Source: Neptunicoccus cionae
GTDB taxonomy: Bacteria > Pseudomonadota > Alphaproteobacteria > Rhodobacterales > Rhodobacteraceae
Direction: 5' to 3'
Assembly: GCF_014643735.1 (NCBI RefSeq)
Contig: NZ_BMKA01000002.1
Span: 682,001-746,000, forward strand
DNA length: 64,000 bases
The notes under the pieces are model-generated. The model did not search any database and was not told the DNA's origin. It saw only the letters and a list, made by a program, of their open reading frames with translations. Shown here one piece after another: positions 1-64,000 of the stretch. How positions within the stretch are numbered: the stretch's first letter is position 1; every line of letters begins with the position of its first letter. Both the position numbers and the translations under genes were made by a program.

Positions 1-233
1 AATCTCGGAAGGCTCCAAAGTCAACGCAACTGGACGGGCGGATCGGGTTGTGCCATCCAAGCTTCTCAGCGCAGAAATGCGTGATTGCCTAACATTTATT
101 TCAATTTGTCTACAGTTCATAATCTTTCCTTCGATAAAGTTTTACTAAATCAAAGATAAAGGAAGAAATTTTAGATGCATGCTGGGAATGGAATAGGAAG
201 CGCGCGATTTAGCGACAACTTTCTATTCTTTAG
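1..233. other. left edge, no supportable gene
   Basis: An open frame runs from the left edge to about base 148 on the plus strand, but it shows no family signature, so I do not call a gene. The rest is A+T-rich. It lies downstream of the leftward binding-protein gene and its terminator. Confidence 0.4.
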
Positions 234-266
234 GATAGAAAAAGGGCGCCCGAATGAGCGCCCTTC
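234..266 (-). terminator. rho-independent terminator of the polyamine-type binding-protein gene
   Basis: A perfect 8-bp stem (242-249 with 258-265, AAGGGCGC/GCGCCCTT) with an 8-base loop is followed on the minus strand by TTTTTC. It starts 21 bases after the stop codon of the leftward gene ending at 287. This is the classic intrinsic terminator layout and implies that the gene's transcript ends here. Confidence 0.85.
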
Positions 267-286
267 GTCAATTAAGGTCTTCACTT

Positions 287-1327
287 TTAGAAACCGGCTT
301 TGATTTTCTCAAACTCTGCGATCATCTTTTCACGCAGCTGTTGATCCATCGGGATCTGCGCCAAGATTGGCACGTCGATCTCGCCCAGACCAACGCCATT
401 GAGAGTCTCTGTCCCCATAGAGGCCATTTGCGTTTCGTTGCCGCTGCCGTAGCCCCATTCGTTCACGATATACTGGGTGGTTTCAGGCGACAGCCATGTA
501 TTGAAGAAATCATACACCAGCGCTTCGTCGTTGGGGCCGTCTTTCAGGTTCACATAGCCGCAGAACCAAGTGGAAGAGCCTTCCTTGGTTTCACGGTTGG
601 CTTTCACCGCGACACCTTCCCCAGCCAGCGTGGTCGGAGTCTCGTTCCATGCCCAAGCGACGATCACCTCGCCGCTGGTCAGCAATTGGGCCAGCTCCGC
701 ACCGTCCGCCCAATAAGCCCGCACCATCGGGTGTACTGCGCGCAGCCATTCATTGGCCTTGGCGAAATCTTCATCTGTGGCCTTGGACCAGTCCTGAGTT
801 CCGGTCGCTAGATAAGCCAGCGCATAGACGTCATCCACGTTGTCAGGCAGGGATATCCGCCCCCCGTATTTGGGATCCTTGAACACTTCCAACGTGTTCA
901 TAGCTGCCGGATCAACCATATCACTGCGGTATGTCAGGGCCGTAGTGCCCCAGTCCGACGGAATCAGGTAATATTCGCCATCAAACTTGAAGGCCTCTTT
1001 CATCTCGGCGTTAACTTCGTCCCAAAGATCGATCTTCGACGGATCAATCGGTTCGATAAGACCGGCATCATGCCATTTGGAAACCGACTGGCTGCAAGGA
1101 TGGGAAACATCTGCTTTGAAACCGGATCGCAGTTTCTGGAAGGCCTCTTCTTCTTCCCCGAAGAAAGAGTATGTCGGCGGGCCGCCGTGTTTTTCGATGT
1201 AGCTTTGCAAAAAGCCCTCATCTTCATAGCCGGACCAATCCAGCACGACCAGTTCTTGCGCGCCAGCCCCCGAGGCCGCGAGGAATCCGGACAGGACAGT
1301 CCCTGTCATCAGCGTATTAAACTTCAT
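287..1327 (-). CDS. extracellular solute-binding protein, spermidine/putrescine (PotD) type
   Basis: 346 residues if started at the ATG at 1327. That start directly precedes the signal peptide (MKFNTLMTG, cleavage probably after GAGA) and has GGGAGC a few bases upstream. A longer frame from 1369 adds 14 residues before the signal and is unlikely. The mature part begins with ELVVLDWSGYEDEGF, typical of family-1 periplasmic binding proteins of polyamine-type ABC importers, and contains the expected WNETPT and GYGSGN regions. It should deliver a small cationic or amine solute to an inner-membrane importer. No permease or ATPase gene is adjacent in the window, and a terminator follows, so it is either monocistronic or an orphan. 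The substrate cannot be told from sequence. Confidence 0.85.
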   Translation of the reverse strand: MKFNTLMTGTVLSGFLAASGAGAQELVVLDWSGYEDEGFLQSYIEKHGGPPTYSFFGEEEEAFQKLRSGFKADVSHPCSQSVSKWHDAGLIEPIDPSKIDLWDEVNAEMKEAFKFDGEYYLIPSDWGTTALTYRSDMVDPAAMNTLEVFKDPKYGGRISLPDNVDDVYALAYLATGTQDWSKATDEDFAKANEWLRAVHPMVRAYWADGAELAQLLTSGEVIVAWAWNETPTTLAGEGVAVKANRETKEGSSTWFCGYVNLKDGPNDEALVYDFFNTWLSPETTQYIVNEWGYGSGNETQMASMGTETLNGVGLGEIDVPILAQIPMDQQLREKMIAEFEKIKAGF

Positions 1328-2032
1328 ATTAGCTCCCGATTGGTTAAAGCGCCTTGAATCGTTGTCCAAGCGCCGTGTTGGTCCCTGAAACCTAGTGCAG
1401 CTGCGCGGCTTGGTCTACAGTTTCCCCCGCCCCACGTGACAGTTTACACAATAAATCAGTCACGTTCGGAGCGCCACTACCAGCCTGTGCCACTCTCTTT
1501 TTGAAACGCGCCATACAGCGACAGTACCCCTAAGGTTGCATAATTAATCACGGTCTCCGGCATAAAAACAATTGTCCCAGCGGTACAGTGTCTGACACAA
1601 AGAACAGAACCCGTTCCCTCCAGTTGAGCTTTGTCAGGTTGGATTCCCCCGTATTGGCTGAACCCAAACTTTACAAAATGTAGACCTAAACTTTACAAAT
1701 ATTCGCAAATATCCGGCGTGAATAGCCCGTCCAAACGGTCGGTTTCTATCTGAATTTGCAAATAAAGATCACGAAAACCCGATTCTTATCAAAAGTTAAT
1801 ATTTTATTGTGAAATGGGGTGTTCCGGCAGCTCAACCAAATTTCGTGACAAGTTTGCACCGTTTTTAACGGGTTTTTCGCCAGTTTTCCCTAACTCCGTA
1901 CCAGTGTTAACAACAATGCGTCACAAACACGCCACAATATTTATGAATACTACCACAAGATGTAACCAATCCCTGACGCTTGGTAGAAACCTGGGAGCGC
2001 GTCTTGTGAACTAGAAAGACATGGTGGGGCCA
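1328..2032. other. 705-bp divergent intergenic region
   Basis: No convincing gene. It separates the leftward binding-protein gene from the rightward response-regulator gene and must hold promoters for both. The right two thirds are A+T-rich and carry short repeats, described separately. The short frames here lack ribosome-binding sites and family features. Confidence 0.6.
1666..1764 (+). repeat. pairs of short direct repeats in an A+T-rich promoter region
   Basis: AAACTTTACAAA occurs at 1666-1677 and 1688-1699, exactly 22 bp apart (two helical turns). ATTCGCAAATA at 1701-1711 is matched by ATTTGCAAATA at 1754-1764, the latter containing the palindrome ATTTGCAAAT. The phasing suggests binding of one protein on one face of the helix. 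The regulator is unknown. Confidence 0.4.
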
Positions 2033-3073
2033 ATGAAGATTCTCGCGGTTGATGACGACGAAATCATCCTGGAGCTGTTGAAAGAAGTCGTAGGTGCGGC
2101 AGGTTTTCCCGATATCACGCTGGTGACTTCGGGTGCTGAGGCCTTGCATACTATTCAGAACAGCCCGACCCGCTTTGACTGTTTCCTCCTGGATATACAG
2201 ATGCCGGAAATGGACGGGATCGAATTGTGCCATCTCATTCGTAAATTTCCCGCCTACCGCTCTGCTCCGATCCTGATGATCACCGCTATGGCCGACCGCC
2301 AGTACATCGACCGCGCTTTTACCGCGGGTGCGTCGGATTATGTCACCAAACCTTTCGACGTTCTGGAGTTGGGCACCCGAGTGAATCTCGCCGCGCGTCT
2401 GGTTCAGGAACACGCCGCAGCCGAGGACAAGAGCTTTGCGCTTGAGGCTTTGCGCGACCAGATTGAAACAAAAAGCCCTGTCGCTATCTCCGAAGAGATC
2501 CGGATTGAAGGCGTGGCAGGTGTGATCGACAAGCTGGCGTTTGAAAACTACCTTTTGCAACTGACACGGGGCGGACTGTTCGGGTCTTGCATCGTGGCTT
2601 TTCAGGTCGCGAATATCGCCACTATCCACCAGCATAGCTCGGGCACCGATTTCTCAAATACGATTATCGATATTGCCGAAGCGATCTCTGACAACCTGCG
2701 CCGCAGCGAGTTCTTTCTAAGTTATCGGGGCAACGGCCAGTTCGTCGCCATTTGCCACAAGGTGGTGATGGATACATTCAACGACTTGCCCGGCGAAATT
2801 TCCATGTCGATCCGTGATATGGAACTTGTCTATGACAACGGCGCGAAGATGGACGTGCAACTGGTGATGGGGCAGCCCGTCAAATGCGGCTTCTTTAGCA
2901 GCAAAAGCACGCTTGAACCGCTGTATAAGGCTGTGGATTCCGCCGAAGGTGCTGTACAATCTCTGCGCCGTCTTCCCAACAATAGTGGCTGGTCCAGCAA
3001 GATTGACACCATTCGCAATCGTCTGAAGCACCCCTCGGCCAAAAACGTCTCTAAATTGGAAATGGGTTTCTGA
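2033..3073 (+). CDS. response regulator with receiver and degenerate GGDEF-like domain
   Basis: 346 residues from the ATG at 2033, chosen because MKILAVDDDE is the normal receiver start and GGTGGGG lies just upstream; the ATG at 2021 is the alternative. The receiver (about 1-120) has acidic residues D7-D9, phospho-acceptor D54 in LLDIQMPEMDG and K106 in TKPFD. The remainder (about 160-310) resembles a GGDEF fold, but the signature position reads YRGNGQF, so diguanylate cyclase activity is unlikely and a sensing or partner-binding role is more probable. The stop codon overlaps the Hpt start by one base (TGATG), so the two proteins are probably translationally coupled and work in the same phosphorelay. 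Confidence 0.8.
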   Translation: MKILAVDDDEIILELLKEVVGAAGFPDITLVTSGAEALHTIQNSPTRFDCFLLDIQMPEMDGIELCHLIRKFPAYRSAPILMITAMADRQYIDRAFTAGASDYVTKPFDVLELGTRVNLAARLVQEHAAAEDKSFALEALRDQIETKSPVAISEEIRIEGVAGVIDKLAFENYLLQLTRGGLFGSCIVAFQVANIATIHQHSSGTDFSNTIIDIAEAISDNLRRSEFFLSYRGNGQFVAICHKVVMDTFNDLPGEISMSIRDMELVYDNGAKMDVQLVMGQPVKCGFFSSKSTLEPLYKAVDSAEGAVQSLRRLPNNSGWSSKIDTIRNRLKHPSAKNVSKLEMGF

Positions 3074-3396
3074 TGAACGCTGGCCTGTCCGGCAAGCTGC
3101 TGGAAATTCGTGGGAAGTTCGTGAACAGCCTGCCCGAGCGGAAGGAACGTCTTATAGCGCTCCACTCCAAGCTTACGGCAGGCACTTGTACGGCAAACGA
3201 CATGGACGAATTGCGCTTCATCGTCCATAAAATCCACGGGCTGGCCGGAACATTGGGGTTCACCACGCTGGGCAGCTTTGCGGCAAGCCTGGAATTGGAA
3301 GTGAACGCAACCATCGAAAAAGGCGGTTACAGCAACACGTTTTGTGATGGTGTAGTAACCCTCATAGGTCACGTTCAGGACGCCATCGACGCTTGA
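3073..3396 (+). CDS. Hpt-domain histidine phosphotransfer protein
   Basis: 107 residues, the size of a stand-alone Hpt four-helix bundle. The phospho-acceptor is H55 in HGLAGTLGF, matching the family motif HxLKGxxxxxG. It would carry phosphate between a hybrid kinase and a response regulator. The start overlaps the receiver/GGDEF-like gene. The convergent neighbours are a single receiver and a hybrid kinase with two receivers, exactly the partners an Hpt needs. It could be the link from the kinase's last receiver to the receiver of the upstream gene, but that wiring is inference. Confidence 0.85.
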   Translation: MNAGLSGKLLEIRGKFVNSLPERKERLIALHSKLTAGTCTANDMDELRFIVHKIHGLAGTLGFTTLGSFAASLELEVNATIEKGGYSNTFCDGVVTLIGHVQDAIDA

Positions 3397-3404
3397 TCTT
3401 CTTA

Positions 3405-3421
3405 GGGGCGTCAGAAGCCCC
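3405..3421. terminator. weak hairpin between convergent signalling genes
   Basis: GGGGC (3405-3409) pairs with GCCCC (3417-3421) across a 7-base loop, 9 bases after the Hpt stop. There is no proper T tract on either strand, so efficient intrinsic termination is doubtful. Confidence 0.4.
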
Positions 3422-3441
3422 CCACCAACAGCCCCGCAGCC

Positions 3442-3822
3442 TTACAGTGCGCTCCAGATCGCGCGTATATCATCGGCGAGCGTTGTCGGGTCGAACGGCT
3501 TAACAATTACCGCGACAGCCCCCTGCTCCAGCAAAGCCTGCTTTTCCTTTTGATGAGCTTTGGCCGTCATAAACACCGCAGGCACCCCGTCGAGCGCCGG
3601 AATTTTGCGCAGTTCGCGCAGGGTTTCCTCCCCCCCGATCACCGGCATCATCACATCCAGCAATATTAGATCCGGTGCGTATTCCTCGGCTATTGCGATC
3701 GCATCATGCCCCGAAGCGCATTGGTGAACGTCAAATTCTCCAATCATCTCCAAAGCAATTTTAGCTATTTCCCGGATATCCGCGTCATCTTCGACGTGGA
3801 GGATTTTTTCAAGTGCGGACAT
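3442..3822 (-). CDS. single-domain response regulator (CheY-like)
   Basis: 126 residues, one receiver domain and no output domain. The acidic pocket is E11, D12 and D13 (HVEDDAD), the phospho-acceptor is D56 in LLDVMMP, the conserved Thr lies in VFMTAKAHQ, and the conserved Lys is K108 (VKPFD). It follows the hybrid kinase with 13 bases between them on the same strand, so both are likely cotranscribed. It may act as a phosphate shuttle or sink for the kinase or the nearby Hpt protein. Confidence 0.85.
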   Translation of the reverse strand: MSALEKILHVEDDADIREIAKIALEMIGEFDVHQCASGHDAIAIAEEYAPDLILLDVMMPVIGGEETLRELRKIPALDGVPAVFMTAKAHQKEKQALLEQGAVAVIVKPFDPTTLADDIRAIWSAL

Positions 3823-3835
3823 TGTAAAGTATTCT

Positions 3836-6800
3836 CTAAGATAGGGTGATTTTGTTTTTCATGGTATCCATGATCTCTGCAAGGATTTTCTCGTTTGTGA
3901 CGTGGGATTTCAACAATACCGAGGAGATATTCTCGTCCCGCAGATCGGTACTTTCATCTCCTGAAAATACAATGATCGGCATCTTGCTCGCATTGTGGTT
4001 TTTGAGCGTCTTCAACAAATCCAACCCGTTGCCATCGGGCAGGTTCAGGTCCAGCAGCAATAGATCATAGCTTCCCGCTTCCAGCATCCCCCGCGCAGAG
4101 CCAATGGATGGAGCAGCGTCAACATCGGCAGCGTCGGCCATGATGTTCTTCACAACTTCGCGGGTGCCCTCATCGTCTTCGACGTGAAGGATTCGCGGGC
4201 GGGCGGCTTCTGCGTCTTCGGTTACGGCTTGCAGCAAAGAAATCAGCTCGTGGCTGTTAGGGGGCTTGCGGAACAGCCCTTTGAGGTTCCCAGGCACCGG
4301 CTCCCCCACTTCGATCTGGCTGCCTGTGATGATAATCACCGGCAAATCAGCGTGTTCATCCGTGTTGCGCAGTTCTTGCAAAAGATCCATTCCATTGCCG
4401 TCTGGCAGCCCCAGGTCGAGCGTCATAGCGTCAAAATTCATGTGGTTCAGCCGGTCCCGCGCGCTAGAGGCATCCGGTGAAATGGTGACATTGAAGCCCT
4501 CGAACTCCAGCACGTTTTTCAGGGTCAACGCCACGTCCCGATCATCTTCGCACACCAGAACCTGTGGCAGAGCGGGGGCAAGAGTGCTGTTCGGCAACAG
4601 CTTGACCGCTTCCAGTAGCTCCAGTTCGAACCAGAAGTCGGTGCCAACGTCAGGAACACTGCGGAAGCTCAACTCGCCACCATGTTTTTCCACGATCATT
4701 TTAGAGATGCTCAACCCCAGACCGGTGCCGCCTTTTTTGCGAACGTCTGAAGAATCCGCCTGTGTAAACTTGTCAAAGATCGTTGGCTGGGCACTGAGCG
4801 GAATACCCGCGCCCCGATCCGAAACAGTCACCCGCATCCTTTCCCCAAAGGCCTCAAGCTTGATATCCACAGTGCTGCCGCTGTTGGAGAATTTTGCGGC
4901 ATTGGACATAAGGTTGGCCATGACCTGCAACAAACGCCCCGCGTCGCCGTGGGTGTAAATCGGAGCGTCCGGCGTAACCACGTTGAAGCTGATGCCCAAT
5001 TCTTCGCCGTAGGAACTGTTGGATTCCATTGCATCCGTAAGCAGCTGGGTCATATCCAACCGCTCCATCTGGAAGTCCATTTTGCCCGCTTCGATCTTTT
5101 CAATATCCAGAATGTCGTTGATCAATCGGACCAGACGCTCACAGTTGTTATAGGCGATTTCGATCATAGCCTTGGGTTTGTCCGGCAAAACCCCCATTGC
5201 GCCGGTGCGCACCAGACCAAGCGACCCCTTAATAGACGTCAGTGGCGTGCGCAGTTCGTGGCTGACTGTGGCCACAAATTCGGATTTCGCCTTATCAGCC
5301 GCCTTTGTTTTCGTCAGATCACGGATTATCGCAAGGAAGTACGGCCGGTGATATTTGGGCTCGATATATTGAAGGTTCACCTCAACCGGCATGACCGACC
5401 CGTCTGACAGGTAGTGTTCTGTCTCGTAGACCTGCGAAGACACCTCTCCGCTGATCAACCGATCCAGACGCTTTTGCAGCATTTCGCGGGTCAAAGACGG
5501 ATTTGTGTCCAGCGGCCCGTGGTTAAGGAATTCTTCAAAGCTGTCGCCAGAGCGGCGCAACGCCTCTTCGTTGCCATAAAAGTAGCGCAGGGTCTCTGGC
5601 CAGAACATGTGGACCGCATCGGTACTAAGGTCGAGCGCGGTCTTGAACCGCCGGATTTCCCGTTCCGCTGTCGCCCGCTCTGTAATGTCGCGCACGATTG
5701 CTACGAATTGCTCTCCTTTGTCGCTCATCCGCAGTTTTTGAACCGTAACCTCGGTGGGTCGGCGATGCAGGGAACGGCGCTCGAATGTGACGGCGGTTTT
5801 ATTGCCCTCGCGCAGCGGAGCCACCCGTTTTTCAAAGCTTTCGCGGTCGAACTGTTCGTCGTCGTCAACCGGTGATCTGCCGCGGTATTCGCCTTCACCC
5901 CAGCCAACCGTACGCAGAGCGGCCTTATTCAGGTAGGTATAATCCAGCGTGGTGGCGTCCATCATATAGACTTCGTATTCCGCCAGATCGAGAACAGTGC
6001 GCATATTTGCGACTTCCCTCTTTGACCGCGCGGCCTCGGTCACGTCACGAATAATCGCCACATAACGCGGGTTTTCGTTCTGTGGTGTCACATACTGGAC
6101 GGTAATCTCGATCACACGCTTGCCTGCAGGCATCTCGAAGCTGGCCTGACCGGTGCGCGTATGCTTCAAGGTTTCCAGAAGTTTTTCAAACGGGCCCCGT
6201 TCAATCGGAATGTAAACGTCGAAAACTGTCTTCGCGCGGTAATCTTGTTCGGACCACCCGTTCTGTTCCCGCGCCGCTTTGTTCATATAAACAAGTTGGA
6301 GCGTATCCGGCCAGAACATCGCCACTTCGTCTTTCAACAGATCAAGCGAAGAGGTCAGCTGCCGCTTCGCTTCAGCCATTTTATTCGCAGTCACATCCGT
6401 GCGGATCGACGTGGTGTTGACGTAATTTCCATCAGCGTCAAAAAATGGCACCATCGTCGCCTGCGCCCAGAAAAAGTTGCCGTTCTTCTTCTTGGTCGGG
6501 ATTTCACCGGACCACGGCTCCCGACGGTCCAGCGCCAGCAGGAGGTCTTTCATCGTGTCGTCAAGCTTGCGCTCCGCCCAGAGAACCTTGACATCCTGCC
6601 CAAGGATTTCTTCTTCAGCGTAGCCAGTGACCCGTTTGAAGTTCTCGTTCACATAGCTGATGATCCCTTCACTGTTCGCGATACTAACAATCGCGTGGTG
6701 ATCCATCGCCTGTTTTTGAAACTCAAGCTCGGCACCCTGTGCAATGATGGTGTGGCGGCGGTGGCGCAGAAGATGGATGTTGCGAATAGTGACAGCAACA

Positions 6801-7021
6801 AGCGCCAGCAAAAGGGACATGAACAACATAGAGCCGGACATGACGTACCAGTAATACTCTGCGATAAACTGCGCCATCAAACTGCTTTCCGGACCTGCAA
6901 CAGTCTGCGCAACACCGGCATTTGGCAGAAGGAACAGGCCTGCGGCGCCACAGGCCACAGTTTTTAAAGCAGACAGCTTACCAGAGCCGCGCACAGCAAT
7001 TGGAGATGGATTTTGAACCAT
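3836..7021 (-). CDS. membrane hybrid histidine kinase with four PAS domains and two receivers
   Basis: 1061 residues. The N-terminus has a possible signal-like segment and a clear membrane helix near residues 50-75. Four PAS/PAC repeats follow (roughly 90-215, 220-335, 335-455, 455-575), each ending in the VTEAARS/ITERATA/LTKTKAAD type linker. The HisKA phospho-acceptor is H588 (VSHELRTPL), and the ATPase domain shows the N box and GTGLGLSI. Two receivers complete it, with acceptors near D869 and D991, both in LDL(G/N)LPDGNG. No periplasmic sensor domain of note is present, so sensing is probably by the PAS domains (redox, light or small ligand). The immediate partner is the CheY-like gene; the convergent Hpt gene completes a possible multistep relay. 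Confidence 0.9.
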   Translation of the reverse strand: MVQNPSPIAVRGSGKLSALKTVACGAAGLFLLPNAGVAQTVAGPESSLMAQFIAEYYWYVMSGSMLFMSLLLALVAVTIRNIHLLRHRRHTIIAQGAELEFQKQAMDHHAIVSIANSEGIISYVNENFKRVTGYAEEEILGQDVKVLWAERKLDDTMKDLLLALDRREPWSGEIPTKKKNGNFFWAQATMVPFFDADGNYVNTTSIRTDVTANKMAEAKRQLTSSLDLLKDEVAMFWPDTLQLVYMNKAAREQNGWSEQDYRAKTVFDVYIPIERGPFEKLLETLKHTRTGQASFEMPAGKRVIEITVQYVTPQNENPRYVAIIRDVTEAARSKREVANMRTVLDLAEYEVYMMDATTLDYTYLNKAALRTVGWGEGEYRGRSPVDDDEQFDRESFEKRVAPLREGNKTAVTFERRSLHRRPTEVTVQKLRMSDKGEQFVAIVRDITERATAEREIRRFKTALDLSTDAVHMFWPETLRYFYGNEEALRRSGDSFEEFLNHGPLDTNPSLTREMLQKRLDRLISGEVSSQVYETEHYLSDGSVMPVEVNLQYIEPKYHRPYFLAIIRDLTKTKAADKAKSEFVATVSHELRTPLTSIKGSLGLVRTGAMGVLPDKPKAMIEIAYNNCERLVRLINDILDIEKIEAGKMDFQMERLDMTQLLTDAMESNSSYGEELGISFNVVTPDAPIYTHGDAGRLLQVMANLMSNAAKFSNSGSTVDIKLEAFGERMRVTVSDRGAGIPLSAQPTIFDKFTQADSSDVRKKGGTGLGLSISKMIVEKHGGELSFRSVPDVGTDFWFELELLEAVKLLPNSTLAPALPQVLVCEDDRDVALTLKNVLEFEGFNVTISPDASSARDRLNHMNFDAMTLDLGLPDGNGMDLLQELRNTDEHADLPVIIITGSQIEVGEPVPGNLKGLFRKPPNSHELISLLQAVTEDAEAARPRILHVEDDEGTREVVKNIMADAADVDAAPSIGSARGMLEAGSYDLLLLDLNLPDGNGLDLLKTLKNHNASKMPIIVFSGDESTDLRDENISSVLLKSHVTNEKILAEIMDTMKNKITLS

Positions 7022-7312
7022 GTGTTAGCCTGCCTGCTTTGTCTTCGGTCGCCTTAGAGCCGTTCGTCTTAGGGTAGAAAGGCACAGCAACGCGATTTTT
7101 TCCATCAAACTAACATACTCCAGACTCTGCCCAAACAGCTATATACAGAAATGCGGTTTATATTTGGCAAAGACACCCAAACTTAGCAATTTTGCAACGT
7201 TTAACGCCCCCTCCACCTCCGCTGTTCAGGTAGATTAGCAACGCACTGCCGGCCGGAAATCGGGCCGCACGGTACTGAGCTTAAAACGCGGTTCGCTGAT
7301 CGGTTCGCTAAA
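7022..7312. other. intergenic region upstream of the hybrid kinase
   Basis: About 290 bases with no gene. It holds the kinase promoter region and the 3' flank of the leftward DUF1513 gene. I see no clear terminator or operator. Confidence 0.5.
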
Positions 7313-8383
7313 TCAGATGCGCACCAGATGGTTGTCCCAATGCAACTTGGGATAGATGTTCGGCGTTGATGCCAAGCCGCCGATTACTTGCCCTGCACCA
7401 GTTGTGACCATCCGCCCAAAAGGGCCAAACGCCACGCCACAAACATCGGGATAGACGTCGATGGACGTGTCTTGCACACGCCCGCGCAGCTCTGCGGTCA
7501 GCACCAGTCCGCCGCGCGGTGAGGTCGCGGCGATCTGGCGCCCCGTATGATCGATGCCAATGCTGCCCACATAACCGTTCATCCGGCGGTAAAGCGCGGG
7601 CGCAAGATCCAGAACACCCGCCGCTTTCCCCTGTTTATGGGTGAAAATCAACGGCACCACCTGCCCCTTATCCCCCTGCCACTGCATCCCAGCGGCAACC
7701 AGCCCATCGTCTGAAACATCCAGATGACGGATCGAGTTCTTGTGAAGGGCAGGATCGAGTCGAACAGTCTCAATCACAGACCCTTGGGTGGAAAGATAGC
7801 TCAGGTTCGACTGCATCGTGGGAATGTTCAGCTTGGCCCGCCCAGCGTCCGGATGGGTCTCTATCCCGCCATTCGCCACCACCAAATCACCGGATGGTAG
7901 GGTCTTGATCTCATGCGGTCCAACCCCGCCAGAGCCAAACTCCCCCACGCGCCGATAGTCCTTTGCGCTGTCCCAGACGCCGATAACGCCCTGTCCGGCC
8001 TCATAATCGTTTTCTGTCGTGAACAGGTATCGCCCATCCTGACTAAAGCTTCCATGCCCATAGAAATGGCGGCCGTTCGGCGCATCGAGCGTTGCCAGCA
8101 CCGCGCCGTTTACGCAGTTCAAAATGACTGCGAACCGCCCCGGTCGTCGAGCAAAGGCAACCGCTTCGGCGCGGTGCGGATGGGCGGCGGCGGCATGGCC
8201 GCGATCCGGTAGCGGTATGTCAAACAAGACTTCTCCGGCAGCCGACAATCCGCAGAGCACATAAGCCCCTGTATCAGTGCGTGCCGCTGCCAGAAGAGCC
8301 GGCGCGCCTGCGCTGGCCCATGTGGTACGCGGTGCCAACCCAGCGGCAGCCAGCCCTGCCAGAAACCCCCGACGACTTGTCAT
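7313..8383 (-). CDS. Tat-exported DUF1513 beta-propeller-like protein of the imelysin locus
   Basis: 356 residues starting with a twin-arginine signal (SRRGFLAGLAAAGLAP), so it is exported folded. The body has repeated blade-like segments (DGRYLFTTEND, GPHEIKTLPSGDLVVANGG, DVCGVAFGPFGRMVTTG), as in DUF1513 proteins, a family found beside imelysin and di-haem oxidoreductase genes. It starts 2 bases after the second imelysin gene's stop and is last in the leftward operon. The function is not established; a periplasmic iron-linked or electron-transfer accessory role is inferred from context only. Confidence 0.8.
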   Translation of the reverse strand: MTSRRGFLAGLAAAGLAPRTTWASAGAPALLAAARTDTGAYVLCGLSAAGEVLFDIPLPDRGHAAAAHPHRAEAVAFARRPGRFAVILNCVNGAVLATLDAPNGRHFYGHGSFSQDGRYLFTTENDYEAGQGVIGVWDSAKDYRRVGEFGSGGVGPHEIKTLPSGDLVVANGGIETHPDAGRAKLNIPTMQSNLSYLSTQGSVIETVRLDPALHKNSIRHLDVSDDGLVAAGMQWQGDKGQVVPLIFTHKQGKAAGVLDLAPALYRRMNGYVGSIGIDHTGRQIAATSPRGGLVLTAELRGRVQDTSIDVYPDVCGVAFGPFGRMVTTGAGQVIGGLASTPNIYPKLHWDNHLVRI

Positions 8384-8385
8384 CG

Positions 8386-9396
8386 TTAGTCCCCATCCAG
8401 CGCGTTAAACCCTTCGGCCACCCCGAGATGAGGCCCCAAACCGCCGAGCGTATATTCCAGCAACCGGTCCACGGCCTGTTGCACAACTTCTACCTTCACG
8501 CGGCTTTGTGGGTCCGAAACGCCCGCAAATACGGGGCTTTCCAGTTTGGCAACGGCGGTGGTGAAGTAATGTTCCAATTCGTCATAGCGGCTTTGGAGAG
8601 CATCTTCGCCCTGCCCCAGTTGGCGGGCCAGATCCAGCGAAGCATCCGTAGCCAACACCACATTGCGCAAGGATCGTCCGGAACGCCGCGCCTCTGCGCG
8701 TTTCGGGCGCGGTTTGTCAAAGGTGCCAAGGGGCCGGCCAATGCGGGTGTCTTTGGTAAACTGGAAGCCGGTCAAAGCAGCCTTGAACAGCTCTTGCACC
8801 GCCTCTTTGTCTGTCTGGTAGCGCTCGTTTTGCCCCGCAGACAGCATCAGCGCGGCATAATCCGGCTGCCAGTCGTCCAAAATGGCCTGACTGAGCATGG
8901 CTGTGTCCTTTGTCATCGCCTGAAACAGTGCGCATTGGTAATCCGGATGGCCCAACGCCCGCGTCGGTTCATCAAACAGCACATATTCCATCGCATAAAA
9001 CCCGCGCACCGCAATTGATGCTTGCGCATAGTTTTCCGGCAACTGGATCACCGGATCTTCGCTGGAGATCATCTGGTGCAGCGCTTTGGTGGTCTTGCTA
9101 CGCGGGTCCGGCCAGAACGCCAGCGCAAAGGCGCGGTCGTCGACTTCGGTGGGACCAAACCGCAGGTGGCTGACACTCACCCACGCATCAAAGGCAGCAT
9201 GATAATCAGATACCACTTGCCCGTTATCAAGATCACAGGTCTGTGCTGCCGTTTCCGCCAGTTGCGCGGTGGTTTGCGCCAGCGTTCGGAAGCGTGGAAT
9301 CACATGGTTGCTAATCACGCGATCCACCAATGCGCTATCGGCGCTGGCCGAAACGGGCAAAATCAAAGCGATGATAAGGGTGCAAATTTTCTTCAT
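8386..9396 (-). CDS. imelysin-family periplasmic protein (shorter paralogue)
   Basis: 336 residues with a Sec signal peptide (MKKICTLIIALILPVSASA). It contains the imelysin-type helix with GFYAMEYVLFDE where the family motif GxHxxE is usual, so the motif His is replaced (Y-A-M-E) while the Glu is kept. Imelysins (peptidase M75 fold, including EfeO-type and IrpA-type proteins) are iron-regulated periplasmic or envelope proteins probably involved in metal handling. It is separated from the di-haem oxidoreductase by only 3 bases, so they are cotranscribed. The degenerate motif suggests a function diverged from the 425-residue paralogue upstream in the operon. Confidence 0.85.
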   Translation of the reverse strand: MKKICTLIIALILPVSASADSALVDRVISNHVIPRFRTLAQTTAQLAETAAQTCDLDNGQVVSDYHAAFDAWVSVSHLRFGPTEVDDRAFALAFWPDPRSKTTKALHQMISSEDPVIQLPENYAQASIAVRGFYAMEYVLFDEPTRALGHPDYQCALFQAMTKDTAMLSQAILDDWQPDYAALMLSAGQNERYQTDKEAVQELFKAALTGFQFTKDTRIGRPLGTFDKPRPKRAEARRSGRSLRNVVLATDASLDLARQLGQGEDALQSRYDELEHYFTTAVAKLESPVFAGVSDPQSRVKVEVVQQAVDRLLEYTLGGLGPHLGVAEGFNALDGD

Positions 9397-9399
9397 GGA

Positions 9400-10935
9400 T
9401 TACAGACTTTCAAGGAAGCGGATCAGAGCAACCCGATCGGCAGGGGTCATTTTGATAACAGTGTCGCGGGATGCTTGGGCCTCGCCGCCGTGCCACAACA
9501 CGGCCTCCAACAAGGAGCGCGCCCGACCGTCGTGCAGGAACTGGGTGTGACCGCTGACATCCTTGGTCAGACCGATCCCCCAAAGCGGCGGCGTGCGCCA
9601 TTCAGTACCGCTGGCACGGGCTTCGGGTGCATGATCGGCCAGTCCCTCGCCCATGTCGTGCAGCAACATATCGGTATAGGGCCAGATCAGCTGAAAGCTT
9701 TGTTCCGGCTGGTCTTTCAAACGGTTGGTCACGAAATTCGGCGTATGACAGCCAGTGCATCCGGTTTCGTAAAACACCTGCTTGCCGCGCAAGACCTGTG
9801 GGTCGTCTACATCACGGCGCTTTGGCACGCCCAGATTGCGGCTGTAAAAAGTCACGAGATCGAGCGTCTCGTCGTCCACTTCAAACACCCGCGCGTCCTG
9901 ATCACCGTGAAGCGCTGAAACACAGACATCCTGCGCCGTGGTGCAATCCCCAAAGGCGGCGTCGTGCAGGGACGACGAAATCCCGATGTCCCCCAAAAAT
10001 GCTGCTGCGGTTTGTTCGCGAACGCTCGGCTGGCCCGCTTTCAGGCCGAAGCGACCCAGCATTGGACGTTGAAATTGCGCCGACCAGACAATATTGGCGC
10101 GTCCCGAAATCCCGTCCCCATCCGTATCCTCTGCGTCTTCTTTGGCTAAAATATCAGCCGCCGGAATCGCCTCTAGCAGACCAAGACCGATCATCTGCGG
10201 TGCGACACGCGGGCTGATGACCGCCCCGTCTGCCAGCGGACCATAGCCAAGATCAGCCAGCGCGAAGGCGGGTTTGCGCAGGGATGCTGTCTCGTTCCCC
10301 GAAAGGGCAATCTCGGTTTCACTGTAGCGCACATCAATTCGCGCTTCTGCGTTATGTCCTGCAAGACCTTCATCCTGAATCTGCCCGCCATAAACCGGAT
10401 CGGGACGGGTGCTGAGGTAACTTTTCAGATCGGATGTCACACGTTCCGGTGTTGGGACGGAAATCCGCATCAGAAAAGACACCGCATTTTCGCCGCCCGG
10501 TTCGGGGGGATGACCGCGCCCGTCCTTCAGGTGACAGCGCTGGCAAGAGCGTGCGTTGAACAGCGGACCAAGCCCGTCAGATGCCAGTGTGGAACTTGGC
10601 GAGGACACCCAGAGCTTGCGAAAAAATCCGTTGCCGACCTTGAAATCCAGCTCACGGGCGAACGGCATATTACCGGACATATCTGAAAACGCATCGCGAC
10701 TGTCGCGCACCCGAACACTGGCGGCTCCAGCGCTGTTTTCTTCAAACTTCTGGGGCTGGCTAAAGTCGGTGGGCGGGGCTGTGACCGCCGCGATCCGCGC
10801 CTTTTCCGCATCGGTTCTGGGAACCACATCAAGGTGGCTGTCATCCGGTTGCAATGTTTGGGCGAACCCGGCCACAGGCAGGAACGCAATCATCGCAGAA
10901 CAGGACAGGCTGCGGAAGGTTTTGTTTATGTCCAT
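9400..10935 (-). CDS. di-haem oxidoreductase (DUF1111 'thiol oxidoreductase' type)
   Basis: 511 residues from the ATG at 10935, chosen because MDINKTFRS opens a signal peptide ending GFAQ. The frame extends upstream to 11151, but those 72 residues do not look like a signal or domain. Two c-type haem motifs are visible, CQRCH in the first third and CTGCH near the C-terminus, as in the DHOR/DUF1111 family. It is a periplasmic cytochrome of peroxidase-like fold. It lies between two imelysin genes in a co-directional run, a recurrent arrangement in this family. Electron transfer or iron oxidation during uptake is a reasonable guess. Confidence 0.88.
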   Translation of the reverse strand: MDINKTFRSLSCSAMIAFLPVAGFAQTLQPDDSHLDVVPRTDAEKARIAAVTAPPTDFSQPQKFEENSAGAASVRVRDSRDAFSDMSGNMPFARELDFKVGNGFFRKLWVSSPSSTLASDGLGPLFNARSCQRCHLKDGRGHPPEPGGENAVSFLMRISVPTPERVTSDLKSYLSTRPDPVYGGQIQDEGLAGHNAEARIDVRYSETEIALSGNETASLRKPAFALADLGYGPLADGAVISPRVAPQMIGLGLLEAIPAADILAKEDAEDTDGDGISGRANIVWSAQFQRPMLGRFGLKAGQPSVREQTAAAFLGDIGISSSLHDAAFGDCTTAQDVCVSALHGDQDARVFEVDDETLDLVTFYSRNLGVPKRRDVDDPQVLRGKQVFYETGCTGCHTPNFVTNRLKDQPEQSFQLIWPYTDMLLHDMGEGLADHAPEARASGTEWRTPPLWGIGLTKDVSGHTQFLHDGRARSLLEAVLWHGGEAQASRDTVIKMTPADRVALIRFLESL

Positions 10936-11174
10936 ATACTTACTCTCTGGCGAAAGGCTGGAGAACCGGAGCATTGGCCACGGCGCATAACCGTCATAGC
11001 CAGAAATCCGATGCCGCCTTGCAACCTCTGGGCACAGCCCGACGGCGGGGTGATACCAGTTTGAAAACTTTAGTCCAGCCCGCTTCGGACCGGATTCGGG
11101 CAAGGCTCTGCCGATCGGAAAGCGCTGCAGCAGAAAACCGGTGGCAGACATTCAGCCTGCCACCCGAAAGGCGC
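10936..11174. other. gap inside the iron operon
   Basis: A 239-bp gap between the IrpA-like stop and the start of the di-haem oxidoreductase gene. It is mostly covered by the less likely upstream extension of the latter's frame. No terminator or second promoter is evident. Confidence 0.4.
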
Positions 11175-12452
11175 TTATTCGAAGACGGCGCCCGGATTAT
11201 CGAGACTGTCAGACCCTTCAAACGCGATGCCGTTCAGGCCCAGTTCAGTCACGATGCGTTCAATGGTGCGGGTCTGGTCGATCAAGCCGTCAACGCCGCC
11301 CATGACCAGTGCTTCACCCGCCTGATTGCCCTGCTCCAGCATCTGATCGTATGCAAAGCCAGCCTCGGCTGCGGATTTGATCCGGCCCAGCGCCATCATG
11401 GTTGTGGACAGTTTACCCTGCATCTGCCCGTCGAGCGCTGCATCTTTCGCCGCAACCAGATCCGCCAGTGAAGGGCCGCTGACAAGGGTGCCGTCGATAC
11501 GGACATAATCGCCAAGGTACACATTCTGCACGCCCAGACCGTCATAATAGTGGCTGTTGTGGGTGTTGTCCGAGAAACAGTCATGTTCTTCTTCGGGATC
11601 GTTCAACATCAGACCAAGCCGCATCCGCTCGCCCGCTTGTTCGCCGTAGGACAGCGACCCCATGCCGGTCAGCATCGCGGAAAGCCCTGCGATTTCATCA
11701 CCGCTGATCGCCTGACGGGCTTCGCCTTCGGCCCCCCATTGTGCTGTCATCCAGTCAAGATCACTGATCAGCAGATCGGTAGCGGCTTGCAAATAATCGC
11801 CGCGCCGGTCGCAGTTGCCATTTGTGCAGTCTTCGCCCTTGGCATAATCGGTCCACGGACGGTTACCGTTTCCGGCCTTGTGCCCGTTCAGATCCTGCCC
11901 CCAGAGCAGGAATTCAATGGCGTGATACCCCGTTGCCACGTTTGCCTCAACGCCATCCGCTTCCTGCAGGGTATCTTCCAGCAGGGCGGGCGTGATGGTT
12001 GTGGCATCTACTTCCGTGCCACCCAGTTTGAACGTCGGATTGGCCACAACATTCAGCGCGGCCGCCGCGTTTTCATCCGTAGCACCGCCGTAAGAGGCAT
12101 CCACATAGTCGATCAGTCCTTCGTCCAGCGGCCATGCATTCACCTTGCCTTCCCAATCGTCCACAATCGGATTGCCGAACCGGAAGACTTCGCTTTGTTG
12201 GTAAGGGACACGCGCGGCCAGCCATGCGGTTTTGGCAGCTTGCAAGGCTTCGGCGGACGGGTCCGTCACCAGATGTGCTACAGCCGCTTGCAGGGTCTTG
12301 GCAGCTTGCAGGCTGTCGCCGTAGGTTGCTTCTGCGATATCCGCATAATTCGCGATTACGGCTGCCTTCTCCGGCGCTGTTTCTGCAAGCGCAGGTGCGG
12401 TAAGGGCCGTGGTTGCGGCCAACAAGCCCGCCAGTTGCGTAAGGGTCTTCAT
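11175..12452 (-). CDS. imelysin-family iron-regulated protein (IrpA-like)
   Basis: 425 residues with a signal peptide (MKTLTQLAGLLAATTALTAPALA). It has the full imelysin signature GYHAIEFLLWGQD (GxHxxE) near residue 170, DRRGDYLQAATDLL, and the two-fold helical repeat expected for the family. Related IrpA proteins are induced by iron limitation and bind metal in the periplasm or envelope. It is preceded by the hemP and Cys-rich genes and followed by the di-haem oxidoreductase after 239 bases. It is the canonical family member here; the second imelysin gene is shorter and lacks the motif His. Confidence 0.88.
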   Translation of the reverse strand: MKTLTQLAGLLAATTALTAPALAETAPEKAAVIANYADIAEATYGDSLQAAKTLQAAVAHLVTDPSAEALQAAKTAWLAARVPYQQSEVFRFGNPIVDDWEGKVNAWPLDEGLIDYVDASYGGATDENAAAALNVVANPTFKLGGTEVDATTITPALLEDTLQEADGVEANVATGYHAIEFLLWGQDLNGHKAGNGNRPWTDYAKGEDCTNGNCDRRGDYLQAATDLLISDLDWMTAQWGAEGEARQAISGDEIAGLSAMLTGMGSLSYGEQAGERMRLGLMLNDPEEEHDCFSDNTHNSHYYDGLGVQNVYLGDYVRIDGTLVSGPSLADLVAAKDAALDGQMQGKLSTTMMALGRIKSAAEAGFAYDQMLEQGNQAGEALVMGGVDGLIDQTRTIERIVTELGLNGIAFEGSDSLDNPGAVFE

Positions 12453-12468
12453 GGTAGGGTCTTTCTGC

Positions 12469-12951
12469 TTAGTGAAGAGTATTTGTTCGAGGTTCGGGCG
12501 GAACGCAGGCTGCGTTGCCCATCAATCTAAGGCCAAGCCCGAAGTCTCTGGCGGTTGTGACAAGGTTCAAAGCGATGTCAGGGCGCACAATGTTTGATGC
12601 GAAAAGAAACGCATCCTCCCGCGCGCCTTCGGTTGCAGCTGCGATGAAGTTGGCAAAGCAGCTTTCATCGCCACCAAGACAGGTGCAATCCACATGATGC
12701 CGCATTAAAGGGCGGCGCCCGTGGAGCGAGCAGGCCTGACAAATCTGCGCCAGCGCCGCCGCGACACGGCTGCCGTTGTCCGGACCGAGCATGGCTTCAA
12801 AATCGCTGACAGCGCGGGCTTGTGTCTGCGCACTGCTACACCAGAGGCGCAGGTAAACCACCGCAGCAGCCTCTAGCGGGCCCAGTTCTGACAGGAACCC
12901 TACCGGCGCACCTCCGCGCTGGGGTTTGGGGTCTGTATCTTGCGGGGTCAT
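12469..12951 (-). CDS. small cytosolic Cys-rich protein of the hemP/imelysin operon
   Basis: 160 residues with no signal peptide or membrane segment. The middle holds a cluster CQAC, then HH, CTC and C (about residues 67-95), which could bind a metal or Fe-S cluster. I do not recognise a named family. Its ATG overlaps the hemP stop by 4 bases (ATGA), and the imelysin gene follows after 16 bases, so it is part of the same transcript and probably of the same iron response. The fixed position between hemP and the imelysin argues for a role in iron or haem sensing or handling; this is inference. Confidence 0.75.
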   Translation of the reverse strand: MTPQDTDPKPQRGGAPVGFLSELGPLEAAAVVYLRLWCSSAQTQARAVSDFEAMLGPDNGSRVAAALAQICQACSLHGRRPLMRHHVDCTCLGGDESCFANFIAAATEGAREDAFLFASNIVRPDIALNLVTTARDFGLGLRLMGNAACVPPEPRTNTLH

Positions 12952-13145
12952 TTGGTCAGGATCAACTTATTCGCGCGGGTGATGCGCAGGGTGTAAACCT
13001 GATCAAGGTGACGGATATAAGCGGTTGGGCCTTCCCCTGTCAGCTCGGCGGCAGAATGTACCGGCGTCTGGTTGGCGGAAGTTGAAAACCCGTTGGCCGC
13101 GATCTGCGCCCCGGCTGCCTGAATATCCTTATGCACTATGCCCAT
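12948..13145 (-). CDS. hemP: hemin uptake protein HemP
   Basis: 65 residues. The C-terminus YTLRITRANKLILTK is the HemP family signature (usual form YxLRITRxGKLILTK), and the length is typical. HemP is a small, often iron-regulated protein encoded at haem-uptake loci; its mechanism varies between groups and includes activation of haem receptor genes. The ATG at 13145 has GGGGGGA 7 bases upstream. It leads the leftward iron operon and overlaps the next gene by 4 bases. No haem receptor or ABC haem importer is present in this window, so it is linked here to the imelysin system instead. Confidence 0.85.
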   Translation of the reverse strand: MGIVHKDIQAAGAQIAANGFSTSANQTPVHSAAELTGEGPTAYIRHLDQVYTLRITRANKLILTK

Positions 13146-13173
13146 GTCACGATCCCCCCGATTTCGGCGTGAC
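13146..13173 (-). promoter_or_regulatory. inverted repeat covering the hemP leader
   Basis: GTCACG (13146-13151) and CGTGAC (13168-13173) form a 6-bp dyad with a 16-base centre immediately upstream of the hemP ATG. The hemP ribosome-binding purine run lies inside the loop. It could be an operator or a leader hairpin; neither is proven. Confidence 0.3.
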
Positions 13174-13336
13174 GCTTTGCAATCGGATTTTCTGCGTGCG
13201 TGGTCTTTATAGTGCGTGCGCTAAAGCGCCGCGCATTCAGGGTGGTCGGGTCAGCCATCATCAGCCCCTTTTCCTTGTCGGTTTTGCATGCTGGCTGCCC
13301 GATGGATTTACTGTCGAGTGGCTATGCTTTATTACC

Positions 13337-13351
13337 TGACAAAATAAGTCG
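13337..13351. promoter_or_regulatory. candidate iron-responsive operator upstream of hemP
   Basis: TGACAAAATAAGTCG at 13337-13351 is an almost perfect TGAC-N7-GTCA dyad (last base G for A), similar to the palindromic iron boxes described for Rhodobacterales. It is about 190 bases upstream of hemP and 190 upstream of phnC, so it could serve a distal hemP promoter. Match by eye only. Confidence 0.3.
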
Positions 13352-13458
13352 GAGAAGTCAACACAGGCACGCTACTCTTTTTTGCTACCAAAACAGACAG
13401 AGTCTTTAGGCTCGGTGCCCTGCCTACTTCTGTGTTGCGACTTCTGAAAAAAACTACA

Positions 13459-13487
13459 TGTTCACAAAAGCTTCAAGAAACTGACAA
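13459..13487 (+). promoter_or_regulatory. candidate Pho box upstream of phnC
   Basis: Three 7-mers TGTTCAC, GCTTCAA and CTGACAA start at 13459, 13470 and 13481, an exact 11-bp period with A-rich 4-base spacers (AAAA, GAAA). This matches the tandem architecture of PhoB sites (CTGTCAT repeats), though individual units are weak. It ends 54 bases before the phnC start, a plausible activator position for phosphate-starvation control. Confidence 0.4.
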
Positions 13488-13541
13488 CCGCTCGTTTCAA
13501 AGCCCGTCTATTCCCCGCCGTGACAGAACATCGGGTGACAT

Positions 13542-14357
13542 ATGCTATTTCAGCTTTCAGGGCTTACCAAAAAATTCGCGACATCTACGGCGGTCGATCA
13601 GGTCGATTTGTCAGTGGAGCGCAGCCAGTTCATTGGCATCATCGGTGCATCGGGCGCGGGTAAATCCACACTGTTGCGGATGCTGAACCGGCTGAACGAT
13701 CCGACCAGCGGCACGATCCGGTTTCGCGGGCAAGAGATCTCTTCCCTGACAGGGGCCGAGAAGCGGGCGTGGCAATCCCGATGCGCCATGATTTTTCAGC
13801 AGTTCAATTTGGTGCCTCGTATGGATGTGGTCTCCAACGTGCTGCACGGCACGCTGAACCGGCGCAACACGCTGGCAACGATGTTCAACATCTACCCCGA
13901 AAAGGACATCCACCATGCGATTGATATTCTCGAACGTCTGGGTATTTCTGAGCACGCCGCGAAACGGGCGCAAGCGCTCTCGGGTGGGCAGCAACAGCGC
14001 GTGGCCATTGCTCGGGCCTTGATGCAGGACCCGCAGATCGTGCTAGCGGATGAGCCGATTGCATCGCTTGATCCGATGAACGCGCAGATCGTTATGGACA
14101 GCCTGCGGTCCATTCATGATCAGGACGGCAAGCTGGTCATCTGCAATCTGCACACCCTTGATACCGCGCGGCGCTATTGTGACCGGATCATCGGAATGCG
14201 GGCGGGCCGTGTGGTGTTTGACGGCACCGGCGACGAACTGACCCTCAGCGCGGCGCGCGACATCTACGGCGCGGACAGCAGCTTTAGCGAAGCGGCCACA
14301 TCCACCAGCGTAGACGTTTTGGCGGACCACAAGATGCCCGAACTGGCCATTGCCTGA
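13542..14357 (+). CDS. phnC: phosphonate ABC transporter ATP-binding protein PhnC
   Basis: 271 residues. Walker [11 protein letters not shown] (about residues 35-44), signature [15 protein letters not shown], Walker [14 protein letters not shown] and the switch His in CNLHTLDTA are all present. It energises phosphonate import through the PhnE permeases with PhnD as binding protein. It is first in the phnC-D-E1-E2 transcription unit, downstream of a candidate Pho box. The length and residues are normal for PhnC. Confidence 0.95.
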
Positions 14358-14371
14358 CAATTAATCCTATT

Positions 14372-14389
14372 CCCGCCAATACCGGCGGG
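14372..14389 (+). promoter_or_regulatory. intercistronic hairpin between phnC and phnD
   Basis: CCCGCC (14372-14377) pairs with GGCGGG (14384-14389) over a 6-base loop, with no T tract. It may stabilise one of the flanking transcripts rather than terminate. Confidence 0.4.
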
Positions 14390-14411
14390 GTTATCGACTG
14401 GAGAAAGACCA

Positions 14412-15314
14412 ATGAAAAAACTGATCGCAGCGATCCTTGCAACATCCGCGCTGTGCGGTGCTGCACAAGCCCAAGAGATCACCGAATTCCGCATCGGCAT
14501 TCTGGGCGGAGAGAACGCACAGGACCGGATGAACAGCTATCAGTGTCTGGCTGACAAAACCACCGAACTGCTGGGCGTTGAAACCAAGCTGTTCGCCCCT
14601 GCCGACTACAACGGCGTCATTCAGGGTCTGCTGGGAGGCACCATCGACATGGCATGGCTTGGCGCATCCGGTTATGCAAAAACCTACCTGTCCGATCCCG
14701 AAGCGGTTGAACCGGTTCTGGTGAAATACAACGAAGACGGCGGTTACGGTTACTATTCGATCGGTTTTGCGCGCAAGGACAGCGGCATCACGTCGCTGGA
14801 AGACATGAAAGACAAAGTTTTCGGCTTTGGTGATCCGAACTCCACTTCAGGCTTCCTGATCCCGTCCATTGAAATTCCTGCGGCAACCGGTGCATCTATG
14901 GACTCCGGCGACTACTTCGGTGAAGTGAAATTCACCGGTGGCCACGAGCAAACCATCGTTGCCGTTGCCAACGGTGACATCGACGCGGGCGTGACATGGG
15001 CCGATGGTCTGGGCGAATGGGAAGACGGCTACAACTCCGGCGCGCTGCGCAAGGCGGTTGATGCAGGTCTGGTGGACATGAACGAGATGGTAAAAATCTG
15101 GCAGTCCAAAACCATTCCCGAAGGCCCCATTGTCTTGCGCAAATCCCTGCCTGCAGACGTAAAGATCAAGATGACAGGTCTGGTAGGATCATTGCACGCT
15201 ATGGATCCTGATTGCGCCTATGGTGTAGCCAACGGCGAGGCCAAAGCCTTCGCGCCGATCACCCATGATGCTTATGAAGTCATCATCAAAGCCCGCGAAC
15301 TGAAATCCAACTAA
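14412..15314 (+). CDS. phnD: phosphonate ABC transporter periplasmic binding protein PhnD
   Basis: 300 residues with a Sec signal peptide (MKKLIAAILATSALCGAAQAQ). The mature start EITEFRIGILGGENAQDR and the segments GAIDMAWLG-like (GTIDMAWLGASGYAK) and FGDPNSTSGFLIPS are characteristic of PhnD-type phosphonate/phosphate-oxyanion receptors. The start has GGAGAAAGACC upstream. It captures phosphonates in the periplasm for the PhnC/PhnE importer. A strong terminator-like hairpin follows, probably to give more binding protein than permease. Confidence 0.95.
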   Translation: MKKLIAAILATSALCGAAQAQEITEFRIGILGGENAQDRMNSYQCLADKTTELLGVETKLFAPADYNGVIQGLLGGTIDMAWLGASGYAKTYLSDPEAVEPVLVKYNEDGGYGYYSIGFARKDSGITSLEDMKDKVFGFGDPNSTSGFLIPSIEIPAATGASMDSGDYFGEVKFTGGHEQTIVAVANGDIDAGVTWADGLGEWEDGYNSGALRKAVDAGLVDMNEMVKIWQSKTIPEGPIVLRKSLPADVKIKMTGLVGSLHAMDPDCAYGVANGEAKAFAPITHDAYEVIIKARELKSN

Positions 15315-15334
15315 AAACATTTCAAACTGCATCT

Positions 15335-15375
15335 GGCCGAGCTGAACGCCCCCCGTTCTGCTCGGTCAATTTTTT
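15335..15375 (+). terminator. intrinsic terminator or attenuator between phnD and phnE1
   Basis: CCGAGC (15337-15342) pairs with GCTCGG (15360-15365); inside, after one T-T mismatch, GAACG (15344-15348) pairs with CGTTC (15354-15358). The outer GG pairs with TC by one wobble. TCAATTTTTT follows directly. This is a canonical intrinsic terminator, yet it lies inside the transport operon, so partial read-through into the permease genes is expected. Confidence 0.8.
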
Positions 15376-15396
15376 CAGACTCCTCAGGAAAATAGA

Positions 15397-16245
15397 ATGC
15401 CACAGAGCGCACTGGATACCCGCGCCAGCTATCTGGCCCAAACCCACCGAAAAAGACTTTATAGCGGCGTGATGCTGGTCCTTCTGGTGGCCATGCTTTG
15501 CGGCGGGTTCATGACCGCAGACGACAGGAATGCCGGTGGATTCTGGAACGGGCTGCCCCATGTGCTGGACTTCCCCGCCGAAGTTCTGGGCGAAGCCGCG
15601 CAGAAGATTACCCTGCTGCCCGCCCATCTGGTCACCTTCTTCCCGAGCCTACTGGAAACCATCAACATCGCTGCTGCCGCTACTCTGGCTGGCGCGATCA
15701 TGGCTATTTTTCTGGCGCTACTGTCAACCCGTGGTCTGGCCCGCTGGCCCCGCCTGATCCCGCTGTTTCGCCGCCTGTCCGACATCATGCGCGCGATCCC
15801 TGAAATCGTTATCGCCCTCGTGTTGATTTTCATCCTCGGCGGTGGCCCCGTGCCTGCCATGATTGCGATCGCGTTTCACACGGTCGGGGCGCTTGGCAAA
15901 CTTTTCTCCGAAGTCACCGAAAACGCCGACCTAAAGCCGGTAGAGGGTCTTGCCTCGGTCGGAGCGGGCTGGATGCAGCGCATGTGGCTGGGGATTATCC
16001 CGCAGGTTTCTCCTAATTTCATCAGCTATGCTCTGCTGCGTTTTGAAATCAACATACGCGCTTCGGCCATCCTTGGCTTCGTTGGTGCTGGTGGCATCGG
16101 CTATGACCTGCGCAACGCGATCAGTTGGGGGCAGGGCAAATACGACGAGGCCGCAGCAATCTTCATCCTGTTGTTCCTTGCCATCGTCGCCGTGGACCAG
16201 CTGTCCGGCCTTCTGCGCAACAAACTGGTGGGAGACACCAAATGA
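15397..16245 (+). CDS. phnE: phosphonate ABC transporter permease PhnE1
   Basis: 282 residues, five or six membrane helices of the ABC permease type. The PhnE-type coupling region with EGLASVGAGWMQRMWLGIIPQV corresponds to the EAA loop. It forms the membrane channel with the second PhnE. It overlaps phnE2 by 4 bases (ATGA), ensuring paired synthesis. It sits downstream of the phnD terminator. Confidence 0.93.
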   Translation: MPQSALDTRASYLAQTHRKRLYSGVMLVLLVAMLCGGFMTADDRNAGGFWNGLPHVLDFPAEVLGEAAQKITLLPAHLVTFFPSLLETINIAAAATLAGAIMAIFLALLSTRGLARWPRLIPLFRRLSDIMRAIPEIVIALVLIFILGGGPVPAMIAIAFHTVGALGKLFSEVTENADLKPVEGLASVGAGWMQRMWLGIIPQVSPNFISYALLRFEINIRASAILGFVGAGGIGYDLRNAISWGQGKYDEAAAIFILLFLAIVAVDQLSGLLRNKLVGDTK

Positions 16246-17567
16246 ACACTGCTACCCTTAAATCCGGCGCGGTCCGGCAGGTGAATGGTAAAAAGACCCT
16301 TTCCTACGCATTGCTGGCGGCAGTTATCGCCTATTTTGCCTATATCTTCTTTGCCTTTGACATCGCAGGTCTCGGCCAACGTGCAAGTCTGGAGAACGCC
16401 CGCACGCTTGTAGCGGACAGTTATTCTTACAAAACGCACATCACCAAATCGAACCGTGGCGCTGGCACCCTGACCGCCGCAATCGAAGGTGAAAAGAAGG
16501 GTCGTTACCCCGATGGCAGCTATCCGGAATGGGTCGATGGCAATGGCACGGATGCTTTTGTGACCCTGCGCGACGGAACCGTGGTCGAATTGACAGGCAA
16601 GGTGGTCTATTATGATGTGCCCGATTACGGCCCGATCAAGATCACCACGCGCAACAGCGGCATCGACCTTGAACTGCCCACAGCGGATGTCCCCCCGTTC
16701 ATCTCTGCCTCGCGCAACCGCGTGGCCATCACTGTGCCGGGGGGTCGGATTAATGTCACGAAATCCAAAACCGAAATCTTCCGCTACTTTACAGGATGGG
16801 AGATGTTCTTCTTCACACTCGACAGTCCGTTTTACGGCAAAAGCCCTGCGCAACTGGCCTATCTGGCCAGCACTGCCCCACGGATCGACCCGAATAGCAG
16901 CAACCTTGCGCTGATGTGGGACGGGTTCTGGAACAACGCTATGTGGCGGCATGCTGATGTGGCTTGGGCGATATTTGAGACCATTCTGATGGCCTTCCTA
17001 GGCACTATTGGAGCGGCGCTGATTGCCTTGCCGCTGGCGTTTCTCTCAGCACAGAATTTCACTAAAAATATGGTGGCGCGGTTCTCCATGCGGCGGGCCT
17101 TTGACTTTCTACGGGGTGTGGACGGTTTGATCTGGACGATCATCCTGTCCCGCGCTTTTGGCCCCGGTCCGCTGACAGGTGCGCTGGCGATCCTGCTGAC
17201 GGACACTGGAACCTTTGGCAAGATGTTCTCCGAGACGCTGGAAAACGTGGACGAGAAACAGATCGAGGGTATTCGTTCGACCGGTGCGAAACCGCTCCAG
17301 CGCTACCGTTTTGGCGTGTTACCGCAGATCACCCCCGTCTTCATCAGTCAGGTGCTATACTATCTGGAATCCAACACCCGCAGTGCCACAGTTATCGGCG
17401 CGATTGTCGGGGGCGGTATCGGATTGTTGCTGACGCAGGCGATTATCACCGGCAAAGACTGGGAGGAAGTGACCTATTACATCGTTCTGATCGTTTTAAT
17501 GGTGATGATGATGGACTCCCTTTCAGGCTGGCTGCGCAGCAAGCTTATCGGCAACAAAGGCTCTTGA
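16242..17567 (+). CDS. phnE: phosphonate ABC transporter permease PhnE2 (long form)
   Basis: 441 residues from the ATG at 16242 that overlaps the phnE1 stop; the frame is open further upstream, but that part shadows phnE1. After a first membrane helix (about residues 15-40) there is a hydrophilic, probably periplasmic insert of about 180 residues before the usual permease core. The EAA-type loop IEGIRSTGAKPLQRYRFGVL is present. Ordinary PhnE is about 260-280 residues, so the insert makes this the long PhnE variant. It ends 10 bases from the convergent phnF stop. Confidence 0.92.
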   Translation: MNTATLKSGAVRQVNGKKTLSYALLAAVIAYFAYIFFAFDIAGLGQRASLENARTLVADSYSYKTHITKSNRGAGTLTAAIEGEKKGRYPDGSYPEWVDGNGTDAFVTLRDGTVVELTGKVVYYDVPDYGPIKITTRNSGIDLELPTADVPPFISASRNRVAITVPGGRINVTKSKTEIFRYFTGWEMFFFTLDSPFYGKSPAQLAYLASTAPRIDPNSSNLALMWDGFWNNAMWRHADVAWAIFETILMAFLGTIGAALIALPLAFLSAQNFTKNMVARFSMRRAFDFLRGVDGLIWTIILSRAFGPGPLTGALAILLTDTGTFGKMFSETLENVDEKQIEGIRSTGAKPLQRYRFGVLPQITPVFISQVLYYLESNTRSATVIGAIVGGGIGLLLTQAIITGKDWEEVTYYIVLIVLMVMMMDSLSGWLRSKLIGNKGS

Positions 17568-17577
17568 TCTCGCGCTG

Positions 17578-18300
17578 TCAGATGTTGGTGTCCGAACCAT
17601 CTATGGTCAGCTCGATATGGTTGCCGGAAAACCATGTGCGACCGTATTCGACAGGCTGCCCGTCCAGATCTACATCTACGTTGGTGCTGCGCAGCAGGGC
17701 AGTACCAACCTTCAGGTTTAACAAAGTGGCCGAAGTGGCATTTGCATTCACTGCCGCCAGTCGCGTTTCCTGACGGGTATAATCCTGCACCCCGCAAGCG
17801 GCAAAAGCAGCTGTGATCGAATTTAGCGTCTGCAAATGTGCCAGCAGGTCGGGAAATCGCGCTGCCGGAAAAACGGATATGAAATGCGCCACCGGCGTTT
17901 CATCCACCCGCGCCAGACCTTCAACCACATGCACCTGAACGCCCTTGCGCCGGCCCAAAGCGCGCGCCTCTTCTGCATCCGCAGGGCGCGTTGTCATCGA
18001 CAGGAGCTCTTTTGACCCCTGATGCCCCGCCTCTGCCACAGATTGGTGAAAGCGCACCCTTTTGCCCACGGAATAGCGCACCGGATCAGCCGCAACAAAG
18101 GCACCTGCCCCGCGTCTGGTGTAGACCAGACCTTCCTCTACCAGCGCCGAGATTGCGTGTCGCACGGTGTGGCGGTTGACCCCGAACCGTGTCCCATAGG
18201 CCACTTCGGTTGGCAGTTTCTCCCCCGCTTTATGATGCCCCTTGGCAATATCTCGGGTGATGCGTTCGGCAATATCTTTCCAGATCGCTTGTTTGGCCAC
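17578..18300 (-). CDS. phnF: phosphonate metabolism regulator PhnF (GntR/HutC family)
   Basis: 240 residues, starting with GTG (complement of 18298-18300) with GAAGG upstream. An N-terminal winged helix-turn-helix (about 10-75, GVNRHTVRHAISALVEEGLV) is followed by a UTRA ligand-binding domain. PhnF proteins repress phosphonate genes and are released by ligand. It is divergent from phnG, with a shared 100-bp control region containing repeated TTGTCTA half-sites, which are good candidates for its operator. Confidence 0.9.
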   Translation of the reverse strand: MAKQAIWKDIAERITRDIAKGHHKAGEKLPTEVAYGTRFGVNRHTVRHAISALVEEGLVYTRRGAGAFVAADPVRYSVGKRVRFHQSVAEAGHQGSKELLSMTTRPADAEEARALGRRKGVQVHVVEGLARVDETPVAHFISVFPAARFPDLLAHLQTLNSITAAFAACGVQDYTRQETRLAAVNANATSATLLNLKVGTALLRSTNVDVDLDGQPVEYGRTWFSGNHIELTIDGSDTNI

Positions 18301-18316
18301 GTCACAAAACCTTCAC
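18299..18316. promoter_or_regulatory. possible Pho-box-like direct repeat at the phnF start
   Basis: ACGTCAC (18299-18305) and CCTTCAC (18310-18316) repeat at 11 bp, each followed by AAAA, as PhoB units do. It overlaps the phnF start codon and ribosome-binding site, so part of the match may be due to translation signals. Confidence 0.25.
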
Positions 18317-18355
18317 AAAATTCATCTGGCAACGCCACCTTATCCGCGCTACCAC

Positions 18356-18399
18356 TTGTCTAGTTGTATAGTATTATAGACACATCAGGAAATTGTCTA
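18356..18399. promoter_or_regulatory. candidate PhnF operator between phnF and phnG
   Basis: TTGTCTA at 18356-18362 faces TAGACA at 18377-18382 as an inverted repeat with A+T-rich centre. A third TTGTCTA lies at 18393-18399, ending one base before the phnG ATG at 18401. The position in the divergent phnF/phnG promoter region fits autorepression and control of the C-P lyase genes by a HutC-type regulator. Confidence 0.55.
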
Positions 18400-18400
18400 G

Positions 18401-18844
18401 ATGGATGACCAAACGAAACGTAAAAACTGGATGGGGTTGCTGGCAAAATCCGCGCCACCGACCATGGAAGAACTTTGCGCACCCCTGTCTGCAACCCACA
18501 GTTTTGACTGGCTGCGCCAGCCCGAAACCGGCGGTGTCATGGTGCGCGGTCGCACGGGCGGCACCGGATCTGCCTTTAACATGGGAGAGGTCACAGTGAC
18601 CCGTTGTTCCCTGCGACTGAAGTGCGGCGCAGTGGGTCACGCCTATGTGCAGGGCCGCGACAAAGCCCATGCGACACAAGCCGCCTTGGTCGATGCGCTG
18701 ATGCAGACCGCACAGGCCGAACACGTCGAACAAGACATTCTGCAACCCCTGCGACAGCAACGGATGCAGCAGCAAGCCGCCATTCAGGGCCGCGCAAATG
18801 CCACCAAGGTGGACTTCTTCACAATGGTCAGAGGAGACGACTGA
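18401..18844 (+). CDS. phnG: C-P lyase core subunit PhnG
   Basis: 147 residues. It matches PhnG in length and in segments such as GRTGGTGSAFNMGEVTVTRC and GHAYVQGRDKAHA. With PhnH, PhnI and PhnJ it makes the C-P lyase core complex that joins phosphonate to ribose and cleaves the C-P bond. AGGA lies 10 bases before the ATG. The stop overlaps phnH by one base. It is first gene of the phnGHIJKLN operon. Confidence 0.93.
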   Translation: MDDQTKRKNWMGLLAKSAPPTMEELCAPLSATHSFDWLRQPETGGVMVRGRTGGTGSAFNMGEVTVTRCSLRLKCGAVGHAYVQGRDKAHATQAALVDALMQTAQAEHVEQDILQPLRQQRMQQQAAIQGRANATKVDFFTMVRGDD

Positions 18845-19422
18845 TGGAGCTCTCAGCCCTGTCCGGCGGTTTTGACAACGCCGCCCACCAATCTGCCACC
18901 GCCTTTCGTGCTATTATGAACGTTACGGCCCGCCCCGGTGTGATCGAAACCGTCAGCGGCGCAATGCCGCCAAAGGGACTTTCCATCGCCGCAGGCAGCC
19001 TGTTGCTGACCCTGTGTGACCCCGAAACAAAGCTGTATCTTGCAGGGGGGGTAGACTCTCAACCGATCCGCGACTGGTTGACGTTCCACACAGGCGCGCC
19101 ATTAGTGCCAGCAGCGCAGGCCGATTTCGCCCTTGGTGCGTGGGAGGAGCTGTTGCCCCTGACGCAATACGCCATCGGTACAGATCAATATCCCGACCGC
19201 TCTGCCACGCTGATTGTCGAGATGCCGGAACTGTCGCAATCCGGCGCCACCCTGACGGGACCGGGGATAAAAGACAGCGCACAACTGTCCCTGCCCTCGC
19301 TTGAACCGTTCCAGTTGAACGCGGCACTCTTCCCGCTCGGGTGTGATTTCTTCTTCACCGCAGGCGACAAAATCGCCGCCCTCCCCCGCACCACGAAACC
19401 GGAGTCCGTCACATGTATGTAG
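18844..19422 (+). CDS. phnH: C-P lyase core subunit PhnH
   Basis: 192 residues from the ATG at 18844 in TGATGG, coupled to phnG; the frame continues upstream only as a phnG shadow. PhnH features include FRAIMNVTARPG near the start and a C-terminal PLGCDFFFTAGDKIAALPRTT. It is a structural subunit of the core complex. It overlaps phnI by 10 bases. Confidence 0.93.
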   Translation: MELSALSGGFDNAAHQSATAFRAIMNVTARPGVIETVSGAMPPKGLSIAAGSLLLTLCDPETKLYLAGGVDSQPIRDWLTFHTGAPLVPAAQADFALGAWEELLPLTQYAIGTDQYPDRSATLIVEMPELSQSGATLTGPGIKDSAQLSLPSLEPFQLNAALFPLGCDFFFTAGDKIAALPRTTKPESVTCM

Positions 19423-20516
19423 CTGTAAAAGGCGGCGAAAAGGCCATTGACGCCGCCCATGACTGGCTGGCCGAGGTGCGCCGTGGCGACCCTGCGGTGG
19501 CTGAGCTTTCGCTGGCGCAAATTCGCGAACAGATGTCTTTGGCGGTGGATCGGGTGATGTCCGAAGGGTCTTTGCATGATCCTGATCTGGCTGCGCTGGC
19601 GATCAAACAATCCCGCGGTGATCTGATCGAGGCGATCTTTCTGATCCGCGCCTACCGCACCACCCTGCCCCGCTTTGGCGCATCCCATCCGATTAAAACC
19701 GATACCATGCAATGCCAGCGCCGTGTCTCGGCCACGTTTAAGGACGTGCCGGGTGGGCAGATTCTCGGGCCGACTTTCGATTACACCCATCGCTTGCTGG
19801 ATTTCAAACTGGCAGCCGAGGGGGCCGTGCCGGATGCACCGGTTGAAGACGATCCTGACCTGCTGGCCGAACGCAAGCCCCATGTGATGGGCTTTCTGAA
19901 CAAGGACAGCTTGATCGAAACCGCTGAACCGGACGATGAAACACCGCCCGACCTGACGCGCGCGCCCATGGAACTGCCCGCAAACCGTGCTTTGCGATTG
20001 CAGAACCTCACCCGTGCGGATGAGGGCTTCCTGCTTGGGCTCGCCTATTCCACCCAGCGTGGATATGCGCGCAATCATGCGTTTGTCGGTGAACTGCGCA
20101 TTGGCAAAGTGGCAGTGGAGATGGACATTCCCGAACTGGGTTTCGCGGTAGAGATCGGGGAAATAACAGTTACGGAATGTGAAACCGTGAACCAGTTCAA
20201 AGGCTCCAAGACAGAGCCGCCGCAGTTCACACGGGGCTACGGGCTGGTGTTTGGCCAATGCGAACGCAAGGCTATTTCGATGGCGCTGGTAGACCGCGCC
20301 CTACGCTGGAAAGAACTCGGCGAGGATAACGCAGGCGCACCCGCCCAAGACGAAGAATTCGTCCTCAGTCATTCCGACAACATTCAAGCCACCGGCTTTC
20401 TGGAGCATATCAAACTTCCCCATTACGTGGATTTCCAGTCTGAACTGGAACTGATCCGATCCATTCGTGCGGCGGCAAATGCGGCGCAACAAGACACTAA
20501 AATTACGGCGGAATGA
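19413..20516 (+). CDS. phnI: C-P lyase core subunit PhnI
   Basis: 367 residues, normal for PhnI. The N-terminus MYVAVKGGEKAI and the central GYARNHAFVGELRIG segment are family landmarks. PhnI has nucleosidase activity and, with G, H and L, installs the phosphonate on ribose triphosphate. It overlaps both neighbours (10 bases with phnH, 4 bases with phnJ). Confidence 0.94.
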   Translation: MYVAVKGGEKAIDAAHDWLAEVRRGDPAVAELSLAQIREQMSLAVDRVMSEGSLHDPDLAALAIKQSRGDLIEAIFLIRAYRTTLPRFGASHPIKTDTMQCQRRVSATFKDVPGGQILGPTFDYTHRLLDFKLAAEGAVPDAPVEDDPDLLAERKPHVMGFLNKDSLIETAEPDDETPPDLTRAPMELPANRALRLQNLTRADEGFLLGLAYSTQRGYARNHAFVGELRIGKVAVEMDIPELGFAVEIGEITVTECETVNQFKGSKTEPPQFTRGYGLVFGQCERKAISMALVDRALRWKELGEDNAGAPAQDEEFVLSHSDNIQATGFLEHIKLPHYVDFQSELELIRSIRAAANAAQQDTKITAE

Positions 20517-21418
20517 CTATGACCAACCAAGACATAAGGACCAGTGATATGAGCGACTATAACTTCGCCTATCTGGACGAACAGACCAAACGCATGATCC
20601 GCCGCGCGATCCTCAAGGGGCTGGCGATACCGGGTTATCAGGTGCCTTTTGCCAGCCGCGAAATGCCGATGCCTTATGGCTGGGGCACGGGCGGTGTGCA
20701 AGTAACGGCGGCCTGTTTGACGCCGGACGATACGTTAAAGGTGATCGACCAAGGTGCGGATGACACCACAAATGCAGTGTCGATAAGACGGTTCTTTGAG
20801 AAGACCGCCGCCGTGGCAGTGACCCAATCCACCAAGCGGGCCAGCGTCATCCAGACCCGCCACCGCATCCCCGAAGAGCCGCTGAGCGAAGATCAGATAC
20901 TGGTCTATCAGGTCCCGATCCCCGAACCCCTGCGTTTTCTGGAACCCCGTGAAACAGAGACCCGCAAGATGCACGCGCTGGAAGAATACGGATTGATGCA
21001 CGTCAAACTGTTCGAGGATATTTCCCAACACGGCCAGATCGCCACCGCCTATGCCTATCCGGTCATGGTGGAAGGGCGCTATGTGATGGATCCCTCCCCG
21101 ATCCCGCGCTTTGACAACCCCAAGATGGAAATGGCCGCGATCCAGCTGTTCGGTGCGGGCCGCGAGCAGCGCATCTACGCGATCCCGCCCTATACGCAGG
21201 TGGTGAGCCTCGATTTTGAGGACTACCCGTTTGAGGCCAGCAAGGCCGAAGGCGCCTGCGCGCTTTGCGGGGCGGATCATACCTATCTGGACGAGGTGAT
21301 TGTGGATGATGACGGCGGGCGGATGTTTGTTTGTTCGGACACAGATTACTGCGAAAGCCGCCGTCAGGCGGGGCACCTCGGGGTTGAAGGCACCCCGTAC
21401 AGAAAGGATGCGGCATGA
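20513..21418 (+). CDS. phnJ: C-P lyase radical SAM subunit PhnJ
   Basis: 301 residues. C249, C252, C274 and C280 reproduce the spacing of the Fe-S cysteines of Escherichia coli PhnJ (CxxC, then 22 and 6 residues). This subunit cleaves the C-P bond of ribose-1-phosphonate 5-phosphate by radical chemistry. A later ATG at 20549 (MSDYNFAYLDEQTK) is a possible start closer to the E. coli form. It overlaps phnI and phnK by 4 bases each. Confidence 0.95.
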   Translation: MTMTNQDIRTSDMSDYNFAYLDEQTKRMIRRAILKGLAIPGYQVPFASREMPMPYGWGTGGVQVTAACLTPDDTLKVIDQGADDTTNAVSIRRFFEKTAAVAVTQSTKRASVIQTRHRIPEEPLSEDQILVYQVPIPEPLRFLEPRETETRKMHALEEYGLMHVKLFEDISQHGQIATAYAYPVMVEGRYVMDPSPIPRFDNPKMEMAAIQLFGAGREQRIYAIPPYTQVVSLDFEDYPFEASKAEGACALCGADHTYLDEVIVDDDGGRMFVCSDTDYCESRRQAGHLGVEGTPYRKDAA

Positions 21419-22185
21419 CCCCTTTACTGGACGTACAGACCCTGTCGAAAAACTATGGCCAGCGGATCGGTTGCAAGGACGTGTCCTTTGATCTGTATCC
21501 CGGCGAAGTCATGGGCATTGTCGGGGAAAGCGGGTCGGGCAAATCCACGTTGCTGAACTGTCTGGCAGGGCATCTGGAACCGGATCACGGCAAGGTTCTG
21601 TTTGATACCAAGACCGATGGTTTGAAAGACACGGTAACCATGTCCGAACCCGAGCGCCGCATGCTGGGGCGCACCGACTGGGCCTTTGTTCACCAACACG
21701 CCCGCGACGGGCTGCGCATGAGTGTCAGTGCCGGTGGCAATGTGGGCGAGCGGCTGATGGCTGTGGGCGCGCGGCACTACGGCGACATTCGTGCGCAAGC
21801 CACGGACTGGCTGGGCCGCGTCGAAATCCGCGAGGATCGTATCGACGACCGTCCCACCGCCTTTTCTGGTGGAATGCAACAACGGCTTCAAATCGCCCGC
21901 AATCTGGTGACAGGACCGCGGCTGGTATTCATGGATGAACCCACCGGCGGTTTGGATGTTTCGGTACAGGCCCGCTTGCTGGACATGATCCGCGAGCTGG
22001 TCCGCGATCTGGGTCTGTCCGCCATCATCGTAACCCATGACCTTGCCGTGGTGCGCCTGCTGGCGGATCGGCTGATGGTTATGAAAGATGGGCATGTGGT
22101 GGAAACCGGCCTGACGGATCAGGTGCTGGATGATCCACAGCACAGCTACAGCCAACTTCTCGTTTCTTCGGTTCTACAGGTGTGA
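21415..22185 (+). CDS. phnK: C-P lyase ATP-binding subunit PhnK
   Basis: 256 residues, an ABC-type ATPase without transporter partner. Walker A GESGSGKSTL, signature FSGGMQQRLQIARNL, Walker B LVFMDEPTGGLDVS and His switch in VTHDLAVV. PhnK binds the core complex through PhnJ. It overlaps phnJ and phnL by 4 bases, which fixes its place in the operon. Confidence 0.94.
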   Translation: MTPLLDVQTLSKNYGQRIGCKDVSFDLYPGEVMGIVGESGSGKSTLLNCLAGHLEPDHGKVLFDTKTDGLKDTVTMSEPERRMLGRTDWAFVHQHARDGLRMSVSAGGNVGERLMAVGARHYGDIRAQATDWLGRVEIREDRIDDRPTAFSGGMQQRLQIARNLVTGPRLVFMDEPTGGLDVSVQARLLDMIRELVRDLGLSAIIVTHDLAVVRLLADRLMVMKDGHVVETGLTDQVLDDPQHSYSQLLVSSVLQV

Positions 22186-22871
22186 CTATGATTTCAGTAA
22201 AAAACGCGACCAAATCTTTCGTGCTCCACAATCAGGGCGGCGCGGTGATCCCCGTAATGGGGAATGGCAATCTGACCGTTAATGCCGGCGAATGTGTCGG
22301 GCTGACTGGGGCATCAGGCGCGGGCAAATCCACCCTGATGCGGATGATCTATGGCAACTATCTGACCCAAAGTGGCGAGGTTCGTGTCGGCGGTCTGAAC
22401 GTGGCACAGGCCGAACCGCGCGAGATATTGCAGATGCGCAAACACACGCTTGGCTATGTCAGCCAGTTTCTGCGGGTCGTGCCACGGGTGCCAACGCTGA
22501 ACGTAGTGGCCGAACCGCTGTTACAACTGGGCACCCCCCGTGATCAGGCACTGAAACGCGCTAGTGAGCTGTTGTCTGTGCTGCGCATCCCGGAACGGCT
22601 GTGGGATCTGTCGCCGCTGACCTTTTCGGGGGGCGAACAACAGCGTGTGAACATCGCGCGGGGCTTTGCCTATGACTATCCCGCGTTGTTGCTGGATGAA
22701 CCCACGGCCAGCCTTGACGGGCGCAACCGTGAAACCGTGCTCGGGCTGATCGAAACGGCTAAGGAACGAGGGACCGCGATTGTCGGCATTTTTCACGACG
22801 AGTCCGCCCGCAAACAAGTCTGCACCCGCGAAATCGACGTGATCGAATTCGCACCAAAGGCAGCAGCGTAA
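22182..22871 (+). CDS. phnL: C-P lyase ATP-binding subunit PhnL
   Basis: 229 residues, the second ABC-type ATPase of the system. Walker [13 protein letters not shown], signature FSGGEQQRVNIARGF, Walker B ALLLDEPTASLDG. PhnL is needed with PhnG, H and I for forming alkylphosphonate ribose triphosphate. The stop overlaps the phnN start by one base. Confidence 0.94.
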   Translation: MTMISVKNATKSFVLHNQGGAVIPVMGNGNLTVNAGECVGLTGASGAGKSTLMRMIYGNYLTQSGEVRVGGLNVAQAEPREILQMRKHTLGYVSQFLRVVPRVPTLNVVAEPLLQLGTPRDQALKRASELLSVLRIPERLWDLSPLTFSGGEQQRVNIARGFAYDYPALLLDEPTASLDGRNRETVLGLIETAKERGTAIVGIFHDESARKQVCTREIDVIEFAPKAAA

Positions 22872-23422
22872 TGGCGGGACGGTTGTTTACGATTGTCGGC
22901 CCGTCTGGGGCGGGCAAGGATACGGTTCTGGACGCTGCATTGCTGCGCTGCTCCAATGTAGAGCGGGTCCAGCGGGTTATCACACGCGCAGGTGATGCAG
23001 GCGGTGAAGCGATCGACGGCGTCAGTCGCGCGACCTTTCAGGCCATGCAGGTCCGCGGTGAATTTGCCTTGTGGTGGGCCGCCCATAACACCTGCTATGG
23101 CATCCCTGTCGCGATGGATCACGCGCTGGCAGCGGACCGCGATGTGGTCTTCAACGGCTCTCGTGCGGCAATACCCGAAATTCTACGGAAGTACCCGAAT
23201 GTCACGGTGATTTCACTGATCGTAACACCTGATGTCTTACGCCAGCGCCTGATCGTTAGAGGCCGCGAAACACTTTTGGACATCGAGGCCCGTTTGCGGC
23301 GCTCAAATCTTGGGTTCACCACACCCGCGCGCACCATAGAAATCGACAACTCCGGCCCGCTTGAGCTCGCGGTGGACCACATGGTCGCGGCCCTTACCCC
23401 CGCAGAGGAACCCGTTCGATGA
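22871..23422 (+). CDS. phnN: ribose 1,5-bisphosphate phosphokinase PhnN
   Basis: 183 residues with a guanylate-kinase-like P-loop GPSGAGKDT at the N-terminus. PhnN converts ribose 1,5-bisphosphate to PRPP, the salvage end of C-P lyase products. It is last in the phnGHIJKLN series. Its final 29 bases overlap the 3' end of the opposed DUF1045 gene. Confidence 0.92.
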   Translation: MAGRLFTIVGPSGAGKDTVLDAALLRCSNVERVQRVITRAGDAGGEAIDGVSRATFQAMQVRGEFALWWAAHNTCYGIPVAMDHALAADRDVVFNGSRAAIPEILRKYPNVTVISLIVTPDVLRQRLIVRGRETLLDIEARLRRSNLGFTTPARTIEIDNSGPLELAVDHMVAALTPAEEPVR

Positions 23423-24080
23423 TCTGGAAACACCCGTTTTCCAACTGCCCGCACAGGCAAAGCGCGTTCAGCATGAAGGGTCTTTTCAGGTGGGGTTCAA
23501 GAGTCTTCTCCAGCACCGCGCGTGTCTGCGCTTGCTGGTTATCGCTCAGACTTCCTGAAAGCGTCACATGAAACCGGAATTCGTCCAGCACATAAGGATA
23601 GCCCCAAAGCCGCAGCAACTCGTCCTGCCGAGGCGACAGGTTCGTGCCTCGGCGGCGTTGCAGTTCTTGAGGGTCCATCGGCGCGCGGAACCGGTCCAGC
23701 GCCATTACAACATCCCCCACCAGCGCAACAAAGGCTGGATCGGGATCGGCAGGGCGCAGGGCGATAAACTGCTTAATGCTGTCCAGCTTCAGCAGGCCGA
23801 TTTCGACCGGCCCCTGCTGGCTGCCGTATTCCCGCACAGCGTGCAGCAGATCCTCTGCCGAAAAATCCGGATGCAACACAAAGGGCGCTTTCAACGTGCC
23901 GTGCAACCCGTACCGCCGCGGCGTGGCCGTGATCTGGTCCACCGGCAGCGGCAACCCGTCAAGCCGCGGATGCGCTGCGGGTTCGCCCTTGGCTATATCC
24001 CAACCGAGCCACCCCGCCCCGAATGCGGCGAGGGGATGGTCGGTCGGCGGTGTGAAATAGACGGCATAACGCTGGTGCAT
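23394..24080 (-). CDS. phosphonate-associated DUF1045 protein (2H phosphoesterase-like)
   Basis: 228 residues from the ATG at 24080 (MHQRYAVYFTPP), with AGGAG about 12 bases upstream; the frame is open to 24125. It contains two HxT-type elements, LHGTLKAPF and FHVTLSG, the hallmark of 2H phosphoesterases, in the DUF1045 family regularly linked to C-P lyase genes. Such proteins could open the cyclic ribose phosphate formed by C-P lyase, which fits its place between phnN and phnM. It is convergent with phnN and divergent from phnM. Confidence 0.85.
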   Translation of the reverse strand: MHQRYAVYFTPPTDHPLAAFGAGWLGWDIAKGEPAAHPRLDGLPLPVDQITATPRRYGLHGTLKAPFVLHPDFSAEDLLHAVREYGSQQGPVEIGLLKLDSIKQFIALRPADPDPAFVALVGDVVMALDRFRAPMDPQELQRRRGTNLSPRQDELLRLWGYPYVLDEFRFHVTLSGSLSDNQQAQTRAVLEKTLEPHLKRPFMLNALCLCGQLENGCFQIIERVPLRG

Positions 24081-24145
24081 GGTCGCTCGGGCTCCTTTTG
24101 CTCTGGGCCGGATATAAGACATCAAGATGTTACACCCTCATGACA

Positions 24146-24156
24146 TTAGACTCTAA
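24146..24156. promoter_or_regulatory. palindrome upstream of phnM
   Basis: TTAGACTCTAA is a perfect 11-bp palindrome about 29 bases before the preferred phnM start and contains the GTCTAA half-site resembling those at phnG. It could be a PhnF-type operator controlling phnM and the divergent DUF1045 gene. If phnM starts at 24140 it would be coding. Confidence 0.3.
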
Positions 24157-24184
24157 AATCGCAACTAAAACTGGTAGTAGAATT

Positions 24185-25363
24185 ATGAAAGACACTGATC
24201 GCGCGGCCGAGGCCCTCAACGGTGTGTCCCTGACCCTCACCAACGCGCGCATCGTTTTGAAAGACGATGTGATCAACGGAACACTGCGCGTCGAAGACGG
24301 GATCATCACAGCCATCGATACCGGCAACAGCGCACTTAACGGGGCGATTGATCTGGGGGGCGATTTCCTGTCACCGGGTCTGGTCGAGCTGCACACCGAC
24401 AATCTGGAACGGCACATGCAGCCGCGCCCCGGTGTGAAATGGCCAACCAAAGCAGCAGCAATCGCCCATGATGCAGAGCTGGCCTCGGTCGGGATCACCA
24501 CGGTATTTGATGCGCTGCGGGTTGGATCTTCGGTCAGCCAGACAACCACGAACTATCGCAAATACGCCCGCGAACTGGCCAATGATATTCTGGACCTGCA
24601 AAACAGCGGTGCCATGCGGATCAGCCACTTTCTGCATCTGCGCGCCGAGATTTGCTCTGAGACACTGATCGCGGAAATGGAAGAATTCAGCCGCGCGGAT
24701 CGGGTGGGGATTGTCAGCCTTATGGATCACACCCCAGGCCAGCGGCAGTTCCGCGACCTAAGCAAAATGGACGAATACCTGCGGGGCAAATACGGGATGA
24801 CACCGACAGAGATCAGCGCCCATTACGAAATGCTCTACGCCATTCACGAAAAATACGGCGCCGTTCACGAAGAAGGCGCAGCACGGATCGGGCGAGACCT
24901 GGGCGCCGTGCTTGCCAGTCATGATGACACAACGGTTTCGGATGTGGATATGTCGATTGGCAAAGGCGTGCGGGTGGCAGAATTTCCCACGACCCTTGAA
25001 GCTGCGAAGGCCTGTCAGGACGCCGATATCCGCGTGATGATGGGCGCACCCAACCTGCTGCGCGGGGGCAGTCATTCCGGCAATGTTGCCGCGCAGGAAC
25101 TGGTGCAGGACGGGGTTCTGGATGTGCTGAGTTCGGATTACGCGCCGTCGTCCCTGCTGATGGGAGCGGTGCGTCTGGGGCTGGAACAGGGCAATATGGC
25201 CACCGGCCTGCGCACCGTGACACACCAGCCTGCGCACGCGGTGGATTTGCAGGATCGTGGCGAAATCGCTGTCGGGAAGCGGGCCGATCTGTTGGCGTTC
25301 TCCCTGTCCTATCATCTGCCCTGCATCAAAGGCGTGTGGAGCAACGGGCAGCGCGTCGGCTAG
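24185..25363 (+). CDS. phnM: ribose 1-methylphosphonate 5-triphosphate diphosphatase PhnM
   Basis: 392 residues from ATG 24185; ATG 24140 (15 residues longer) is the main alternative and no ribosome-binding site decides between them. It is an amidohydrolase-fold enzyme with the early metal site VELHTDNLERHMQPRPG and later SDYAPSS. It removes pyrophosphate from the triphosphate intermediate before C-P cleavage. It is detached from the main operon by the opposed DUF1045 gene, so needs its own promoter. Confidence 0.92.
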   Translation: MKDTDRAAEALNGVSLTLTNARIVLKDDVINGTLRVEDGIITAIDTGNSALNGAIDLGGDFLSPGLVELHTDNLERHMQPRPGVKWPTKAAAIAHDAELASVGITTVFDALRVGSSVSQTTTNYRKYARELANDILDLQNSGAMRISHFLHLRAEICSETLIAEMEEFSRADRVGIVSLMDHTPGQRQFRDLSKMDEYLRGKYGMTPTEISAHYEMLYAIHEKYGAVHEEGAARIGRDLGAVLASHDDTTVSDVDMSIGKGVRVAEFPTTLEAAKACQDADIRVMMGAPNLLRGGSHSGNVAAQELVQDGVLDVLSSDYAPSSLLMGAVRLGLEQGNMATGLRTVTHQPAHAVDLQDRGEIAVGKRADLLAFSLSYHLPCIKGVWSNGQRVG

Positions 25364-25398
25364 ATTGCAAGCGTTCAAAGTTCAGGTGCAGGCAGTGC

Positions 25399-28300
25399 TC
25401 AGATTGCCTGCGCCTCTTGCAGTTCGATTTTCAGACGGGCCTCTTGCGCTGCCTTTGGCGTCGAAAACCGTGCCAGCAGAAGATAGGCTACTGGGGTCAG
25501 AAACAGGGTCGATACTGTCGCCAGTCCCAGCCCGCCCACGATCACCCAGCCCAGCGCTTCACGGGCTTCGGCCCCCGCACCTGATGACAGGATCAGAGGC
25601 ACGCCGCCGATCACGGTTGAGGTCATCGTCATCATCACCGGACGCAACCGCACGGTGGAGGCTTCCAGAATGGCGCTGTAGACATCCTGCCCGCGATCGC
25701 GCAACTGGTTGGCAAATTCCACGATCAGGATACCGTTCTTGGCCATGATCCCGATCAGCATCACCAAACCAATCTGGCTGTAGACGTTCAGGCTCAGCCC
25801 CGTCAGCACCAGCGCAAAAACCGCGCAGGCCAGTCCGATTGGCACGGTAGACATGACAACCACCGCAGAAATAAAGCTTTCAAACTGGGCCGAAAGCACC
25901 AGAAACACCACCAGAATGGCAAAGCCGAAGGTCACGAACAGGCCAGCGTTCGTCTGATCCAGTGTCGCAGCTTCGGCCAGCGGCACGATGAAGTTTTCCT
26001 CGGAGAGAACTTCCTCGCCCAACCGTTCGACACTTGCCAGCGCATCGCCAAGCGACAAGTCCGGTGTCAGGCCAGCCGTGATCTCGACCGAGCGTTTCTG
26101 CCCCTCGCGGTCCAGTTCCGGTGCCACGGCCCGTTCCTCCAGTGTCACAAAGCTCGACATGGGCACCATCTGGCCGTCGCCTGTCTGCACAAAGATGTTT
26201 TCCAGATCGCCCGGATCATTTACAGGATCAGCGGTGGACAACATCTGCACGTCGTAGCTGGTGTCATCAATAAACACCGAGCCCACCTTGCGCCCGTCCA
26301 GAACCGCCTGCAACGCTTCGCCCAAACCAGTGATGTCGATCCCCAGATCAGACGCCCGCGTGCGGTCGATCTGCACGAAAAGCTGTGGCTGGGTGGTTTC
26401 GTATTGCAACTGCACCTTGCCCATGCCCGGCACTTCGTTCATCCGGTCCACCAGAGTCTCGGCCACGTCCGCCAGCTGCCCGTAATTATCCCCCGTGATG
26501 GCAAAGGCCAGCCCGCGCCCAGCGCCCCGGATGCCCAGCGAATTGGGCTGGATCGCAAAGGCCCGCACGCCGACAATATCCCGCAGACCGCGATTGATCT
26601 GGGACACAATCTCCTGTTGCGAGCGCTCTCTTTCATCCCATTTGGCAAGGGTGAACACCATGAACCCGCGATTGTCTGCGCCAAATCCGGTGATGGAGAA
26701 CACATTTGTGATCTCACCGCTTTGCCGCAGAGGTTCGACCGCATCCTCGATCTGCTGCATCTTGCTTTGTGTGTAGGACAGGGACACCCCTTGGGATGCT
26801 GTCAAGCTCAGCAGGGCAACGGCGCGGTCTTCGCGCGGGGTCAGTTCCTGCCGGATGCCCCCCGCCATGAACGCGGCCGTCACAGTGAACAGCACCGCCA
26901 CTAGTACAACGGCAAAGGGCACGGCCAGAACCGCACGCAGGGCAGTGGCGTAGCTGCGCGACAGGACACCCCCCAGCCAGATCATCGGTCCCTTCTGGTC
27001 CGTTGATTGTGGCTTGCGCGTTAGCAGACGGCTGGCGAGAACCGGACAGAAAGTCAGCGCCACAACCGAGGATAACATCACCGCAATCGCCAGTGTAAAG
27101 CCGAATTCGCGGAACAACCCGCCCACCTGTCCGGGTAGGAAGGACAGCGGAATAAACACCGCTGCCAGAGTGGCTGTCGTGGTCACAACCGCAAAGAACA
27201 CCTGCTGCGTGCCCAGCACCGCCGCCGCCCGTGGTCCCATGCCCTGACTGCGCAGCCGCACGATATTTTCCAGCACAACGATGGCATCATCGACCACCAT
27301 CCCCGTCGCCAGCACCAACGCCAGAAGGGTGAGGATATTGATAGAGAACCCCACCAGATAGATCGCCGCCAGCGCCCCGATCAGCGCCACCGGAAGGGTC
27401 AGCGCGGGTATAAGTGTGGCGCGAAAATCCCGCAGAAAGATGAAGATCACAATCACCACAATCGACACTGCCAGAAGAAGGGTCTTCACCACTTCGGTGA
27501 TAGAGCCTTCGATAAAGACCGCATCATCGGAGGTAACAAAAATGCTGACATCTTCGGGCAGTGTCGCGTCCAGTTCGGCCACCACAGCGCGGACATTCTT
27601 GGAAATTTCCAACGTGTTGGATGTGGCCTGCCGGATGACCCCGATGCCAAGGCCGGATTGTCCGTTCGCCCGCAAAACGGTCTCACCCGGTGCTGGCCCA
27701 AGGGTCACACGGGCCACATCGCCAAGGACCACGTTGGTGCGAATTTCCAGCGCTTCAAAGGCCGCCGCCGTGGCTACACTCGCCGTGGTACGCACATTAA
27801 TGGACTGGCTGTCGCCGGCGAGATCACCCGATGGGGAGTCATAGGCCACATCCGCCAGACTGTTGCGCACATCCGCCAGTGTCAGCCCGCGACTGGCCAG
27901 TTCCAACTGGTCGATGTCCACACGAAACACCGGATCGCGGTCGCCGTAGACCTGTAAATCCGCCACCCCGTCCACCGAGATCAGGCGGTCCTCGACCCGA
28001 TCCTGCACGATCCGTGTCAGGTCCTGCGGAGAGCGCCCAGAAGACGTTACAGCAATCCGCATCACAGCCTGCGCGTTGGCATCTGCTTTGACGATCTGGG
28101 GCTGTTCAGCCGTGTCGGGCAGCTGGTTCACGATCCGCGCCACCGCATCACGCACATCTGTCGCGGCTATGTCGATGTTTACCTTGTCGTCAAATTCCAG
28201 CGTTACGCGGCTGCGCCCGAAACGGGAGTTGGACGAGATGGATCGCACACCTGCAACACGCCCGACAGCGCCTTCGATCCGGCCTGTGACCTCTTGATCT

Positions 28301-28515
28301 ACTGTTTCAGGGGCCGCGCCAGAAAACTGTGTGGTAACGGTGACCACGGGGCGGTCCACATTCGGCAGTTCGCGGATTTCCGCACCGAAGAACCCTGCAA
28401 TTCCGGCAAGTACGATCAGCGCGTTCAGCACAAAGGCGAGGATCGGGCGGCGCACAAAAAGGGCTGTCCCCGACGCCAAACCTTCCGGAGCCGTTTCTTC
28501 AGCTGGCGCAGTCAT
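25399..28515 (-). CDS. RND efflux pump inner-membrane transporter
   Basis: 1038 residues, the normal length for an AcrB/MexF-type HAE1 transporter with 12 membrane helices and two large periplasmic loops. The start has one helix (FVLNALIVLAGIAGFFG), and the proton-relay acid pair is visible in GMVVDDAIVVLENIVR in helix 4. It is the drug/proton antiporter of a tripartite pump. It overlaps the adaptor gene by 4 bases. No outer-membrane channel gene is nearby, so a shared TolC is probable. The substrate is unknown. Confidence 0.92.
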   Translation of the reverse strand: MTAPAEETAPEGLASGTALFVRRPILAFVLNALIVLAGIAGFFGAEIRELPNVDRPVVTVTTQFSGAAPETVDQEVTGRIEGAVGRVAGVRSISSNSRFGRSRVTLEFDDKVNIDIAATDVRDAVARIVNQLPDTAEQPQIVKADANAQAVMRIAVTSSGRSPQDLTRIVQDRVEDRLISVDGVADLQVYGDRDPVFRVDIDQLELASRGLTLADVRNSLADVAYDSPSGDLAGDSQSINVRTTASVATAAAFEALEIRTNVVLGDVARVTLGPAPGETVLRANGQSGLGIGVIRQATSNTLEISKNVRAVVAELDATLPEDVSIFVTSDDAVFIEGSITEVVKTLLLAVSIVVIVIFIFLRDFRATLIPALTLPVALIGALAAIYLVGFSINILTLLALVLATGMVVDDAIVVLENIVRLRSQGMGPRAAAVLGTQQVFFAVVTTTATLAAVFIPLSFLPGQVGGLFREFGFTLAIAVMLSSVVALTFCPVLASRLLTRKPQSTDQKGPMIWLGGVLSRSYATALRAVLAVPFAVVLVAVLFTVTAAFMAGGIRQELTPREDRAVALLSLTASQGVSLSYTQSKMQQIEDAVEPLRQSGEITNVFSITGFGADNRGFMVFTLAKWDERERSQQEIVSQINRGLRDIVGVRAFAIQPNSLGIRGAGRGLAFAITGDNYGQLADVAETLVDRMNEVPGMGKVQLQYETTQPQLFVQIDRTRASDLGIDITGLGEALQAVLDGRKVGSVFIDDTSYDVQMLSTADPVNDPGDLENIFVQTGDGQMVPMSSFVTLEERAVAPELDREGQKRSVEITAGLTPDLSLGDALASVERLGEEVLSEENFIVPLAEAATLDQTNAGLFVTFGFAILVVFLVLSAQFESFISAVVVMSTVPIGLACAVFALVLTGLSLNVYSQIGLVMLIGIMAKNGILIVEFANQLRDRGQDVYSAILEASTVRLRPVMMTMTSTVIGGVPLILSSGAGAEAREALGWVIVGGLGLATVSTLFLTPVAYLLLARFSTPKAAQEARLKIELQEAQAI

Positions 28516-29651
28516 GTGCGATCCCCGATGCCTTTCTGAACAGCTGCGGCCTTTTTAGACAGCACAACCTCGGCCCCTCCGCGTAGTGTCTGCACGCCTT
28601 CGGTGACGATCTCGTCGCCCGGTTTCAGAAAATCACTGTCCACAAGGATGCTGTCACTGTTGCGCTGCCGGATTTCCAGCGCGGCGCGGTGGACCTTGCC
28701 ATCGCGCAGCACCCAGACGAACGCTCCGTCGCTGGACCATTGCAACGCCAGCGGCGCGATAGACAGCAGCGTTTCCCCCGGAAAGCTCAGACCGACCGAA
28801 AAGGCCATGCCCGCGCGCAATTGATCCGCCTCATTGTCGAGCTGCCCCTGCACCCGCAAGGTCCGGCTGGTGCGCTCCACGATGGTATCAACCGCGCTGA
28901 TCTCTCCGGTCATTTCCACATTCCGCAGACCCAGCGGGGTAGCTGTGAACGGTTGTCCGGTTTTAATCTTGCCAATCACCCGTTCGGGGACGCGAAAATC
29001 TATCAGGATTTGCGAGCGGTCGGTGATCGTGACCAGAACATCCTGCGCGTTAACACGGTCCCCCACCGCAATGTCGATGATCCCTGTATAACCGGAGACC
29101 GGCGCTTCGATCTTGCGTTGTTCCAGATTGTATTCTGCCTGTCGCAAGGCCAGTTCCGCATTGCGCAAGGACAGTTGCGTTTCCCGCAGGCGCACCTCGG
29201 TTACAGCCCCTGTAGTTTCCAGCCGCGCAATACGCTCTGCTGCGGCCTGAGCATCCTCCAGCCTGACGCGGGCCTGCTCTACTGCAATGGTTTCGGCTTC
29301 ATCCTCAAGACGGGCAATCACCTGCCCCTTCTCAACATAGCCGCCCGCCGACAAGGGCAGTTCGGTAATCAACCCCACCGCCTTGGCGCGTACCGCGATA
29401 GAGTGCAGCGCCCGCCCGTCCCCGATCGCACTGATCCGGTCGGCAAGGGTCTGTTCGCTGACCAATGCTGTCACCACCTGTGCCGGCCCCCGTTGGAACC
29501 TACCGCGCCCCGCACCAGTGTCTTCAGGCTGCGCAATTTCGATGCCGAGTTTGGCGAGAAAAGGGGCTGCCGAAGGCACGTAGGTGGCCCAGATATAAAG
29601 CGCCGCAGCAAGGGCCGTTGCACAGAGGATAATCTGGCGCAAGACGTTCAT
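28512..29651 (-). CDS. RND efflux periplasmic adaptor (membrane fusion protein)
   Basis: 379 residues. An N-terminal anchor helix or uncleaved signal (about 5-25) precedes a lipoyl half-motif, a coiled-coil hairpin (EQARVRLEDAQAAAERI and following), a second lipoyl part, and beta-barrel domains. It bridges the RND pump to an outer-membrane channel. It is first of the two-gene operon. An inverted repeat upstream at 29698-29717 may be an operator. Confidence 0.9.
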   Translation of the reverse strand: MNVLRQIILCATALAAALYIWATYVPSAAPFLAKLGIEIAQPEDTGAGRGRFQRGPAQVVTALVSEQTLADRISAIGDGRALHSIAVRAKAVGLITELPLSAGGYVEKGQVIARLEDEAETIAVEQARVRLEDAQAAAERIARLETTGAVTEVRLRETQLSLRNAELALRQAEYNLEQRKIEAPVSGYTGIIDIAVGDRVNAQDVLVTITDRSQILIDFRVPERVIGKIKTGQPFTATPLGLRNVEMTGEISAVDTIVERTSRTLRVQGQLDNEADQLRAGMAFSVGLSFPGETLLSIAPLALQWSSDGAFVWVLRDGKVHRAALEIRQRNSDSILVDSDFLKPGDEIVTEGVQTLRGGAEVVLSKKAAAVQKGIGDRT

Positions 29652-29697
29652 CGGTTTTGTCCTTGTCGGTTCTGTCTGGCCTTTCCGGCCCGTTCAA

Positions 29698-29717
29698 TTG
29701 TGCAGAGTATTACACAA
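29698..29717. promoter_or_regulatory. inverted repeat upstream of the RND operon
   Basis: TTGTG (29698-29702) and CACAA (29713-29717) flank 10 bases, 46 bases upstream of the adaptor start. The size and place suit a TetR-type operator, but no such regulator gene is adjacent. The centre (CAGAGTATTAC) also resembles part of the element at 32728. Confidence 0.3.
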
Positions 29718-29797
29718 GTCGGCCCCCGCAGAACGCGGAAGACAGAGGATTTCAATGAAATCTACGTTACCCGACAAAAAAGGTAAAAGCCAAGTCG

Positions 29798-31360
29798 TTA
29801 CAGGAAGGTCTCTTTCAGGGTCCGCTTCAAAACCTTGCCATTCGCGTTGCGCGGCAGGGGCGTTTCAGAGATCGAATAGCTCTCGGGGACTTTGTAGTCG
29901 CTCAGGTTCGCAGCACATAGGGCGTTGAGCGCGGTTTCGTCCAGCTGTCCGGATTTGGGGCAGATCACTGCGTGAACCCTCTCACCCAATACAGCGCAGG
30001 GTTTGGCGATGATCGCAGCTTCTGCCACATCGGGATGGGTCATCAACACGCTTTCCACCTCGGAACTGAACACCTTGTAGCCGCCGCGATTAACCACATC
30101 TTTGATCCGGTCGAATATCCGCACATACCCCTGTTCATCCATCGCCCCCATATCACCGGAACGCCAGAACCCGCCGACAAATTCGGATGCGGTAGCATCG
30201 GGGCGGTTCCAGTAACCAGCCACAACCATCGGGCCGCGAATCCAGATTTCCCCGACCGTCCCCGTGGGACATTCGCGCATGTCATCACCCATGATCAGGG
30301 TTTCACCACAGGCCACAGGTTTGCCGATAGTGTCAAACGCCGAGCGGTCCGCATCCAGTGGCATGATCGTTGAAGGAGAGGTGGTTTCAGTGGCGCCATA
30401 GGCGTTTACCAAGGTCAGGTCGGGCACCAGTTCCGCCAGCTTTTCAATCGTCGGCACCGGCATCGGCGCACCGCCATAGGCACCGATGCGCAAAGAGCTG
30501 AGGTCAAACTGCGTCAGATCCTCGCGCAGGAGGATCAGGTTATACATAGCCGGAACCATCACCGAATAGCTGATCCTTTCGGATTGGGTCACGTCCAGCA
30601 CGGCGCGGGTGTTGAATGCCTCTTGCATGACCAGTTTGGACCCAACCCCGAGACTGGTCATCACCAGCGCAATCAGCCCTGTCACGTGGGTTGCAGGCAC
30701 CACCAGAAGGGCCGCATCCTGTTCATCCAGTTCCAGATGATGGGCGAAATGCAGCATCGAATGAATAATCCCGAGATGGGTCAGCATCGCGCCTTTGGGT
30801 TTTCCGGTGGTGCCAGAGGTGTAAAGGATACAGGCCAGATCGTCTTCATCCATCGCAGGCGCAGCCGGATCAAATCCGTCGGGGGCGCTGCGTTCGATAC
30901 TGTCGATGTCCAGACGCCATTTCAGATCTGGCACATCGTCTTTCGCCGGAATGGCAGCATCATGGGCGGGGTCGTAGATCAGACCGGCCGCACCGCAGTC
31001 GTTCAGGATAAAGGCGGTTTCGGGTGCAGCTTCACGCACGTTCATCGGCACCGGAACCGCCCCGAGCCGCCAGATAGCAAGCAAGGAAACCACAAACTCC
31101 AACCGATTGGACAGGATCAACCCGACACGGCTCTCGCCCGACAGGCCGAGCTTTTGCAACTGCGCGGCGCATCCGTCCACCCGATCCGACAACTGCTTGT
31201 AGCTAAGCCTCTCACGTTCATCCACAACGGCCGTGCGGTCTGCAAAACGGGTGATGATGCCGTCGATCTGCTCCATCACCTGCTTGGCCCGATCCTCAAA
31301 ACAGGTCACTGCGCGGTCTTTGAAGTGAACTTCCTTGCGGGTGGTGGGCGTCAGGGTCAT
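29798..31360 (-). CDS. acyl-CoA ligase (AMP-forming) 1
   Basis: 520 residues of the ANL adenylating family. ATP-binding loop YTSGTTGKPKG, motif YGATETTSP, the hinge RSGDMGAMDEQGYVRIFDRIKD and catalytic Lys in NANGKVLKRTL are all present. It activates a carboxylic acid as its CoA thioester; chain length cannot be read. It is 97 bases downstream of the kinase gene on the same strand, so both may form one unit from the promoter at about 32.5 kb, which holds a candidate operator. Confidence 0.9.
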   Translation of the reverse strand: MTLTPTTRKEVHFKDRAVTCFEDRAKQVMEQIDGIITRFADRTAVVDERERLSYKQLSDRVDGCAAQLQKLGLSGESRVGLILSNRLEFVVSLLAIWRLGAVPVPMNVREAAPETAFILNDCGAAGLIYDPAHDAAIPAKDDVPDLKWRLDIDSIERSAPDGFDPAAPAMDEDDLACILYTSGTTGKPKGAMLTHLGIIHSMLHFAHHLELDEQDAALLVVPATHVTGLIALVMTSLGVGSKLVMQEAFNTRAVLDVTQSERISYSVMVPAMYNLILLREDLTQFDLSSLRIGAYGGAPMPVPTIEKLAELVPDLTLVNAYGATETTSPSTIMPLDADRSAFDTIGKPVACGETLIMGDDMRECPTGTVGEIWIRGPMVVAGYWNRPDATASEFVGGFWRSGDMGAMDEQGYVRIFDRIKDVVNRGGYKVFSSEVESVLMTHPDVAEAAIIAKPCAVLGERVHAVICPKSGQLDETALNALCAANLSDYKVPESYSISETPLPRNANGKVLKRTLKETFL

Positions 31361-31457
31361 ATCTGAACTTTCTTGAAGGGACTTTCAGGCCGCTGGTGCG
31401 GTTTTGCGAAGGCTAGGTCCGGCGACGATGCGTTACAATAACGACGTTACTGCACAA

Positions 31458-32489
31458 TCACCCGATGGCCTGTTGCGCCTTATCACCAGACAACAGCGTT
31501 TCGGCAAGCAGTGCAAACTCCGGCGCCATTGCGCCCACGGCAACCGCATCATCATGGGCCGCCTGCCCTGCCTGCGCCCGCGCGGTGATACCGGCGAGGA
31601 TTACAGACATGCGATACATGGCAAAGGCGCGGTGAAAGCTTGTCAGGGGAACATCACACCCACCGCTGGCGCGGTACTGATCCAGAAACGCGGCACCATC
31701 AGGTATCCCGAGCGTCGAAAGATCGAGTCCCGCCAAGCCTCCCATCTGGTCGGGTGACAGGTCGTAAAACATCATCCAATGGGCAAGGTCCGACAGGGGA
31801 TCACCCAGCGTCGAAAGCTCCCAATCGAGCACGGCCTCGATTCGTGCAGGTTTGGTGCCGTACATCAGATTGCCGATCCGGTAATCCCCGTGGACCAGCG
31901 TCGTCGGGCTTTCTGCGGGGATGTTTTCTGCAAACCAGCCGGCCAGCGCGTCGATCCGGTTGCTGAACGCCGCCTCCATACCAGCGTCTTTCGCCGTGTC
32001 CCATTGACGCGCCCAGCGGCGGACCTGACGGGGGTAATAATCGCGTGTCTTGCCGTAATCCGAAAGCCCAGCAGCCTGCCAGTCCACACTATGAACCGCG
32101 GCAAGAACCCGCGCAGCGTCGTGAAACACCGCCCCCCGCTCCTCTGACGAAAGAGCTGGCAGATCACTGGTTTCCGACACTTGACCGTAAAGCCGCTCCA
32201 TCAAATAGAACGGCGTTCCGATGACCGCCGGATCATCCTCAAACATCACCATCTCTGGCACCGGCACATCGCTACCCGCGAGCGCTGACATCGCGCGGTG
32301 CTCCCGATCTACCGCATGGGCGCTGGAGGCTATGACGCCTGCCGGTTTCTTGCGCAGAACCAGTTCTCGTGTCGGGGTGCTGACGAACCACGTCGGGTTG
32401 GACTGCCCGCTTGTCACCGGAGCGAGCGTCACAGGCTCTCCCAATATGGTTCCGAGTATACGGGGGTCGAAATCTGGTTGGATTGCCAT
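31458..32489 (-). CDS. APH-family kinase of the ACAD10/11 type
   Basis: 343 residues from the ATG at 32489 (MAIQPDFDPR); the longer frame to 32648 would include the operator and is not likely. The catalytic loop HGDYRIGNLMYG and metal loop LDWELSTLGDPLSDLAHW match the aminoglycoside-phosphotransferase-like half of ACAD10/ACAD11 and LvaA-type enzymes, which phosphorylate the 4-hydroxyl of hydroxyacyl-CoA. A matching ACAD11-like dehydrogenase is encoded separately at 42045. The shared operator sequence upstream of both supports a common pathway. The actual substrate is unknown. Confidence 0.85.
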   Translation of the reverse strand: MAIQPDFDPRILGTILGEPVTLAPVTSGQSNPTWFVSTPTRELVLRKKPAGVIASSAHAVDREHRAMSALAGSDVPVPEMVMFEDDPAVIGTPFYLMERLYGQVSETSDLPALSSEERGAVFHDAARVLAAVHSVDWQAAGLSDYGKTRDYYPRQVRRWARQWDTAKDAGMEAAFSNRIDALAGWFAENIPAESPTTLVHGDYRIGNLMYGTKPARIEAVLDWELSTLGDPLSDLAHWMMFYDLSPDQMGGLAGLDLSTLGIPDGAAFLDQYRASGGCDVPLTSFHRAFAMYRMSVILAGITARAQAGQAAHDDAVAVGAMAPEFALLAETLLSGDKAQQAIG

Positions 32490-32526
32490 GAGTCTAGGTG
32501 TCTCGTCGTTGTGGTGATTTGCGCAT

Positions 32527-32552
32527 TTAGTGTGTGACAATAGGACATAAAT
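32527..32552. promoter_or_regulatory. FCD-regulon operator candidate, copy 1
   Basis: A 26-base element beginning TTAGTGTGTGACAATAGG and ending TAAAT, 38 bases upstream of the kinase start. It shares TTAGTGT, TGACAATA and the closing TAAAT with the element at 41934-41960 next to the GntR gene. The right half-site is weaker here (CATAAA rather than CACTAA). Confidence 0.6.
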
Positions 32553-32727
32553 AGCAGAACCCACAGGGTCAACGGTTTTCCCACCGACGCAAAATAACCT
32601 TACGGCGCGAGGGCGAGATCGGTCTGGGAACCCGCGCAACCTTGGCATAGCATAAAGGCTTACTGCGCCGGTTTCCGTCCTCCGTAGCGTCAGGCGACAA
32701 TCATATTGACAGGGGCAGCGTTTCTTA

Positions 32728-32754
32728 TCAGTGTATTACTGTCCGACACTAAAA
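32728..32754. promoter_or_regulatory. FCD-regulon operator candidate, copy 2
   Basis: A 27-base element beginning TCAGTGTATTACTGTCC and ending GACACTAAAA, about 100 bases upstream of the first crotonase gene. AGTGT (32730-32734) and ACACT (32746-32750) form an inverted repeat. It matches the 41934 copy at about 19 of 27 positions. The centre differs, so it could instead be the site of another regulator. Confidence 0.5.
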
Positions 32755-32856
32755 GAGCTTTCCCACTATGCGCCCAACGGCCTGTTCCAGATGTAGCAGA
32801 ACAACAATTCGCCCGCTCGGCGGCCCAGCAGCGTTGTGCCAGTTCGGGAGGCAGGG

Positions 32857-33732
32857 GTGACTTTCTCGACTATTCAAACGGATATTTCCGACAACGTCAT
32901 GACGTTGACCTTGAACCGGCCCGAAAAGCTGAATGCGTTCAACGACACCATGATGGACGAAATGATTGCGGCGCTCGATATCGCTGATGCAGTTGATGAT
33001 GTGCGCGCCATAGTCGTGACGGGTGCAGGGCGCGGCTTTTGTGCCGGTGCCGATCTGGATGATGCAGATGCGTTTTCGTCGGCGGATCTGGACCCGAAAT
33101 CCACCGATCCGACCACATGGAACAACCCGCAAAACCGCGATTCCGGCGGGATGCTAGCCTTGCGCCTGTTTCGATGCCTCAAGCCGGTGATCGCGGCGGT
33201 GAACGGGCCGTCTGTCGGGATCGGCAGCACCATGCAACTGCCGATGGACATCCGTATCGCGTCTGACACCGCCAAGTTCGGCTTTGTGTTTACCCGACGC
33301 GGGATCGTGCCCGAAGCCGCTTCAAGCTGGTTCCTGTCCCGCGCTGTTGGCCTGTCCACCGCGTTGGAGTGGTGCTACTCGGGCCGTGTCTTTGGCGCCG
33401 AGGAAGCGTTGGAGGCGGGATTGATCCGATCCATTCATGCGCCGGACGACCTGCTGCCAGCGGCCTATGCCATCGCGCGCGAGATTGCCGATAACGCCGC
33501 GCCGGTTTCTGTGGCCATGACCCGTCAGATGTTGTGGCAAATGGCCGGAGCGCCCCATCCGATGATGGCCCACCAGATCGACAGCCGCGCCGTTGCTGCA
33601 CGCAATGCACAGGGTGATGCCGCCGAGGGTATCTCCAGCTTCTTTGAAAAACGACAAGCCGAATTTCCGGACCGTGTCAGCACTGACATGCCCGGATTCT
33701 ATCCTTGGTGGAACGAGCCCCCTTGGGCCTGA
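32857..33732 (+). CDS. enoyl-CoA hydratase/isomerase (crotonase) 1
   Basis: 291 residues from a GTG at 32857, preferred because GGGAGG ends 5 bases before it; a GTG at 32836 has no such site. Crotonase motifs: GAGRGFCAGADLDD (oxyanion loop) and GPSVGIGSTMQLPMDIRIAS, with a catalytic Glu candidate in RRGIVPEAASSW. It would hydrate or isomerise an enoyl-CoA after the dehydrogenase or kinase steps. It is first gene of the rightward unit that continues with crotonase 2, the TRAP genes and ligase 2. Confidence 0.88.
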   Translation: MTFSTIQTDISDNVMTLTLNRPEKLNAFNDTMMDEMIAALDIADAVDDVRAIVVTGAGRGFCAGADLDDADAFSSADLDPKSTDPTTWNNPQNRDSGGMLALRLFRCLKPVIAAVNGPSVGIGSTMQLPMDIRIASDTAKFGFVFTRRGIVPEAASSWFLSRAVGLSTALEWCYSGRVFGAEEALEAGLIRSIHAPDDLLPAAYAIAREIADNAAPVSVAMTRQMLWQMAGAPHPMMAHQIDSRAVAARNAQGDAAEGISSFFEKRQAEFPDRVSTDMPGFYPWWNEPPWA

Positions 33733-33762
33733 AATATCAGTAAAGTGTTGGGAGGACACGAA

Positions 33763-34539
33763 ATGACTGACAAGATTTTGGTAGAGCGCAAGGACGGGGT
33801 GACCACCCTGCGTCTGAACGATCCCAAAGCGATGAACGCTATGACAGCGGATATGGCCGGTGCCTTGCGCGACCTGCTGATCAGCGAGTCAAAAACCGCG
33901 CGGTCAATTGTTCTGGCAGGCAGCGAGCGGGCCTTTTCCGCAGGCGCCAATCTAAACGCGGCTATGCCGGATGACACCACCGGCTTTGACGTGGGCGAGA
34001 CGCTGGAAAAAGAATACAATCCCCTGATGCTGACGATCCGCGATCTGGAGGTGCCAGTGATTAGCGCCGTTCGCGGTGCGGCGGCGGGGGTCGGTGCGTC
34101 TATTGCGCTGGCCTGTGATATTATCGTGGCCGGTAAAAGCGCTTATTTCCTAGAGGCTTTCGCCCGTATCGGCCTTATCCCTGATGGCGGTGCGACATGG
34201 CTTTTGACCAAAGCCGTCGGGCGGGTCCGTGCAATGGAAATGATGCTACTGGCAGAAAAGATCCCCGCTGAACAAGCGCTTGACTGGGGCTTGATCACAC
34301 GGGTGACAGATGACGGCGCGGTCGAAGCCACCGCGTTGGACATTGCTGCACGGCTGGCACAGGGGCCGTCCCAAAGCTACAGCCTGATCCGCAAAGCCGC
34401 GTGGAGCGCAGCTGACAGCGACTTTGCCGGTGCCCTTTCCACAGAACGCAAACTTCAAAAAGAAGCTGGTGAAACCCGTGATTTTGCCGAGGGTCTGGCC
34501 GCGTTCAAAGAAAAACGCGCGCCGCGCTTCCAGTCGTAA
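33763..34539 (+). CDS. enoyl-CoA hydratase/isomerase (crotonase) 2, PaaG-like
   Basis: 258 residues from ATG 33763 with GGGAGG upstream; six extra residues from 33745 are unlikely. Motifs GSERAFSAGANLNA and GAAAGVGASIALACDIIVA; the segment FARIGLIPDGGATWLLTKAVG has the Asp of PaaG-type isomerases in place of a catalytic Glu, so isomerase activity is as likely as hydratase. It lies 30 bases after crotonase 1. Confidence 0.88.
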   Translation: MTDKILVERKDGVTTLRLNDPKAMNAMTADMAGALRDLLISESKTARSIVLAGSERAFSAGANLNAAMPDDTTGFDVGETLEKEYNPLMLTIRDLEVPVISAVRGAAAGVGASIALACDIIVAGKSAYFLEAFARIGLIPDGGATWLLTKAVGRVRAMEMMLLAEKIPAEQALDWGLITRVTDDGAVEATALDIAARLAQGPSQSYSLIRKAAWSAADSDFAGALSTERKLQKEAGETRDFAEGLAAFKEKRAPRFQS

Positions 34540-34695
34540 CCGCGCGCTGAAAACACCCCCGAACGCGAGCGACGTCCGGTGCGGAGATCCCCTCCGAAGG
34601 ATCACAAGACAGTCCACCCCGAGAGGAACGGGGCAGGAAACATTCGTTCAACCGACCGTTCCGGCATCCGGAACACAAACAGGAGGAAACACACT

Positions 34696-35832
34696 ATGAA
34701 ACGCATGATCAAATCAGTCCTCGCAGGGGCATCCCTGCTGGCGCTGGCACCGGCTGTTCAGGCCGACCAGCTGAGCTTTGCTGGCGGCTGGCCACCAAAT
34801 TCCAAACCGACTGCGGTTCTGGAATCCTACGCAGACGCGATCGAAGAAAACTCCGGCGGCGAACTGACAATGCGGGTATTCCCGCTGTCCCTGCTTTCTT
34901 TTGCAGAAGGCAACGCCGGTGTTCGGGATGGTCTGGCGGACACCGCTGCGATCCTGACACCGTATTTTCCGGCTGAATTTCCGAACCTGAATATGATCTC
35001 GGAGTTCTCGCAGCTTGTGGAACTGGAAGAATTCTCAGGCGAAACAAGTTCTGCCGCATTTGCAGGTGCGCTTAGCGAATATGTCCTGTTGAACTGCCCT
35101 GATTGTATCAGCGAAACAGCCAAGCAGAACCAAGTTTATCTTGGCGCAGGCATGACCACATCCTACGCGTTGCAATGTGTTGTGCCGCTGAACTCTCCAG
35201 AAGACCTGAAAGGCAAGCGTATCCGCACCGCCGGTGCGTATTGGTCCCGTTGGGCGGAAACTGTGGGCGCTGTTCCGGTTTCCATGTCCGTGAACGAAAC
35301 ATTCGAGGCGCTCAATCAGGGTGTTCTGGACTGTACGGCATCAAACACGGCCGACTTTGTAAACTTCAGCTTCATCGAAGTGGTGAAATACCTCTACACC
35401 GGTCTGCCAGGTGGCCAGTTCACTGTTCCGACAATGATGAACAAGGAACGCTGGAACGGTCTGTCTGAAAACGGCAAATCCGCAGTTATGAAGGCCAGCG
35501 CCAAGCTCGCGTCTGAAATGACTTGGGTGTATCTGGAAGAAGCCCGTGCAGGTAAGGCAAAATCGCCGGAACTGGGGATTGAATACGGTCCGGCATCTGA
35601 CAGCCTTGTTGCAATGAACCGCGACTTTATCGCCAATGACGTCAAGAATGTTGCAACTGTCTATAAAGACCGCTTCAATCTGGAAACCGGCGCAGCAGCA
35701 GCGGACAAGCTGCGCGAACTACTGGGACGTTGGACCGAGCTGACGGCCGATGTGGACTCCGCTGACGCATTGACCGAGCTCTACTGGAACGAAATCTACT
35801 CTAAAGTGGACCTCAGCAGCTACGGCAAATAA
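34696..35832 (+). CDS. TRAP transporter periplasmic binding protein, DctP type
   Basis: 378 residues from the ATG at 34696, preceded by a perfect AGGAGG; the frame upstream to 34579 is unlikely. Signal peptide MKRMIKSVLAGASLLALAPAVQA. The DctP fold shows ALNQGVLDCTASNTADFVN and FTVPTMMNKERWNGL. It binds a carboxylate-type ligand for the DctQ/DctM membrane pair encoded next. The operon context with acyl-CoA ligases suggests an organic or fatty acid ligand. A strong hairpin follows the stop. Confidence 0.92.
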   Translation: MKRMIKSVLAGASLLALAPAVQADQLSFAGGWPPNSKPTAVLESYADAIEENSGGELTMRVFPLSLLSFAEGNAGVRDGLADTAAILTPYFPAEFPNLNMISEFSQLVELEEFSGETSSAAFAGALSEYVLLNCPDCISETAKQNQVYLGAGMTTSYALQCVVPLNSPEDLKGKRIRTAGAYWSRWAETVGAVPVSMSVNETFEALNQGVLDCTASNTADFVNFSFIEVVKYLYTGLPGGQFTVPTMMNKERWNGLSENGKSAVMKASAKLASEMTWVYLEEARAGKAKSPELGIEYGPASDSLVAMNRDFIANDVKNVATVYKDRFNLETGAAAADKLRELLGRWTELTADVDSADALTELYWNEIYSKVDLSSYGK

Positions 35833-35839
35833 CCAATCA

Positions 35840-35868
35840 CGGGTGCCAGCGTCACACGTTGGCACCCG
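35840..35868 (+). promoter_or_regulatory. strong hairpin between dctP and dctQ
   Basis: CGGGTGCCA (35840-35848) pairs perfectly with TGGCACCCG (35860-35868), and the centre adds a short CGT/ACG pairing. No T tract follows. It probably protects the binding-protein mRNA from 3' decay or lowers read-through to the permease genes. Confidence 0.65.
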
Positions 35869-35892
35869 CGCAAAATTTAGGGGGGAAATCGT

Positions 35893-36429
35893 ATGGTTCA
35901 TGTGGGGAAAGCCCTGTCAGGACTGACAAAGATCGGATCGTTGCTCGGGACGATATGTATCGTTTTGATGATGCTGCATGTGACAGCGGATGTGGTGGGC
36001 AGGTATCTGTTTAACGCGCCACTGACCGGTACGATTGTGATCGTTGGCCATTACTACATGATTATCGTCGTGTTTATCGCCCTTGGGGTTGCCGAAGAAA
36101 AGAACTCCCACATCTCGGTAGAGTTCCTGACAGATATGATGCCCCGCACATTTCAGGGCTGGCTGTCGGTGTTTTCCGGCCTCTTCACCCTGTTCGTTTT
36201 CGGCCTGCTGGCCATCAGCGGGTTTACCGAAGCGATGAAAAAAACCAACTCCGGCGCTTCGATGGAGCAAGGATCAAGCCTGATCGCAATCTGGCCGAGC
36301 TATTGGGCTATCCCGCTGGGTGCAGGTCTGATCTGCCTGATCGCCGCCTATAAAGTGCTGGTTCGGGTGTTCAAAACACCCAACGGCCTTCACGAAACAC
36401 TCGAAGATGATGAGATAGTCCATGACTGA
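35893..36429 (+). CDS. TRAP transporter small permease, DctQ type
   Basis: 178 residues with four membrane helices. The conserved first helix contains DVVGRYLFNAPLTGT, typical of DctQ. GGGGGGA lies just upstream of the ATG. It overlaps the large permease gene by 8 bases, as these subunits often do. It works with DctM in the inner membrane. Confidence 0.92.
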   Translation: MVHVGKALSGLTKIGSLLGTICIVLMMLHVTADVVGRYLFNAPLTGTIVIVGHYYMIIVVFIALGVAEEKNSHISVEFLTDMMPRTFQGWLSVFSGLFTLFVFGLLAISGFTEAMKKTNSGASMEQGSSLIAIWPSYWAIPLGAGLICLIAAYKVLVRVFKTPNGLHETLEDDEIVHD

Positions 36430-37729
36430 TGTTGCAATTGGCCTGACCGGTCTTGGTTCCCTTATGGCCTTGATTGCCCTGCGGGTGCCCATCGGGGTGT
36501 CCCTGATCGGGGTGTCGTTTATCGGGTTGTGGTCCCTTATGGGGTCTCGTGTGGCTTGGGGCGCACTTGGGGTTATTCCCTACCAGTTCACTGCAAACTG
36601 GGTGCTTAGCTCTATTCCGATGTTCCTGTTTCTGGGGTTCATCAGCTATCATACACAACTGACCAAAGGCATGTTCAACGCCGCGCGGATTTGGTTGTCT
36701 GCCATTCCGGGCGGGTTGGCGATTGCCGCGATTTTCGGCTCGGCGGGTTTTGCCGCTGTGTCAGGGTCGTCCATCGCTTGTTCCGCTGCGATGGGACGGA
36801 TCGCCATTCCTGAAATGATGAAGCACAAATACCACCCCGAACTGGCCACCGGCACGGTCGCGGTGGCAGGCACTATCGGCGCGTTGATCCCGCCGTCCAT
36901 CATCCTGATCCTGTACGGCGTGATCGCGCAGGTCTCTATCGCCAAACTGTTTCTGGGCGGCATCAGCGCCGGTATCCTGACCACCGTAGGCTATATCATT
37001 GTGGTGCTGGTGCGGGTCAAACTGAACCCCGAACTGGCTCCGGAACGGGACGAGAAAACCAGCCTGTCCGAACGCATCCTTGCGCTGAAAGACACTTGGC
37101 CGATCTTCCTGATTATGATTGGCATCTTTGGTGGCCTATTCGGTGGCATCTTCACCCCCACCGAAGCTGGCGCGGTCGGTGCGTTTCTGGCCTGTATCGT
37201 AGCGCTGATCAGCGGAGAGCTGACACTGGAACGGTTTCTGAAAGCGGCGCGCGAAACCACCATGACCACCGCGTCCTTGCTGATCATCGCCATCGGCGCG
37301 AGCCTTCTGACACGGTTCCTCGCCCTGTCGGGTGCGGGGGATTATCTGTCTTCGGGCATCATGTCAGTGGCCTCCAACCCTGCACTGCTGATGCTTGGTA
37401 TTGTGCTGGTTTATCTGCTGATGGGCATGTTCCTTGAACCCATTGGCGCCATGTTGCTGACTCTGCCGATCATCCTGCCCGTGGTGGACAATTCGGGGTG
37501 GAGCCTGCTGTGGTTCGGCATCGTGCTGACCAAACTGCTGGAGATCGGGATGATCACGCCGCCCATTGGCATGAACGTATTTGTTATAAAAAGCGTGGTG
37601 GGCGATTTGGTGAAAACCTCTGCGATCTTCCGCGGGGTGATGTGGTTCATCGTGATGGACCTTGCCATCGTGGCCCTGCTGTCGGCCTTTCCGGCGCTGG
37701 TCCTGTTCCTGCCCGAACTGCTACAATAA
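36422..37729 (+). CDS. TRAP transporter large permease, DctM type
   Basis: 435 residues, about 12 membrane helices. Landmarks include GSAGFAAVSGSSIACSAAMG and FTPTEAGAVGAF, which are typical DctM. It is the sodium-coupled transport subunit of the TRAP system. It is followed after 20 bases by ligase 2, so the imported acid is probably activated directly to a CoA ester. Confidence 0.93.
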   Translation: MTDVAIGLTGLGSLMALIALRVPIGVSLIGVSFIGLWSLMGSRVAWGALGVIPYQFTANWVLSSIPMFLFLGFISYHTQLTKGMFNAARIWLSAIPGGLAIAAIFGSAGFAAVSGSSIACSAAMGRIAIPEMMKHKYHPELATGTVAVAGTIGALIPPSIILILYGVIAQVSIAKLFLGGISAGILTTVGYIIVVLVRVKLNPELAPERDEKTSLSERILALKDTWPIFLIMIGIFGGLFGGIFTPTEAGAVGAFLACIVALISGELTLERFLKAARETTMTTASLLIIAIGASLLTRFLALSGAGDYLSSGIMSVASNPALLMLGIVLVYLLMGMFLEPIGAMLLTLPIILPVVDNSGWSLLWFGIVLTKLLEIGMITPPIGMNVFVIKSVVGDLVKTSAIFRGVMWFIVMDLAIVALLSAFPALVLFLPELLQ

Positions 37730-37749
37730 ACCTGTAAGGACAACACGAT

Positions 37750-39339
37750 ATGACTCATGCAAATATTTCGCTGGTCCGGCGGGCCCGCAGCCAGCAACTC
37801 GGCGATCTGCTGCACCGTTCAGCGGCACGCACGCCTGACAAAACCGCGCTGAAGTTTCGCGGCACTTCGGAAACCTTTGCCGAGCTGAACCGCGCGGTGA
37901 ACCGTGCTGCCAACGGGCTGAAAGCCAAAGACATCAAGAAAGGCGACCGCGTTGCCCTTCTTAGCCATAACAACCGCGCCTTTGTGGTGCTGCGCTTTGC
38001 GCTCGCACGGCTCGGGGCGGTGACAACGCCGGTGAACTTTATGCTGAATGCCGAGGACGTAGCCTATATCCTCGACCATTCCGGCGCCTGTGCGATTATC
38101 GCCGAAGACGCCCTTTGTGCCACCGCTGACACAGCGCTGGCGGCGCTCGACAAGGCGGATATGCAGCGGTTCTCCATCCCTCATGCGGACGTGGCCGCGC
38201 CGGATCCATGGGAACCGGTTGCCACTCTGCTGGAGCATTCGAACGACAGCGAGGTCTGGGTCGATGTGGACCCCGACGACCCGATCCAGATGATGTACAC
38301 CAGCGGCACGGAATCCCGTCCCAAAGGTGCGCTTCTAACCTCCAGCGCGCTTTATGCCCAATACGTCAGCTGCGTCGCGGACGGCAAGATGACAGGCGAG
38401 GCCATTTCCCTGCACTGCTTGCCCCTGTTCCACTGCGCACAGCTTGACTGCTTCCTGTCGCCGGACCTGTACCTTGGCGCGACCAGCATCCTGCATGACA
38501 AGGCCGATCCCGCCGAAATGCTGGCGGCGATTGAAGCGGAAGGCGTGACCAAACTGTTCTGCCCGCCCACCGTCTGGATCGCCCTGCTGCGCCACCCCGA
38601 CTTTGACAAACGGGACCTTAGCAGCCTTGACGCGGGGTATTACGGCGCCTCCATCATGCCCACCGCGATCATCGAGGAACTGATGCAGCGCCTGCCAAAC
38701 ATGCGGCTTTGGAACTTCTACGGGCAGACGGAAATGGCCCCGATTGCCACCATCCTGCAACCCGAAGACCAGTTGACCAAACTCGGCTCTGCGGGGCGGC
38801 CTGCGCTTAACGTGGAAACCCGCGTGGTGGATGACAAAGACCAACCCGTGGCCGTGGGCGAAGTGGGCGAGATCGTCCACCGCAGCCCCCATCTGATCCT
38901 TGAATACTACAAAGACACCGAAAAAACCGCCGAGGCCTTTGCCAACGGTTGGTTCCACAGCGGCGATCTGGGCCGGTTTGACGCGGACGGATACCTCTAC
39001 GTGGTGGACCGCAAGAAAGACATGATCAAAACCGGCGGTGAAAATGTGGCCAGCCGAGAGGTGGAAGAAGTCATCTTCCACCACCCCGACGTGGCCGAGG
39101 TTGCCGTGTTCGGCATCCCCCACCCCACATGGATCGAAGCGGTGACAGCCATCGTGGTGGCCAAAGACGGATCATCGGTAACACGGGAGCAAATGATGGA
39201 CTACTGCCGCGAAAATCTGGCCGGGTTCAAATCCCCCAAACACATCGAGATCGTCAAGCAACTCCCTAAAAACGCGAGCGGTAAGATCCTGAAGAAAGAC
39301 CTGCGAGTGGAGTATGAGGGAGTGTTTGACGGGGGATGA
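37750..39339 (+). CDS. acyl-CoA ligase (AMP-forming) 2
   Basis: 529 residues of the ANL family. ATP loop YTSGTESRPKGAL, FYGQTEMAP, hinge SGDLGRFDADGYLYVVDRKKD and catalytic Lys in NASGKILKKDLR. TAAGGACAA precedes the ATG. It is last clear member of the crotonase-TRAP unit. Having two ligases in one region suggests two acyl substrates or two steps of one pathway. The stop overlaps a possible 54-residue frame. Confidence 0.9.
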   Translation: MTHANISLVRRARSQQLGDLLHRSAARTPDKTALKFRGTSETFAELNRAVNRAANGLKAKDIKKGDRVALLSHNNRAFVVLRFALARLGAVTTPVNFMLNAEDVAYILDHSGACAIIAEDALCATADTALAALDKADMQRFSIPHADVAAPDPWEPVATLLEHSNDSEVWVDVDPDDPIQMMYTSGTESRPKGALLTSSALYAQYVSCVADGKMTGEAISLHCLPLFHCAQLDCFLSPDLYLGATSILHDKADPAEMLAAIEAEGVTKLFCPPTVWIALLRHPDFDKRDLSSLDAGYYGASIMPTAIIEELMQRLPNMRLWNFYGQTEMAPIATILQPEDQLTKLGSAGRPALNVETRVVDDKDQPVAVGEVGEIVHRSPHLILEYYKDTEKTAEAFANGWFHSGDLGRFDADGYLYVVDRKKDMIKTGGENVASREVEEVIFHHPDVAEVAVFGIPHPTWIEAVTAIVVAKDGSSVTREQMMDYCRENLAGFKSPKHIEIVKQLPKNASGKILKKDLRVEYEGVFDGG

Positions 39340-39500
39340 GTTTGAGTGGTTCCATTGGGGAGGACTTACTGCCGATATTTTATGGGAGCAAATGCGAGTG
39401 GTACAAAGGCGGCTTTTTGCTGCGGATCAAGGATCCGGATCAGAAAATGCCAAAAACGAGTAAAGATACGATGGTAATATACTGGAAATTGACCCTTTAA
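39336..39500 (+). CDS. possible small ORF, 54 residues
   Basis: An ATG overlapping the ligase stop (ATGA) opens a 54-codon frame ending TAA at 39498-39500, with GYLLR-like segment CEWYKGGFLLRIKDPDQ and MVIYWKLTL at the end. No family is recognised and the base composition becomes A+T-rich within it. It could be a coupled small gene or the remnant of a larger one cut by the following low-GC island. Confidence 0.25.
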   Translation: MSLSGSIGEDLLPIFYGSKCEWYKGGFLLRIKDPDQKMPKTSKDTMVIYWKLTL

Positions 39501-39655
39501 TAACCTTTTTGTGATTATCATCCATCAAGTGTTGCCTTGCGTTGGCCTTGATTGCGACACATTGAGGCTACATATTTTATAGATGACCATGAAAAACTGT
39601 GTATAGTGTCCTTAAAAACGTGGGACCGGCACGGGGTTGTCGATGGGAGAAAACA

Positions 39656-39946
39656 ATGACCATACCAACTACGTTGAATAAAGTTGTTGAAGAACAAATT
39701 ACTAGAGTAATTCGCGAAAAATTTAATCTGGATTCAAACTCAGTAATTGAAGTTTCATCTATCGAAGTCGATCAGAACGAACATAAAATTCGAATTGAAG
39801 TCTTGATCACCACTACTGAACGACCCGAAGAACTGGCCAGAGGGTACTTTGGATTAACAGGAAAGGTTCGCGATGCTTTGGGTGCTGATTGGTCCGGTTT
39901 TTTTCCAGTGATCACACCACAAATAAACTCAGGCATGCATGCCTGA
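39656..39946 (+). CDS. small protein upstream of a HEPN gene
   Basis: 96 residues from the ATG at 39656 with GGGAG upstream; the frame to 39599 has no such site. It is A+T-rich compared with neighbours. Predicted order by eye is helix (VVEEQITRVIREKF), two strands (IEVSSIEV, HKIRIEVLITT), helix (ELARGYFGLTGKVRDAL), strand (FFPVITPQI). I do not recognise a family. It overlaps the HEPN gene by 8 bases, so the pair is translationally coupled. This layout resembles toxin-antitoxin or minimal nucleotidyltransferase/HEPN pairs, but the nucleotidyltransferase motif GSxxxG(T) is absent. Confidence 0.7.
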   Translation: MTIPTTLNKVVEEQITRVIREKFNLDSNSVIEVSSIEVDQNEHKIRIEVLITTTERPEELARGYFGLTGKVRDALGADWSGFFPVITPQINSGMHA

Positions 39947-40445
39947 CGCGAAACTTGCGGATGGCCATCTGGCGGTTGCCAAACGTTTGGCTAGTACAAA
40001 AAGGCCATCACAAGCCGAAATTCGACGTTCAATAAGTTCCAGTTATTATGCATTGTTCCATGCCTTAGCGCGAACTTGTGCGAATTCGCTGGTTGGAAGA
40101 ACTCCAAGTCAGCGGCCAAACAAAGCTTGGGTGGAAGTTTATCGCGGTTTAACTCATGGCATTTGTCGGAAAGCATGTGAAGATGCCCATAAAGTTGCAT
40201 TCCCAGACTGTATTCAAAAATTTGCAGACGAATTTCATCAGCTGCAAGAGCTTCGTCACAAAGCCGACTATGATCCTGATATCAAATTCAGCAAAGCAGA
40301 TGCACAAACGATGCACGTGAATGCCCAGATGAGCATGGAAAGTCTGAGATCCGCCAGCAACAATGACAAGAAGGCCTTTTCGGCCTGGGTACTGATTTCG
40401 TCACAGGGTGCAAAAAACGCACGTAAGACAAACAACGCAAATTAA
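39939..40445 (+). CDS. HEPN-domain protein
   Basis: 168 residues, A+T-rich. The segment RRSISSSYYALFHALARTCA is the usual first long helix of HEPN proteins (SxYYAxFHA), and LRHKADYDPD follows in the place of the second conserved region. The RNase motif Rx4-6H is not clear, so nuclease activity is uncertain. HEPN proteins act in RNA cleavage, toxin-antitoxin and phage-defence modules. The partner here is the unknown 96-residue protein. The cassette differs in composition from its surroundings and is a likely acquisition. Confidence 0.75.
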   Translation: MPDAKLADGHLAVAKRLASTKRPSQAEIRRSISSSYYALFHALARTCANSLVGRTPSQRPNKAWVEVYRGLTHGICRKACEDAHKVAFPDCIQKFADEFHQLQELRHKADYDPDIKFSKADAQTMHVNAQMSMESLRSASNNDKKAFSAWVLISSQGAKNARKTNNAN

Positions 40446-40974
40446 TGTGGCAAATCCTTGCCGATCACAATCCCAACTTGTATTAATGTGTTGTGCCCAT
40501 CGCACGCCCTCTTAGAACCAAGTGCCTCCTATAGGTGGACCGCATGAGGTGATCCGCGAGTGTCGAACTGTATTTCGACGTTAGCTATAGAGGTGCTTTT
40601 TATGGCATACTGTACTTGGCCTATGCCGGTAAGTGTTCGCGCTTATCTGAGATTTAGGTTTGGCAAGTGGGAAACTGTCGTTTCCCACTGCCGTTCGACT
40701 CCTTCGCGGTAAGGGAATACAGGCCCTGCGAAGGTGATGTGTGATAAAGCGATGGGCACAACCATAATTAGTACCACCCAACCTTCAACTAAATTGATCG
40801 CCGCCACATTGAGCTTCGACAAATCGAGTCAAAATTACAACAATTTTCGTACGAGCTTGGTCGGATACTGAGGTACGATGGTCAATATCGAATTAGGGGC
40901 TGCATGAGAAGATACCGATGGTGCAAAGGAAAGTTCACCTTGAACCGTTCGCATAACTTAACACCACCCCAACC
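40446..40974. other. A+T-richer intergenic stretch after the HEPN cassette
   Basis: 529 bases without a convincing gene. It contains two adjacent inverted repeats (separate entry). No IS terminal repeats, integrase fragment or tRNA gene was seen. The left end of the island is equally unmarked, so the mode of acquisition is unknown. Confidence 0.5.
40662..40734. repeat. two tandem hairpin-forming inverted repeats
   Basis: AGTGGGAAAC (40666-40675) pairs perfectly with GTTTCCCACT (40680-40689) around the tetraloop TGTC, and GGC/GCC extends it past one bulged A. Twelve bases on, CCTTCGC (40701-40707) pairs with GCGAAGG (40728-40734), with an inner AGGG/CCCT. There is no T tract. It could be a structured RNA, a protein-binding site, or a relic of a mobile element. 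Confidence 0.5.
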
Positions 40975-41718
40975 TCACTTCATTCTGTTCTCTTTCGAAA
41001 TGGACGGTTCGTCCTGTAGCCCTGCAATCTGGATGCCGCGCCAGAAGTCTTGGATGTGGCGGTGGGCCCAGTTTCGGGCGCGCTCGGGGTCTTTGGCTTC
41101 GATTGCGTCTACGATCTGGCTGTGGGCGACGATCTGGCGTTCGATGGCTTGGGGGACGGAGGGGGTGATCTGGATGAACCCCTGATAGAGCAGCAGTGTC
41201 AGCGGTTCGCGCACGAGGCAGAGCACGCGGTTTTGGCTCATCTCGGCCACTTGGGTGTGGAACAGCGTATCAAGCCGCGTGGTTTCGGCCACGTCATCCT
41301 TGGCGGCCACCAGACGGGCGTGGATGTCTTTCAACTCGGCCAGCGCCTCGGGGGGGCCTTGCCGTGCGGCCAGTTCTGCGGCCAGTGGTTCGGTTTCCAG
41401 CGCCACCTGCCACAGCTCTCGGAAGGTGACATTCATCAGCACCATCGCACGGCTGGACCGACTGGCGAGCTTGTCGGTTTGGGGCAATGCCACTTCCAGA
41501 CGGCGGGGGGTGGGACGGTGGACCAACCCTTCGCTTTCCAGCTGGCGCAGTCCTTCGCGCACGGTGGATCGGGTGACGCCGAACAGTTGCGCCAGTTCCA
41601 CTTCGCCGGGCAGACGCTCGCCGGGTTTCAGGGTGCCCTGCATGATCTGCGCTTCGATTTCATCGGCAAACTGGCGATAGGCGTAATTCACCTTTAGATG
41701 CTGGCTGCGCAAACTCAT
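40975..41718 (-). CDS. GntR-family regulator with FCD domain
   Basis: 247 residues. The winged helix (about 15-75) reads LFGVTRSTVREGLRQLESEGLV, and the FCD ligand domain has the Asp/His metal-site residues in DTLFHTQVAE, AHSQIV and AHRHIQDF. FCD regulators usually repress catabolic genes and respond to an acid or acyl-CoA. It is divergent from the ACAD gene, with an inverted-repeat operator candidate at 41934 between them and related copies at 32.5-32.8 kb. Confidence 0.9.
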   Translation of the reverse strand: MSLRSQHLKVNYAYRQFADEIEAQIMQGTLKPGERLPGEVELAQLFGVTRSTVREGLRQLESEGLVHRPTPRRLEVALPQTDKLASRSSRAMVLMNVTFRELWQVALETEPLAAELAARQGPPEALAELKDIHARLVAAKDDVAETTRLDTLFHTQVAEMSQNRVLCLVREPLTLLLYQGFIQITPSVPQAIERQIVAHSQIVDAIEAKDPERARNWAHRHIQDFWRGIQIAGLQDEPSISKENRMK

Positions 41719-41933
41719 GTCTTCAACTCCAATGCTCGCAGGCGATGGGCCAACCTGACCGTGCCGCTGCTTCGATTAAACAGCAAGCCGCCCAGTTTGT
41801 GAACAGGAAGGCGGCCCGTGGGTGGGTGGTTTACCTTTCGTCAAGACAGTGCCGATGCCCCGTTTCTGACCCTGCGTCCCAAGCGGCAGAAGCGTGTTTC
41901 GGCTTCCCATCCCAATTCCTCTATGTTACACCA

Positions 41934-41960
41934 TTAGTGTATGACAATACGTCACTAAAT
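41934..41960. promoter_or_regulatory. FCD-regulon operator candidate, copy 3 (best copy)
   Basis: TTAGTG (41934-41939) and CACTAA (41953-41958) form a perfect 6-bp inverted repeat with 13 bases between, containing TATGACAATACG. It lies 85 bases before the ACAD start and 216 before the divergent GntR start. Two related copies occur upstream of the kinase and crotonase genes. Confidence 0.6.
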
Positions 41961-42044
41961 TTTCAATTTCAATGGGGCAATCCAGTGCAGCGCCGCGCGT
42001 TCCGCAGACGCAGACCTGCCCCGCCCTAAACGAGCGAGCCTGAT

Positions 42045-43343
42045 ATGATCCCTGAAAAATCCGATAAAACCCGCGCTCTCGAAGCCCGCCTGAAGGACTT
42101 CATGGAGCAGCACATCTATCCGAACGAGCCCCGCTTCTATCGTGAATCCGAGGATATCGGTCCTTGGGGGGTGCATCCGATCGTAGAGGAACTGAAAACC
42201 GTCGCGAAAGAGGCCGGTCTGTGGAATCTGTTCCTTCCCGACTCTGACAGGGGCGCGGGGCTGAACAATCTGGAATACGCCGCATTGTGCGAAATCATGG
42301 GGCGCAGCCATCTCGCACCGGAAGTGTTCAACTGCTCTGCGCCGGATACCGGCAATATGGAGGTGCTGGAACGCTATGGCACGCAAGACCACAAACAGCA
42401 GTGGCTCGAGCCGCTTTTGAGGGGTGAAATCCGTTCCAGCTTTGCGATGACCGAACCGGCTGTTGCTTCTTCGGACGCGCGTAATATCGAAAGCGCGATT
42501 GTGCGGGACGGCGACGATTATGTGATTAACGGGCACAAATGGTACACCACAGGGGCCACCGATCCGCGCTGTAAGGTAATCATCTTCATGGGTAAATCAG
42601 ACCCGAACGCGGAAACCTACCGTCAGCAATCCATGATCCTTGTACCAAAGGACACACCGGGTGTGACGGTCAAACGTTCCATACCCGTGTTCGGCTTTTA
42701 TGGTGTGCCGGATCGCGCATCCGAAGTGATCTTTGAAAACGTCCGCGTGCCAGCGTCCAATATGCTGCTGGGGGAAGGCTGCGGTTTTGAAATCGCACAG
42801 GGGCGCCTAGGGCCCGGCCGCATCCATCACTGTATGCGCCTGATCGGTCTGGCGGAACGCACGCTTGAAAAAATGTGCGCCCGCGCCGCAGAGCGCACCA
42901 CATTTGGAAAGGTGTTGTCCGAGCAATCCGTCACCCGCGAGCGGATTGCCCAATCCCGCATCCTGATCGAGCAGTCCCGTCTGCTGACTCTGCGCGCGGC
43001 CCATATGATGGACACCGTTGGCAATAAAGAGGCCAAGGCCGAGATTGCCATGATCAAAGTTGCCGTGCCCAATATGGCCTGTCAGGTCATCGATTGGGCC
43101 ATCCAGCTGTTCGGCGGTGGCGGCACAAGCAATGATTTCGGACTGGCAACCGCCTATGCCACTGCGCGGATGCTGCGGCTTGCGGATGGTCCGGATGAGG
43201 TCCACCGCGACCAGATCGCGCGGTTGGAGTATAAAAAACAGGCCAAAGCGGCGGCGGATCGCCCCAACGTGAAACTGTCGGATCAGGAACCCGCAGTCAG
43301 CAATGTCGCACTGGGGCTGACACTAGAAAGTGACCCGCGTTAG
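42045..43343 (+). CDS. acyl-CoA dehydrogenase, ACAD10/11 type
   Basis: 432 residues. Landmarks of the ACAD11-like group are [21 protein letters not shown]-type text (here [15 protein letters not shown], then [10 protein letters not shown]), [17 protein letters not shown] and the C-terminal [11 protein letters not shown]. In ACAD10/11 and LvaC systems this enzyme acts on phosphorylated 4-hydroxyacyl-CoA made by the APH-like kinase. That kinase is encoded apart at 31458 but shares the operator motif. The FAD-binding and acyl-binding regions look complete. The 3' end overlaps the convergent DeoR gene by 4 bases. Confidence 0.9.
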
Positions 43344-44104
43344 CCCTGTTCTGCGATCCGCAGTTCCAGACCTTTTAGCAGGCCCTCAAAGGCAGTGTCG
43401 GGCCGACGGTCCGTCACGACAAAATCGCCAGACTTTAGCAAGGGCTGGCGCACTGCAGGGCGGCGGTCCTGCGGTGCGAACTTGGACTGATCCACCGCCA
43501 TAATTACCTTGCCAGCATTGCGCAGCATGGCGGTCGCGATCTCTACTTCGCATTGTTCATGCACCAGAAAGCCCTTGACCGCATCCACCATCGAGGCGGA
43601 CAAAAGCGCGTAATCCACCTGCATCCGTTCGATCACATCAAAGGCGGAGCGATCAAAGGCTGCCCCGTCATGATCGCGCAACTGGGTTCCGGCCATGAAC
43701 ACCTTATTGCCCGGAATAATCGCCAGCGTGCTGGCCACGAAGGCCGAATTTGTAACGACCGTCAGTTCCTTTCGCGCCCGCAATGCCTGCGCGATAAACC
43801 CCGAGGTAGAGCCTGTGTCGATGGCTAGGCTCGCCCCGTCCGCAATGATCTCGGCGGCTTCCTTGGCGATGGCCACTTTTGCAGCACGGTTCAGATTCAT
43901 CCGCGCCAGATACGGCGGGTCGGTGGCAATCCGGTTGGAGACCAGCGCACCGTGGACTTTATCCAGACGCCCGCTCGCCACCAGAGGCTGGGTGACACGG
44001 CGGATGGTCTGGTCGGACACGCCAAGCATTTGCGAAAGCTCCACAACCGAGAGCGTTCCGCGCATATCAACCGCGTGTAGAATCTGTGCTTCATATTTCG
44101 ACAT
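43340..44104 (-). CDS. DeoR-family transcriptional regulator
   Basis: 254 residues from the ATG at 44104, with AGGTG upstream; a GTG at 44113 is the alternative. N-terminal HTH ([20 protein letters not shown]) and a C-terminal sensor domain of the phosphosugar-isomerase-like type ([26 protein letters not shown]). DeoR proteins are typically repressors released by phosphorylated metabolites, which fits the two kinases in this region. It is divergent from the FAD/GcvT gene, with strong TCAACAAAA repeats between. Confidence 0.88.
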
Positions 44105-44166
44105 TTGCGACACCTATACCCGGAAACCAGCCAAACGATAGCCCGCACTTGTTGATTTTGCGGAGT

Positions 44167-44209
44167 ATATCAACAAAAATCAACAAAATCGTTGCCATGA
44201 TGTTGATAT
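44167..44209. promoter_or_regulatory. DeoR operator candidate, copy 1
   Basis: The 23 bases at 44167-44189 consist of ATATCAACAAAA followed by ATCAACAAAAT. Their exact reverse complement occurs at 47749-47771 upstream of the binding-protein gene. TGTTGATAT at 44201-44209 adds an inverted half-site. It sits between the divergent DeoR and FAD/GcvT genes. Confidence 0.75.
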
Positions 44210-44250
44210 TAATTACTGTGACGGGTGTTAAACCCTCATCGGACGGCACT

Positions 44251-46668
44251 ATGGCACAACACGCAGCGAAACATCTGATCATTGGCGGGGGCATTCTGGG
44301 CTGCTCTATCGCCTATCACCTCACCCGTATGGGAGAGAAAAACGTGGTGCTGCTGGAACGGGCCGATCTGACCGAAGGGGCCACATGGCACGCGGCGGGA
44401 CTGGTGGGGCAGTTGCGCTCTTCACGCAATACCACGCGGATGCTGAAGAAATCGGTCGAAATGTACGACCGGTTGCAGAACGAAGAAGGGATGCAGTTCG
44501 ACTGGAAGAAGACCGGATCCCTGCGTCTGGCGGCCACCAAGGAACGGATGCTGGAAGCAAAGCGGCTGGCCACAATGGCGCGCAGTTTTGATCTGGAAAT
44601 GCAGATCATTAGCCCGTCAGAGGCCAAGGACCTGTTCCCGCTGATCGACGAAAAAGGTCTGGAAGGCGCGGCGTTTATTCCGTCTGACGGTTACGTCGAC
44701 CCTGCCTCGCTGTGTCAGGCCGTGGCCGGGGCTGCGCGCAAACAGGGTGCCGATATTCGCCAGAATGTAGAGGTTCTGGACTTTAACATCACAGACGGGC
44801 GGATCACTTCTGTTGAAACCACCCAAGGGCGTTGGGAGGCGGATACGATCATCCTCGCCACAGGGATGTGGAGCCGCGAAATCGCCGCGAAACTTGGCAT
44901 CAGGGTCCCGGCCTGTGCGGTGGAACATCAGTATATCATCACCGAATCCACCGGCAGCGAAATCGGCCATTACCCGACCCTGCGCGATCCTGAACGGTTG
45001 GTTTATTACAAACCGGATGTGGGCGGACGGCTGGTGGTCGGCGGTTATGAAGAAGACACGCTGCCCTTTGGCAACAAGGGTATTCCGGGCAAGTTCGTGC
45101 GCCAGTTGCTGCCCGAAAATCTGGACCGTTTCCTGCCACTTGCGGAACTGGCGGGCAAGGTCACGCCCATCATCAACGAAGTCGGCATTAGGCAGGTGAT
45201 CAACGGGCCGATCCCCTATTCTGCGGACGGTGATTTTGTGATGGGCTGGCAGCCGGATTACAAAAACCTGATGATGGCCACGGGGTTTCTCTACGGGATT
45301 GCAGCAGGGGGCGGTGCCGGAGAGATGATCGCGGAATGGGTCGTGGACGGGCAACCCTCGCTTGATCTGTGGCCGCTGGATGTGCGCCGCTTCGGGCCCC
45401 ATCACGGCACCCGCGCCTTTATGTATCCTCGCGCTGTCGAACATTACGCCCACCATTACAAGATGCGCTATCCGGGGCAAGAACATGAAACAGCCCGCCA
45501 GTTGCGCCTGTCCCCGCTCTATCAAAAGCTGAAAGATCAGGGGGCGGTTTACGGATCTAAGAACGGCTGGGAGCGTCCGTTGTGGTTCGCCCCTGAAGGC
45601 GTGCCAGCAGTGGATCAATTGGACTTTCTCAACCCCGGCTGGAAGCAATATGCAGCGCAGGAACATGCAGCGGTACGCGAGCGTGTGGCCCTGATCGACC
45701 AGACCAGTTTTGCCAAGTTTGAAATCCTCGGACGAGGAGCGCTGGAACTGCTTCAAAGGCTCTGTGTCTCTAATATGGACAAGCCCGTTGGCAGCGTGAT
45801 CTACACCCAGATGTGCAACGCCAAGGGCGGGACAGAGGCGGACGTCACCTTTATCCGGCTCGGCGCGGAACGGTTCTATATGGTCACAGGCTCGGGCTTT
45901 GGGGTGCATGACAGCAACTGGATCAAGCGGCACCTGCCCGATGACGGCTCGGTCCACTTGATCGAAGTCACAAGCGGGATTGCGGTGGTGAATATCGTTG
46001 GCCCGAAGGCCCGCGATGTACTGGCTGCCGCCTCCGAAAGCGATGTGTCAGGCGATGCCATCCCGTTTTCTACTGCCAAGGAGATCATCATCGGCGCAGC
46101 CCCTGTGCGTGCAGCACGGATCGGATACGTCGGGGAGCTGGGATATGAGTTGCACATCCCAACCGAGTTTGCGGCCCATGTCTATGACACCCTTTGGCAG
46201 GCAGGTCAGAACCACGGCATTGCAAATGTGGGCTACCGCGCGATTGAAAGCCTGCGGATGGAGAAGGGCTATGTCTACTGGTCGGGGGATGTGACGCCCG
46301 ACTATACCCCGATTGAAGCGGGTCTCGGCTTTCGGGTGCATCTGAAATCGAAGGGTGATTTCATCGGCCGCCAAGTGCTGGAAGCACAGAAAACCAAAGG
46401 CGTTTCACGGCAGCTTTGTACCTTTGTCACTGATGAAAACCTGCCGTTAACAGGCGGTGAGGCGATCCTGATTGGCGAAGAACTGGTCTCGCTCGCGACT
46501 TCTGTGGGCTTTGGCCATACTGTGGGGCAGACGATCTTGCGAGGGTATCTCGATCAGGAACACTGGGACCGTCAAGACTTCACGCTAGAGGTTTTTGGCG
46601 ATCGCCATGCCATCCGGCAAACCGACGGACCGCTTTATGATCCCACCAACAGTGCTTTAAAAGGATAA
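44251..46668 (+). CDS. FAD-dependent dehydrogenase with GcvT domain (dimethylglycine/sarcosine dehydrogenase type) 1
   Basis: 805 residues from the ATG at 44251 (MAQHAAKHLIIGGGILGC); the longer frame from 44086 covers the operator and is rejected. FAD fingerprint GGGILG and the covalent-flavin His in ATWHAAGLVGQLRS at the N-terminus; DAO fold to about 370; aminomethyltransferase (GcvT) fold from about 430 to the end. Such enzymes oxidise N-methyl groups and pass the one-carbon unit to tetrahydrofolate. It is followed 6 bases on by a kinase gene. The true substrate is not determined. Confidence 0.9.
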   Translation: MAQHAAKHLIIGGGILGCSIAYHLTRMGEKNVVLLERADLTEGATWHAAGLVGQLRSSRNTTRMLKKSVEMYDRLQNEEGMQFDWKKTGSLRLAATKERMLEAKRLATMARSFDLEMQIISPSEAKDLFPLIDEKGLEGAAFIPSDGYVDPASLCQAVAGAARKQGADIRQNVEVLDFNITDGRITSVETTQGRWEADTIILATGMWSREIAAKLGIRVPACAVEHQYIITESTGSEIGHYPTLRDPERLVYYKPDVGGRLVVGGYEEDTLPFGNKGIPGKFVRQLLPENLDRFLPLAELAGKVTPIINEVGIRQVINGPIPYSADGDFVMGWQPDYKNLMMATGFLYGIAAGGGAGEMIAEWVVDGQPSLDLWPLDVRRFGPHHGTRAFMYPRAVEHYAHHYKMRYPGQEHETARQLRLSPLYQKLKDQGAVYGSKNGWERPLWFAPEGVPAVDQLDFLNPGWKQYAAQEHAAVRERVALIDQTSFAKFEILGRGALELLQRLCVSNMDKPVGSVIYTQMCNAKGGTEADVTFIRLGAERFYMVTGSGFGVHDSNWIKRHLPDDGSVHLIEVTSGIAVVNIVGPKARDVLAAASESDVSGDAIPFSTAKEIIIGAAPVRAARIGYVGELGYELHIPTEFAAHVYDTLWQAGQNHGIANVGYRAIESLRMEKGYVYWSGDVTPDYTPIEAGLGFRVHLKSKGDFIGRQVLEAQKTKGVSRQLCTFVTDENLPLTGGEAILIGEELVSLATSVGFGHTVGQTILRGYLDQEHWDRQDFTLEVFGDRHAIRQTDGPLYDPTNSALKG

Positions 46669-46674
46669 CGGCTT

Positions 46675-47601
46675 ATGACAGATCATTCGGACACAGTTCT
46701 GCAAGCCCTGCGACAGGCCCCTGCCTTTGCCGATGTGCAACAGGTGGACAGTATCACGCGGCTCGGCGGGATGACCAATCTGGTCTATCGAGTGGAATTT
46801 CAAGGCACCTCGGTCATTGTGCGGATACCGGGCGAAGGCACGGAAGATTACATCGATCGCGCGGTAGAGGATCACAACGCGCGGGCGGCTGCGCGGGCCG
46901 GTGTTTCACCGGAGGTGCTTTTTGCCCGCCCCGAAACCGGCCTGATGATTTCGCGCACAGTGCCCGATATTGAAACCATGACCCCCGCCCTGTTTCAAAG
47001 CCGCGCCGGATCACCGGCACGGGCGGGCAAAGCGCTGGCAAAACTGCATGGGTCGGGGGAGCAGTTTCAGTTCCGCTTCGAACTGTTCTCCATGATCGAC
47101 GATTACCTTAAAATCCTTGCGACCAAAGACGTAAATCTGCCGGAAGGCTACCACGATGTGGTTGCCGCCGCTGATCCCGTGAAACAGGCGCTCGCCTCTG
47201 CTGTTCTGCCGCTGGCGCCGTGCCACTGCGATCCTCTGTGTGAGAATTTTCTCGATGATGGCACGATCATGTGGATCGTTGATTGGGAATACTCCGGCAT
47301 GAATGATCCGCTCTGGGATGTGGGCGATCTGTCGGTAGAGGCGGGTTTGAACGAGGCGCAGGACGCTGAGCTGATGGAAGCCTATTTCGGCCGCCCGCCT
47401 ACCGCCGCCGAAACCGGCCGTATGGTGATTTATAAAGCCATGTGCGATCTGCTCTGGACGCTTTGGGGGTTGATCCAGCACGCAGATGACAATCCGGCCG
47501 AAGATTTCTGGGCCTACGCCACAGAACGGTTCGCGCGGTGCAAGGCGCTGATGCAGGACCCTGCCTTTGGAGCGCATGTGGCCGCTGTCAAAAAGGGCTA
47601 A
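46675..47601 (+). CDS. choline-kinase-like phosphotransferase 1
   Basis: 308 residues. The catalytic loop reads HCDPLCENFL (Asp and Asn in place, HCD instead of the common HND), and the metal-binding DWEYSGMNDPLWDVGDLSVEA is typical of choline/ethanolamine kinases. It likely phosphorylates an amino alcohol or related amine. The tight link to the FAD/GcvT gene suggests either phosphorylation before demethylation or of the demethylated product. It is paralogous to the gene at 51917. Confidence 0.85.
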   Translation: MTDHSDTVLQALRQAPAFADVQQVDSITRLGGMTNLVYRVEFQGTSVIVRIPGEGTEDYIDRAVEDHNARAAARAGVSPEVLFARPETGLMISRTVPDIETMTPALFQSRAGSPARAGKALAKLHGSGEQFQFRFELFSMIDDYLKILATKDVNLPEGYHDVVAAADPVKQALASAVLPLAPCHCDPLCENFLDDGTIMWIVDWEYSGMNDPLWDVGDLSVEAGLNEAQDAELMEAYFGRPPTAAETGRMVIYKAMCDLLWTLWGLIQHADDNPAEDFWAYATERFARCKALMQDPAFGAHVAAVKKG

Positions 47602-47748
47602 CCGTTCACCAGTTCCAACGATGCGCAGTGCGGGGCCGTCAATCACACCGGCCACGACACGCTTTGCGTCTGCATCATTAAAGCCGTTTCCAAGGCATCC
47701 CGATCAGCACATTTGCAATTCCTGACGTAAAACTACATTTAATACGCA

Positions 47749-47771
47749 ATTTTGTTGATTTTTGTTGATAT
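47749..47771. promoter_or_regulatory. DeoR operator candidate, copy 2
   Basis: ATTTTGTTGATT followed by TTTGTTGATAT is the perfect 23-base reverse complement of 44167-44189. It is about 100 bases upstream of the binding-protein start at 47874, where a repressor could block the ABC operon promoter. Confidence 0.75.
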
Positions 47772-47873
47772 TGATTTCGAATCTGATTGTATAGTTGGAT
47801 CATTACCGGCGATCCGCGGGCGTTTGACCCGATCCAAGACCGGACGCCCCGATCCAACACAGGGAGTTTTAGA

Positions 47874-48806
47874 ATGAAGTATATTTCCGTAGCGGCGGCC
47901 GCGTTTATGGCTGTAACACCGGCGCTGGCACAAGAATCCTCGGACCCGATCAAGCTGACACTGCACGACTGGTCCGGACAGCTCATCACCACCACGCTGA
48001 TGGGCGAGGTGCTGGAAGAGGCTGGTTATAATGTCGAATATGTTCAGGCCGATTACATCGCGCAATTTGCAGGGCTGAAAACCGGCGACCTGCATGTGGC
48101 AATGGAACTGTGGGAAACAACAGCCCGCGAAGCGATGGACGAAGCCTTTGCCACAGGAAACGTGGTTAATCTGGGTGAAACCGGCATGATGGCGATCGAG
48201 GAATGGTGGTATCCTTCTTATATGGAGGAAAAATGCCCCGGCCTGCCAAATTGGGAAGCACTGAAAGATTGCGCCGATGCTTTCTCCACCGCAGAAACAG
48301 CGCCGATGGGCCGCTATCTGGGTGGTCCGGTCACGTGGGGCGGGTTTGATGACGAACGGGTTGAAGCACTGGAACTGGATTTCGAAGTGGTTCACGCTGG
48401 CACCGATGCGGCCCTGTTTGCCGAACTGGAAGCCGCGTATCAGCGCAAGGACCCGATCATGCTCTGGCTTTATTCCCCCCATTGGGCACCCGCCAAGTTT
48501 GATGGCAAATATGTGGAATTTCCAGCCTATTCCCCCGAATGCTACAATGATCCCTCTGTCGGCGTGAACCCCGATGCAGCCTATGACTGTGGCAAGCCGA
48601 CCGGCCCGATCTGGAAAGCTGCATGGGCCGGTGTTGCGGAAAAATGGCCAAACGCCGAGAAAGCAATCAAGAACTTCAAAATCTCCAACGAAGACATGGG
48701 CGCAATGGTGGCCGATGTGGACCTGAATGGAAAATCCGTTGATGAAGTTGTTGCGGCTTGGATGACCGAGAACAAAGACGCTTGGTCCTCTTGGATCGTT
48801 AAGTAA
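47874..48806 (+). CDS. betaine-type ABC transporter binding protein (ProX/OpuAC family)
   Basis: 310 residues from ATG 47874 with AGGGAG upstream; the longer frame is not needed. Signal peptide MKYISVAAAAFMAVTPALAQ. The OpuAC fold has LHDWSGQLITTTLMGEVL and several Trp residues (ELWETT, EEWWYP, VTWGG, SPHWAP) that could make an aromatic cage for a quaternary or methylated amine. Relatives carry glycine betaine, choline or trimethylamine N-oxide. The substrate here is unknown; the enzymes around it suggest an N-methylated compound. Confidence 0.88.
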   Translation: MKYISVAAAAFMAVTPALAQESSDPIKLTLHDWSGQLITTTLMGEVLEEAGYNVEYVQADYIAQFAGLKTGDLHVAMELWETTAREAMDEAFATGNVVNLGETGMMAIEEWWYPSYMEEKCPGLPNWEALKDCADAFSTAETAPMGRYLGGPVTWGGFDDERVEALELDFEVVHAGTDAALFAELEAAYQRKDPIMLWLYSPHWAPAKFDGKYVEFPAYSPECYNDPSVGVNPDAAYDCGKPTGPIWKAAWAGVAEKWPNAEKAIKNFKISNEDMGAMVADVDLNGKSVDEVVAAWMTENKDAWSSWIVK

Positions 48807-48819
48807 TCCTACCTTTGAG

Positions 48820-48846
48820 CGGGCGCGTCATACAAAGGCGCGCCCG
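48820..48846 (+). promoter_or_regulatory. strong hairpin after the binding-protein gene
   Basis: CGGGCGCG (48820-48827) pairs perfectly with CGCGCCCG (48839-48846) across 11 bases, 13 bases after the stop codon. No T tract follows. It probably raises the amount of binding-protein message relative to ATPase and permease message. Confidence 0.65.
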
Positions 48847-48923
48847 TTCACGACCCCGCCCCCATTAGCACGACACATGCTCCGGCCGCGCGCCCCGCCT
48901 GCGCCCGCCGACCCGAGGACCGA

Positions 48924-49937
48924 ATGAATCAATCAGTCATATTAGAATGCCGCGACGTCTGGAAACTTTACGGACCAAACGCCGGAACATTCCTGAAAAA
49001 CACGCCTGTTCCCAAGAAAGGCGATCTCGGTCGGGCCGGACTGATCGGCGCAGTACGGGCCGCAAATGTGCAGATTTTCAAGGGTGAGATATTTGTGATC
49101 ATGGGGCTGTCAGGCTCTGGCAAATCGACACTGGTGCGCTGCCTGTCGCGTCTTGTGGAGCCGACAGCGGGTGAAATTCACTTTGAGGGCGAAAACCTTC
49201 TGAACAAATCCGACAAGGAATTGATCCAGATCCGGCGCAGCAAGATGGGCATGGTGTTCCAGCAGTTCGCGCTGCTGCCCCATCTGACCGTTCTGGAAAA
49301 CGCCGCCTTTCCGCTGGACGTGCAGGGCGTTCCCAAGGCCGAAAGACTGGCACGTGCGCAAGAAGTTGTGGAACTGGTCGGGCTAAAAGGGCGTGAAGGT
49401 TACTACCCGCGTGAACTGTCGGGTGGCCAGCAACAACGGGTCGGCATCGCAAGATCGCTCGCGGTGGAGCCGGACTTGTGGTTTCTGGATGAACCGTTTT
49501 CCGCACTCGACCCGCTGATCCGGCGTGAAATGCAGGACGAGTTCATCCGCCTGCAAAACATGCTGCACAAGACCATTGTCTTCATCACCCATGATTTTGA
49601 CGAAGCAATCCGCCTTGCAGATCGTATCGCTGTTATGAAGGATGGCGCGATCCAGCAGGTGGCCAAGCCCGAGGAGCTGGTGCTGAACCCCGCCACCGAC
49701 TATGTGGCAGAATTCACCCGCCATGTGAACCGCGCCAAAGTCATCACCGCAGCCGCGCTCGCCGAGCCATTGAGCGGCGACAGTTTTTCCGGCACCGTTC
49801 CCGCCAGTGCCACAATCGAAAGCATCGGGGATCGTGTTGAGGCCGCAGAGCACCCGTTTCACGTGGAACAGGATGGTAAGATCATCGGACAAATCACCCG
49901 CAGTGCCGTGATTGACGTTCTGGTGGGGCGGCGCTGA
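48924..49937 (+). CDS. betaine-type ABC transporter ATPase (ProV type)
   Basis: 337 residues. Walker A GLSGSGKSTLVR, signature [15 protein letters not shown], Walker B LWFLDEPFSALDP, and VFITHDFDEA. The extended C-terminus beyond about 270 has the short partial CBS-like region of ProV. The N-terminus has the ProV-type lead VWKLYGPNAGTFL. It ends at the base before the permease start. Confidence 0.92.
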   Translation: MNQSVILECRDVWKLYGPNAGTFLKNTPVPKKGDLGRAGLIGAVRAANVQIFKGEIFVIMGLSGSGKSTLVRCLSRLVEPTAGEIHFEGENLLNKSDKELIQIRRSKMGMVFQQFALLPHLTVLENAAFPLDVQGVPKAERLARAQEVVELVGLKGREGYYPRELSGGQQQRVGIARSLAVEPDLWFLDEPFSALDPLIRREMQDEFIRLQNMLHKTIVFITHDFDEAIRLADRIAVMKDGAIQQVAKPEELVLNPATDYVAEFTRHVNRAKVITAAALAEPLSGDSFSGTVPASATIESIGDRVEAAEHPFHVEQDGKIIGQITRSAVIDVLVGRR

Positions 49938-51920
49938 ATGGGACGCTGGCTTACATCCGGCAGGGTCTTCTGGCTTGGCCTGTTTGCGGTGACATGGGTG
50001 TTGTCGCAATTTTCCTTCCAGATCTACAAGGCGCTCGATGCCCGCTGGATCATCCGCTACCCCAAAAAATGGCAACTGCCGCTGGAAGACAGCATCAGCA
50101 GTTTCCTCGATTGGCTGGTGGAATCCGCGAACGTCTATTTCTTCACCTTCCGCGAATTCACCCGCGCGATTGCAGCCCTTCTGGAAGCGCCCTACCAGTT
50201 CTTGCGAAACCTTCTGATCGAAGGCTTCAATACGGGATACGGCGACAGTGCTGTGCAACTTGCACCGTCGCTCGGCTGGGTCGCTGTGGTGGTCTGCGCG
50301 ATTGCCATTGGACATTATGCTCGCAACTGGGCGCTGGCGGCCCTTGTCGGGGCCTGTTTCCTATACCTTGCAGTGTTCGGGCAATGGCACAGTGCGATGA
50401 TCACGCTGGCTTCTGTTCTGATCGCAGTGCCAATCGGGGCTGTGGGCGGGTTGTTTCTGGGGATCGCGGCTTACCGCGCGCCTTGGTTTAACCGCTTGCT
50501 GCAACCGGTTCTGGACCTGATGCAGACGGTTCCGGTCTTTGCCTATCTGGTGCCGATCCTGATCCTGTTCGGCTTTGGCCCTGTTGCCGCACTTGTGGCC
50601 ACCGTGGTCTACGCCATGCCGCCGATGGTGCGGATTACAATACTGTCGCTGCATTCCGTCCCCGAAGAAATACAAGAAGCCGGTCGCATGGCAGGCTGCA
50701 CCAAGCGGCAGATCATGTGGAAGGTTCTGGTGCCATCGGCCACGCCTTCGCTGATGGTGGGGGTCAATCAGGTGATTATGCTCTCGCTCAATATGGTGAT
50801 TATCGCCTCGATGATCGGCGCGGGTGGCCTTGGGTTTGACGTACTGGCCTCGTTGCGGCGGCTCGACATTGGCGCGGGGATTGAGGCGGGTCTCGCCATC
50901 GTCGTCATGGCCATTGCGCTCGACCGTGCCAGTCAGGCCTTTGCCGAACGCAGCCAGCGAAGCCTGCCCGAAGGCAACCTGCTGCAACGCCACCCGTGGA
51001 GCAGCACGGTGCTGCTGGTCATCCTCGCCAATCTGGTTCTGGGCCGGTTCATCCCTGCCCTGCAAACCTACCCTGACAGTCTGACTCTGACCACCGGCCC
51101 GTTCTGGAGCGACGCGATGGAGTGGGTCAACGTCAACTTTTTTGATACATTCGAGGCGATCAAAGTCGTTGTGTTGCAAGGGCTTCTGCTGCCAGTCAAA
51201 AAGTTCTTCAGCGGAATTCCATGGGCTTGGGGCATCATCGCCACCGGACTGATTTCATGGCGTATTGGCGGCTGGAAGCTGGGTATTATGGCGGCACTGA
51301 TGATGGCCTTCATCGCGGCCAGCGGGCTTTGGGGCAAGGCGATGATTACCATCTACCTGTGCGGCGTGTCGGTGCTGATCGCCACTGTAATCGGTATTCC
51401 GCTTGGCATTTGGGCCGCCGAGAAACCGAACGCGGGGCGTGTGATCCTCGGGCTGATGGACACGCTGCAAACCTTGCCGAGCTTTGTCTATCTGATCCCT
51501 GTAGTGATGCTGTTCCGCGTTGGAGATTTCAGCGCGATGATTGCGGTGGTGCTGTACGCGCTGGCCCCTGCGGTACGCTATGCCGCCCACGGGCTGCGCG
51601 ATGTGCCCGAACAGATGATCGAGGCCGGCGTCATGTCCGGCTGCACCAAACGTCAGCTGCTGTGGCGCGTGAAGCTGCCACTGGCCACGCCGCAACTGCT
51701 GTTGGGGTTGAACCAGACTATCATGCTGGCGATTTCCATGCTGGTGATCACCGCTTTGGTCGGCACCCGTGATCTGGGCCAAGAGGTCTATATCGCCCTG
51801 ACCAAAGCCAACGCAGGTCAGGGCATTGTGGCCGGTCTGTCCGTGGCCTTCATCGCCATCGTCGCGGACCGGATCGTGAACGCACTGGCCGAAGGACAAC
51901 GCAGGAGGTTGGGCTTATGA
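49938..51920 (+). CDS. double ABC permease, two ProW domains fused
   Basis: 660 residues, twice a normal ProW. Two coupling loops are visible: IQEAGRMAGCTKRQIMWKV (about residue 240) and IEAGVMSGCTKRQLLWRV (about 560), each in a six-helix permease core, with an N-terminal hydrophobic extension. A single polypeptide therefore forms both membrane halves. It starts directly after the ATPase gene and overlaps the kinase by 4 bases. Fused ProW permeases are also known in importers for trimethylamine N-oxide and related amines, so substrate is open. Confidence 0.9.
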   Translation: MGRWLTSGRVFWLGLFAVTWVLSQFSFQIYKALDARWIIRYPKKWQLPLEDSISSFLDWLVESANVYFFTFREFTRAIAALLEAPYQFLRNLLIEGFNTGYGDSAVQLAPSLGWVAVVVCAIAIGHYARNWALAALVGACFLYLAVFGQWHSAMITLASVLIAVPIGAVGGLFLGIAAYRAPWFNRLLQPVLDLMQTVPVFAYLVPILILFGFGPVAALVATVVYAMPPMVRITILSLHSVPEEIQEAGRMAGCTKRQIMWKVLVPSATPSLMVGVNQVIMLSLNMVIIASMIGAGGLGFDVLASLRRLDIGAGIEAGLAIVVMAIALDRASQAFAERSQRSLPEGNLLQRHPWSSTVLLVILANLVLGRFIPALQTYPDSLTLTTGPFWSDAMEWVNVNFFDTFEAIKVVVLQGLLLPVKKFFSGIPWAWGIIATGLISWRIGGWKLGIMAALMMAFIAASGLWGKAMITIYLCGVSVLIATVIGIPLGIWAAEKPNAGRVILGLMDTLQTLPSFVYLIPVVMLFRVGDFSAMIAVVLYALAPAVRYAAHGLRDVPEQMIEAGVMSGCTKRQLLWRVKLPLATPQLLLGLNQTIMLAISMLVITALVGTRDLGQEVYIALTKANAGQGIVAGLSVAFIAIVADRIVNALAEGQRRRLGL

Positions 51921-52792
51921 CAGAAAACGCGATTGAACGGACAGCCGCCCTGTCCTGCTTTAGTGACCCGCAGGATATAAAACCGCTGAGTGGCGGGATC
52001 ACGAATGTGAACCTGACAGTCACCGATCAGGGCCGCAAATACGTGGTGCGAATCGGGGCAGACATCGAAGAACACGGGGTGATGCGCTGGAACGAACTGG
52101 CACTGTCCCAAGCGGCTGCCAAAGGCGGATTTTCACCCGAAGTGATCCACCATGAAGACGGCGTTCTGGTGCTGGAGTATCTGGACGCTTCGACCTTTGC
52201 TGAAGAAGACGTGCGCAAGCCTGAAAACCTGCACCGGATCGTCGCGCTGATCTACGACGTACATACACAAATGGGCCAGCACCTGATCAAACCGGCCCTT
52301 GCCTTCTGGCCTTATCAGGTCAACCGGACCTATATCACCCGCCTGCTGGCCGCCGGTTCAAAATATCAGGGCATGTTCGACAGGTTGACCAAACAAAGCG
52401 AGATGCTGGAACAAGCCACCGGACCGGTCGACCTCGTGATCGGTCATAACGATCTGCTGGCGGCAAATATTCTGGATGACGGGGAAAAGCTGTGGCTGAT
52501 CGACTGGGAATACGGCGGCTTTAACGCGCCTTTGTTTGATCTGGCGGGGTTGGCCTCTAACAACGGGCTGTCTGAGGCGCAGGAGCGGCTGATGCTGGAG
52601 CAATATTTCGCCACCTCCCCCGATCAGCACTGGCGCCCCTATCAGGCAATGAAATGCGCGTCTTTGATGCGTGAAACGCTCTGGTCCATGACCTCGGAAA
52701 TCCATTCGGCGCTGGACTTTGACTATGCGCAATACACCACCGAAAACCTCGACAGGCTGAACGCAGCGCTGTCCGACTTTGCAAACACGTAA
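51917..52792 (+). CDS. choline-kinase-like phosphotransferase 2
   Basis: 291 residues. Catalytic loop IGHNDLLAANIL and metal loop LIDWEYGGFNAPLFDLAGLAS are closer to standard choline kinase than the first paralogue. It overlaps the permease by 4 bases and precedes the second FAD/GcvT gene by 8 bases. So each FAD/GcvT gene in this region has its own kinase neighbour. Confidence 0.87.
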   Translation: MTENAIERTAALSCFSDPQDIKPLSGGITNVNLTVTDQGRKYVVRIGADIEEHGVMRWNELALSQAAAKGGFSPEVIHHEDGVLVLEYLDASTFAEEDVRKPENLHRIVALIYDVHTQMGQHLIKPALAFWPYQVNRTYITRLLAAGSKYQGMFDRLTKQSEMLEQATGPVDLVIGHNDLLAANILDDGEKLWLIDWEYGGFNAPLFDLAGLASNNGLSEAQERLMLEQYFATSPDQHWRPYQAMKCASLMRETLWSMTSEIHSALDFDYAQYTTENLDRLNAALSDFANT

Positions 52793-52800
52793 GGCAAGAT

Positions 52801-55233
52801 ATGACACTCCCTTCCTCTTCGAAAATTATTGTCGTCGGTGGCGGCATCATCGGATGCTCTACCGCGTACCATCTGGCGCAAATGGGTCAGGAAGTGCTGC
52901 TGCTGGAAAAAGCGCAGCTGACCTCCGGTTCCACATGGCACGCGGCCGGATTGGTGGGGCAATTGCGCTCTAACGCGAATATCACGCGATTGCTGGGCTA
53001 TTCCATTGATCTGTACAAAAATCTTGAGGCCGAGACAGGCCTTGCAACCGGCTGGAAGATGAACGGCGGGCTGCGGCTGGCGTGTAATCAGGAACGCTGG
53101 ACCGAGGTAAAGCGTCAGGCCACCACCGCCCATAGTTTCGGGCTGGATATGCAGCTTTTGACCCCGCAAGAGACACAAGACCTGTGGCCGCTGATGGACA
53201 TCGGTGATGTGGTCGGCGCGGCCTTCCTGCCGACCGACGGGCAGGCCAATCCCGCCGACATCACGCAGGCACTGGCAAAGGGCGCGCGTGCCAAGGGCGC
53301 GAAACTGGTGGAACATGCACCCGTAACGGAAATTCTGACGGAAGGCGGCAAGATCACCGGCGTGCGTACTCCGCAAGGGGATGTGACCTGCGAAAAGCTG
53401 GTGCTGTGTTGCGGTCAATGGACCCGAGAGCTGGCCAAAACCGTTGGCGTAACAGTGCCGCTGGTATCGGTCGAGCATCAGTATATGGTCACCGAACCCT
53501 TTGACGTGCCGTCCGACCTGCCCACCCTGCGCGATCCTGACCGGCTGACCTACTACAAAGAAGAAGTGGGCGGTCTGGTTATGGGCGGCTACGAACCAAA
53601 CGGCATCCCGTGGGCGCAAAATGGCATCCCCGACCCTTTTGACTTCCAACTGCTGGAGTCCAATTTTGATCACTTCGAACAGTTGGTCGAACTCGCCCTG
53701 CCCCGTGTGCCTGCTTTGCAAACAGCGGGAATTAAACAGCTGATCAACGGGCCGGAAAGCTTCACACCGGATGGGAACTTCATCCTTGGCGAAGCACCTG
53801 AGATGGCCAACGTCTTTATCGGCGCAGGCTTCAACGCCTTTGGCATCGCTTCGGGCGGTGGGGCAGGTATGGCGCTGGCGGAATGGGTCGCCAACGGTGC
53901 GCCACCCTATGACATGTGGCCGGTGGACATCCGCCGCTTTGGCCGCCCCCACGGGGATGAAGACTGGGTCCGCACCCGCACGCTGGAAGCTTACGGTAAG
54001 CATTACACGATGGCCTGGCCGTCCGAAGAACACGACAGTGGCCGCCCGTGCCGCCGCTCTCCGCTCTATGACACTCTGCTAAACAGCGGTGCTGTCTTTG
54101 GTGAAAAACTGGGCTGGGAACGCCCCAACTGGTTTGCCGAAGAAGGCGAGGAAGCCCGTGACATCTACACTTTCGAACGCCCCAACTGGCACGCTGCCGT
54201 AGGGCGCGAACACAAGGCTGCGCGGGAAACAGCGGTGCTGTTCGACCAGACCTCCTTTGCAAAATTCATCCTGAAAGGTCCGGACGCAGAGGCCGCCCTT
54301 AGCTGGATCGCTTCGAACCGCGTGGACAAGCCGGTGGGCAGCATCATTTACACCCAGATGCTGAACGACAAAGGCGGGATCGAGTGTGATCTGACCTGCG
54401 TGCGCCTCGCGCTGGACGAATATTACATCGTCACCGGCACAGGCTATGCCACCCATGATTTCGACTGGATCGCCCGCAACATTCCCGAAGGCATGAACGC
54501 GCAACTGGTGGATGTAACGTCCTCCAATGCAGTGCTGTCGCTGTTTGGCCCCAAAGCGCGCGAGATCCTGTCTGCCTGCACCCGCGACGACCTAAGCAAC
54601 GAAGCCTTCCCCTTCGGGCAGTCCCGAAAGATCGGGATCGCAGGCTGTCCGGTACTGGCGCTGCGGATCACTTATGTGGGCGAATTGGGCTGGGAATTGC
54701 ACCTGCCAGTGGAATACGCCCTGACTGTTTATGAAGCGATCCACAGGGCGGGCAAGGATCACGGGCTGCGCAACGCAGGCTACCGGGCGATTGAAACGCT
54801 GCGCTTGGAAAAAGGCTACCGCGCGTGGAGCTCTGACATCGGGCCGGATCACACACCGGATGAAGCGGGGCTTGGCTGGGCGGTGAAGATGAAATCCAAC
54901 ATCCCATTCAAAGGCCGCGAGGCAGTGCAGGCCCAGCGCGAAACCGGCAAGAAAAAGATCATGGCCACCTTCACCTGCGACGGGGATGTGATCTTGTCGG
55001 GACGTGAAACCATCTACCGGAACGGCGAAACCTGCGGCTGGCTGTCGTCCGCCGGTTACGGCCACACTTTGGGGCAAAGCATCGGCATGGGCTATGTGCG
55101 CAGCGACACACCGATCGACCGCGCCTACGTGCTTTCCGGCGAATACGAGCTGGAAGTAGCCACAGAGAGAGTGCCCGCGAAGATCACGCTGTCCCCGCTA
55201 TTCGATCCTAAAATGGAGCGGGTCAAAGCCTGA
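52801..55233 (+). CDS. FAD-dependent dehydrogenase with GcvT domain 2
   Basis: 810 residues, paralogue of the gene at 44251. FAD fingerprint VVGGGIIGCS and covalent-flavin His in STWHAAGLVGQLRS; GcvT-type C-terminal half with YRAIETLRLEKGYRAWSSDIGPDHTPDEAG-type substrate/folate region (RAIETLRLEKGYRAWSSD). The first paralogue has LRMEKGYVYWSGDVTPDYTP at the same place, so the substrate pocket may differ. It is last in the ABC-kinase-dehydrogenase operon that begins at 47874. Confidence 0.9.
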   Translation: MTLPSSSKIIVVGGGIIGCSTAYHLAQMGQEVLLLEKAQLTSGSTWHAAGLVGQLRSNANITRLLGYSIDLYKNLEAETGLATGWKMNGGLRLACNQERWTEVKRQATTAHSFGLDMQLLTPQETQDLWPLMDIGDVVGAAFLPTDGQANPADITQALAKGARAKGAKLVEHAPVTEILTEGGKITGVRTPQGDVTCEKLVLCCGQWTRELAKTVGVTVPLVSVEHQYMVTEPFDVPSDLPTLRDPDRLTYYKEEVGGLVMGGYEPNGIPWAQNGIPDPFDFQLLESNFDHFEQLVELALPRVPALQTAGIKQLINGPESFTPDGNFILGEAPEMANVFIGAGFNAFGIASGGGAGMALAEWVANGAPPYDMWPVDIRRFGRPHGDEDWVRTRTLEAYGKHYTMAWPSEEHDSGRPCRRSPLYDTLLNSGAVFGEKLGWERPNWFAEEGEEARDIYTFERPNWHAAVGREHKAARETAVLFDQTSFAKFILKGPDAEAALSWIASNRVDKPVGSIIYTQMLNDKGGIECDLTCVRLALDEYYIVTGTGYATHDFDWIARNIPEGMNAQLVDVTSSNAVLSLFGPKAREILSACTRDDLSNEAFPFGQSRKIGIAGCPVLALRITYVGELGWELHLPVEYALTVYEAIHRAGKDHGLRNAGYRAIETLRLEKGYRAWSSDIGPDHTPDEAGLGWAVKMKSNIPFKGREAVQAQRETGKKKIMATFTCDGDVILSGRETIYRNGETCGWLSSAGYGHTLGQSIGMGYVRSDTPIDRAYVLSGEYELEVATERVPAKITLSPLFDPKMERVKA

Positions 55234-55616
55234 CCCTCCCTAACATTTTTCATTCGATCCACGACCCCGCATCCGGCATCCGGTTCTTTTCTGGTGCCGG
55301 GTGCGGCGAAGGTTTTGATGAGCCGGTTGTGGGCGCATCCCCCAAACGCACGATTTAACCTTCGTCCAGCGGGGCGGCTGCAGCATCAGACGCAGATTCT
55401 TTCACCGCTTGCTCACGCAAACGCGATGCATGTTTTTATTCATTTATTACCGCACTTTAAACCAACTGCGCGCGCGCTGCCGCGCGTGTGTTTCGCCCCT
55501 CCCACTCACCCGTCGGTGACATTTCCGTCAATTTTGCGGGAACGATTCCGAATAAAGCCGCGTTGGAACTGCAATGGGTGACGCGCTGGCGCACCGCTAG
55601 AGAAGGAGAAGTGAAC
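55234..55616. other. intergenic region before the envelope cluster
   Basis: About 380 bases with no recognised gene. A hairpin CCGGCA (55273-55278) with TGCCGG (55295-55300) may end the preceding operon, though without a T tract. The remainder should hold the promoter for the 22-residue gene and its followers. Confidence 0.5.
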
Positions 55617-55685
55617 ATGCACAATGTATTCTACATCATCGGGGTGGTCGTCGTCGTTTTGGCCGTCATCAGCCTTGCATTTTAA
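55617..55685 (+). CDS. 22-residue single-helix membrane peptide
   Basis: The frame at 55617-55685 encodes a peptide beginning MHNVFYIIGVVVVV and ending ISLAF, one membrane helix and almost nothing else. AGAAGGAGAAG lies directly upstream of the ATG, and the next gene starts 18 bases after the stop. The strong ribosome-binding site and conserved-looking helix make it a real microprotein gene. Its function is unknown; membrane stress response is suggested by the neighbours. Confidence 0.6.
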   Translation: MHNVFYIIGVVVVVLAVISLAF

Positions 55686-55703
55686 ACGAACAGGAGACGC
55701 ATT

Positions 55704-56234
55704 ATGACCAATCAAAATACGTTGAACACACAAGGCAAAGCTTCCGTAGCGGATAAAGCAAAAGCGACTGCTTCGGATCTTGCCGGCCAAGCCAAAGAGA
55801 CCGCGAACAGCGCTGCGCAAACTGCAGCGAACGCAGCGGTCCAACAAGCAGATAACGCGAAATCCTCGGTCGCTGACGAAGTGTCCGGCGTAGCTTCTGC
55901 ACTGCGCACAGCCGCAGACGAGATGCGCAACGGATCGCCACAAGAACGCACTTTCGGGCAGATGGCCGAAGGTTTGGCAGATGCTTCAGACGCGCTGCGG
56001 GACAAAGACCTTGGCACAATGGTCGAGGACGTGACCCAATTCGCCCGCAAAAACCCTCTGCTGTTCCTTGGTGGTGCCGCTCTCGTCGGGTTTGCTGCAA
56101 CACGTTTTGCGAAAGCATCCGGTGACACAAACCACGGTAACAGCCACGCCTCAGCTGGTTCGGCGCAGGGGTATGAAACCTATGCACCAGCCACCCAAAC
56201 AGGAACCACACGCACAGGAGGAGACTTCTCATGA
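55704..56234 (+). CDS. YqjD/ElaB-like helical membrane-anchored protein
   Basis: 176 residues. A long Ala-rich, Lys/Glu-rich helical region (about 15-110) precedes one membrane helix (NPLLFLGGAALVGFAATRFA), followed by a low-complexity tail. This is the architecture of ribosome- or stress-associated YqjD-type proteins. It overlaps the holin-like gene by 4 bases. Confidence 0.75.
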   Translation: MTNQNTLNTQGKASVADKAKATASDLAGQAKETANSAAQTAANAAVQQADNAKSSVADEVSGVASALRTAADEMRNGSPQERTFGQMAEGLADASDALRDKDLGTMVEDVTQFARKNPLLFLGGAALVGFAATRFAKASGDTNHGNSHASAGSAQGYETYAPATQTGTTRTGGDFS

Positions 56235-56629
56235 GTGACCATCAACCCACCAAAAGCACAGGCAGTGTCCTGAGTGACGCGCTGAACAATGTAAGTTCAC
56301 TGGTCCGCAGCGAAGTCGATCTGGCACGTGCGGAAATCAGCGAGAACGTCAACCGCGCTGGTACGGCTGTCGGCATGATCGCCGGTGCTGCAATCATCGC
56401 GCTCGTATCCCTTAACGTTCTGGCAGGCGCCCTTGTGGCCGGTCTCGCCGAAGCTGGCATTGATGCTGGTTGGGCAGCCCTGATTGTCGGCGTAATTCTT
56501 GCCGTAATCGCCTTCGGGATGATCAGCAAAGGAATTAACGATCTGAAACTTTCCAGCCTCGCGCCGACACGGACCGCCAGAAACGTGAAACGTGATGCAA
56601 AAGCTATCAAGGAGTCTTACGATGCCTAA
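56231..56629 (+). CDS. YqjE/phage-holin-X-like membrane protein
   Basis: 132 residues with two membrane helices (about 40-62 and 72-95) and charged ends, as in YqjE/DUF1469 holin-superfamily proteins. Together with YqjD-like and DUF3618 genes this makes a common stationary-phase envelope cluster. Overlaps 4 bases with the gene before and 8 with the one after. Not evidence of a prophage. Confidence 0.8.
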   Translation: MSDHQPTKSTGSVLSDALNNVSSLVRSEVDLARAEISENVNRAGTAVGMIAGAAIIALVSLNVLAGALVAGLAEAGIDAGWAALIVGVILAVIAFGMISKGINDLKLSSLAPTRTARNVKRDAKAIKESYDA

Positions 56630-57878
56630 CGACACCCGAAGTGCAAGTGAAATTGAACGCGATATTGAACGGCAACGCGCCAATCTGAGCGACAACATCG
56701 AAACCCTGCAAGACAAGTTTTCCATCGATACGATGGTGCGTCAGGTAGGCGATCAGTTCCGCGAACACGGCGGCGATCTTGGTCGCTCTGTGGTGGAGCA
56801 AGTCAAAGCCAATCCGGTGCCTCTGGCACTGACAGGTATTGGTCTTGCGTGGATGATGTTTGGCAATGGCCAAAAGCGGGAGCAATCCTACCGCTCCGCT
56901 GATTATCGTTCGTCCGATCGCTACGACAGCCGCGACAATCATGCCTATCCCGCAACACGCGTTGCGCCGCATCCCGCTGCCGACTACCGCTCCGGCGAGG
57001 ATGATTACCGTCAGTCCCGCAACCGGAAGGGAATGCCGTACACGCCCCCAGTGAACACTCTGGGCAATGGTGATCCGCTTCCGTCCTGGTCGCAAGATGA
57101 CGACGATGACGGGTCGTCCTACATCGCGGATCGCGCTGCTGATGCAAAGGCATCGATGGCCAACGCACGGGATCGTGTCGCTGACGCAAAAGATCAGGTG
57201 GCCGATAGCGTATCCGACGCCAAGGATCAGGTTTCCGGTAGTGTATCACAAGGTGCAGACAAGCTGCGCGACAGTGCAGGCAACCTGCGGGACAAGGTTT
57301 CGTCCGCCGCTGCCTCCGGTAAATCTGCCGTCGCCAGCGGTGCGGGCACCGTTCAGGACAAGCTGGCCGCTGCACGCAGCCGAATCTCAGAAGGGACCGA
57401 AACCCTGAGCGAAGAAGGCCGCAAACGGGTCATCGCAGCCCGCGAGAAGGCAATCGAGGTTCGCCGGACCGCAACGCAAAAAGCCTCTGAAGGGGCGGAT
57501 GCAGCTGCCGATTTTTATGATCGTCAACCGCTCGTTGTTGGCGCACTGGCCCTTGCCATCGGTGCAGCATTGGGCGGCGCACTGCCGCGCACCCGCACCG
57601 AAGACAAATACGTCGGTGCACACAGCGACCAGATGTTCGAAGAAGCGGAGCGTATCTTTCAGGAAGAGAAAGACAAAGCCGCACGGGTTGCCAAATCCGT
57701 TCAGAAGGAAGTCAAGGACATCGCATCCGAGACAAAATCCGATCTGGACAGCGGCGCACCCGGTGACAAATCCGCAGTCGAGGCTGTTGGCGACAAAGCG
57801 AAATCCGCTGCCAACCGCGTTGCAGACAAGGCCAAATCAAAGGCCAAAGAAGAGGAGCTTGGCAAGCCAAGCACCTAA
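56622..57878 (+). CDS. DUF3618-containing membrane protein with long helical repeat
   Basis: 418 residues from ATG 56622, overlapping the preceding gene. The N-terminal DUF3618 part (ASEIERDIERQRANLSDNIE) is followed by one membrane helix near 70, an acidic/charged linker, a long repetitive Ala/Asp/Lys helical region (about 180-290; DAKDQVADSVSDAKDQVSGS, LEA-like), then a second helix near 310 and another charged tail. It may protect or tether the envelope under stress. A terminator follows. Confidence 0.75.
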   Translation: MPNDTRSASEIERDIERQRANLSDNIETLQDKFSIDTMVRQVGDQFREHGGDLGRSVVEQVKANPVPLALTGIGLAWMMFGNGQKREQSYRSADYRSSDRYDSRDNHAYPATRVAPHPAADYRSGEDDYRQSRNRKGMPYTPPVNTLGNGDPLPSWSQDDDDDGSSYIADRAADAKASMANARDRVADAKDQVADSVSDAKDQVSGSVSQGADKLRDSAGNLRDKVSSAAASGKSAVASGAGTVQDKLAAARSRISEGTETLSEEGRKRVIAAREKAIEVRRTATQKASEGADAAADFYDRQPLVVGALALAIGAALGGALPRTRTEDKYVGAHSDQMFEEAERIFQEEKDKAARVAKSVQKEVKDIASETKSDLDSGAPGDKSAVEAVGDKAKSAANRVADKAKSKAKEEELGKPST

Positions 57879-57884
57879 GCATCG

Positions 57885-57910
57885 AAGGGGGCTTTCACAG
57901 CCCCCTTTTC
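57885..57910 (+). terminator. rho-independent terminator after the DUF3618 gene
   Basis: AAGGGGGCT (57885-57893) pairs with AGCCCCCTT (57899-57907) across the 5-base loop TTCAC, followed by TTC. It lies 7 bases after the stop and ends the small envelope operon. Confidence 0.85.
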
Positions 57911-57939
57911 GTCCCCAACCGTAGATAAGGAAGACAGAG

Positions 57940-58887
57940 ATGGCACGAGGCCGCACCGCCGAATCCCCTGACAACATCCCCACCAAAGGCTGGAAGGATG
58001 TCGCGTTTCGCGTCAAAGACGAGATCGCAAATGACCGGATCGGTCTGGTCGCTGCCGGTGTCGCATTCTACGGACTTCTAGCGCTTTTCCCAGCAATTAC
58101 AGCTGTGATCGCCATCAGCGGTCTGCTGGTCGAACCCAGCCAGATCGTGGAACAGATGCGGTCATTTTCCGGTTTAATGCCTGAAGAAGTAATGACGATT
58201 ATCACCGATCAGGCAACTTCGGTTGCCGGTTCGCGGGACGGCGGGCTGGGACTGGCTGCCATTGTTGGTATCCTTGTTGCGCTCTATTCCGCCTCCAAAG
58301 GGATGGCCAGCCTGATAGAAGGGTTGAACGTCGTTTATGATGAAAACGAGTCCCGCGGGTTCATTCAATTGAAGCTGGTGACTTTCGGGCTCACCCTGAT
58401 GTTGATTGCGGGGCTGTTGGTCGGGCTTGGCGTAACGCTAGCGGTTCCTGCAATTCTGGCTTTTGCCAATCTGGGCACGCTGTCCGCAGTATTCGCCAGC
58501 GTATTGCCGTGGCTGGTGCTGGTCGCCATGACCATGCTGGGGCTAGCTGCGCTTTATCACTTTGCGCCGTCACGGGATCGCCCCGAATGGCAGTGGGCCT
58601 CTCCGGGTGCAATTCTCGGTTGCCTGATGTGGATCGTGGCCTCTGTCGGATTTGCGTTCTACGTTGGTAACTTCGGTTCTTACAACGAAAGTTTCGGTAC
58701 ATTGGCCGGTGCAATCGTGCTGCTGATGTGGTTCTGGATCTCAGCGTACATCGTGCTTATTGGCGCAGAGGTGAACGCCGAGCTGGAGGCACAGACACGC
58801 AAAGACACAACCGTGGGGCAGGATGAACCGATGGGAGAGCGAGACGCGCAGAAGGCCGATAATCTGGGCGAGGCTGCGGGGAAGTGA
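57940..58887 (+). CDS. YihY/BrkB-family inner-membrane protein
   Basis: 315 residues, six membrane helices. Family landmarks: AAGVAFYGLLALFPAITA, NESRGFIQLKLVTFGLTL and AGAIVLLMWFWISAYIVLIGAE. A charged C-terminal tail follows. The family's function is uncertain (an older RNase BN name was incorrect). GATAAGGAAGAC precedes the ATG. It is transcribed after a terminator, so probably from its own promoter. Confidence 0.88.
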   Translation: MARGRTAESPDNIPTKGWKDVAFRVKDEIANDRIGLVAAGVAFYGLLALFPAITAVIAISGLLVEPSQIVEQMRSFSGLMPEEVMTIITDQATSVAGSRDGGLGLAAIVGILVALYSASKGMASLIEGLNVVYDENESRGFIQLKLVTFGLTLMLIAGLLVGLGVTLAVPAILAFANLGTLSAVFASVLPWLVLVAMTMLGLAALYHFAPSRDRPEWQWASPGAILGCLMWIVASVGFAFYVGNFGSYNESFGTLAGAIVLLMWFWISAYIVLIGAEVNAELEAQTRKDTTVGQDEPMGERDAQKADNLGEAAGK

Positions 58888-58942
58888 GCGTAACAGCTCA
58901 TTCGCGCAGTCATGCCACCACCCGCACTGCGGGCATGGCACA

Positions 58943-60073
58943 ATGACAAACGCATCCCCGAACATGGCTCCACAACCCAAGTCACAGCCCGCCCCTTGGC
59001 TGGCAGGGCTTCGGGTGCCGCTTTATGGCATCTTTACCATTCTGCTGTTGCAAGCATTGGTTTGGGCCAGTGACTTCCTGATCCCCGTCACGACCGCATT
59101 TCTAGGGTATCTTATCCTGAACCGCCCACGCCGCTGGCTAGAGCGGAGCGGCGTTCCGCCCTATCTGTCCGCGACGCTGTTCGTCACAATACTGTCTGTT
59201 GTTATCGGCATGTTCCTGATCCAGATCAGTTCTCCTACGGCGCAGTTCATTGAGGATCTGCCTTGGCTGATCGAACAGATGAAAGACCAGCTTTCAAACT
59301 CCGGCGGCACACTGGAGGCGATAAAAGACGCCACCGTTGCAGCAGGTGAGATTATCGCAGATCAGGAACAAGAAACCGTCGAAGTCGAAGTGGTTTCCGA
59401 TCCCGGTATTGTCACCGCCATCTTCAGCATGGCGCCAAGCTTCCTAAGCCGGATACTATTCGCACTTATCCTGTTGTTCTTTCTTATTTCGTCAGGCGAC
59501 CTGTTTCTGACCAAGACGATTGAAAGCATCGACGCCTTTGCAGAAAAACGCCGCGCGGTTGAAGTGCTACACGCGATTGAAGACAAGCTCGGTTACTATC
59601 TTGGCGGCATCACCCTGATCAACATAGGGCTTGGGGTGGCAATCAGCATCGCGATGTATTTTTGGGGCATGCCCAATGTGCTCGTCTTCGGATTTCTGGC
59701 CTTCGGGTTAAACTTCGTGCCGTTCCTTGGCGGGCTGATGGGCGCAGCGATTGCAGGTTCAGTGGCTTTTGTCAGTCTTGAAAGCGCTTGGACCGCTCTC
59801 GGCGTGTTTGCGACCTACGCGACATTGACTTCCATCGAAGGGCAATTGGTGACACCGATGCTGATCTCCCGCCGGATGCGGCTGAACACAACGGTGGTGT
59901 TCCTTACGGTCGCTTTTTTTGCGTGGATCTGGTCGGTGATGGGCATGGTGGTGGCCTTACCGATCCTGATTGTGATCAAAATCGCCTGTGACGAATCCCG
60001 TTCCTTGCGTGTAATCGGGCGCTTCATCGGCGGCGCGGATGATGACCGCACTGAAACAGCGGCGCGGGATTAA
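58943..60073 (+). CDS. AI-2E/PerM-family transporter
   Basis: 376 residues from ATG 58943; an earlier frame from 58823 shadows the upstream gene, and no strong ribosome-binding site marks the start. About eight membrane helices with a charged loop after the third (near 100-140). The conserved GLNFVPFLGGLMGA and EGQLVTPMLISRRM segments are typical of this family, which includes export of quorum-signal and sodium-proton antiport members. The substrate is not inferable. Confidence 0.85.
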   Translation: MTNASPNMAPQPKSQPAPWLAGLRVPLYGIFTILLLQALVWASDFLIPVTTAFLGYLILNRPRRWLERSGVPPYLSATLFVTILSVVIGMFLIQISSPTAQFIEDLPWLIEQMKDQLSNSGGTLEAIKDATVAAGEIIADQEQETVEVEVVSDPGIVTAIFSMAPSFLSRILFALILLFFLISSGDLFLTKTIESIDAFAEKRRAVEVLHAIEDKLGYYLGGITLINIGLGVAISIAMYFWGMPNVLVFGFLAFGLNFVPFLGGLMGAAIAGSVAFVSLESAWTALGVFATYATLTSIEGQLVTPMLISRRMRLNTTVVFLTVAFFAWIWSVMGMVVALPILIVIKIACDESRSLRVIGRFIGGADDDRTETAARD

Positions 60074-60205
60074 AGGCTTTTGACATTGGCTAATCCCACG
60101 CTCCGGCACGGAGTTAACCAAACGTCATCTTTGGCCGCGCGTGGATTAAATGGACTTTCGGGGCTTATGCAGCTAGTTCCGTGTCGTTCGACAAGCAGGG
60201 CCACC

Positions 60206-60847
60206 ATGACAGACACGACCTATCCCAGCCGGTTCACGTCCCACCGCCGCGCTGATACAGCAGTCCATTTCTTCGGGCTGGTGCTGATATTTATCGCCGG
60301 TGGGCTGATGCTGACAGAAACCGCCACCGCGCATTCCCTGCCGGTCTTTTTTGCCGTTCTGGTGTACGTTTTATGCGCGCTGGCGTCGAATGTGGCGTCA
60401 TGGACCTATCATTTTGCCCCGTGGCACGGCCATCGCGTGATCCTGCGCCGGTTGGATCATGCTGCGATTTATCCCAGCATTGCAGGAACATTCACCCCGT
60501 TCTTTGTTCTGGCCAACACCGGCTGGACCCTGACCCTTCTGGTGATCTGCTGGGGGCTGACCTGTGTGGCCATGTATAAGAAATTAACCGATATTTCGGT
60601 GCAGTCCAAATGGTCTATGGCGTCTTATCTTGGGCTGGGAGCAATCGGATTGCTGGCGCTGCCGGATATGCAGGACATGCCTATTGTGACGCTTTGGTGC
60701 ATTATCGCAGGGGCCGCCGCTTATGTAATCGGCACTGTTTTTTATGCACGTAGATCAATGCCTTACCGTTATGCCATCTGGCATACTTGGGTGAATATCG
60801 GCGGTATCTTCATGTTTGCAGGCATCTGGGCCGCGCTGTTTCCCTAA
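60206..60847 (+). CDS. haemolysin III (PAQR-type) family membrane protein
   Basis: 213 residues from ATG 60206 (AGGG upstream); the 5' frame to 60080 lacks features. Seven membrane helices. Conserved metal-site residues are suggested by SNVASWTYHFAPWHGH (Ser and His), RRLDHAAIYPSIAG (Asp, His) and the terminal WHTWVNIGG His. PAQR/HlyIII proteins are membrane hydrolase-like; the haemolysin name is historical. It converges on the antiporter gene. Confidence 0.88.
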   Translation: MTDTTYPSRFTSHRRADTAVHFFGLVLIFIAGGLMLTETATAHSLPVFFAVLVYVLCALASNVASWTYHFAPWHGHRVILRRLDHAAIYPSIAGTFTPFFVLANTGWTLTLLVICWGLTCVAMYKKLTDISVQSKWSMASYLGLGAIGLLALPDMQDMPIVTLWCIIAGAAAYVIGTVFYARRSMPYRYAIWHTWVNIGGIFMFAGIWAALFP

Positions 60848-60889
60848 CAACCGCGCGCTAGGCCGTTCCGGCTGAGCGGCGGGGCACCG

Positions 60890-63382
60890 TTACTCCAGAT
60901 CGCTGAACGGGATGCCCCGTCGGCTGGCACTGGCGCGCACGGCTTCCTGAATGGCGGGACTGCGACCAAGCAACCGCCGGAACCGCATTTCATCAAGCAC
61001 CAGCAGGGTCGAGGGCGCAATCGCCCGCACTTCGGTGCGGCGTGCCTTGTTGGTCAGGATCGCCATCTGGCCAAACATCTCGCCCCGCCCCAAACGCCAG
61101 CTCTGTCCCGCCGTTTCCATTTCCGCCGCACCGGATGCGATAAAGAACACGCTGCGCGCAGGCGTATCGCGCCGCATGATGACGTCTCCTGCATTCGCAT
61201 AGCGGGTCTGAAGCGCACGGGCGAGCCGTTTCAGCGCCGCCTCGTCCAGATCCACAAATAGGGGAAACTGACGCACAAGTTCAATTCTCTGGAACGCCAC
61301 ATCAAGACGCGGACGGCCCTCGGCCGCGGCCCGTCGGGTCGCAGTTTGCCCCATCAGTTTGGTAAACACCTCGGAACCGATCAAACCGTCCTCGCGCATG
61401 GCTGTGTATTCCCGTTCTTCCAGCCGCAGGGCAGTGCGACGGATAAATCGGCGCTCCAGTTCTTCGGCGTACCCCGGATATTGCAGGCGCAGCCCTTCCA
61501 GCGCGGTTTCGACCGTTTCAATCCGGCGCGACAACAGTTCCGCCAACAGATCCGCCAGCCTTCGCCCGTGGATACGGCGAATGCGCCCCCCGATAAAGGC
61601 ATCAAGATCTCGCAGCACCAGTCGCTGGGACAATAACAGCTCAAACCGGTCCGCTGTCATATTGGCCAGAGGGGCCGAGATACTTAAGCGGTTGTGCAGA
61701 AACCCTGCAACACGGAACCCGTGCCCATAGGACACACTGCGCCGCGCCGCCCGTTGATACCCGCTGCGCCCGCCGCTGCGCGCGCCTTCTATCAGCCGGT
61801 CCGCATCTGACAGCACCTGTTCCGCCATCCGCGCCGAGATCGTACGGTCGCGCACACGATCCAGAATCGTGTCCCGTTCATGGCCTGCCAGCGCGATCAG
61901 ACCCAGCGTGACCCTGTCCCGTTCCAAAATATCCGCGTTGTCTTCGGCCAACTTCACGGCCTCTTCCAGCCGGTCCCCGAACTGCTTAGCCTCGGAGCGG
62001 ACAATGTCATGGGTGAGTTCGTAATTCTCGGTGGTGCGGGCCACGTCCTCACGCACGGTTTGCAGCGCAACCGCCACAACCTGCCGGGACAGGGCTTCGT
62101 CAATCGGAGACAGATCTTCAAGACCCAGCCAGCGGATCACCCGGCGCAGCGTGGTGCCCTGCACCAGCAGCGTAAACAGCGTAAACCCGGTGGCCAGAAT
62201 CCCGACCACCCGCTGAATATCATTGGGCACACGGAAGCTCTCCGTCACAGCCAGCGCCAGCGCCAATGTGACCGCACCGCGCAGACCACCCCACAGGATC
62301 GCCGTGCGATAGGGTCGTTCAACTTTGGGCGACAAGCGGAATTTATGCAGGATTGGCATCAACACGAACAGGATCACCGCCCGCGCGGTTATGGCTGCAA
62401 GGATCACCACCCCGACCAGCAAGAAATCGTGCACCCGCACATCTGCGAGAAAACGGGGAATTAGAAAAGCAGCCAGAATAAAAATCAGCGCCCCCGCCCA
62501 ATGGGCCAATACATCCCAAAGTTCACGCAGGTTAATCCACGCCTGCGGCAACAACCGCCCCGGTCCCGCAAGGTTCAGTGTAAGACCTGCTGCAACCACC
62601 GCAATCACGCCAGAGGCGCCGATGCTTTGTTCTGCACCGATGTAAACCAGATAAGGCAGCGCCACGGAGATCGAAATCTGCGCCAGTTCAAATTGCGGAA
62701 AGGCCGCCATCACCCAAATGGCAATCCGCGCCACGACCCAGCCGACCAGCACACCGCCCGCAATCAAAAGGGGAAACTGTGCCAGCGCATCCGCGAGTGT
62801 CGGGTCAGGCACGCCCAGCATCACAAACCCCATGAACAGGCCGAACAAGGCGATTGCCGCGGCATCATTCAGTAGGCTTTCGCCTTCAATAATCCGCGCA
62901 ACCCTTCGCGGCGCGGAAATAGAGCGGAAGATCGAAACCACGGCCGAGGGATCGGTTGTGGACACAATCGCCCCGATCAACAAGCACGCCGCCAGCGGCA
63001 GCGTAGTCGCCCAAGACAGCGCATAACCGACGAACAGTGTCGCAACGACAACAGCCACCACCGCGAGCACCAGAATCGGCACCCAATCATCCAGCATCCG
63101 CCGAAGGTTCATACCCAAAGTCGCTTGAAACAACAGGGTCGGCAGAAAGACATAAAGGAACACATTAGAACGGATTGGGAAGCCGAGGATCACCTCTGCC
63201 ACCGGATTGAGCGCGTCCGTCAGATCCGTTCTCATGAAGAAGATTGCCGTCACGCTGACCAGAATACCAATCACAGCCAGAAGCGCACTGTAAGGCATCC
63301 TCAAGCGCGCAGCCAGAGGCTCGGCAACCCCGATCACAACGAACAGGGTTGCGACAATTGTGGTGATTAAAACTATGTCCAT
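60890..63382 (-). CDS. NhaP-type cation/proton antiporter with C-terminal cyclic-nucleotide-binding domain
   Basis: 830 residues from ATG 63382; a TTG at 63403 is an alternative and neither has a clear ribosome-binding site. About 12 membrane helices with the CPA1 signatures STTDPSAVVSIFR and EGESLLNDAAAIALF. A long helical cytoplasmic part (about 430-710) and a cNMP-binding domain (about 715-825; GDVIMRRDTPARSVFFI and GEMFGQMAILTNKARRTEVRA) follow. The Arg-rich phosphate loop suggests control by cAMP or cGMP, though the key Arg context is unusual. Confidence 0.88.
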   Translation of the reverse strand: MDIVLITTIVATLFVVIGVAEPLAARLRMPYSALLAVIGILVSVTAIFFMRTDLTDALNPVAEVILGFPIRSNVFLYVFLPTLLFQATLGMNLRRMLDDWVPILVLAVVAVVVATLFVGYALSWATTLPLAACLLIGAIVSTTDPSAVVSIFRSISAPRRVARIIEGESLLNDAAAIALFGLFMGFVMLGVPDPTLADALAQFPLLIAGGVLVGWVVARIAIWVMAAFPQFELAQISISVALPYLVYIGAEQSIGASGVIAVVAAGLTLNLAGPGRLLPQAWINLRELWDVLAHWAGALIFILAAFLIPRFLADVRVHDFLLVGVVILAAITARAVILFVLMPILHKFRLSPKVERPYRTAILWGGLRGAVTLALALAVTESFRVPNDIQRVVGILATGFTLFTLLVQGTTLRRVIRWLGLEDLSPIDEALSRQVVAVALQTVREDVARTTENYELTHDIVRSEAKQFGDRLEEAVKLAEDNADILERDRVTLGLIALAGHERDTILDRVRDRTISARMAEQVLSDADRLIEGARSGGRSGYQRAARRSVSYGHGFRVAGFLHNRLSISAPLANMTADRFELLLSQRLVLRDLDAFIGGRIRRIHGRRLADLLAELLSRRIETVETALEGLRLQYPGYAEELERRFIRRTALRLEEREYTAMREDGLIGSEVFTKLMGQTATRRAAAEGRPRLDVAFQRIELVRQFPLFVDLDEAALKRLARALQTRYANAGDVIMRRDTPARSVFFIASGAAEMETAGQSWRLGRGEMFGQMAILTNKARRTEVRAIAPSTLLVLDEMRFRRLLGRSPAIQEAVRASASRRGIPFSDLE

Positions 63383-63814
63383 ATTATTGAAATACCACAG
63401 CAATCATCGGGCGCACTGTTAAAATTCAGCGATTGAAGAAACAATTGGCAAAACCTCGTGAGCCATAGAACGCCTTTATCGAATCCTGACTTCAGACGAA
63501 ATTTGGCAGGAGTGACACTGCGCAACGGGGCGTGGAGACCTCGGCGCGCACGGCCAGTTAGAATTGTCTGAAAACTGTTTGTATTTAATCTGCTCTTGAG
63601 GTTGGGGCGCGCAAACACCAGTCGAAATTGATTGAACAGCCCTAATCGACCCAGGGATCCTGGCCGGATGAAATCTGCCGTGCGGGGCAAATGGCCATTC
63701 GAAAGGAATCCTTAAGATACATGGTCCTATACTTCAGGGACTATGGTTTGCCTGCTGGATAGCTCGTAAATCCTGATGACCTGTTCAATTGACTTCGAAT
63801 TTGCTTACACGCCC
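63383..63814. other. intergenic region upstream of the antiporter
   Basis: About 430 bases. It includes the promoter side of the leftward antiporter gene and the 5' flank of a possible rightward gene. Open frames here have no family signature. No terminator or repeat was seen. Confidence 0.5.
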
Positions 63815-64000
63815 ATGACCTTCAAATTTAACGTACCTGCGCCAACGCAACTGCCCGCCCCACGCTGCGGGTGTACACTAAAAACGCGCCTGACAGGACG
63901 GGATGTAGCCCTTTGGTTCATCCAGTACTGCATCGTGATAATTCTCGGCCTTCTCCTTATGATCGCCAAAACCGGCGGGGCATGGGCACAACAACTCATC
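63815..64000 (+). CDS. possible truncated gene at right edge, hydrophobic N-terminus
   Basis: An ATG at 63815 (or 63776) opens a frame that runs off the window. After about 33 polar residues it has a helix WFIQYCIVIILGLLLMIA and then GGAWAQQ, like a signal peptide cleavage site. No domain is reached. It may be an exported protein; the start codon is uncertain and no strong ribosome-binding site is seen. Confidence 0.35.
   Translation, partial: MTFKFNVPAPTQLPAPRCGCTLKTRLTGRDVALWFIQYCIVIILGLLLMIAKTGGAWAQQLI

Follow-up and report, generated by a model that had tools for sequence, protein, structure and literature searches.

A candidate importer, kinase and demethylase module for choline-like compounds in Neptunicoccus cionae and other bacteria

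The window analysed here, a 64,000-nucleotide stretch of the Neptunicoccus cionae contig NZ_BMKA01000002.1, carries a set of intact open frames in the order DeoR, F1, K1, ProX, ProV, double ProW, K2 and F2 (Table 1). A sequence-only reading of this DNA had described a ProX/ProV/double-ProW importer accompanied by two pairs of genes, each composed of a choline-kinase-like gene (K1, K2) and an FAD/GcvT dehydrogenase gene (F1, F2); all of these genes were found at the positions it gave, and the Pfam domains agree with both enzyme assignments. Spacing is tight throughout, with 6 bp between F1 and K1, 8 bp between K2 and F2, and a 4-bp overlap of the K2 start with the permease stop. The genes are probably read as two transcripts, F1-K1 and ProX-ProV-ProWW-K2-F2.

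Table 1. Features of the module, in window coordinates.
Feature	Position	Strand	Basis
DeoR/GlpR-type regulator, divergent from F1	43340-44113	-	Pfam DeoRC 4.5e-34 and HTH_DeoR
23-bp element ATATCAACAAAAATCAACAAAAT, proposed DeoR operator, 5' of F1	44167-44189	+	identical inverted copy elsewhere in the locus
F1, FAD-dependent amine dehydrogenase fused to GcvT-like folate domain	44251-46668	+	Pfam DAO, FAO_M, GCV_T, GCV_T_C
K1, choline/ethanolamine-kinase-like (APH superfamily) kinase	46675-47601	+	Pfam Choline_kinase 4.3e-17
Second copy of the 23-bp element, 5' of ProX	47749-47771	-	identical to F1-side copy, inverted
ProX, TmoX-related periplasmic binding protein, pocket altered	47874-48806	+	Pfam OpuAC; best PDB match 4xz6
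ProV, ABC importer ATPase	48924-49937	+	TIGR01186 above cut-off
Fused double ProW permease, 660 aa	49938-51920	+	two BPD_transp_1 stretches; TIGR03416 above cut-off
K2, choline/ethanolamine-kinase-like kinase	51917-52792	+	Pfam Choline_kinase 8.5e-21; orthologs aligned
F2, FAD/GcvT dehydrogenase	52801-55233	+	Pfam DAO, FAO_M, GCV_T, GCV_T_C; best PDB match 5l46

The four Pfam domains of F1 and F2 extend over the full length of both proteins and correspond to the architecture of the dimethylglycine/sarcosine dehydrogenase family. F2 aligns over its full length with human (5l46, E 4.8e-157) and rat dimethylglycine dehydrogenase and shares with them the TWHAAG stretch, which carries the covalent-FAD histidine. 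Both proteins fall far below the 1100-bit cut-off for trimethylamine N-oxide (TMAO) demethylase, at 172.6 bits for F1 and 160.1 bits for F2. The kinases pass the Pfam gathering scores for Choline_kinase (PF01633, 29 bits) and APH (PF01636, 23.2 bits), with 62.8 and 56.9 bits respectively for K1 and 75 and 56.3 bits for K2. Two stretches of K1 that we take to be catalytic, HCDPLCEN and VDWEY, are intact, the former being invariant in six orthologs. Every NCBIfam kinase model that K1 or K2 matched did so below its cut-off, the best for both being GntI (NF041256; 145.8 and 155.1 bits against a cut-off of 357).

Relationships among the F proteins were reconstructed in a tree of 100 sequences, comprising 87 of 92 matches from 20 genomes, two from two further genomes, nine from six annotated plasmid stretches and the two of the window; four partial matches and one further protein (G185:C23) were left out, and the F1 tip of genome G185 stands for a truncated F1 sequence that runs on into K1 in a single frame. 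The F1 and F2 clades are well supported (0.999 and 0.98, respectively) and are separated by a clade without kinases. F1 and F2 of the window are 47% identical, and K1 and K2 are 35% identical in a global alignment (29% by tblastn). In Ruegeria AD91A and Salipiger abyssi the two halves form separate operons, each with its own DeoR gene, and the 25 kb examined in Alisedimentitalea and in strain M382 showed the DeoR-F1-K1 half alone. Because the pairs are ancient and able to sit in separate operons with their own regulators, the earlier description of them as duplicated holds in that they are paralogs and fails in so far as it implies local or recent duplication. Judged by tree and gene order, the locus is an assembly of two old modules.

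The regulator and the 23-bp element bear on how the two halves may be held together. DeoR of the window is 57-58% identical to the F1-side DeoR of Ruegeria and Alisedimentitalea and 38% identical to the ProX-side DeoR of Ruegeria. A scan of 107 loci with K1 or K2 for the 17-base core of the element, allowing up to two mismatches, returned 23 matches in 17 loci (16 besides the window), mainly from close relatives; the remaining 90 loci had no match, and reversed sequences scanned in this way produced one. All but one of the 23 map to the space preceding F1 or ProX, or to that separating DeoR from the phosphatase gene described below, and the remaining match is 74 bp before the N-formylglutamate-amidohydrolase-like gene of a Salipiger gene set. 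On the ProX side, the element in relatives immediately precedes the ProX gene, in most cases with the phosphatase gene on its other flank. This distribution fits one DeoR regulon spanning both halves, with the element as predicted operator. The sequence-only reading had already suggested that a DeoR regulator suits this module.

The composition of the module, an importer together with demethylases, and the full-length best match of F2 to a dimethylglycine dehydrogenase would also suit F1 and F2 being conventional dimethylglycine and sarcosine dehydrogenases that act on betaine-type compounds brought in by the importer. The kinases would then act separately, for example in phosphorylating choline for lipid synthesis, and the regulator could be all that kinase and dehydrogenase have in common. 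We consider this quite unlikely in view of how selectively the kinase accompanies the enzyme. In the F tree, 12/12 F1-clade proteins, 21/22 F2-clade proteins and 0/66 other F proteins have such a kinase no more than 600 bp away (for two of the 66, the sequence ends short of that distance on one side), and genomes with the kinase-linked clades hold up to nine F paralogs. The single F2-clade exception (G023, L233) has K2 just past a gene of the inositol-monophosphatase family. In G185, F1 and K1 share one open frame without a stop between the two matches, as if fused. Kinase linkage is, by gene position, specific to the F1 and F2 clades, and with 33 of 34 clade members adjoining a kinase the coupling proposed from the window alone is supported. 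Also counting against ordinary betaine catabolism is a nearby F pair in genome G010, which may itself be a betaine set, an assignment made by inference.

The F1 of G185 is interrupted by a single in-frame stop close to the N-terminus, a sign that at this point the gene may be broken or its sequence misread. An F2-like protein of G185 just outside the clade (L234) lacks an adjoining kinase and is flanked by two inositol-monophosphatase-family genes. Genomes G080, G094 and G129, which lack K2, contain one, one and five F matches, respectively, at E 1e-90; at E 1e-9 they yielded no kinase.

At least 588 K2 relatives were found in a genome scan, and the 80 kept for study belong mostly to the Alphaproteobacteria and also to the Gammaproteobacteria. 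F2 lies within 300 bp of K2 on the same strand in 89 of 99 K2 loci, which were mostly picked by K2 similarity and some of which are on short contigs; 51 of these loci have ProX within 4.5 kb and 21 have a phosphatase within 6 kb. When the class was sampled evenly (144 genomes), K2 was present in 14, with F2 adjoining in 12 of the 14 and ProX in five. The K2-F2 arrangement is far beyond chance. In terms of gene content, the module is widespread in bacteria. K1 occurs in seven genomes of the even sample, six of which also have K2 (Fisher P 1.8e-6, a value that ignores kinship), and because K1 is rarely found without K2, K2-F2 looks like the core of the module and K1-F1 like an add-on.

Several K2-F2 pairs have no recognised importer alongside. 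Large open reading frames beside K2-F2 in distant genomes were considered as BCCT choline transporters and rejected, none of the 10 proteins being BCCT by Pfam; they are instead chemotaxis receptors, leucine synthesis proteins, EutH and others. Among 30 proteins around K2 in nine loci (L068, L040, L058, L082, L025, L019, L013, L042 and L052) no consistent partner was seen except a homocysteine methyltransferase in L019. In 25 kb of the Agrobacterium plasmid pAoF64/95, genes for a pair of related kinases, DeoR and a HisN-like phosphatase occur, and no F enzyme is annotated.

The importer also bears on the substrate. The best PDB match of ProX is the TMAO-binding protein TmoX (4xz6, 265 bits, E 6.9e-78), whose TMAO pocket is given in PMC8918994 as Trp55, Trp102, Phe106, Glu131, Trp177, Phe220 and Trp222. 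Four of these seven residues (Trp55, Trp102, Glu131 and Trp177) are kept in all 54 ProX proteins compared, 52 of which are encoded within 6 kb of K1 or K2, and the other three are changed in all 54: Phe106 to Gly (48) or Ala (6), Phe220 to Trp and Trp222 to Tyr. ProX of the window has Ala, Trp and Tyr at these three positions and so departs from the seven-residue TmoX pocket. In that study, TMAO and choline were ligands of Pelagibacter TmoX, which showed hardly any binding of betaine, carnitine, trimethylamine or dimethylamine (PMC8918994). These features fit a choline-like, hydroxyl-bearing ligand larger than TMAO, carboxylated betaines appearing less suited; the weak binding of trimethylamine by Pelagibacter TmoX does not favour a tertiary amine as ligand. 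The retention of Glu131, together with the poor betaine binding of TmoX, is a further point against F1 and F2 serving ordinary betaine breakdown.

TmoX being the nearest PDB relative of ProX, and GntI giving the best NCBIfam score of both kinases, one could envisage import of an N-oxide such as TMAO, with the kinase phosphorylating the N-oxide oxygen before demethylation, as the name of GntI implies in guanitoxin synthesis. We regard this as highly improbable: the GntI scores are far from the cut-off, three of the seven TMAO-pocket residues are changed throughout the ProX set, and the genes found near the module in other genomes are of ethanolamine type.

Those neighbours comprise phosphatases, transporters and enzymes, each from few loci. 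Phosphatases of the inositol-monophosphatase family are linked to the module, whereas none was found within 2.5 kb of 64 other F paralogs (flanks of 0-2.5 kb). The linked phosphatases score best with the TIGR02067 histidinol-phosphatase model (cut-off 275.15), at 247.0 bits in Ruegeria, 233.6 in Salipiger and 310.7 in Agrobacterium; histidinol phosphate is a 2-aminoalkyl phosphate. Two loci carry EutH, in the orders DeoR-K2-F2-EutH (L109) and DeoR-K2-F2-EutH-homocysteine methyltransferase (L133), the methyltransferase family also occurring near K2 in L019, as noted above. EutH exceeded its cut-off in one of 190 class genomes (the centre genome of the sample itself) and in two of 61 genomes of its order, both times beside F2, so that this link amounts to two genomes of one order. 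After the module on the Salipiger plasmid come ETF, FolD and PurU genes, as expected for oxidative C1 release, and N-formylglutamate-amidohydrolase-like, glutamine-synthetase-like, aldehyde dehydrogenase and iron alcohol dehydrogenase genes. By order and annotation, not by sequence, the latter are probably the gamma-glutamyl-ethanolamine genes described in PMC10132767. A Shinella plasmid was rejected as a second such case because the glutamine-synthetase relative next to its module is distant (28% identical to that of Salipiger). Finally, on the 1.41-Mb contig of a 1.4-Mb alphaproteobacterial genome, betA precedes ProX-ProWW-K2-F2 and ETF genes lie on the other side.

Taken together, EutH, the Salipiger set, the phosphatases, BetA and the homocysteine methyltransferase hint at ethanolamine-type substrates, and the linkage of phosphatases and EutH again disfavours ordinary dimethylglycine and sarcosine dehydrogenases. 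In the window itself, neither a phosphatase of this kind nor any of the ethanolamine genes looked for was found. Across the 144 class genomes K2 was not significantly associated with the Salipiger-type glutamine-synthetase-like gene (3/14 with K2 vs 17/130 without, P 0.30), with EutB (2/14 vs 12/130, P 0.41) or with either (5/14 vs 28/130, P 0.19). A high initial rate of 43 of 48 genomes (E 1e-80; 48 of the 80 loci) was discarded as a genome-level association since it reflects a choice of genomes that were mostly Rhodobacterales and Rhizobium. The earlier idea of a phosphorylated N-methyl amino alcohol as substrate gains support, weaker than that for the coupling of kinase and dehydrogenase, from EutH, the HisN-like phosphatases, the probable ethanolamine set, BetA and the choline-type pocket, without a class-wide association to match.

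Histidinol-phosphatase-like enzymes accept larger amino alcohol phosphates as well. This, the missing genome-level association with ethanolamine routes and the opening of the ProX pocket at Phe106 would all be compatible with the same order of kinase and demethylase acting on another N-methylated amino or hydroxy compound, such as N-methyl serinol, N-methyl amino sugars or hydroxy-betaine derivatives. We judge that unlikely, if somewhat less so than ordinary betaine catabolism, given that EutH, a probable ethanolamine set and BetA adjoin the module in separate loci. A phosphorylated substrate is common to this possibility, to the N-oxide scheme and to our preferred explanation, and that shared premise we consider probable.

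Most likely, the module imports a choline-like compound, phosphorylates it and removes its methyl groups for food. For the more specific proposal, a phosphorylation-first pathway for N-methylated ethanolamines, we see the balance as even. Under this proposal the importer would take up a choline-like amine, namely N,N-dimethylethanolamine, N-methylethanolamine or possibly choline, and K1 or K2 would phosphorylate its hydroxyl. F1 or F2 would then oxidise an N-methyl group of the phospho-compound, passing the carbon to tetrahydrofolate; by chemical analogy, the phosphate would take the place that the carboxylate of dimethylglycine or sarcosine has in the substrate of such enzymes. The resulting phosphoethanolamine may be dephosphorylated in some relatives by the histidinol-phosphatase-like enzyme and the ethanolamine then used, with DeoR controlling both halves through one operator. 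All of these chemical steps, the exact substrate and the binding of the element by DeoR are what we infer from sequence. A single kinase supplying both F enzymes with their phospho-substrate would make the other superfluous. As for the two successive demethylations suggested earlier, the rarity of K1 without K2 suits an add-on step, and on sequence either pair could take a given methylation state. Dimethylethanolamine is a known substrate of methanogens (PMC8547467).

A broader form of the proposal, which we find rather doubtful, is that this represents an unrecognised general pathway, reaching as far as the 1.4-Mb alphaproteobacterial genome, in which N-methylated ethanolamines are phosphorylated and their methyls harvested as C1 units by dimethylglycine-dehydrogenase-type enzymes. 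In some lineages the first methyl would go to a linked homocysteine methyltransferase, which would allow choline to be converted to ethanolamine via phospho-intermediates, bypassing glycine betaine. If true, methylated amines would have a turnover route running alongside the oxidation of choline to betaine, many genes annotated as 'choline kinase' and 'dimethylglycine dehydrogenase' would belong to one pathway, and a partner kinase would have adapted a carboxylate-type demethylase family to alcohols in phosphorylated form. The kinase at least is common, and may have a bearing on how nitrogen from phospholipids is cycled.

Among the titles and abstract openings of a library with partial coverage, we found no pathway in which a choline-type kinase is combined with an enzyme of the dimethylglycine dehydrogenase type; the sequence-only reading likewise knew of no described pathway with this gene set. 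The available portions of papers on Ruegeria pomeroyi transporters, betaine and choline (PMC10130141, PMC12478193, PMC4744692) likewise held no passage on the module, which is apparently undescribed; its novelty is provisional.

The nearest described systems each share part of the module. ProX resembles the binding protein of the TmoXWV TMAO importer of Ruegeria and Pelagibacter in overall score and in Trp55, Trp102, Glu131 and Trp177, but the module differs in the changes at positions 106, 220 and 222 of the pocket, in its fused double permease and in F enzymes far below the TMAO demethylase cut-off. The ethanolamine gamma-glutamylation pathway (EtoX cluster) of Phaeobacter MED193 has a similar gene set adjoining the Salipiger plasmid module; as described in the portion of the paper available, however, it starts from free ethanolamine, without kinase or demethylase, and it was not found in the window (PMC10132767). 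Choline kinases and GntI-type APH kinases share with K1 and K2 both Pfam domains and the catalytic stretches, yet K1 and K2 score below the NCBIfam cut-offs and are genetically coupled to a demethylase. Dimethylglycine and sarcosine dehydrogenases are like the F enzymes in all four Pfam domains, in the full-length match of F2 and in the TWHAAG stretch, whereas the F1 and F2 clades adjoin a choline-kinase-like gene and sometimes a phosphatase, and their substrate is probably phosphorylated. What appears to be new in the module, as read from its genes, is the kinase placed ahead of demethylation of the dimethylglycine dehydrogenase type.

Ahead of the module, the window carries genes for an APH-family kinase, TRAP transporter parts, an AMP-binding ligase, a GntR regulator and an acyl-CoA dehydrogenase, which look like a catabolic set separate from the module.

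Among the related loci, the choline-kinase-like gene K1 adjoins a divergent class I SAM-dependent methyltransferase in three cases (L001, L084 and L134), with no adjoining FAD/GcvT dehydrogenase gene F1. In genome G185, a single open frame spans F1 and K1 with no stop separating them, an apparent fusion, and the N-terminal part of F1 contains one in-frame stop. The conjugative Agrobacterium plasmid pAoF64/95 carries consecutive genes for DeoR, a Zn-hydrolase, two choline-kinase-like proteins and a HisN-type phosphatase, with EutB and N-formylglutamate amidohydrolase close by, perhaps representing a related route for a phosphorylated amino alcohol from which demethylation is absent.

On the Salipiger abyssi plasmid pPABY1, a copy of the operator-like element of the module with two mismatches lies 74 bp upstream of the ethanolamine-like gene set, and could be a chance occurrence given the single match in the reversed-sequence control. 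Between these ethanolamine-like genes and DeoR-F1-K1 lies a second ProX/ProV/double-ProW importer, accompanied by an aminomethyltransferase-type protein, F3, which shares 26-31% identity with F1 and F2. Its ProX is TmoX-like and retains the equivalents of Phe220 and Trp222.

Positions of features in the window and in related loci
Feature	Location	Positions
Genes preceding the module	window	31458-43343
APH-family kinase	window	31458-32648
Acyl-CoA dehydrogenase	window	42045-43343
K1 with methyltransferase	L001	14678-16305
K1 with methyltransferase	L084	
K1 with methyltransferase	L134	8203-9909
Joined F1-K1 frame	L138 (G185)	6658-9861
DeoR to phosphatase row	L008 (pAoF64/95)	8944-13623
Element copy	L005 (pPABY1)	17165
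Second importer with F3	L005 (pPABY1)	28582-35015
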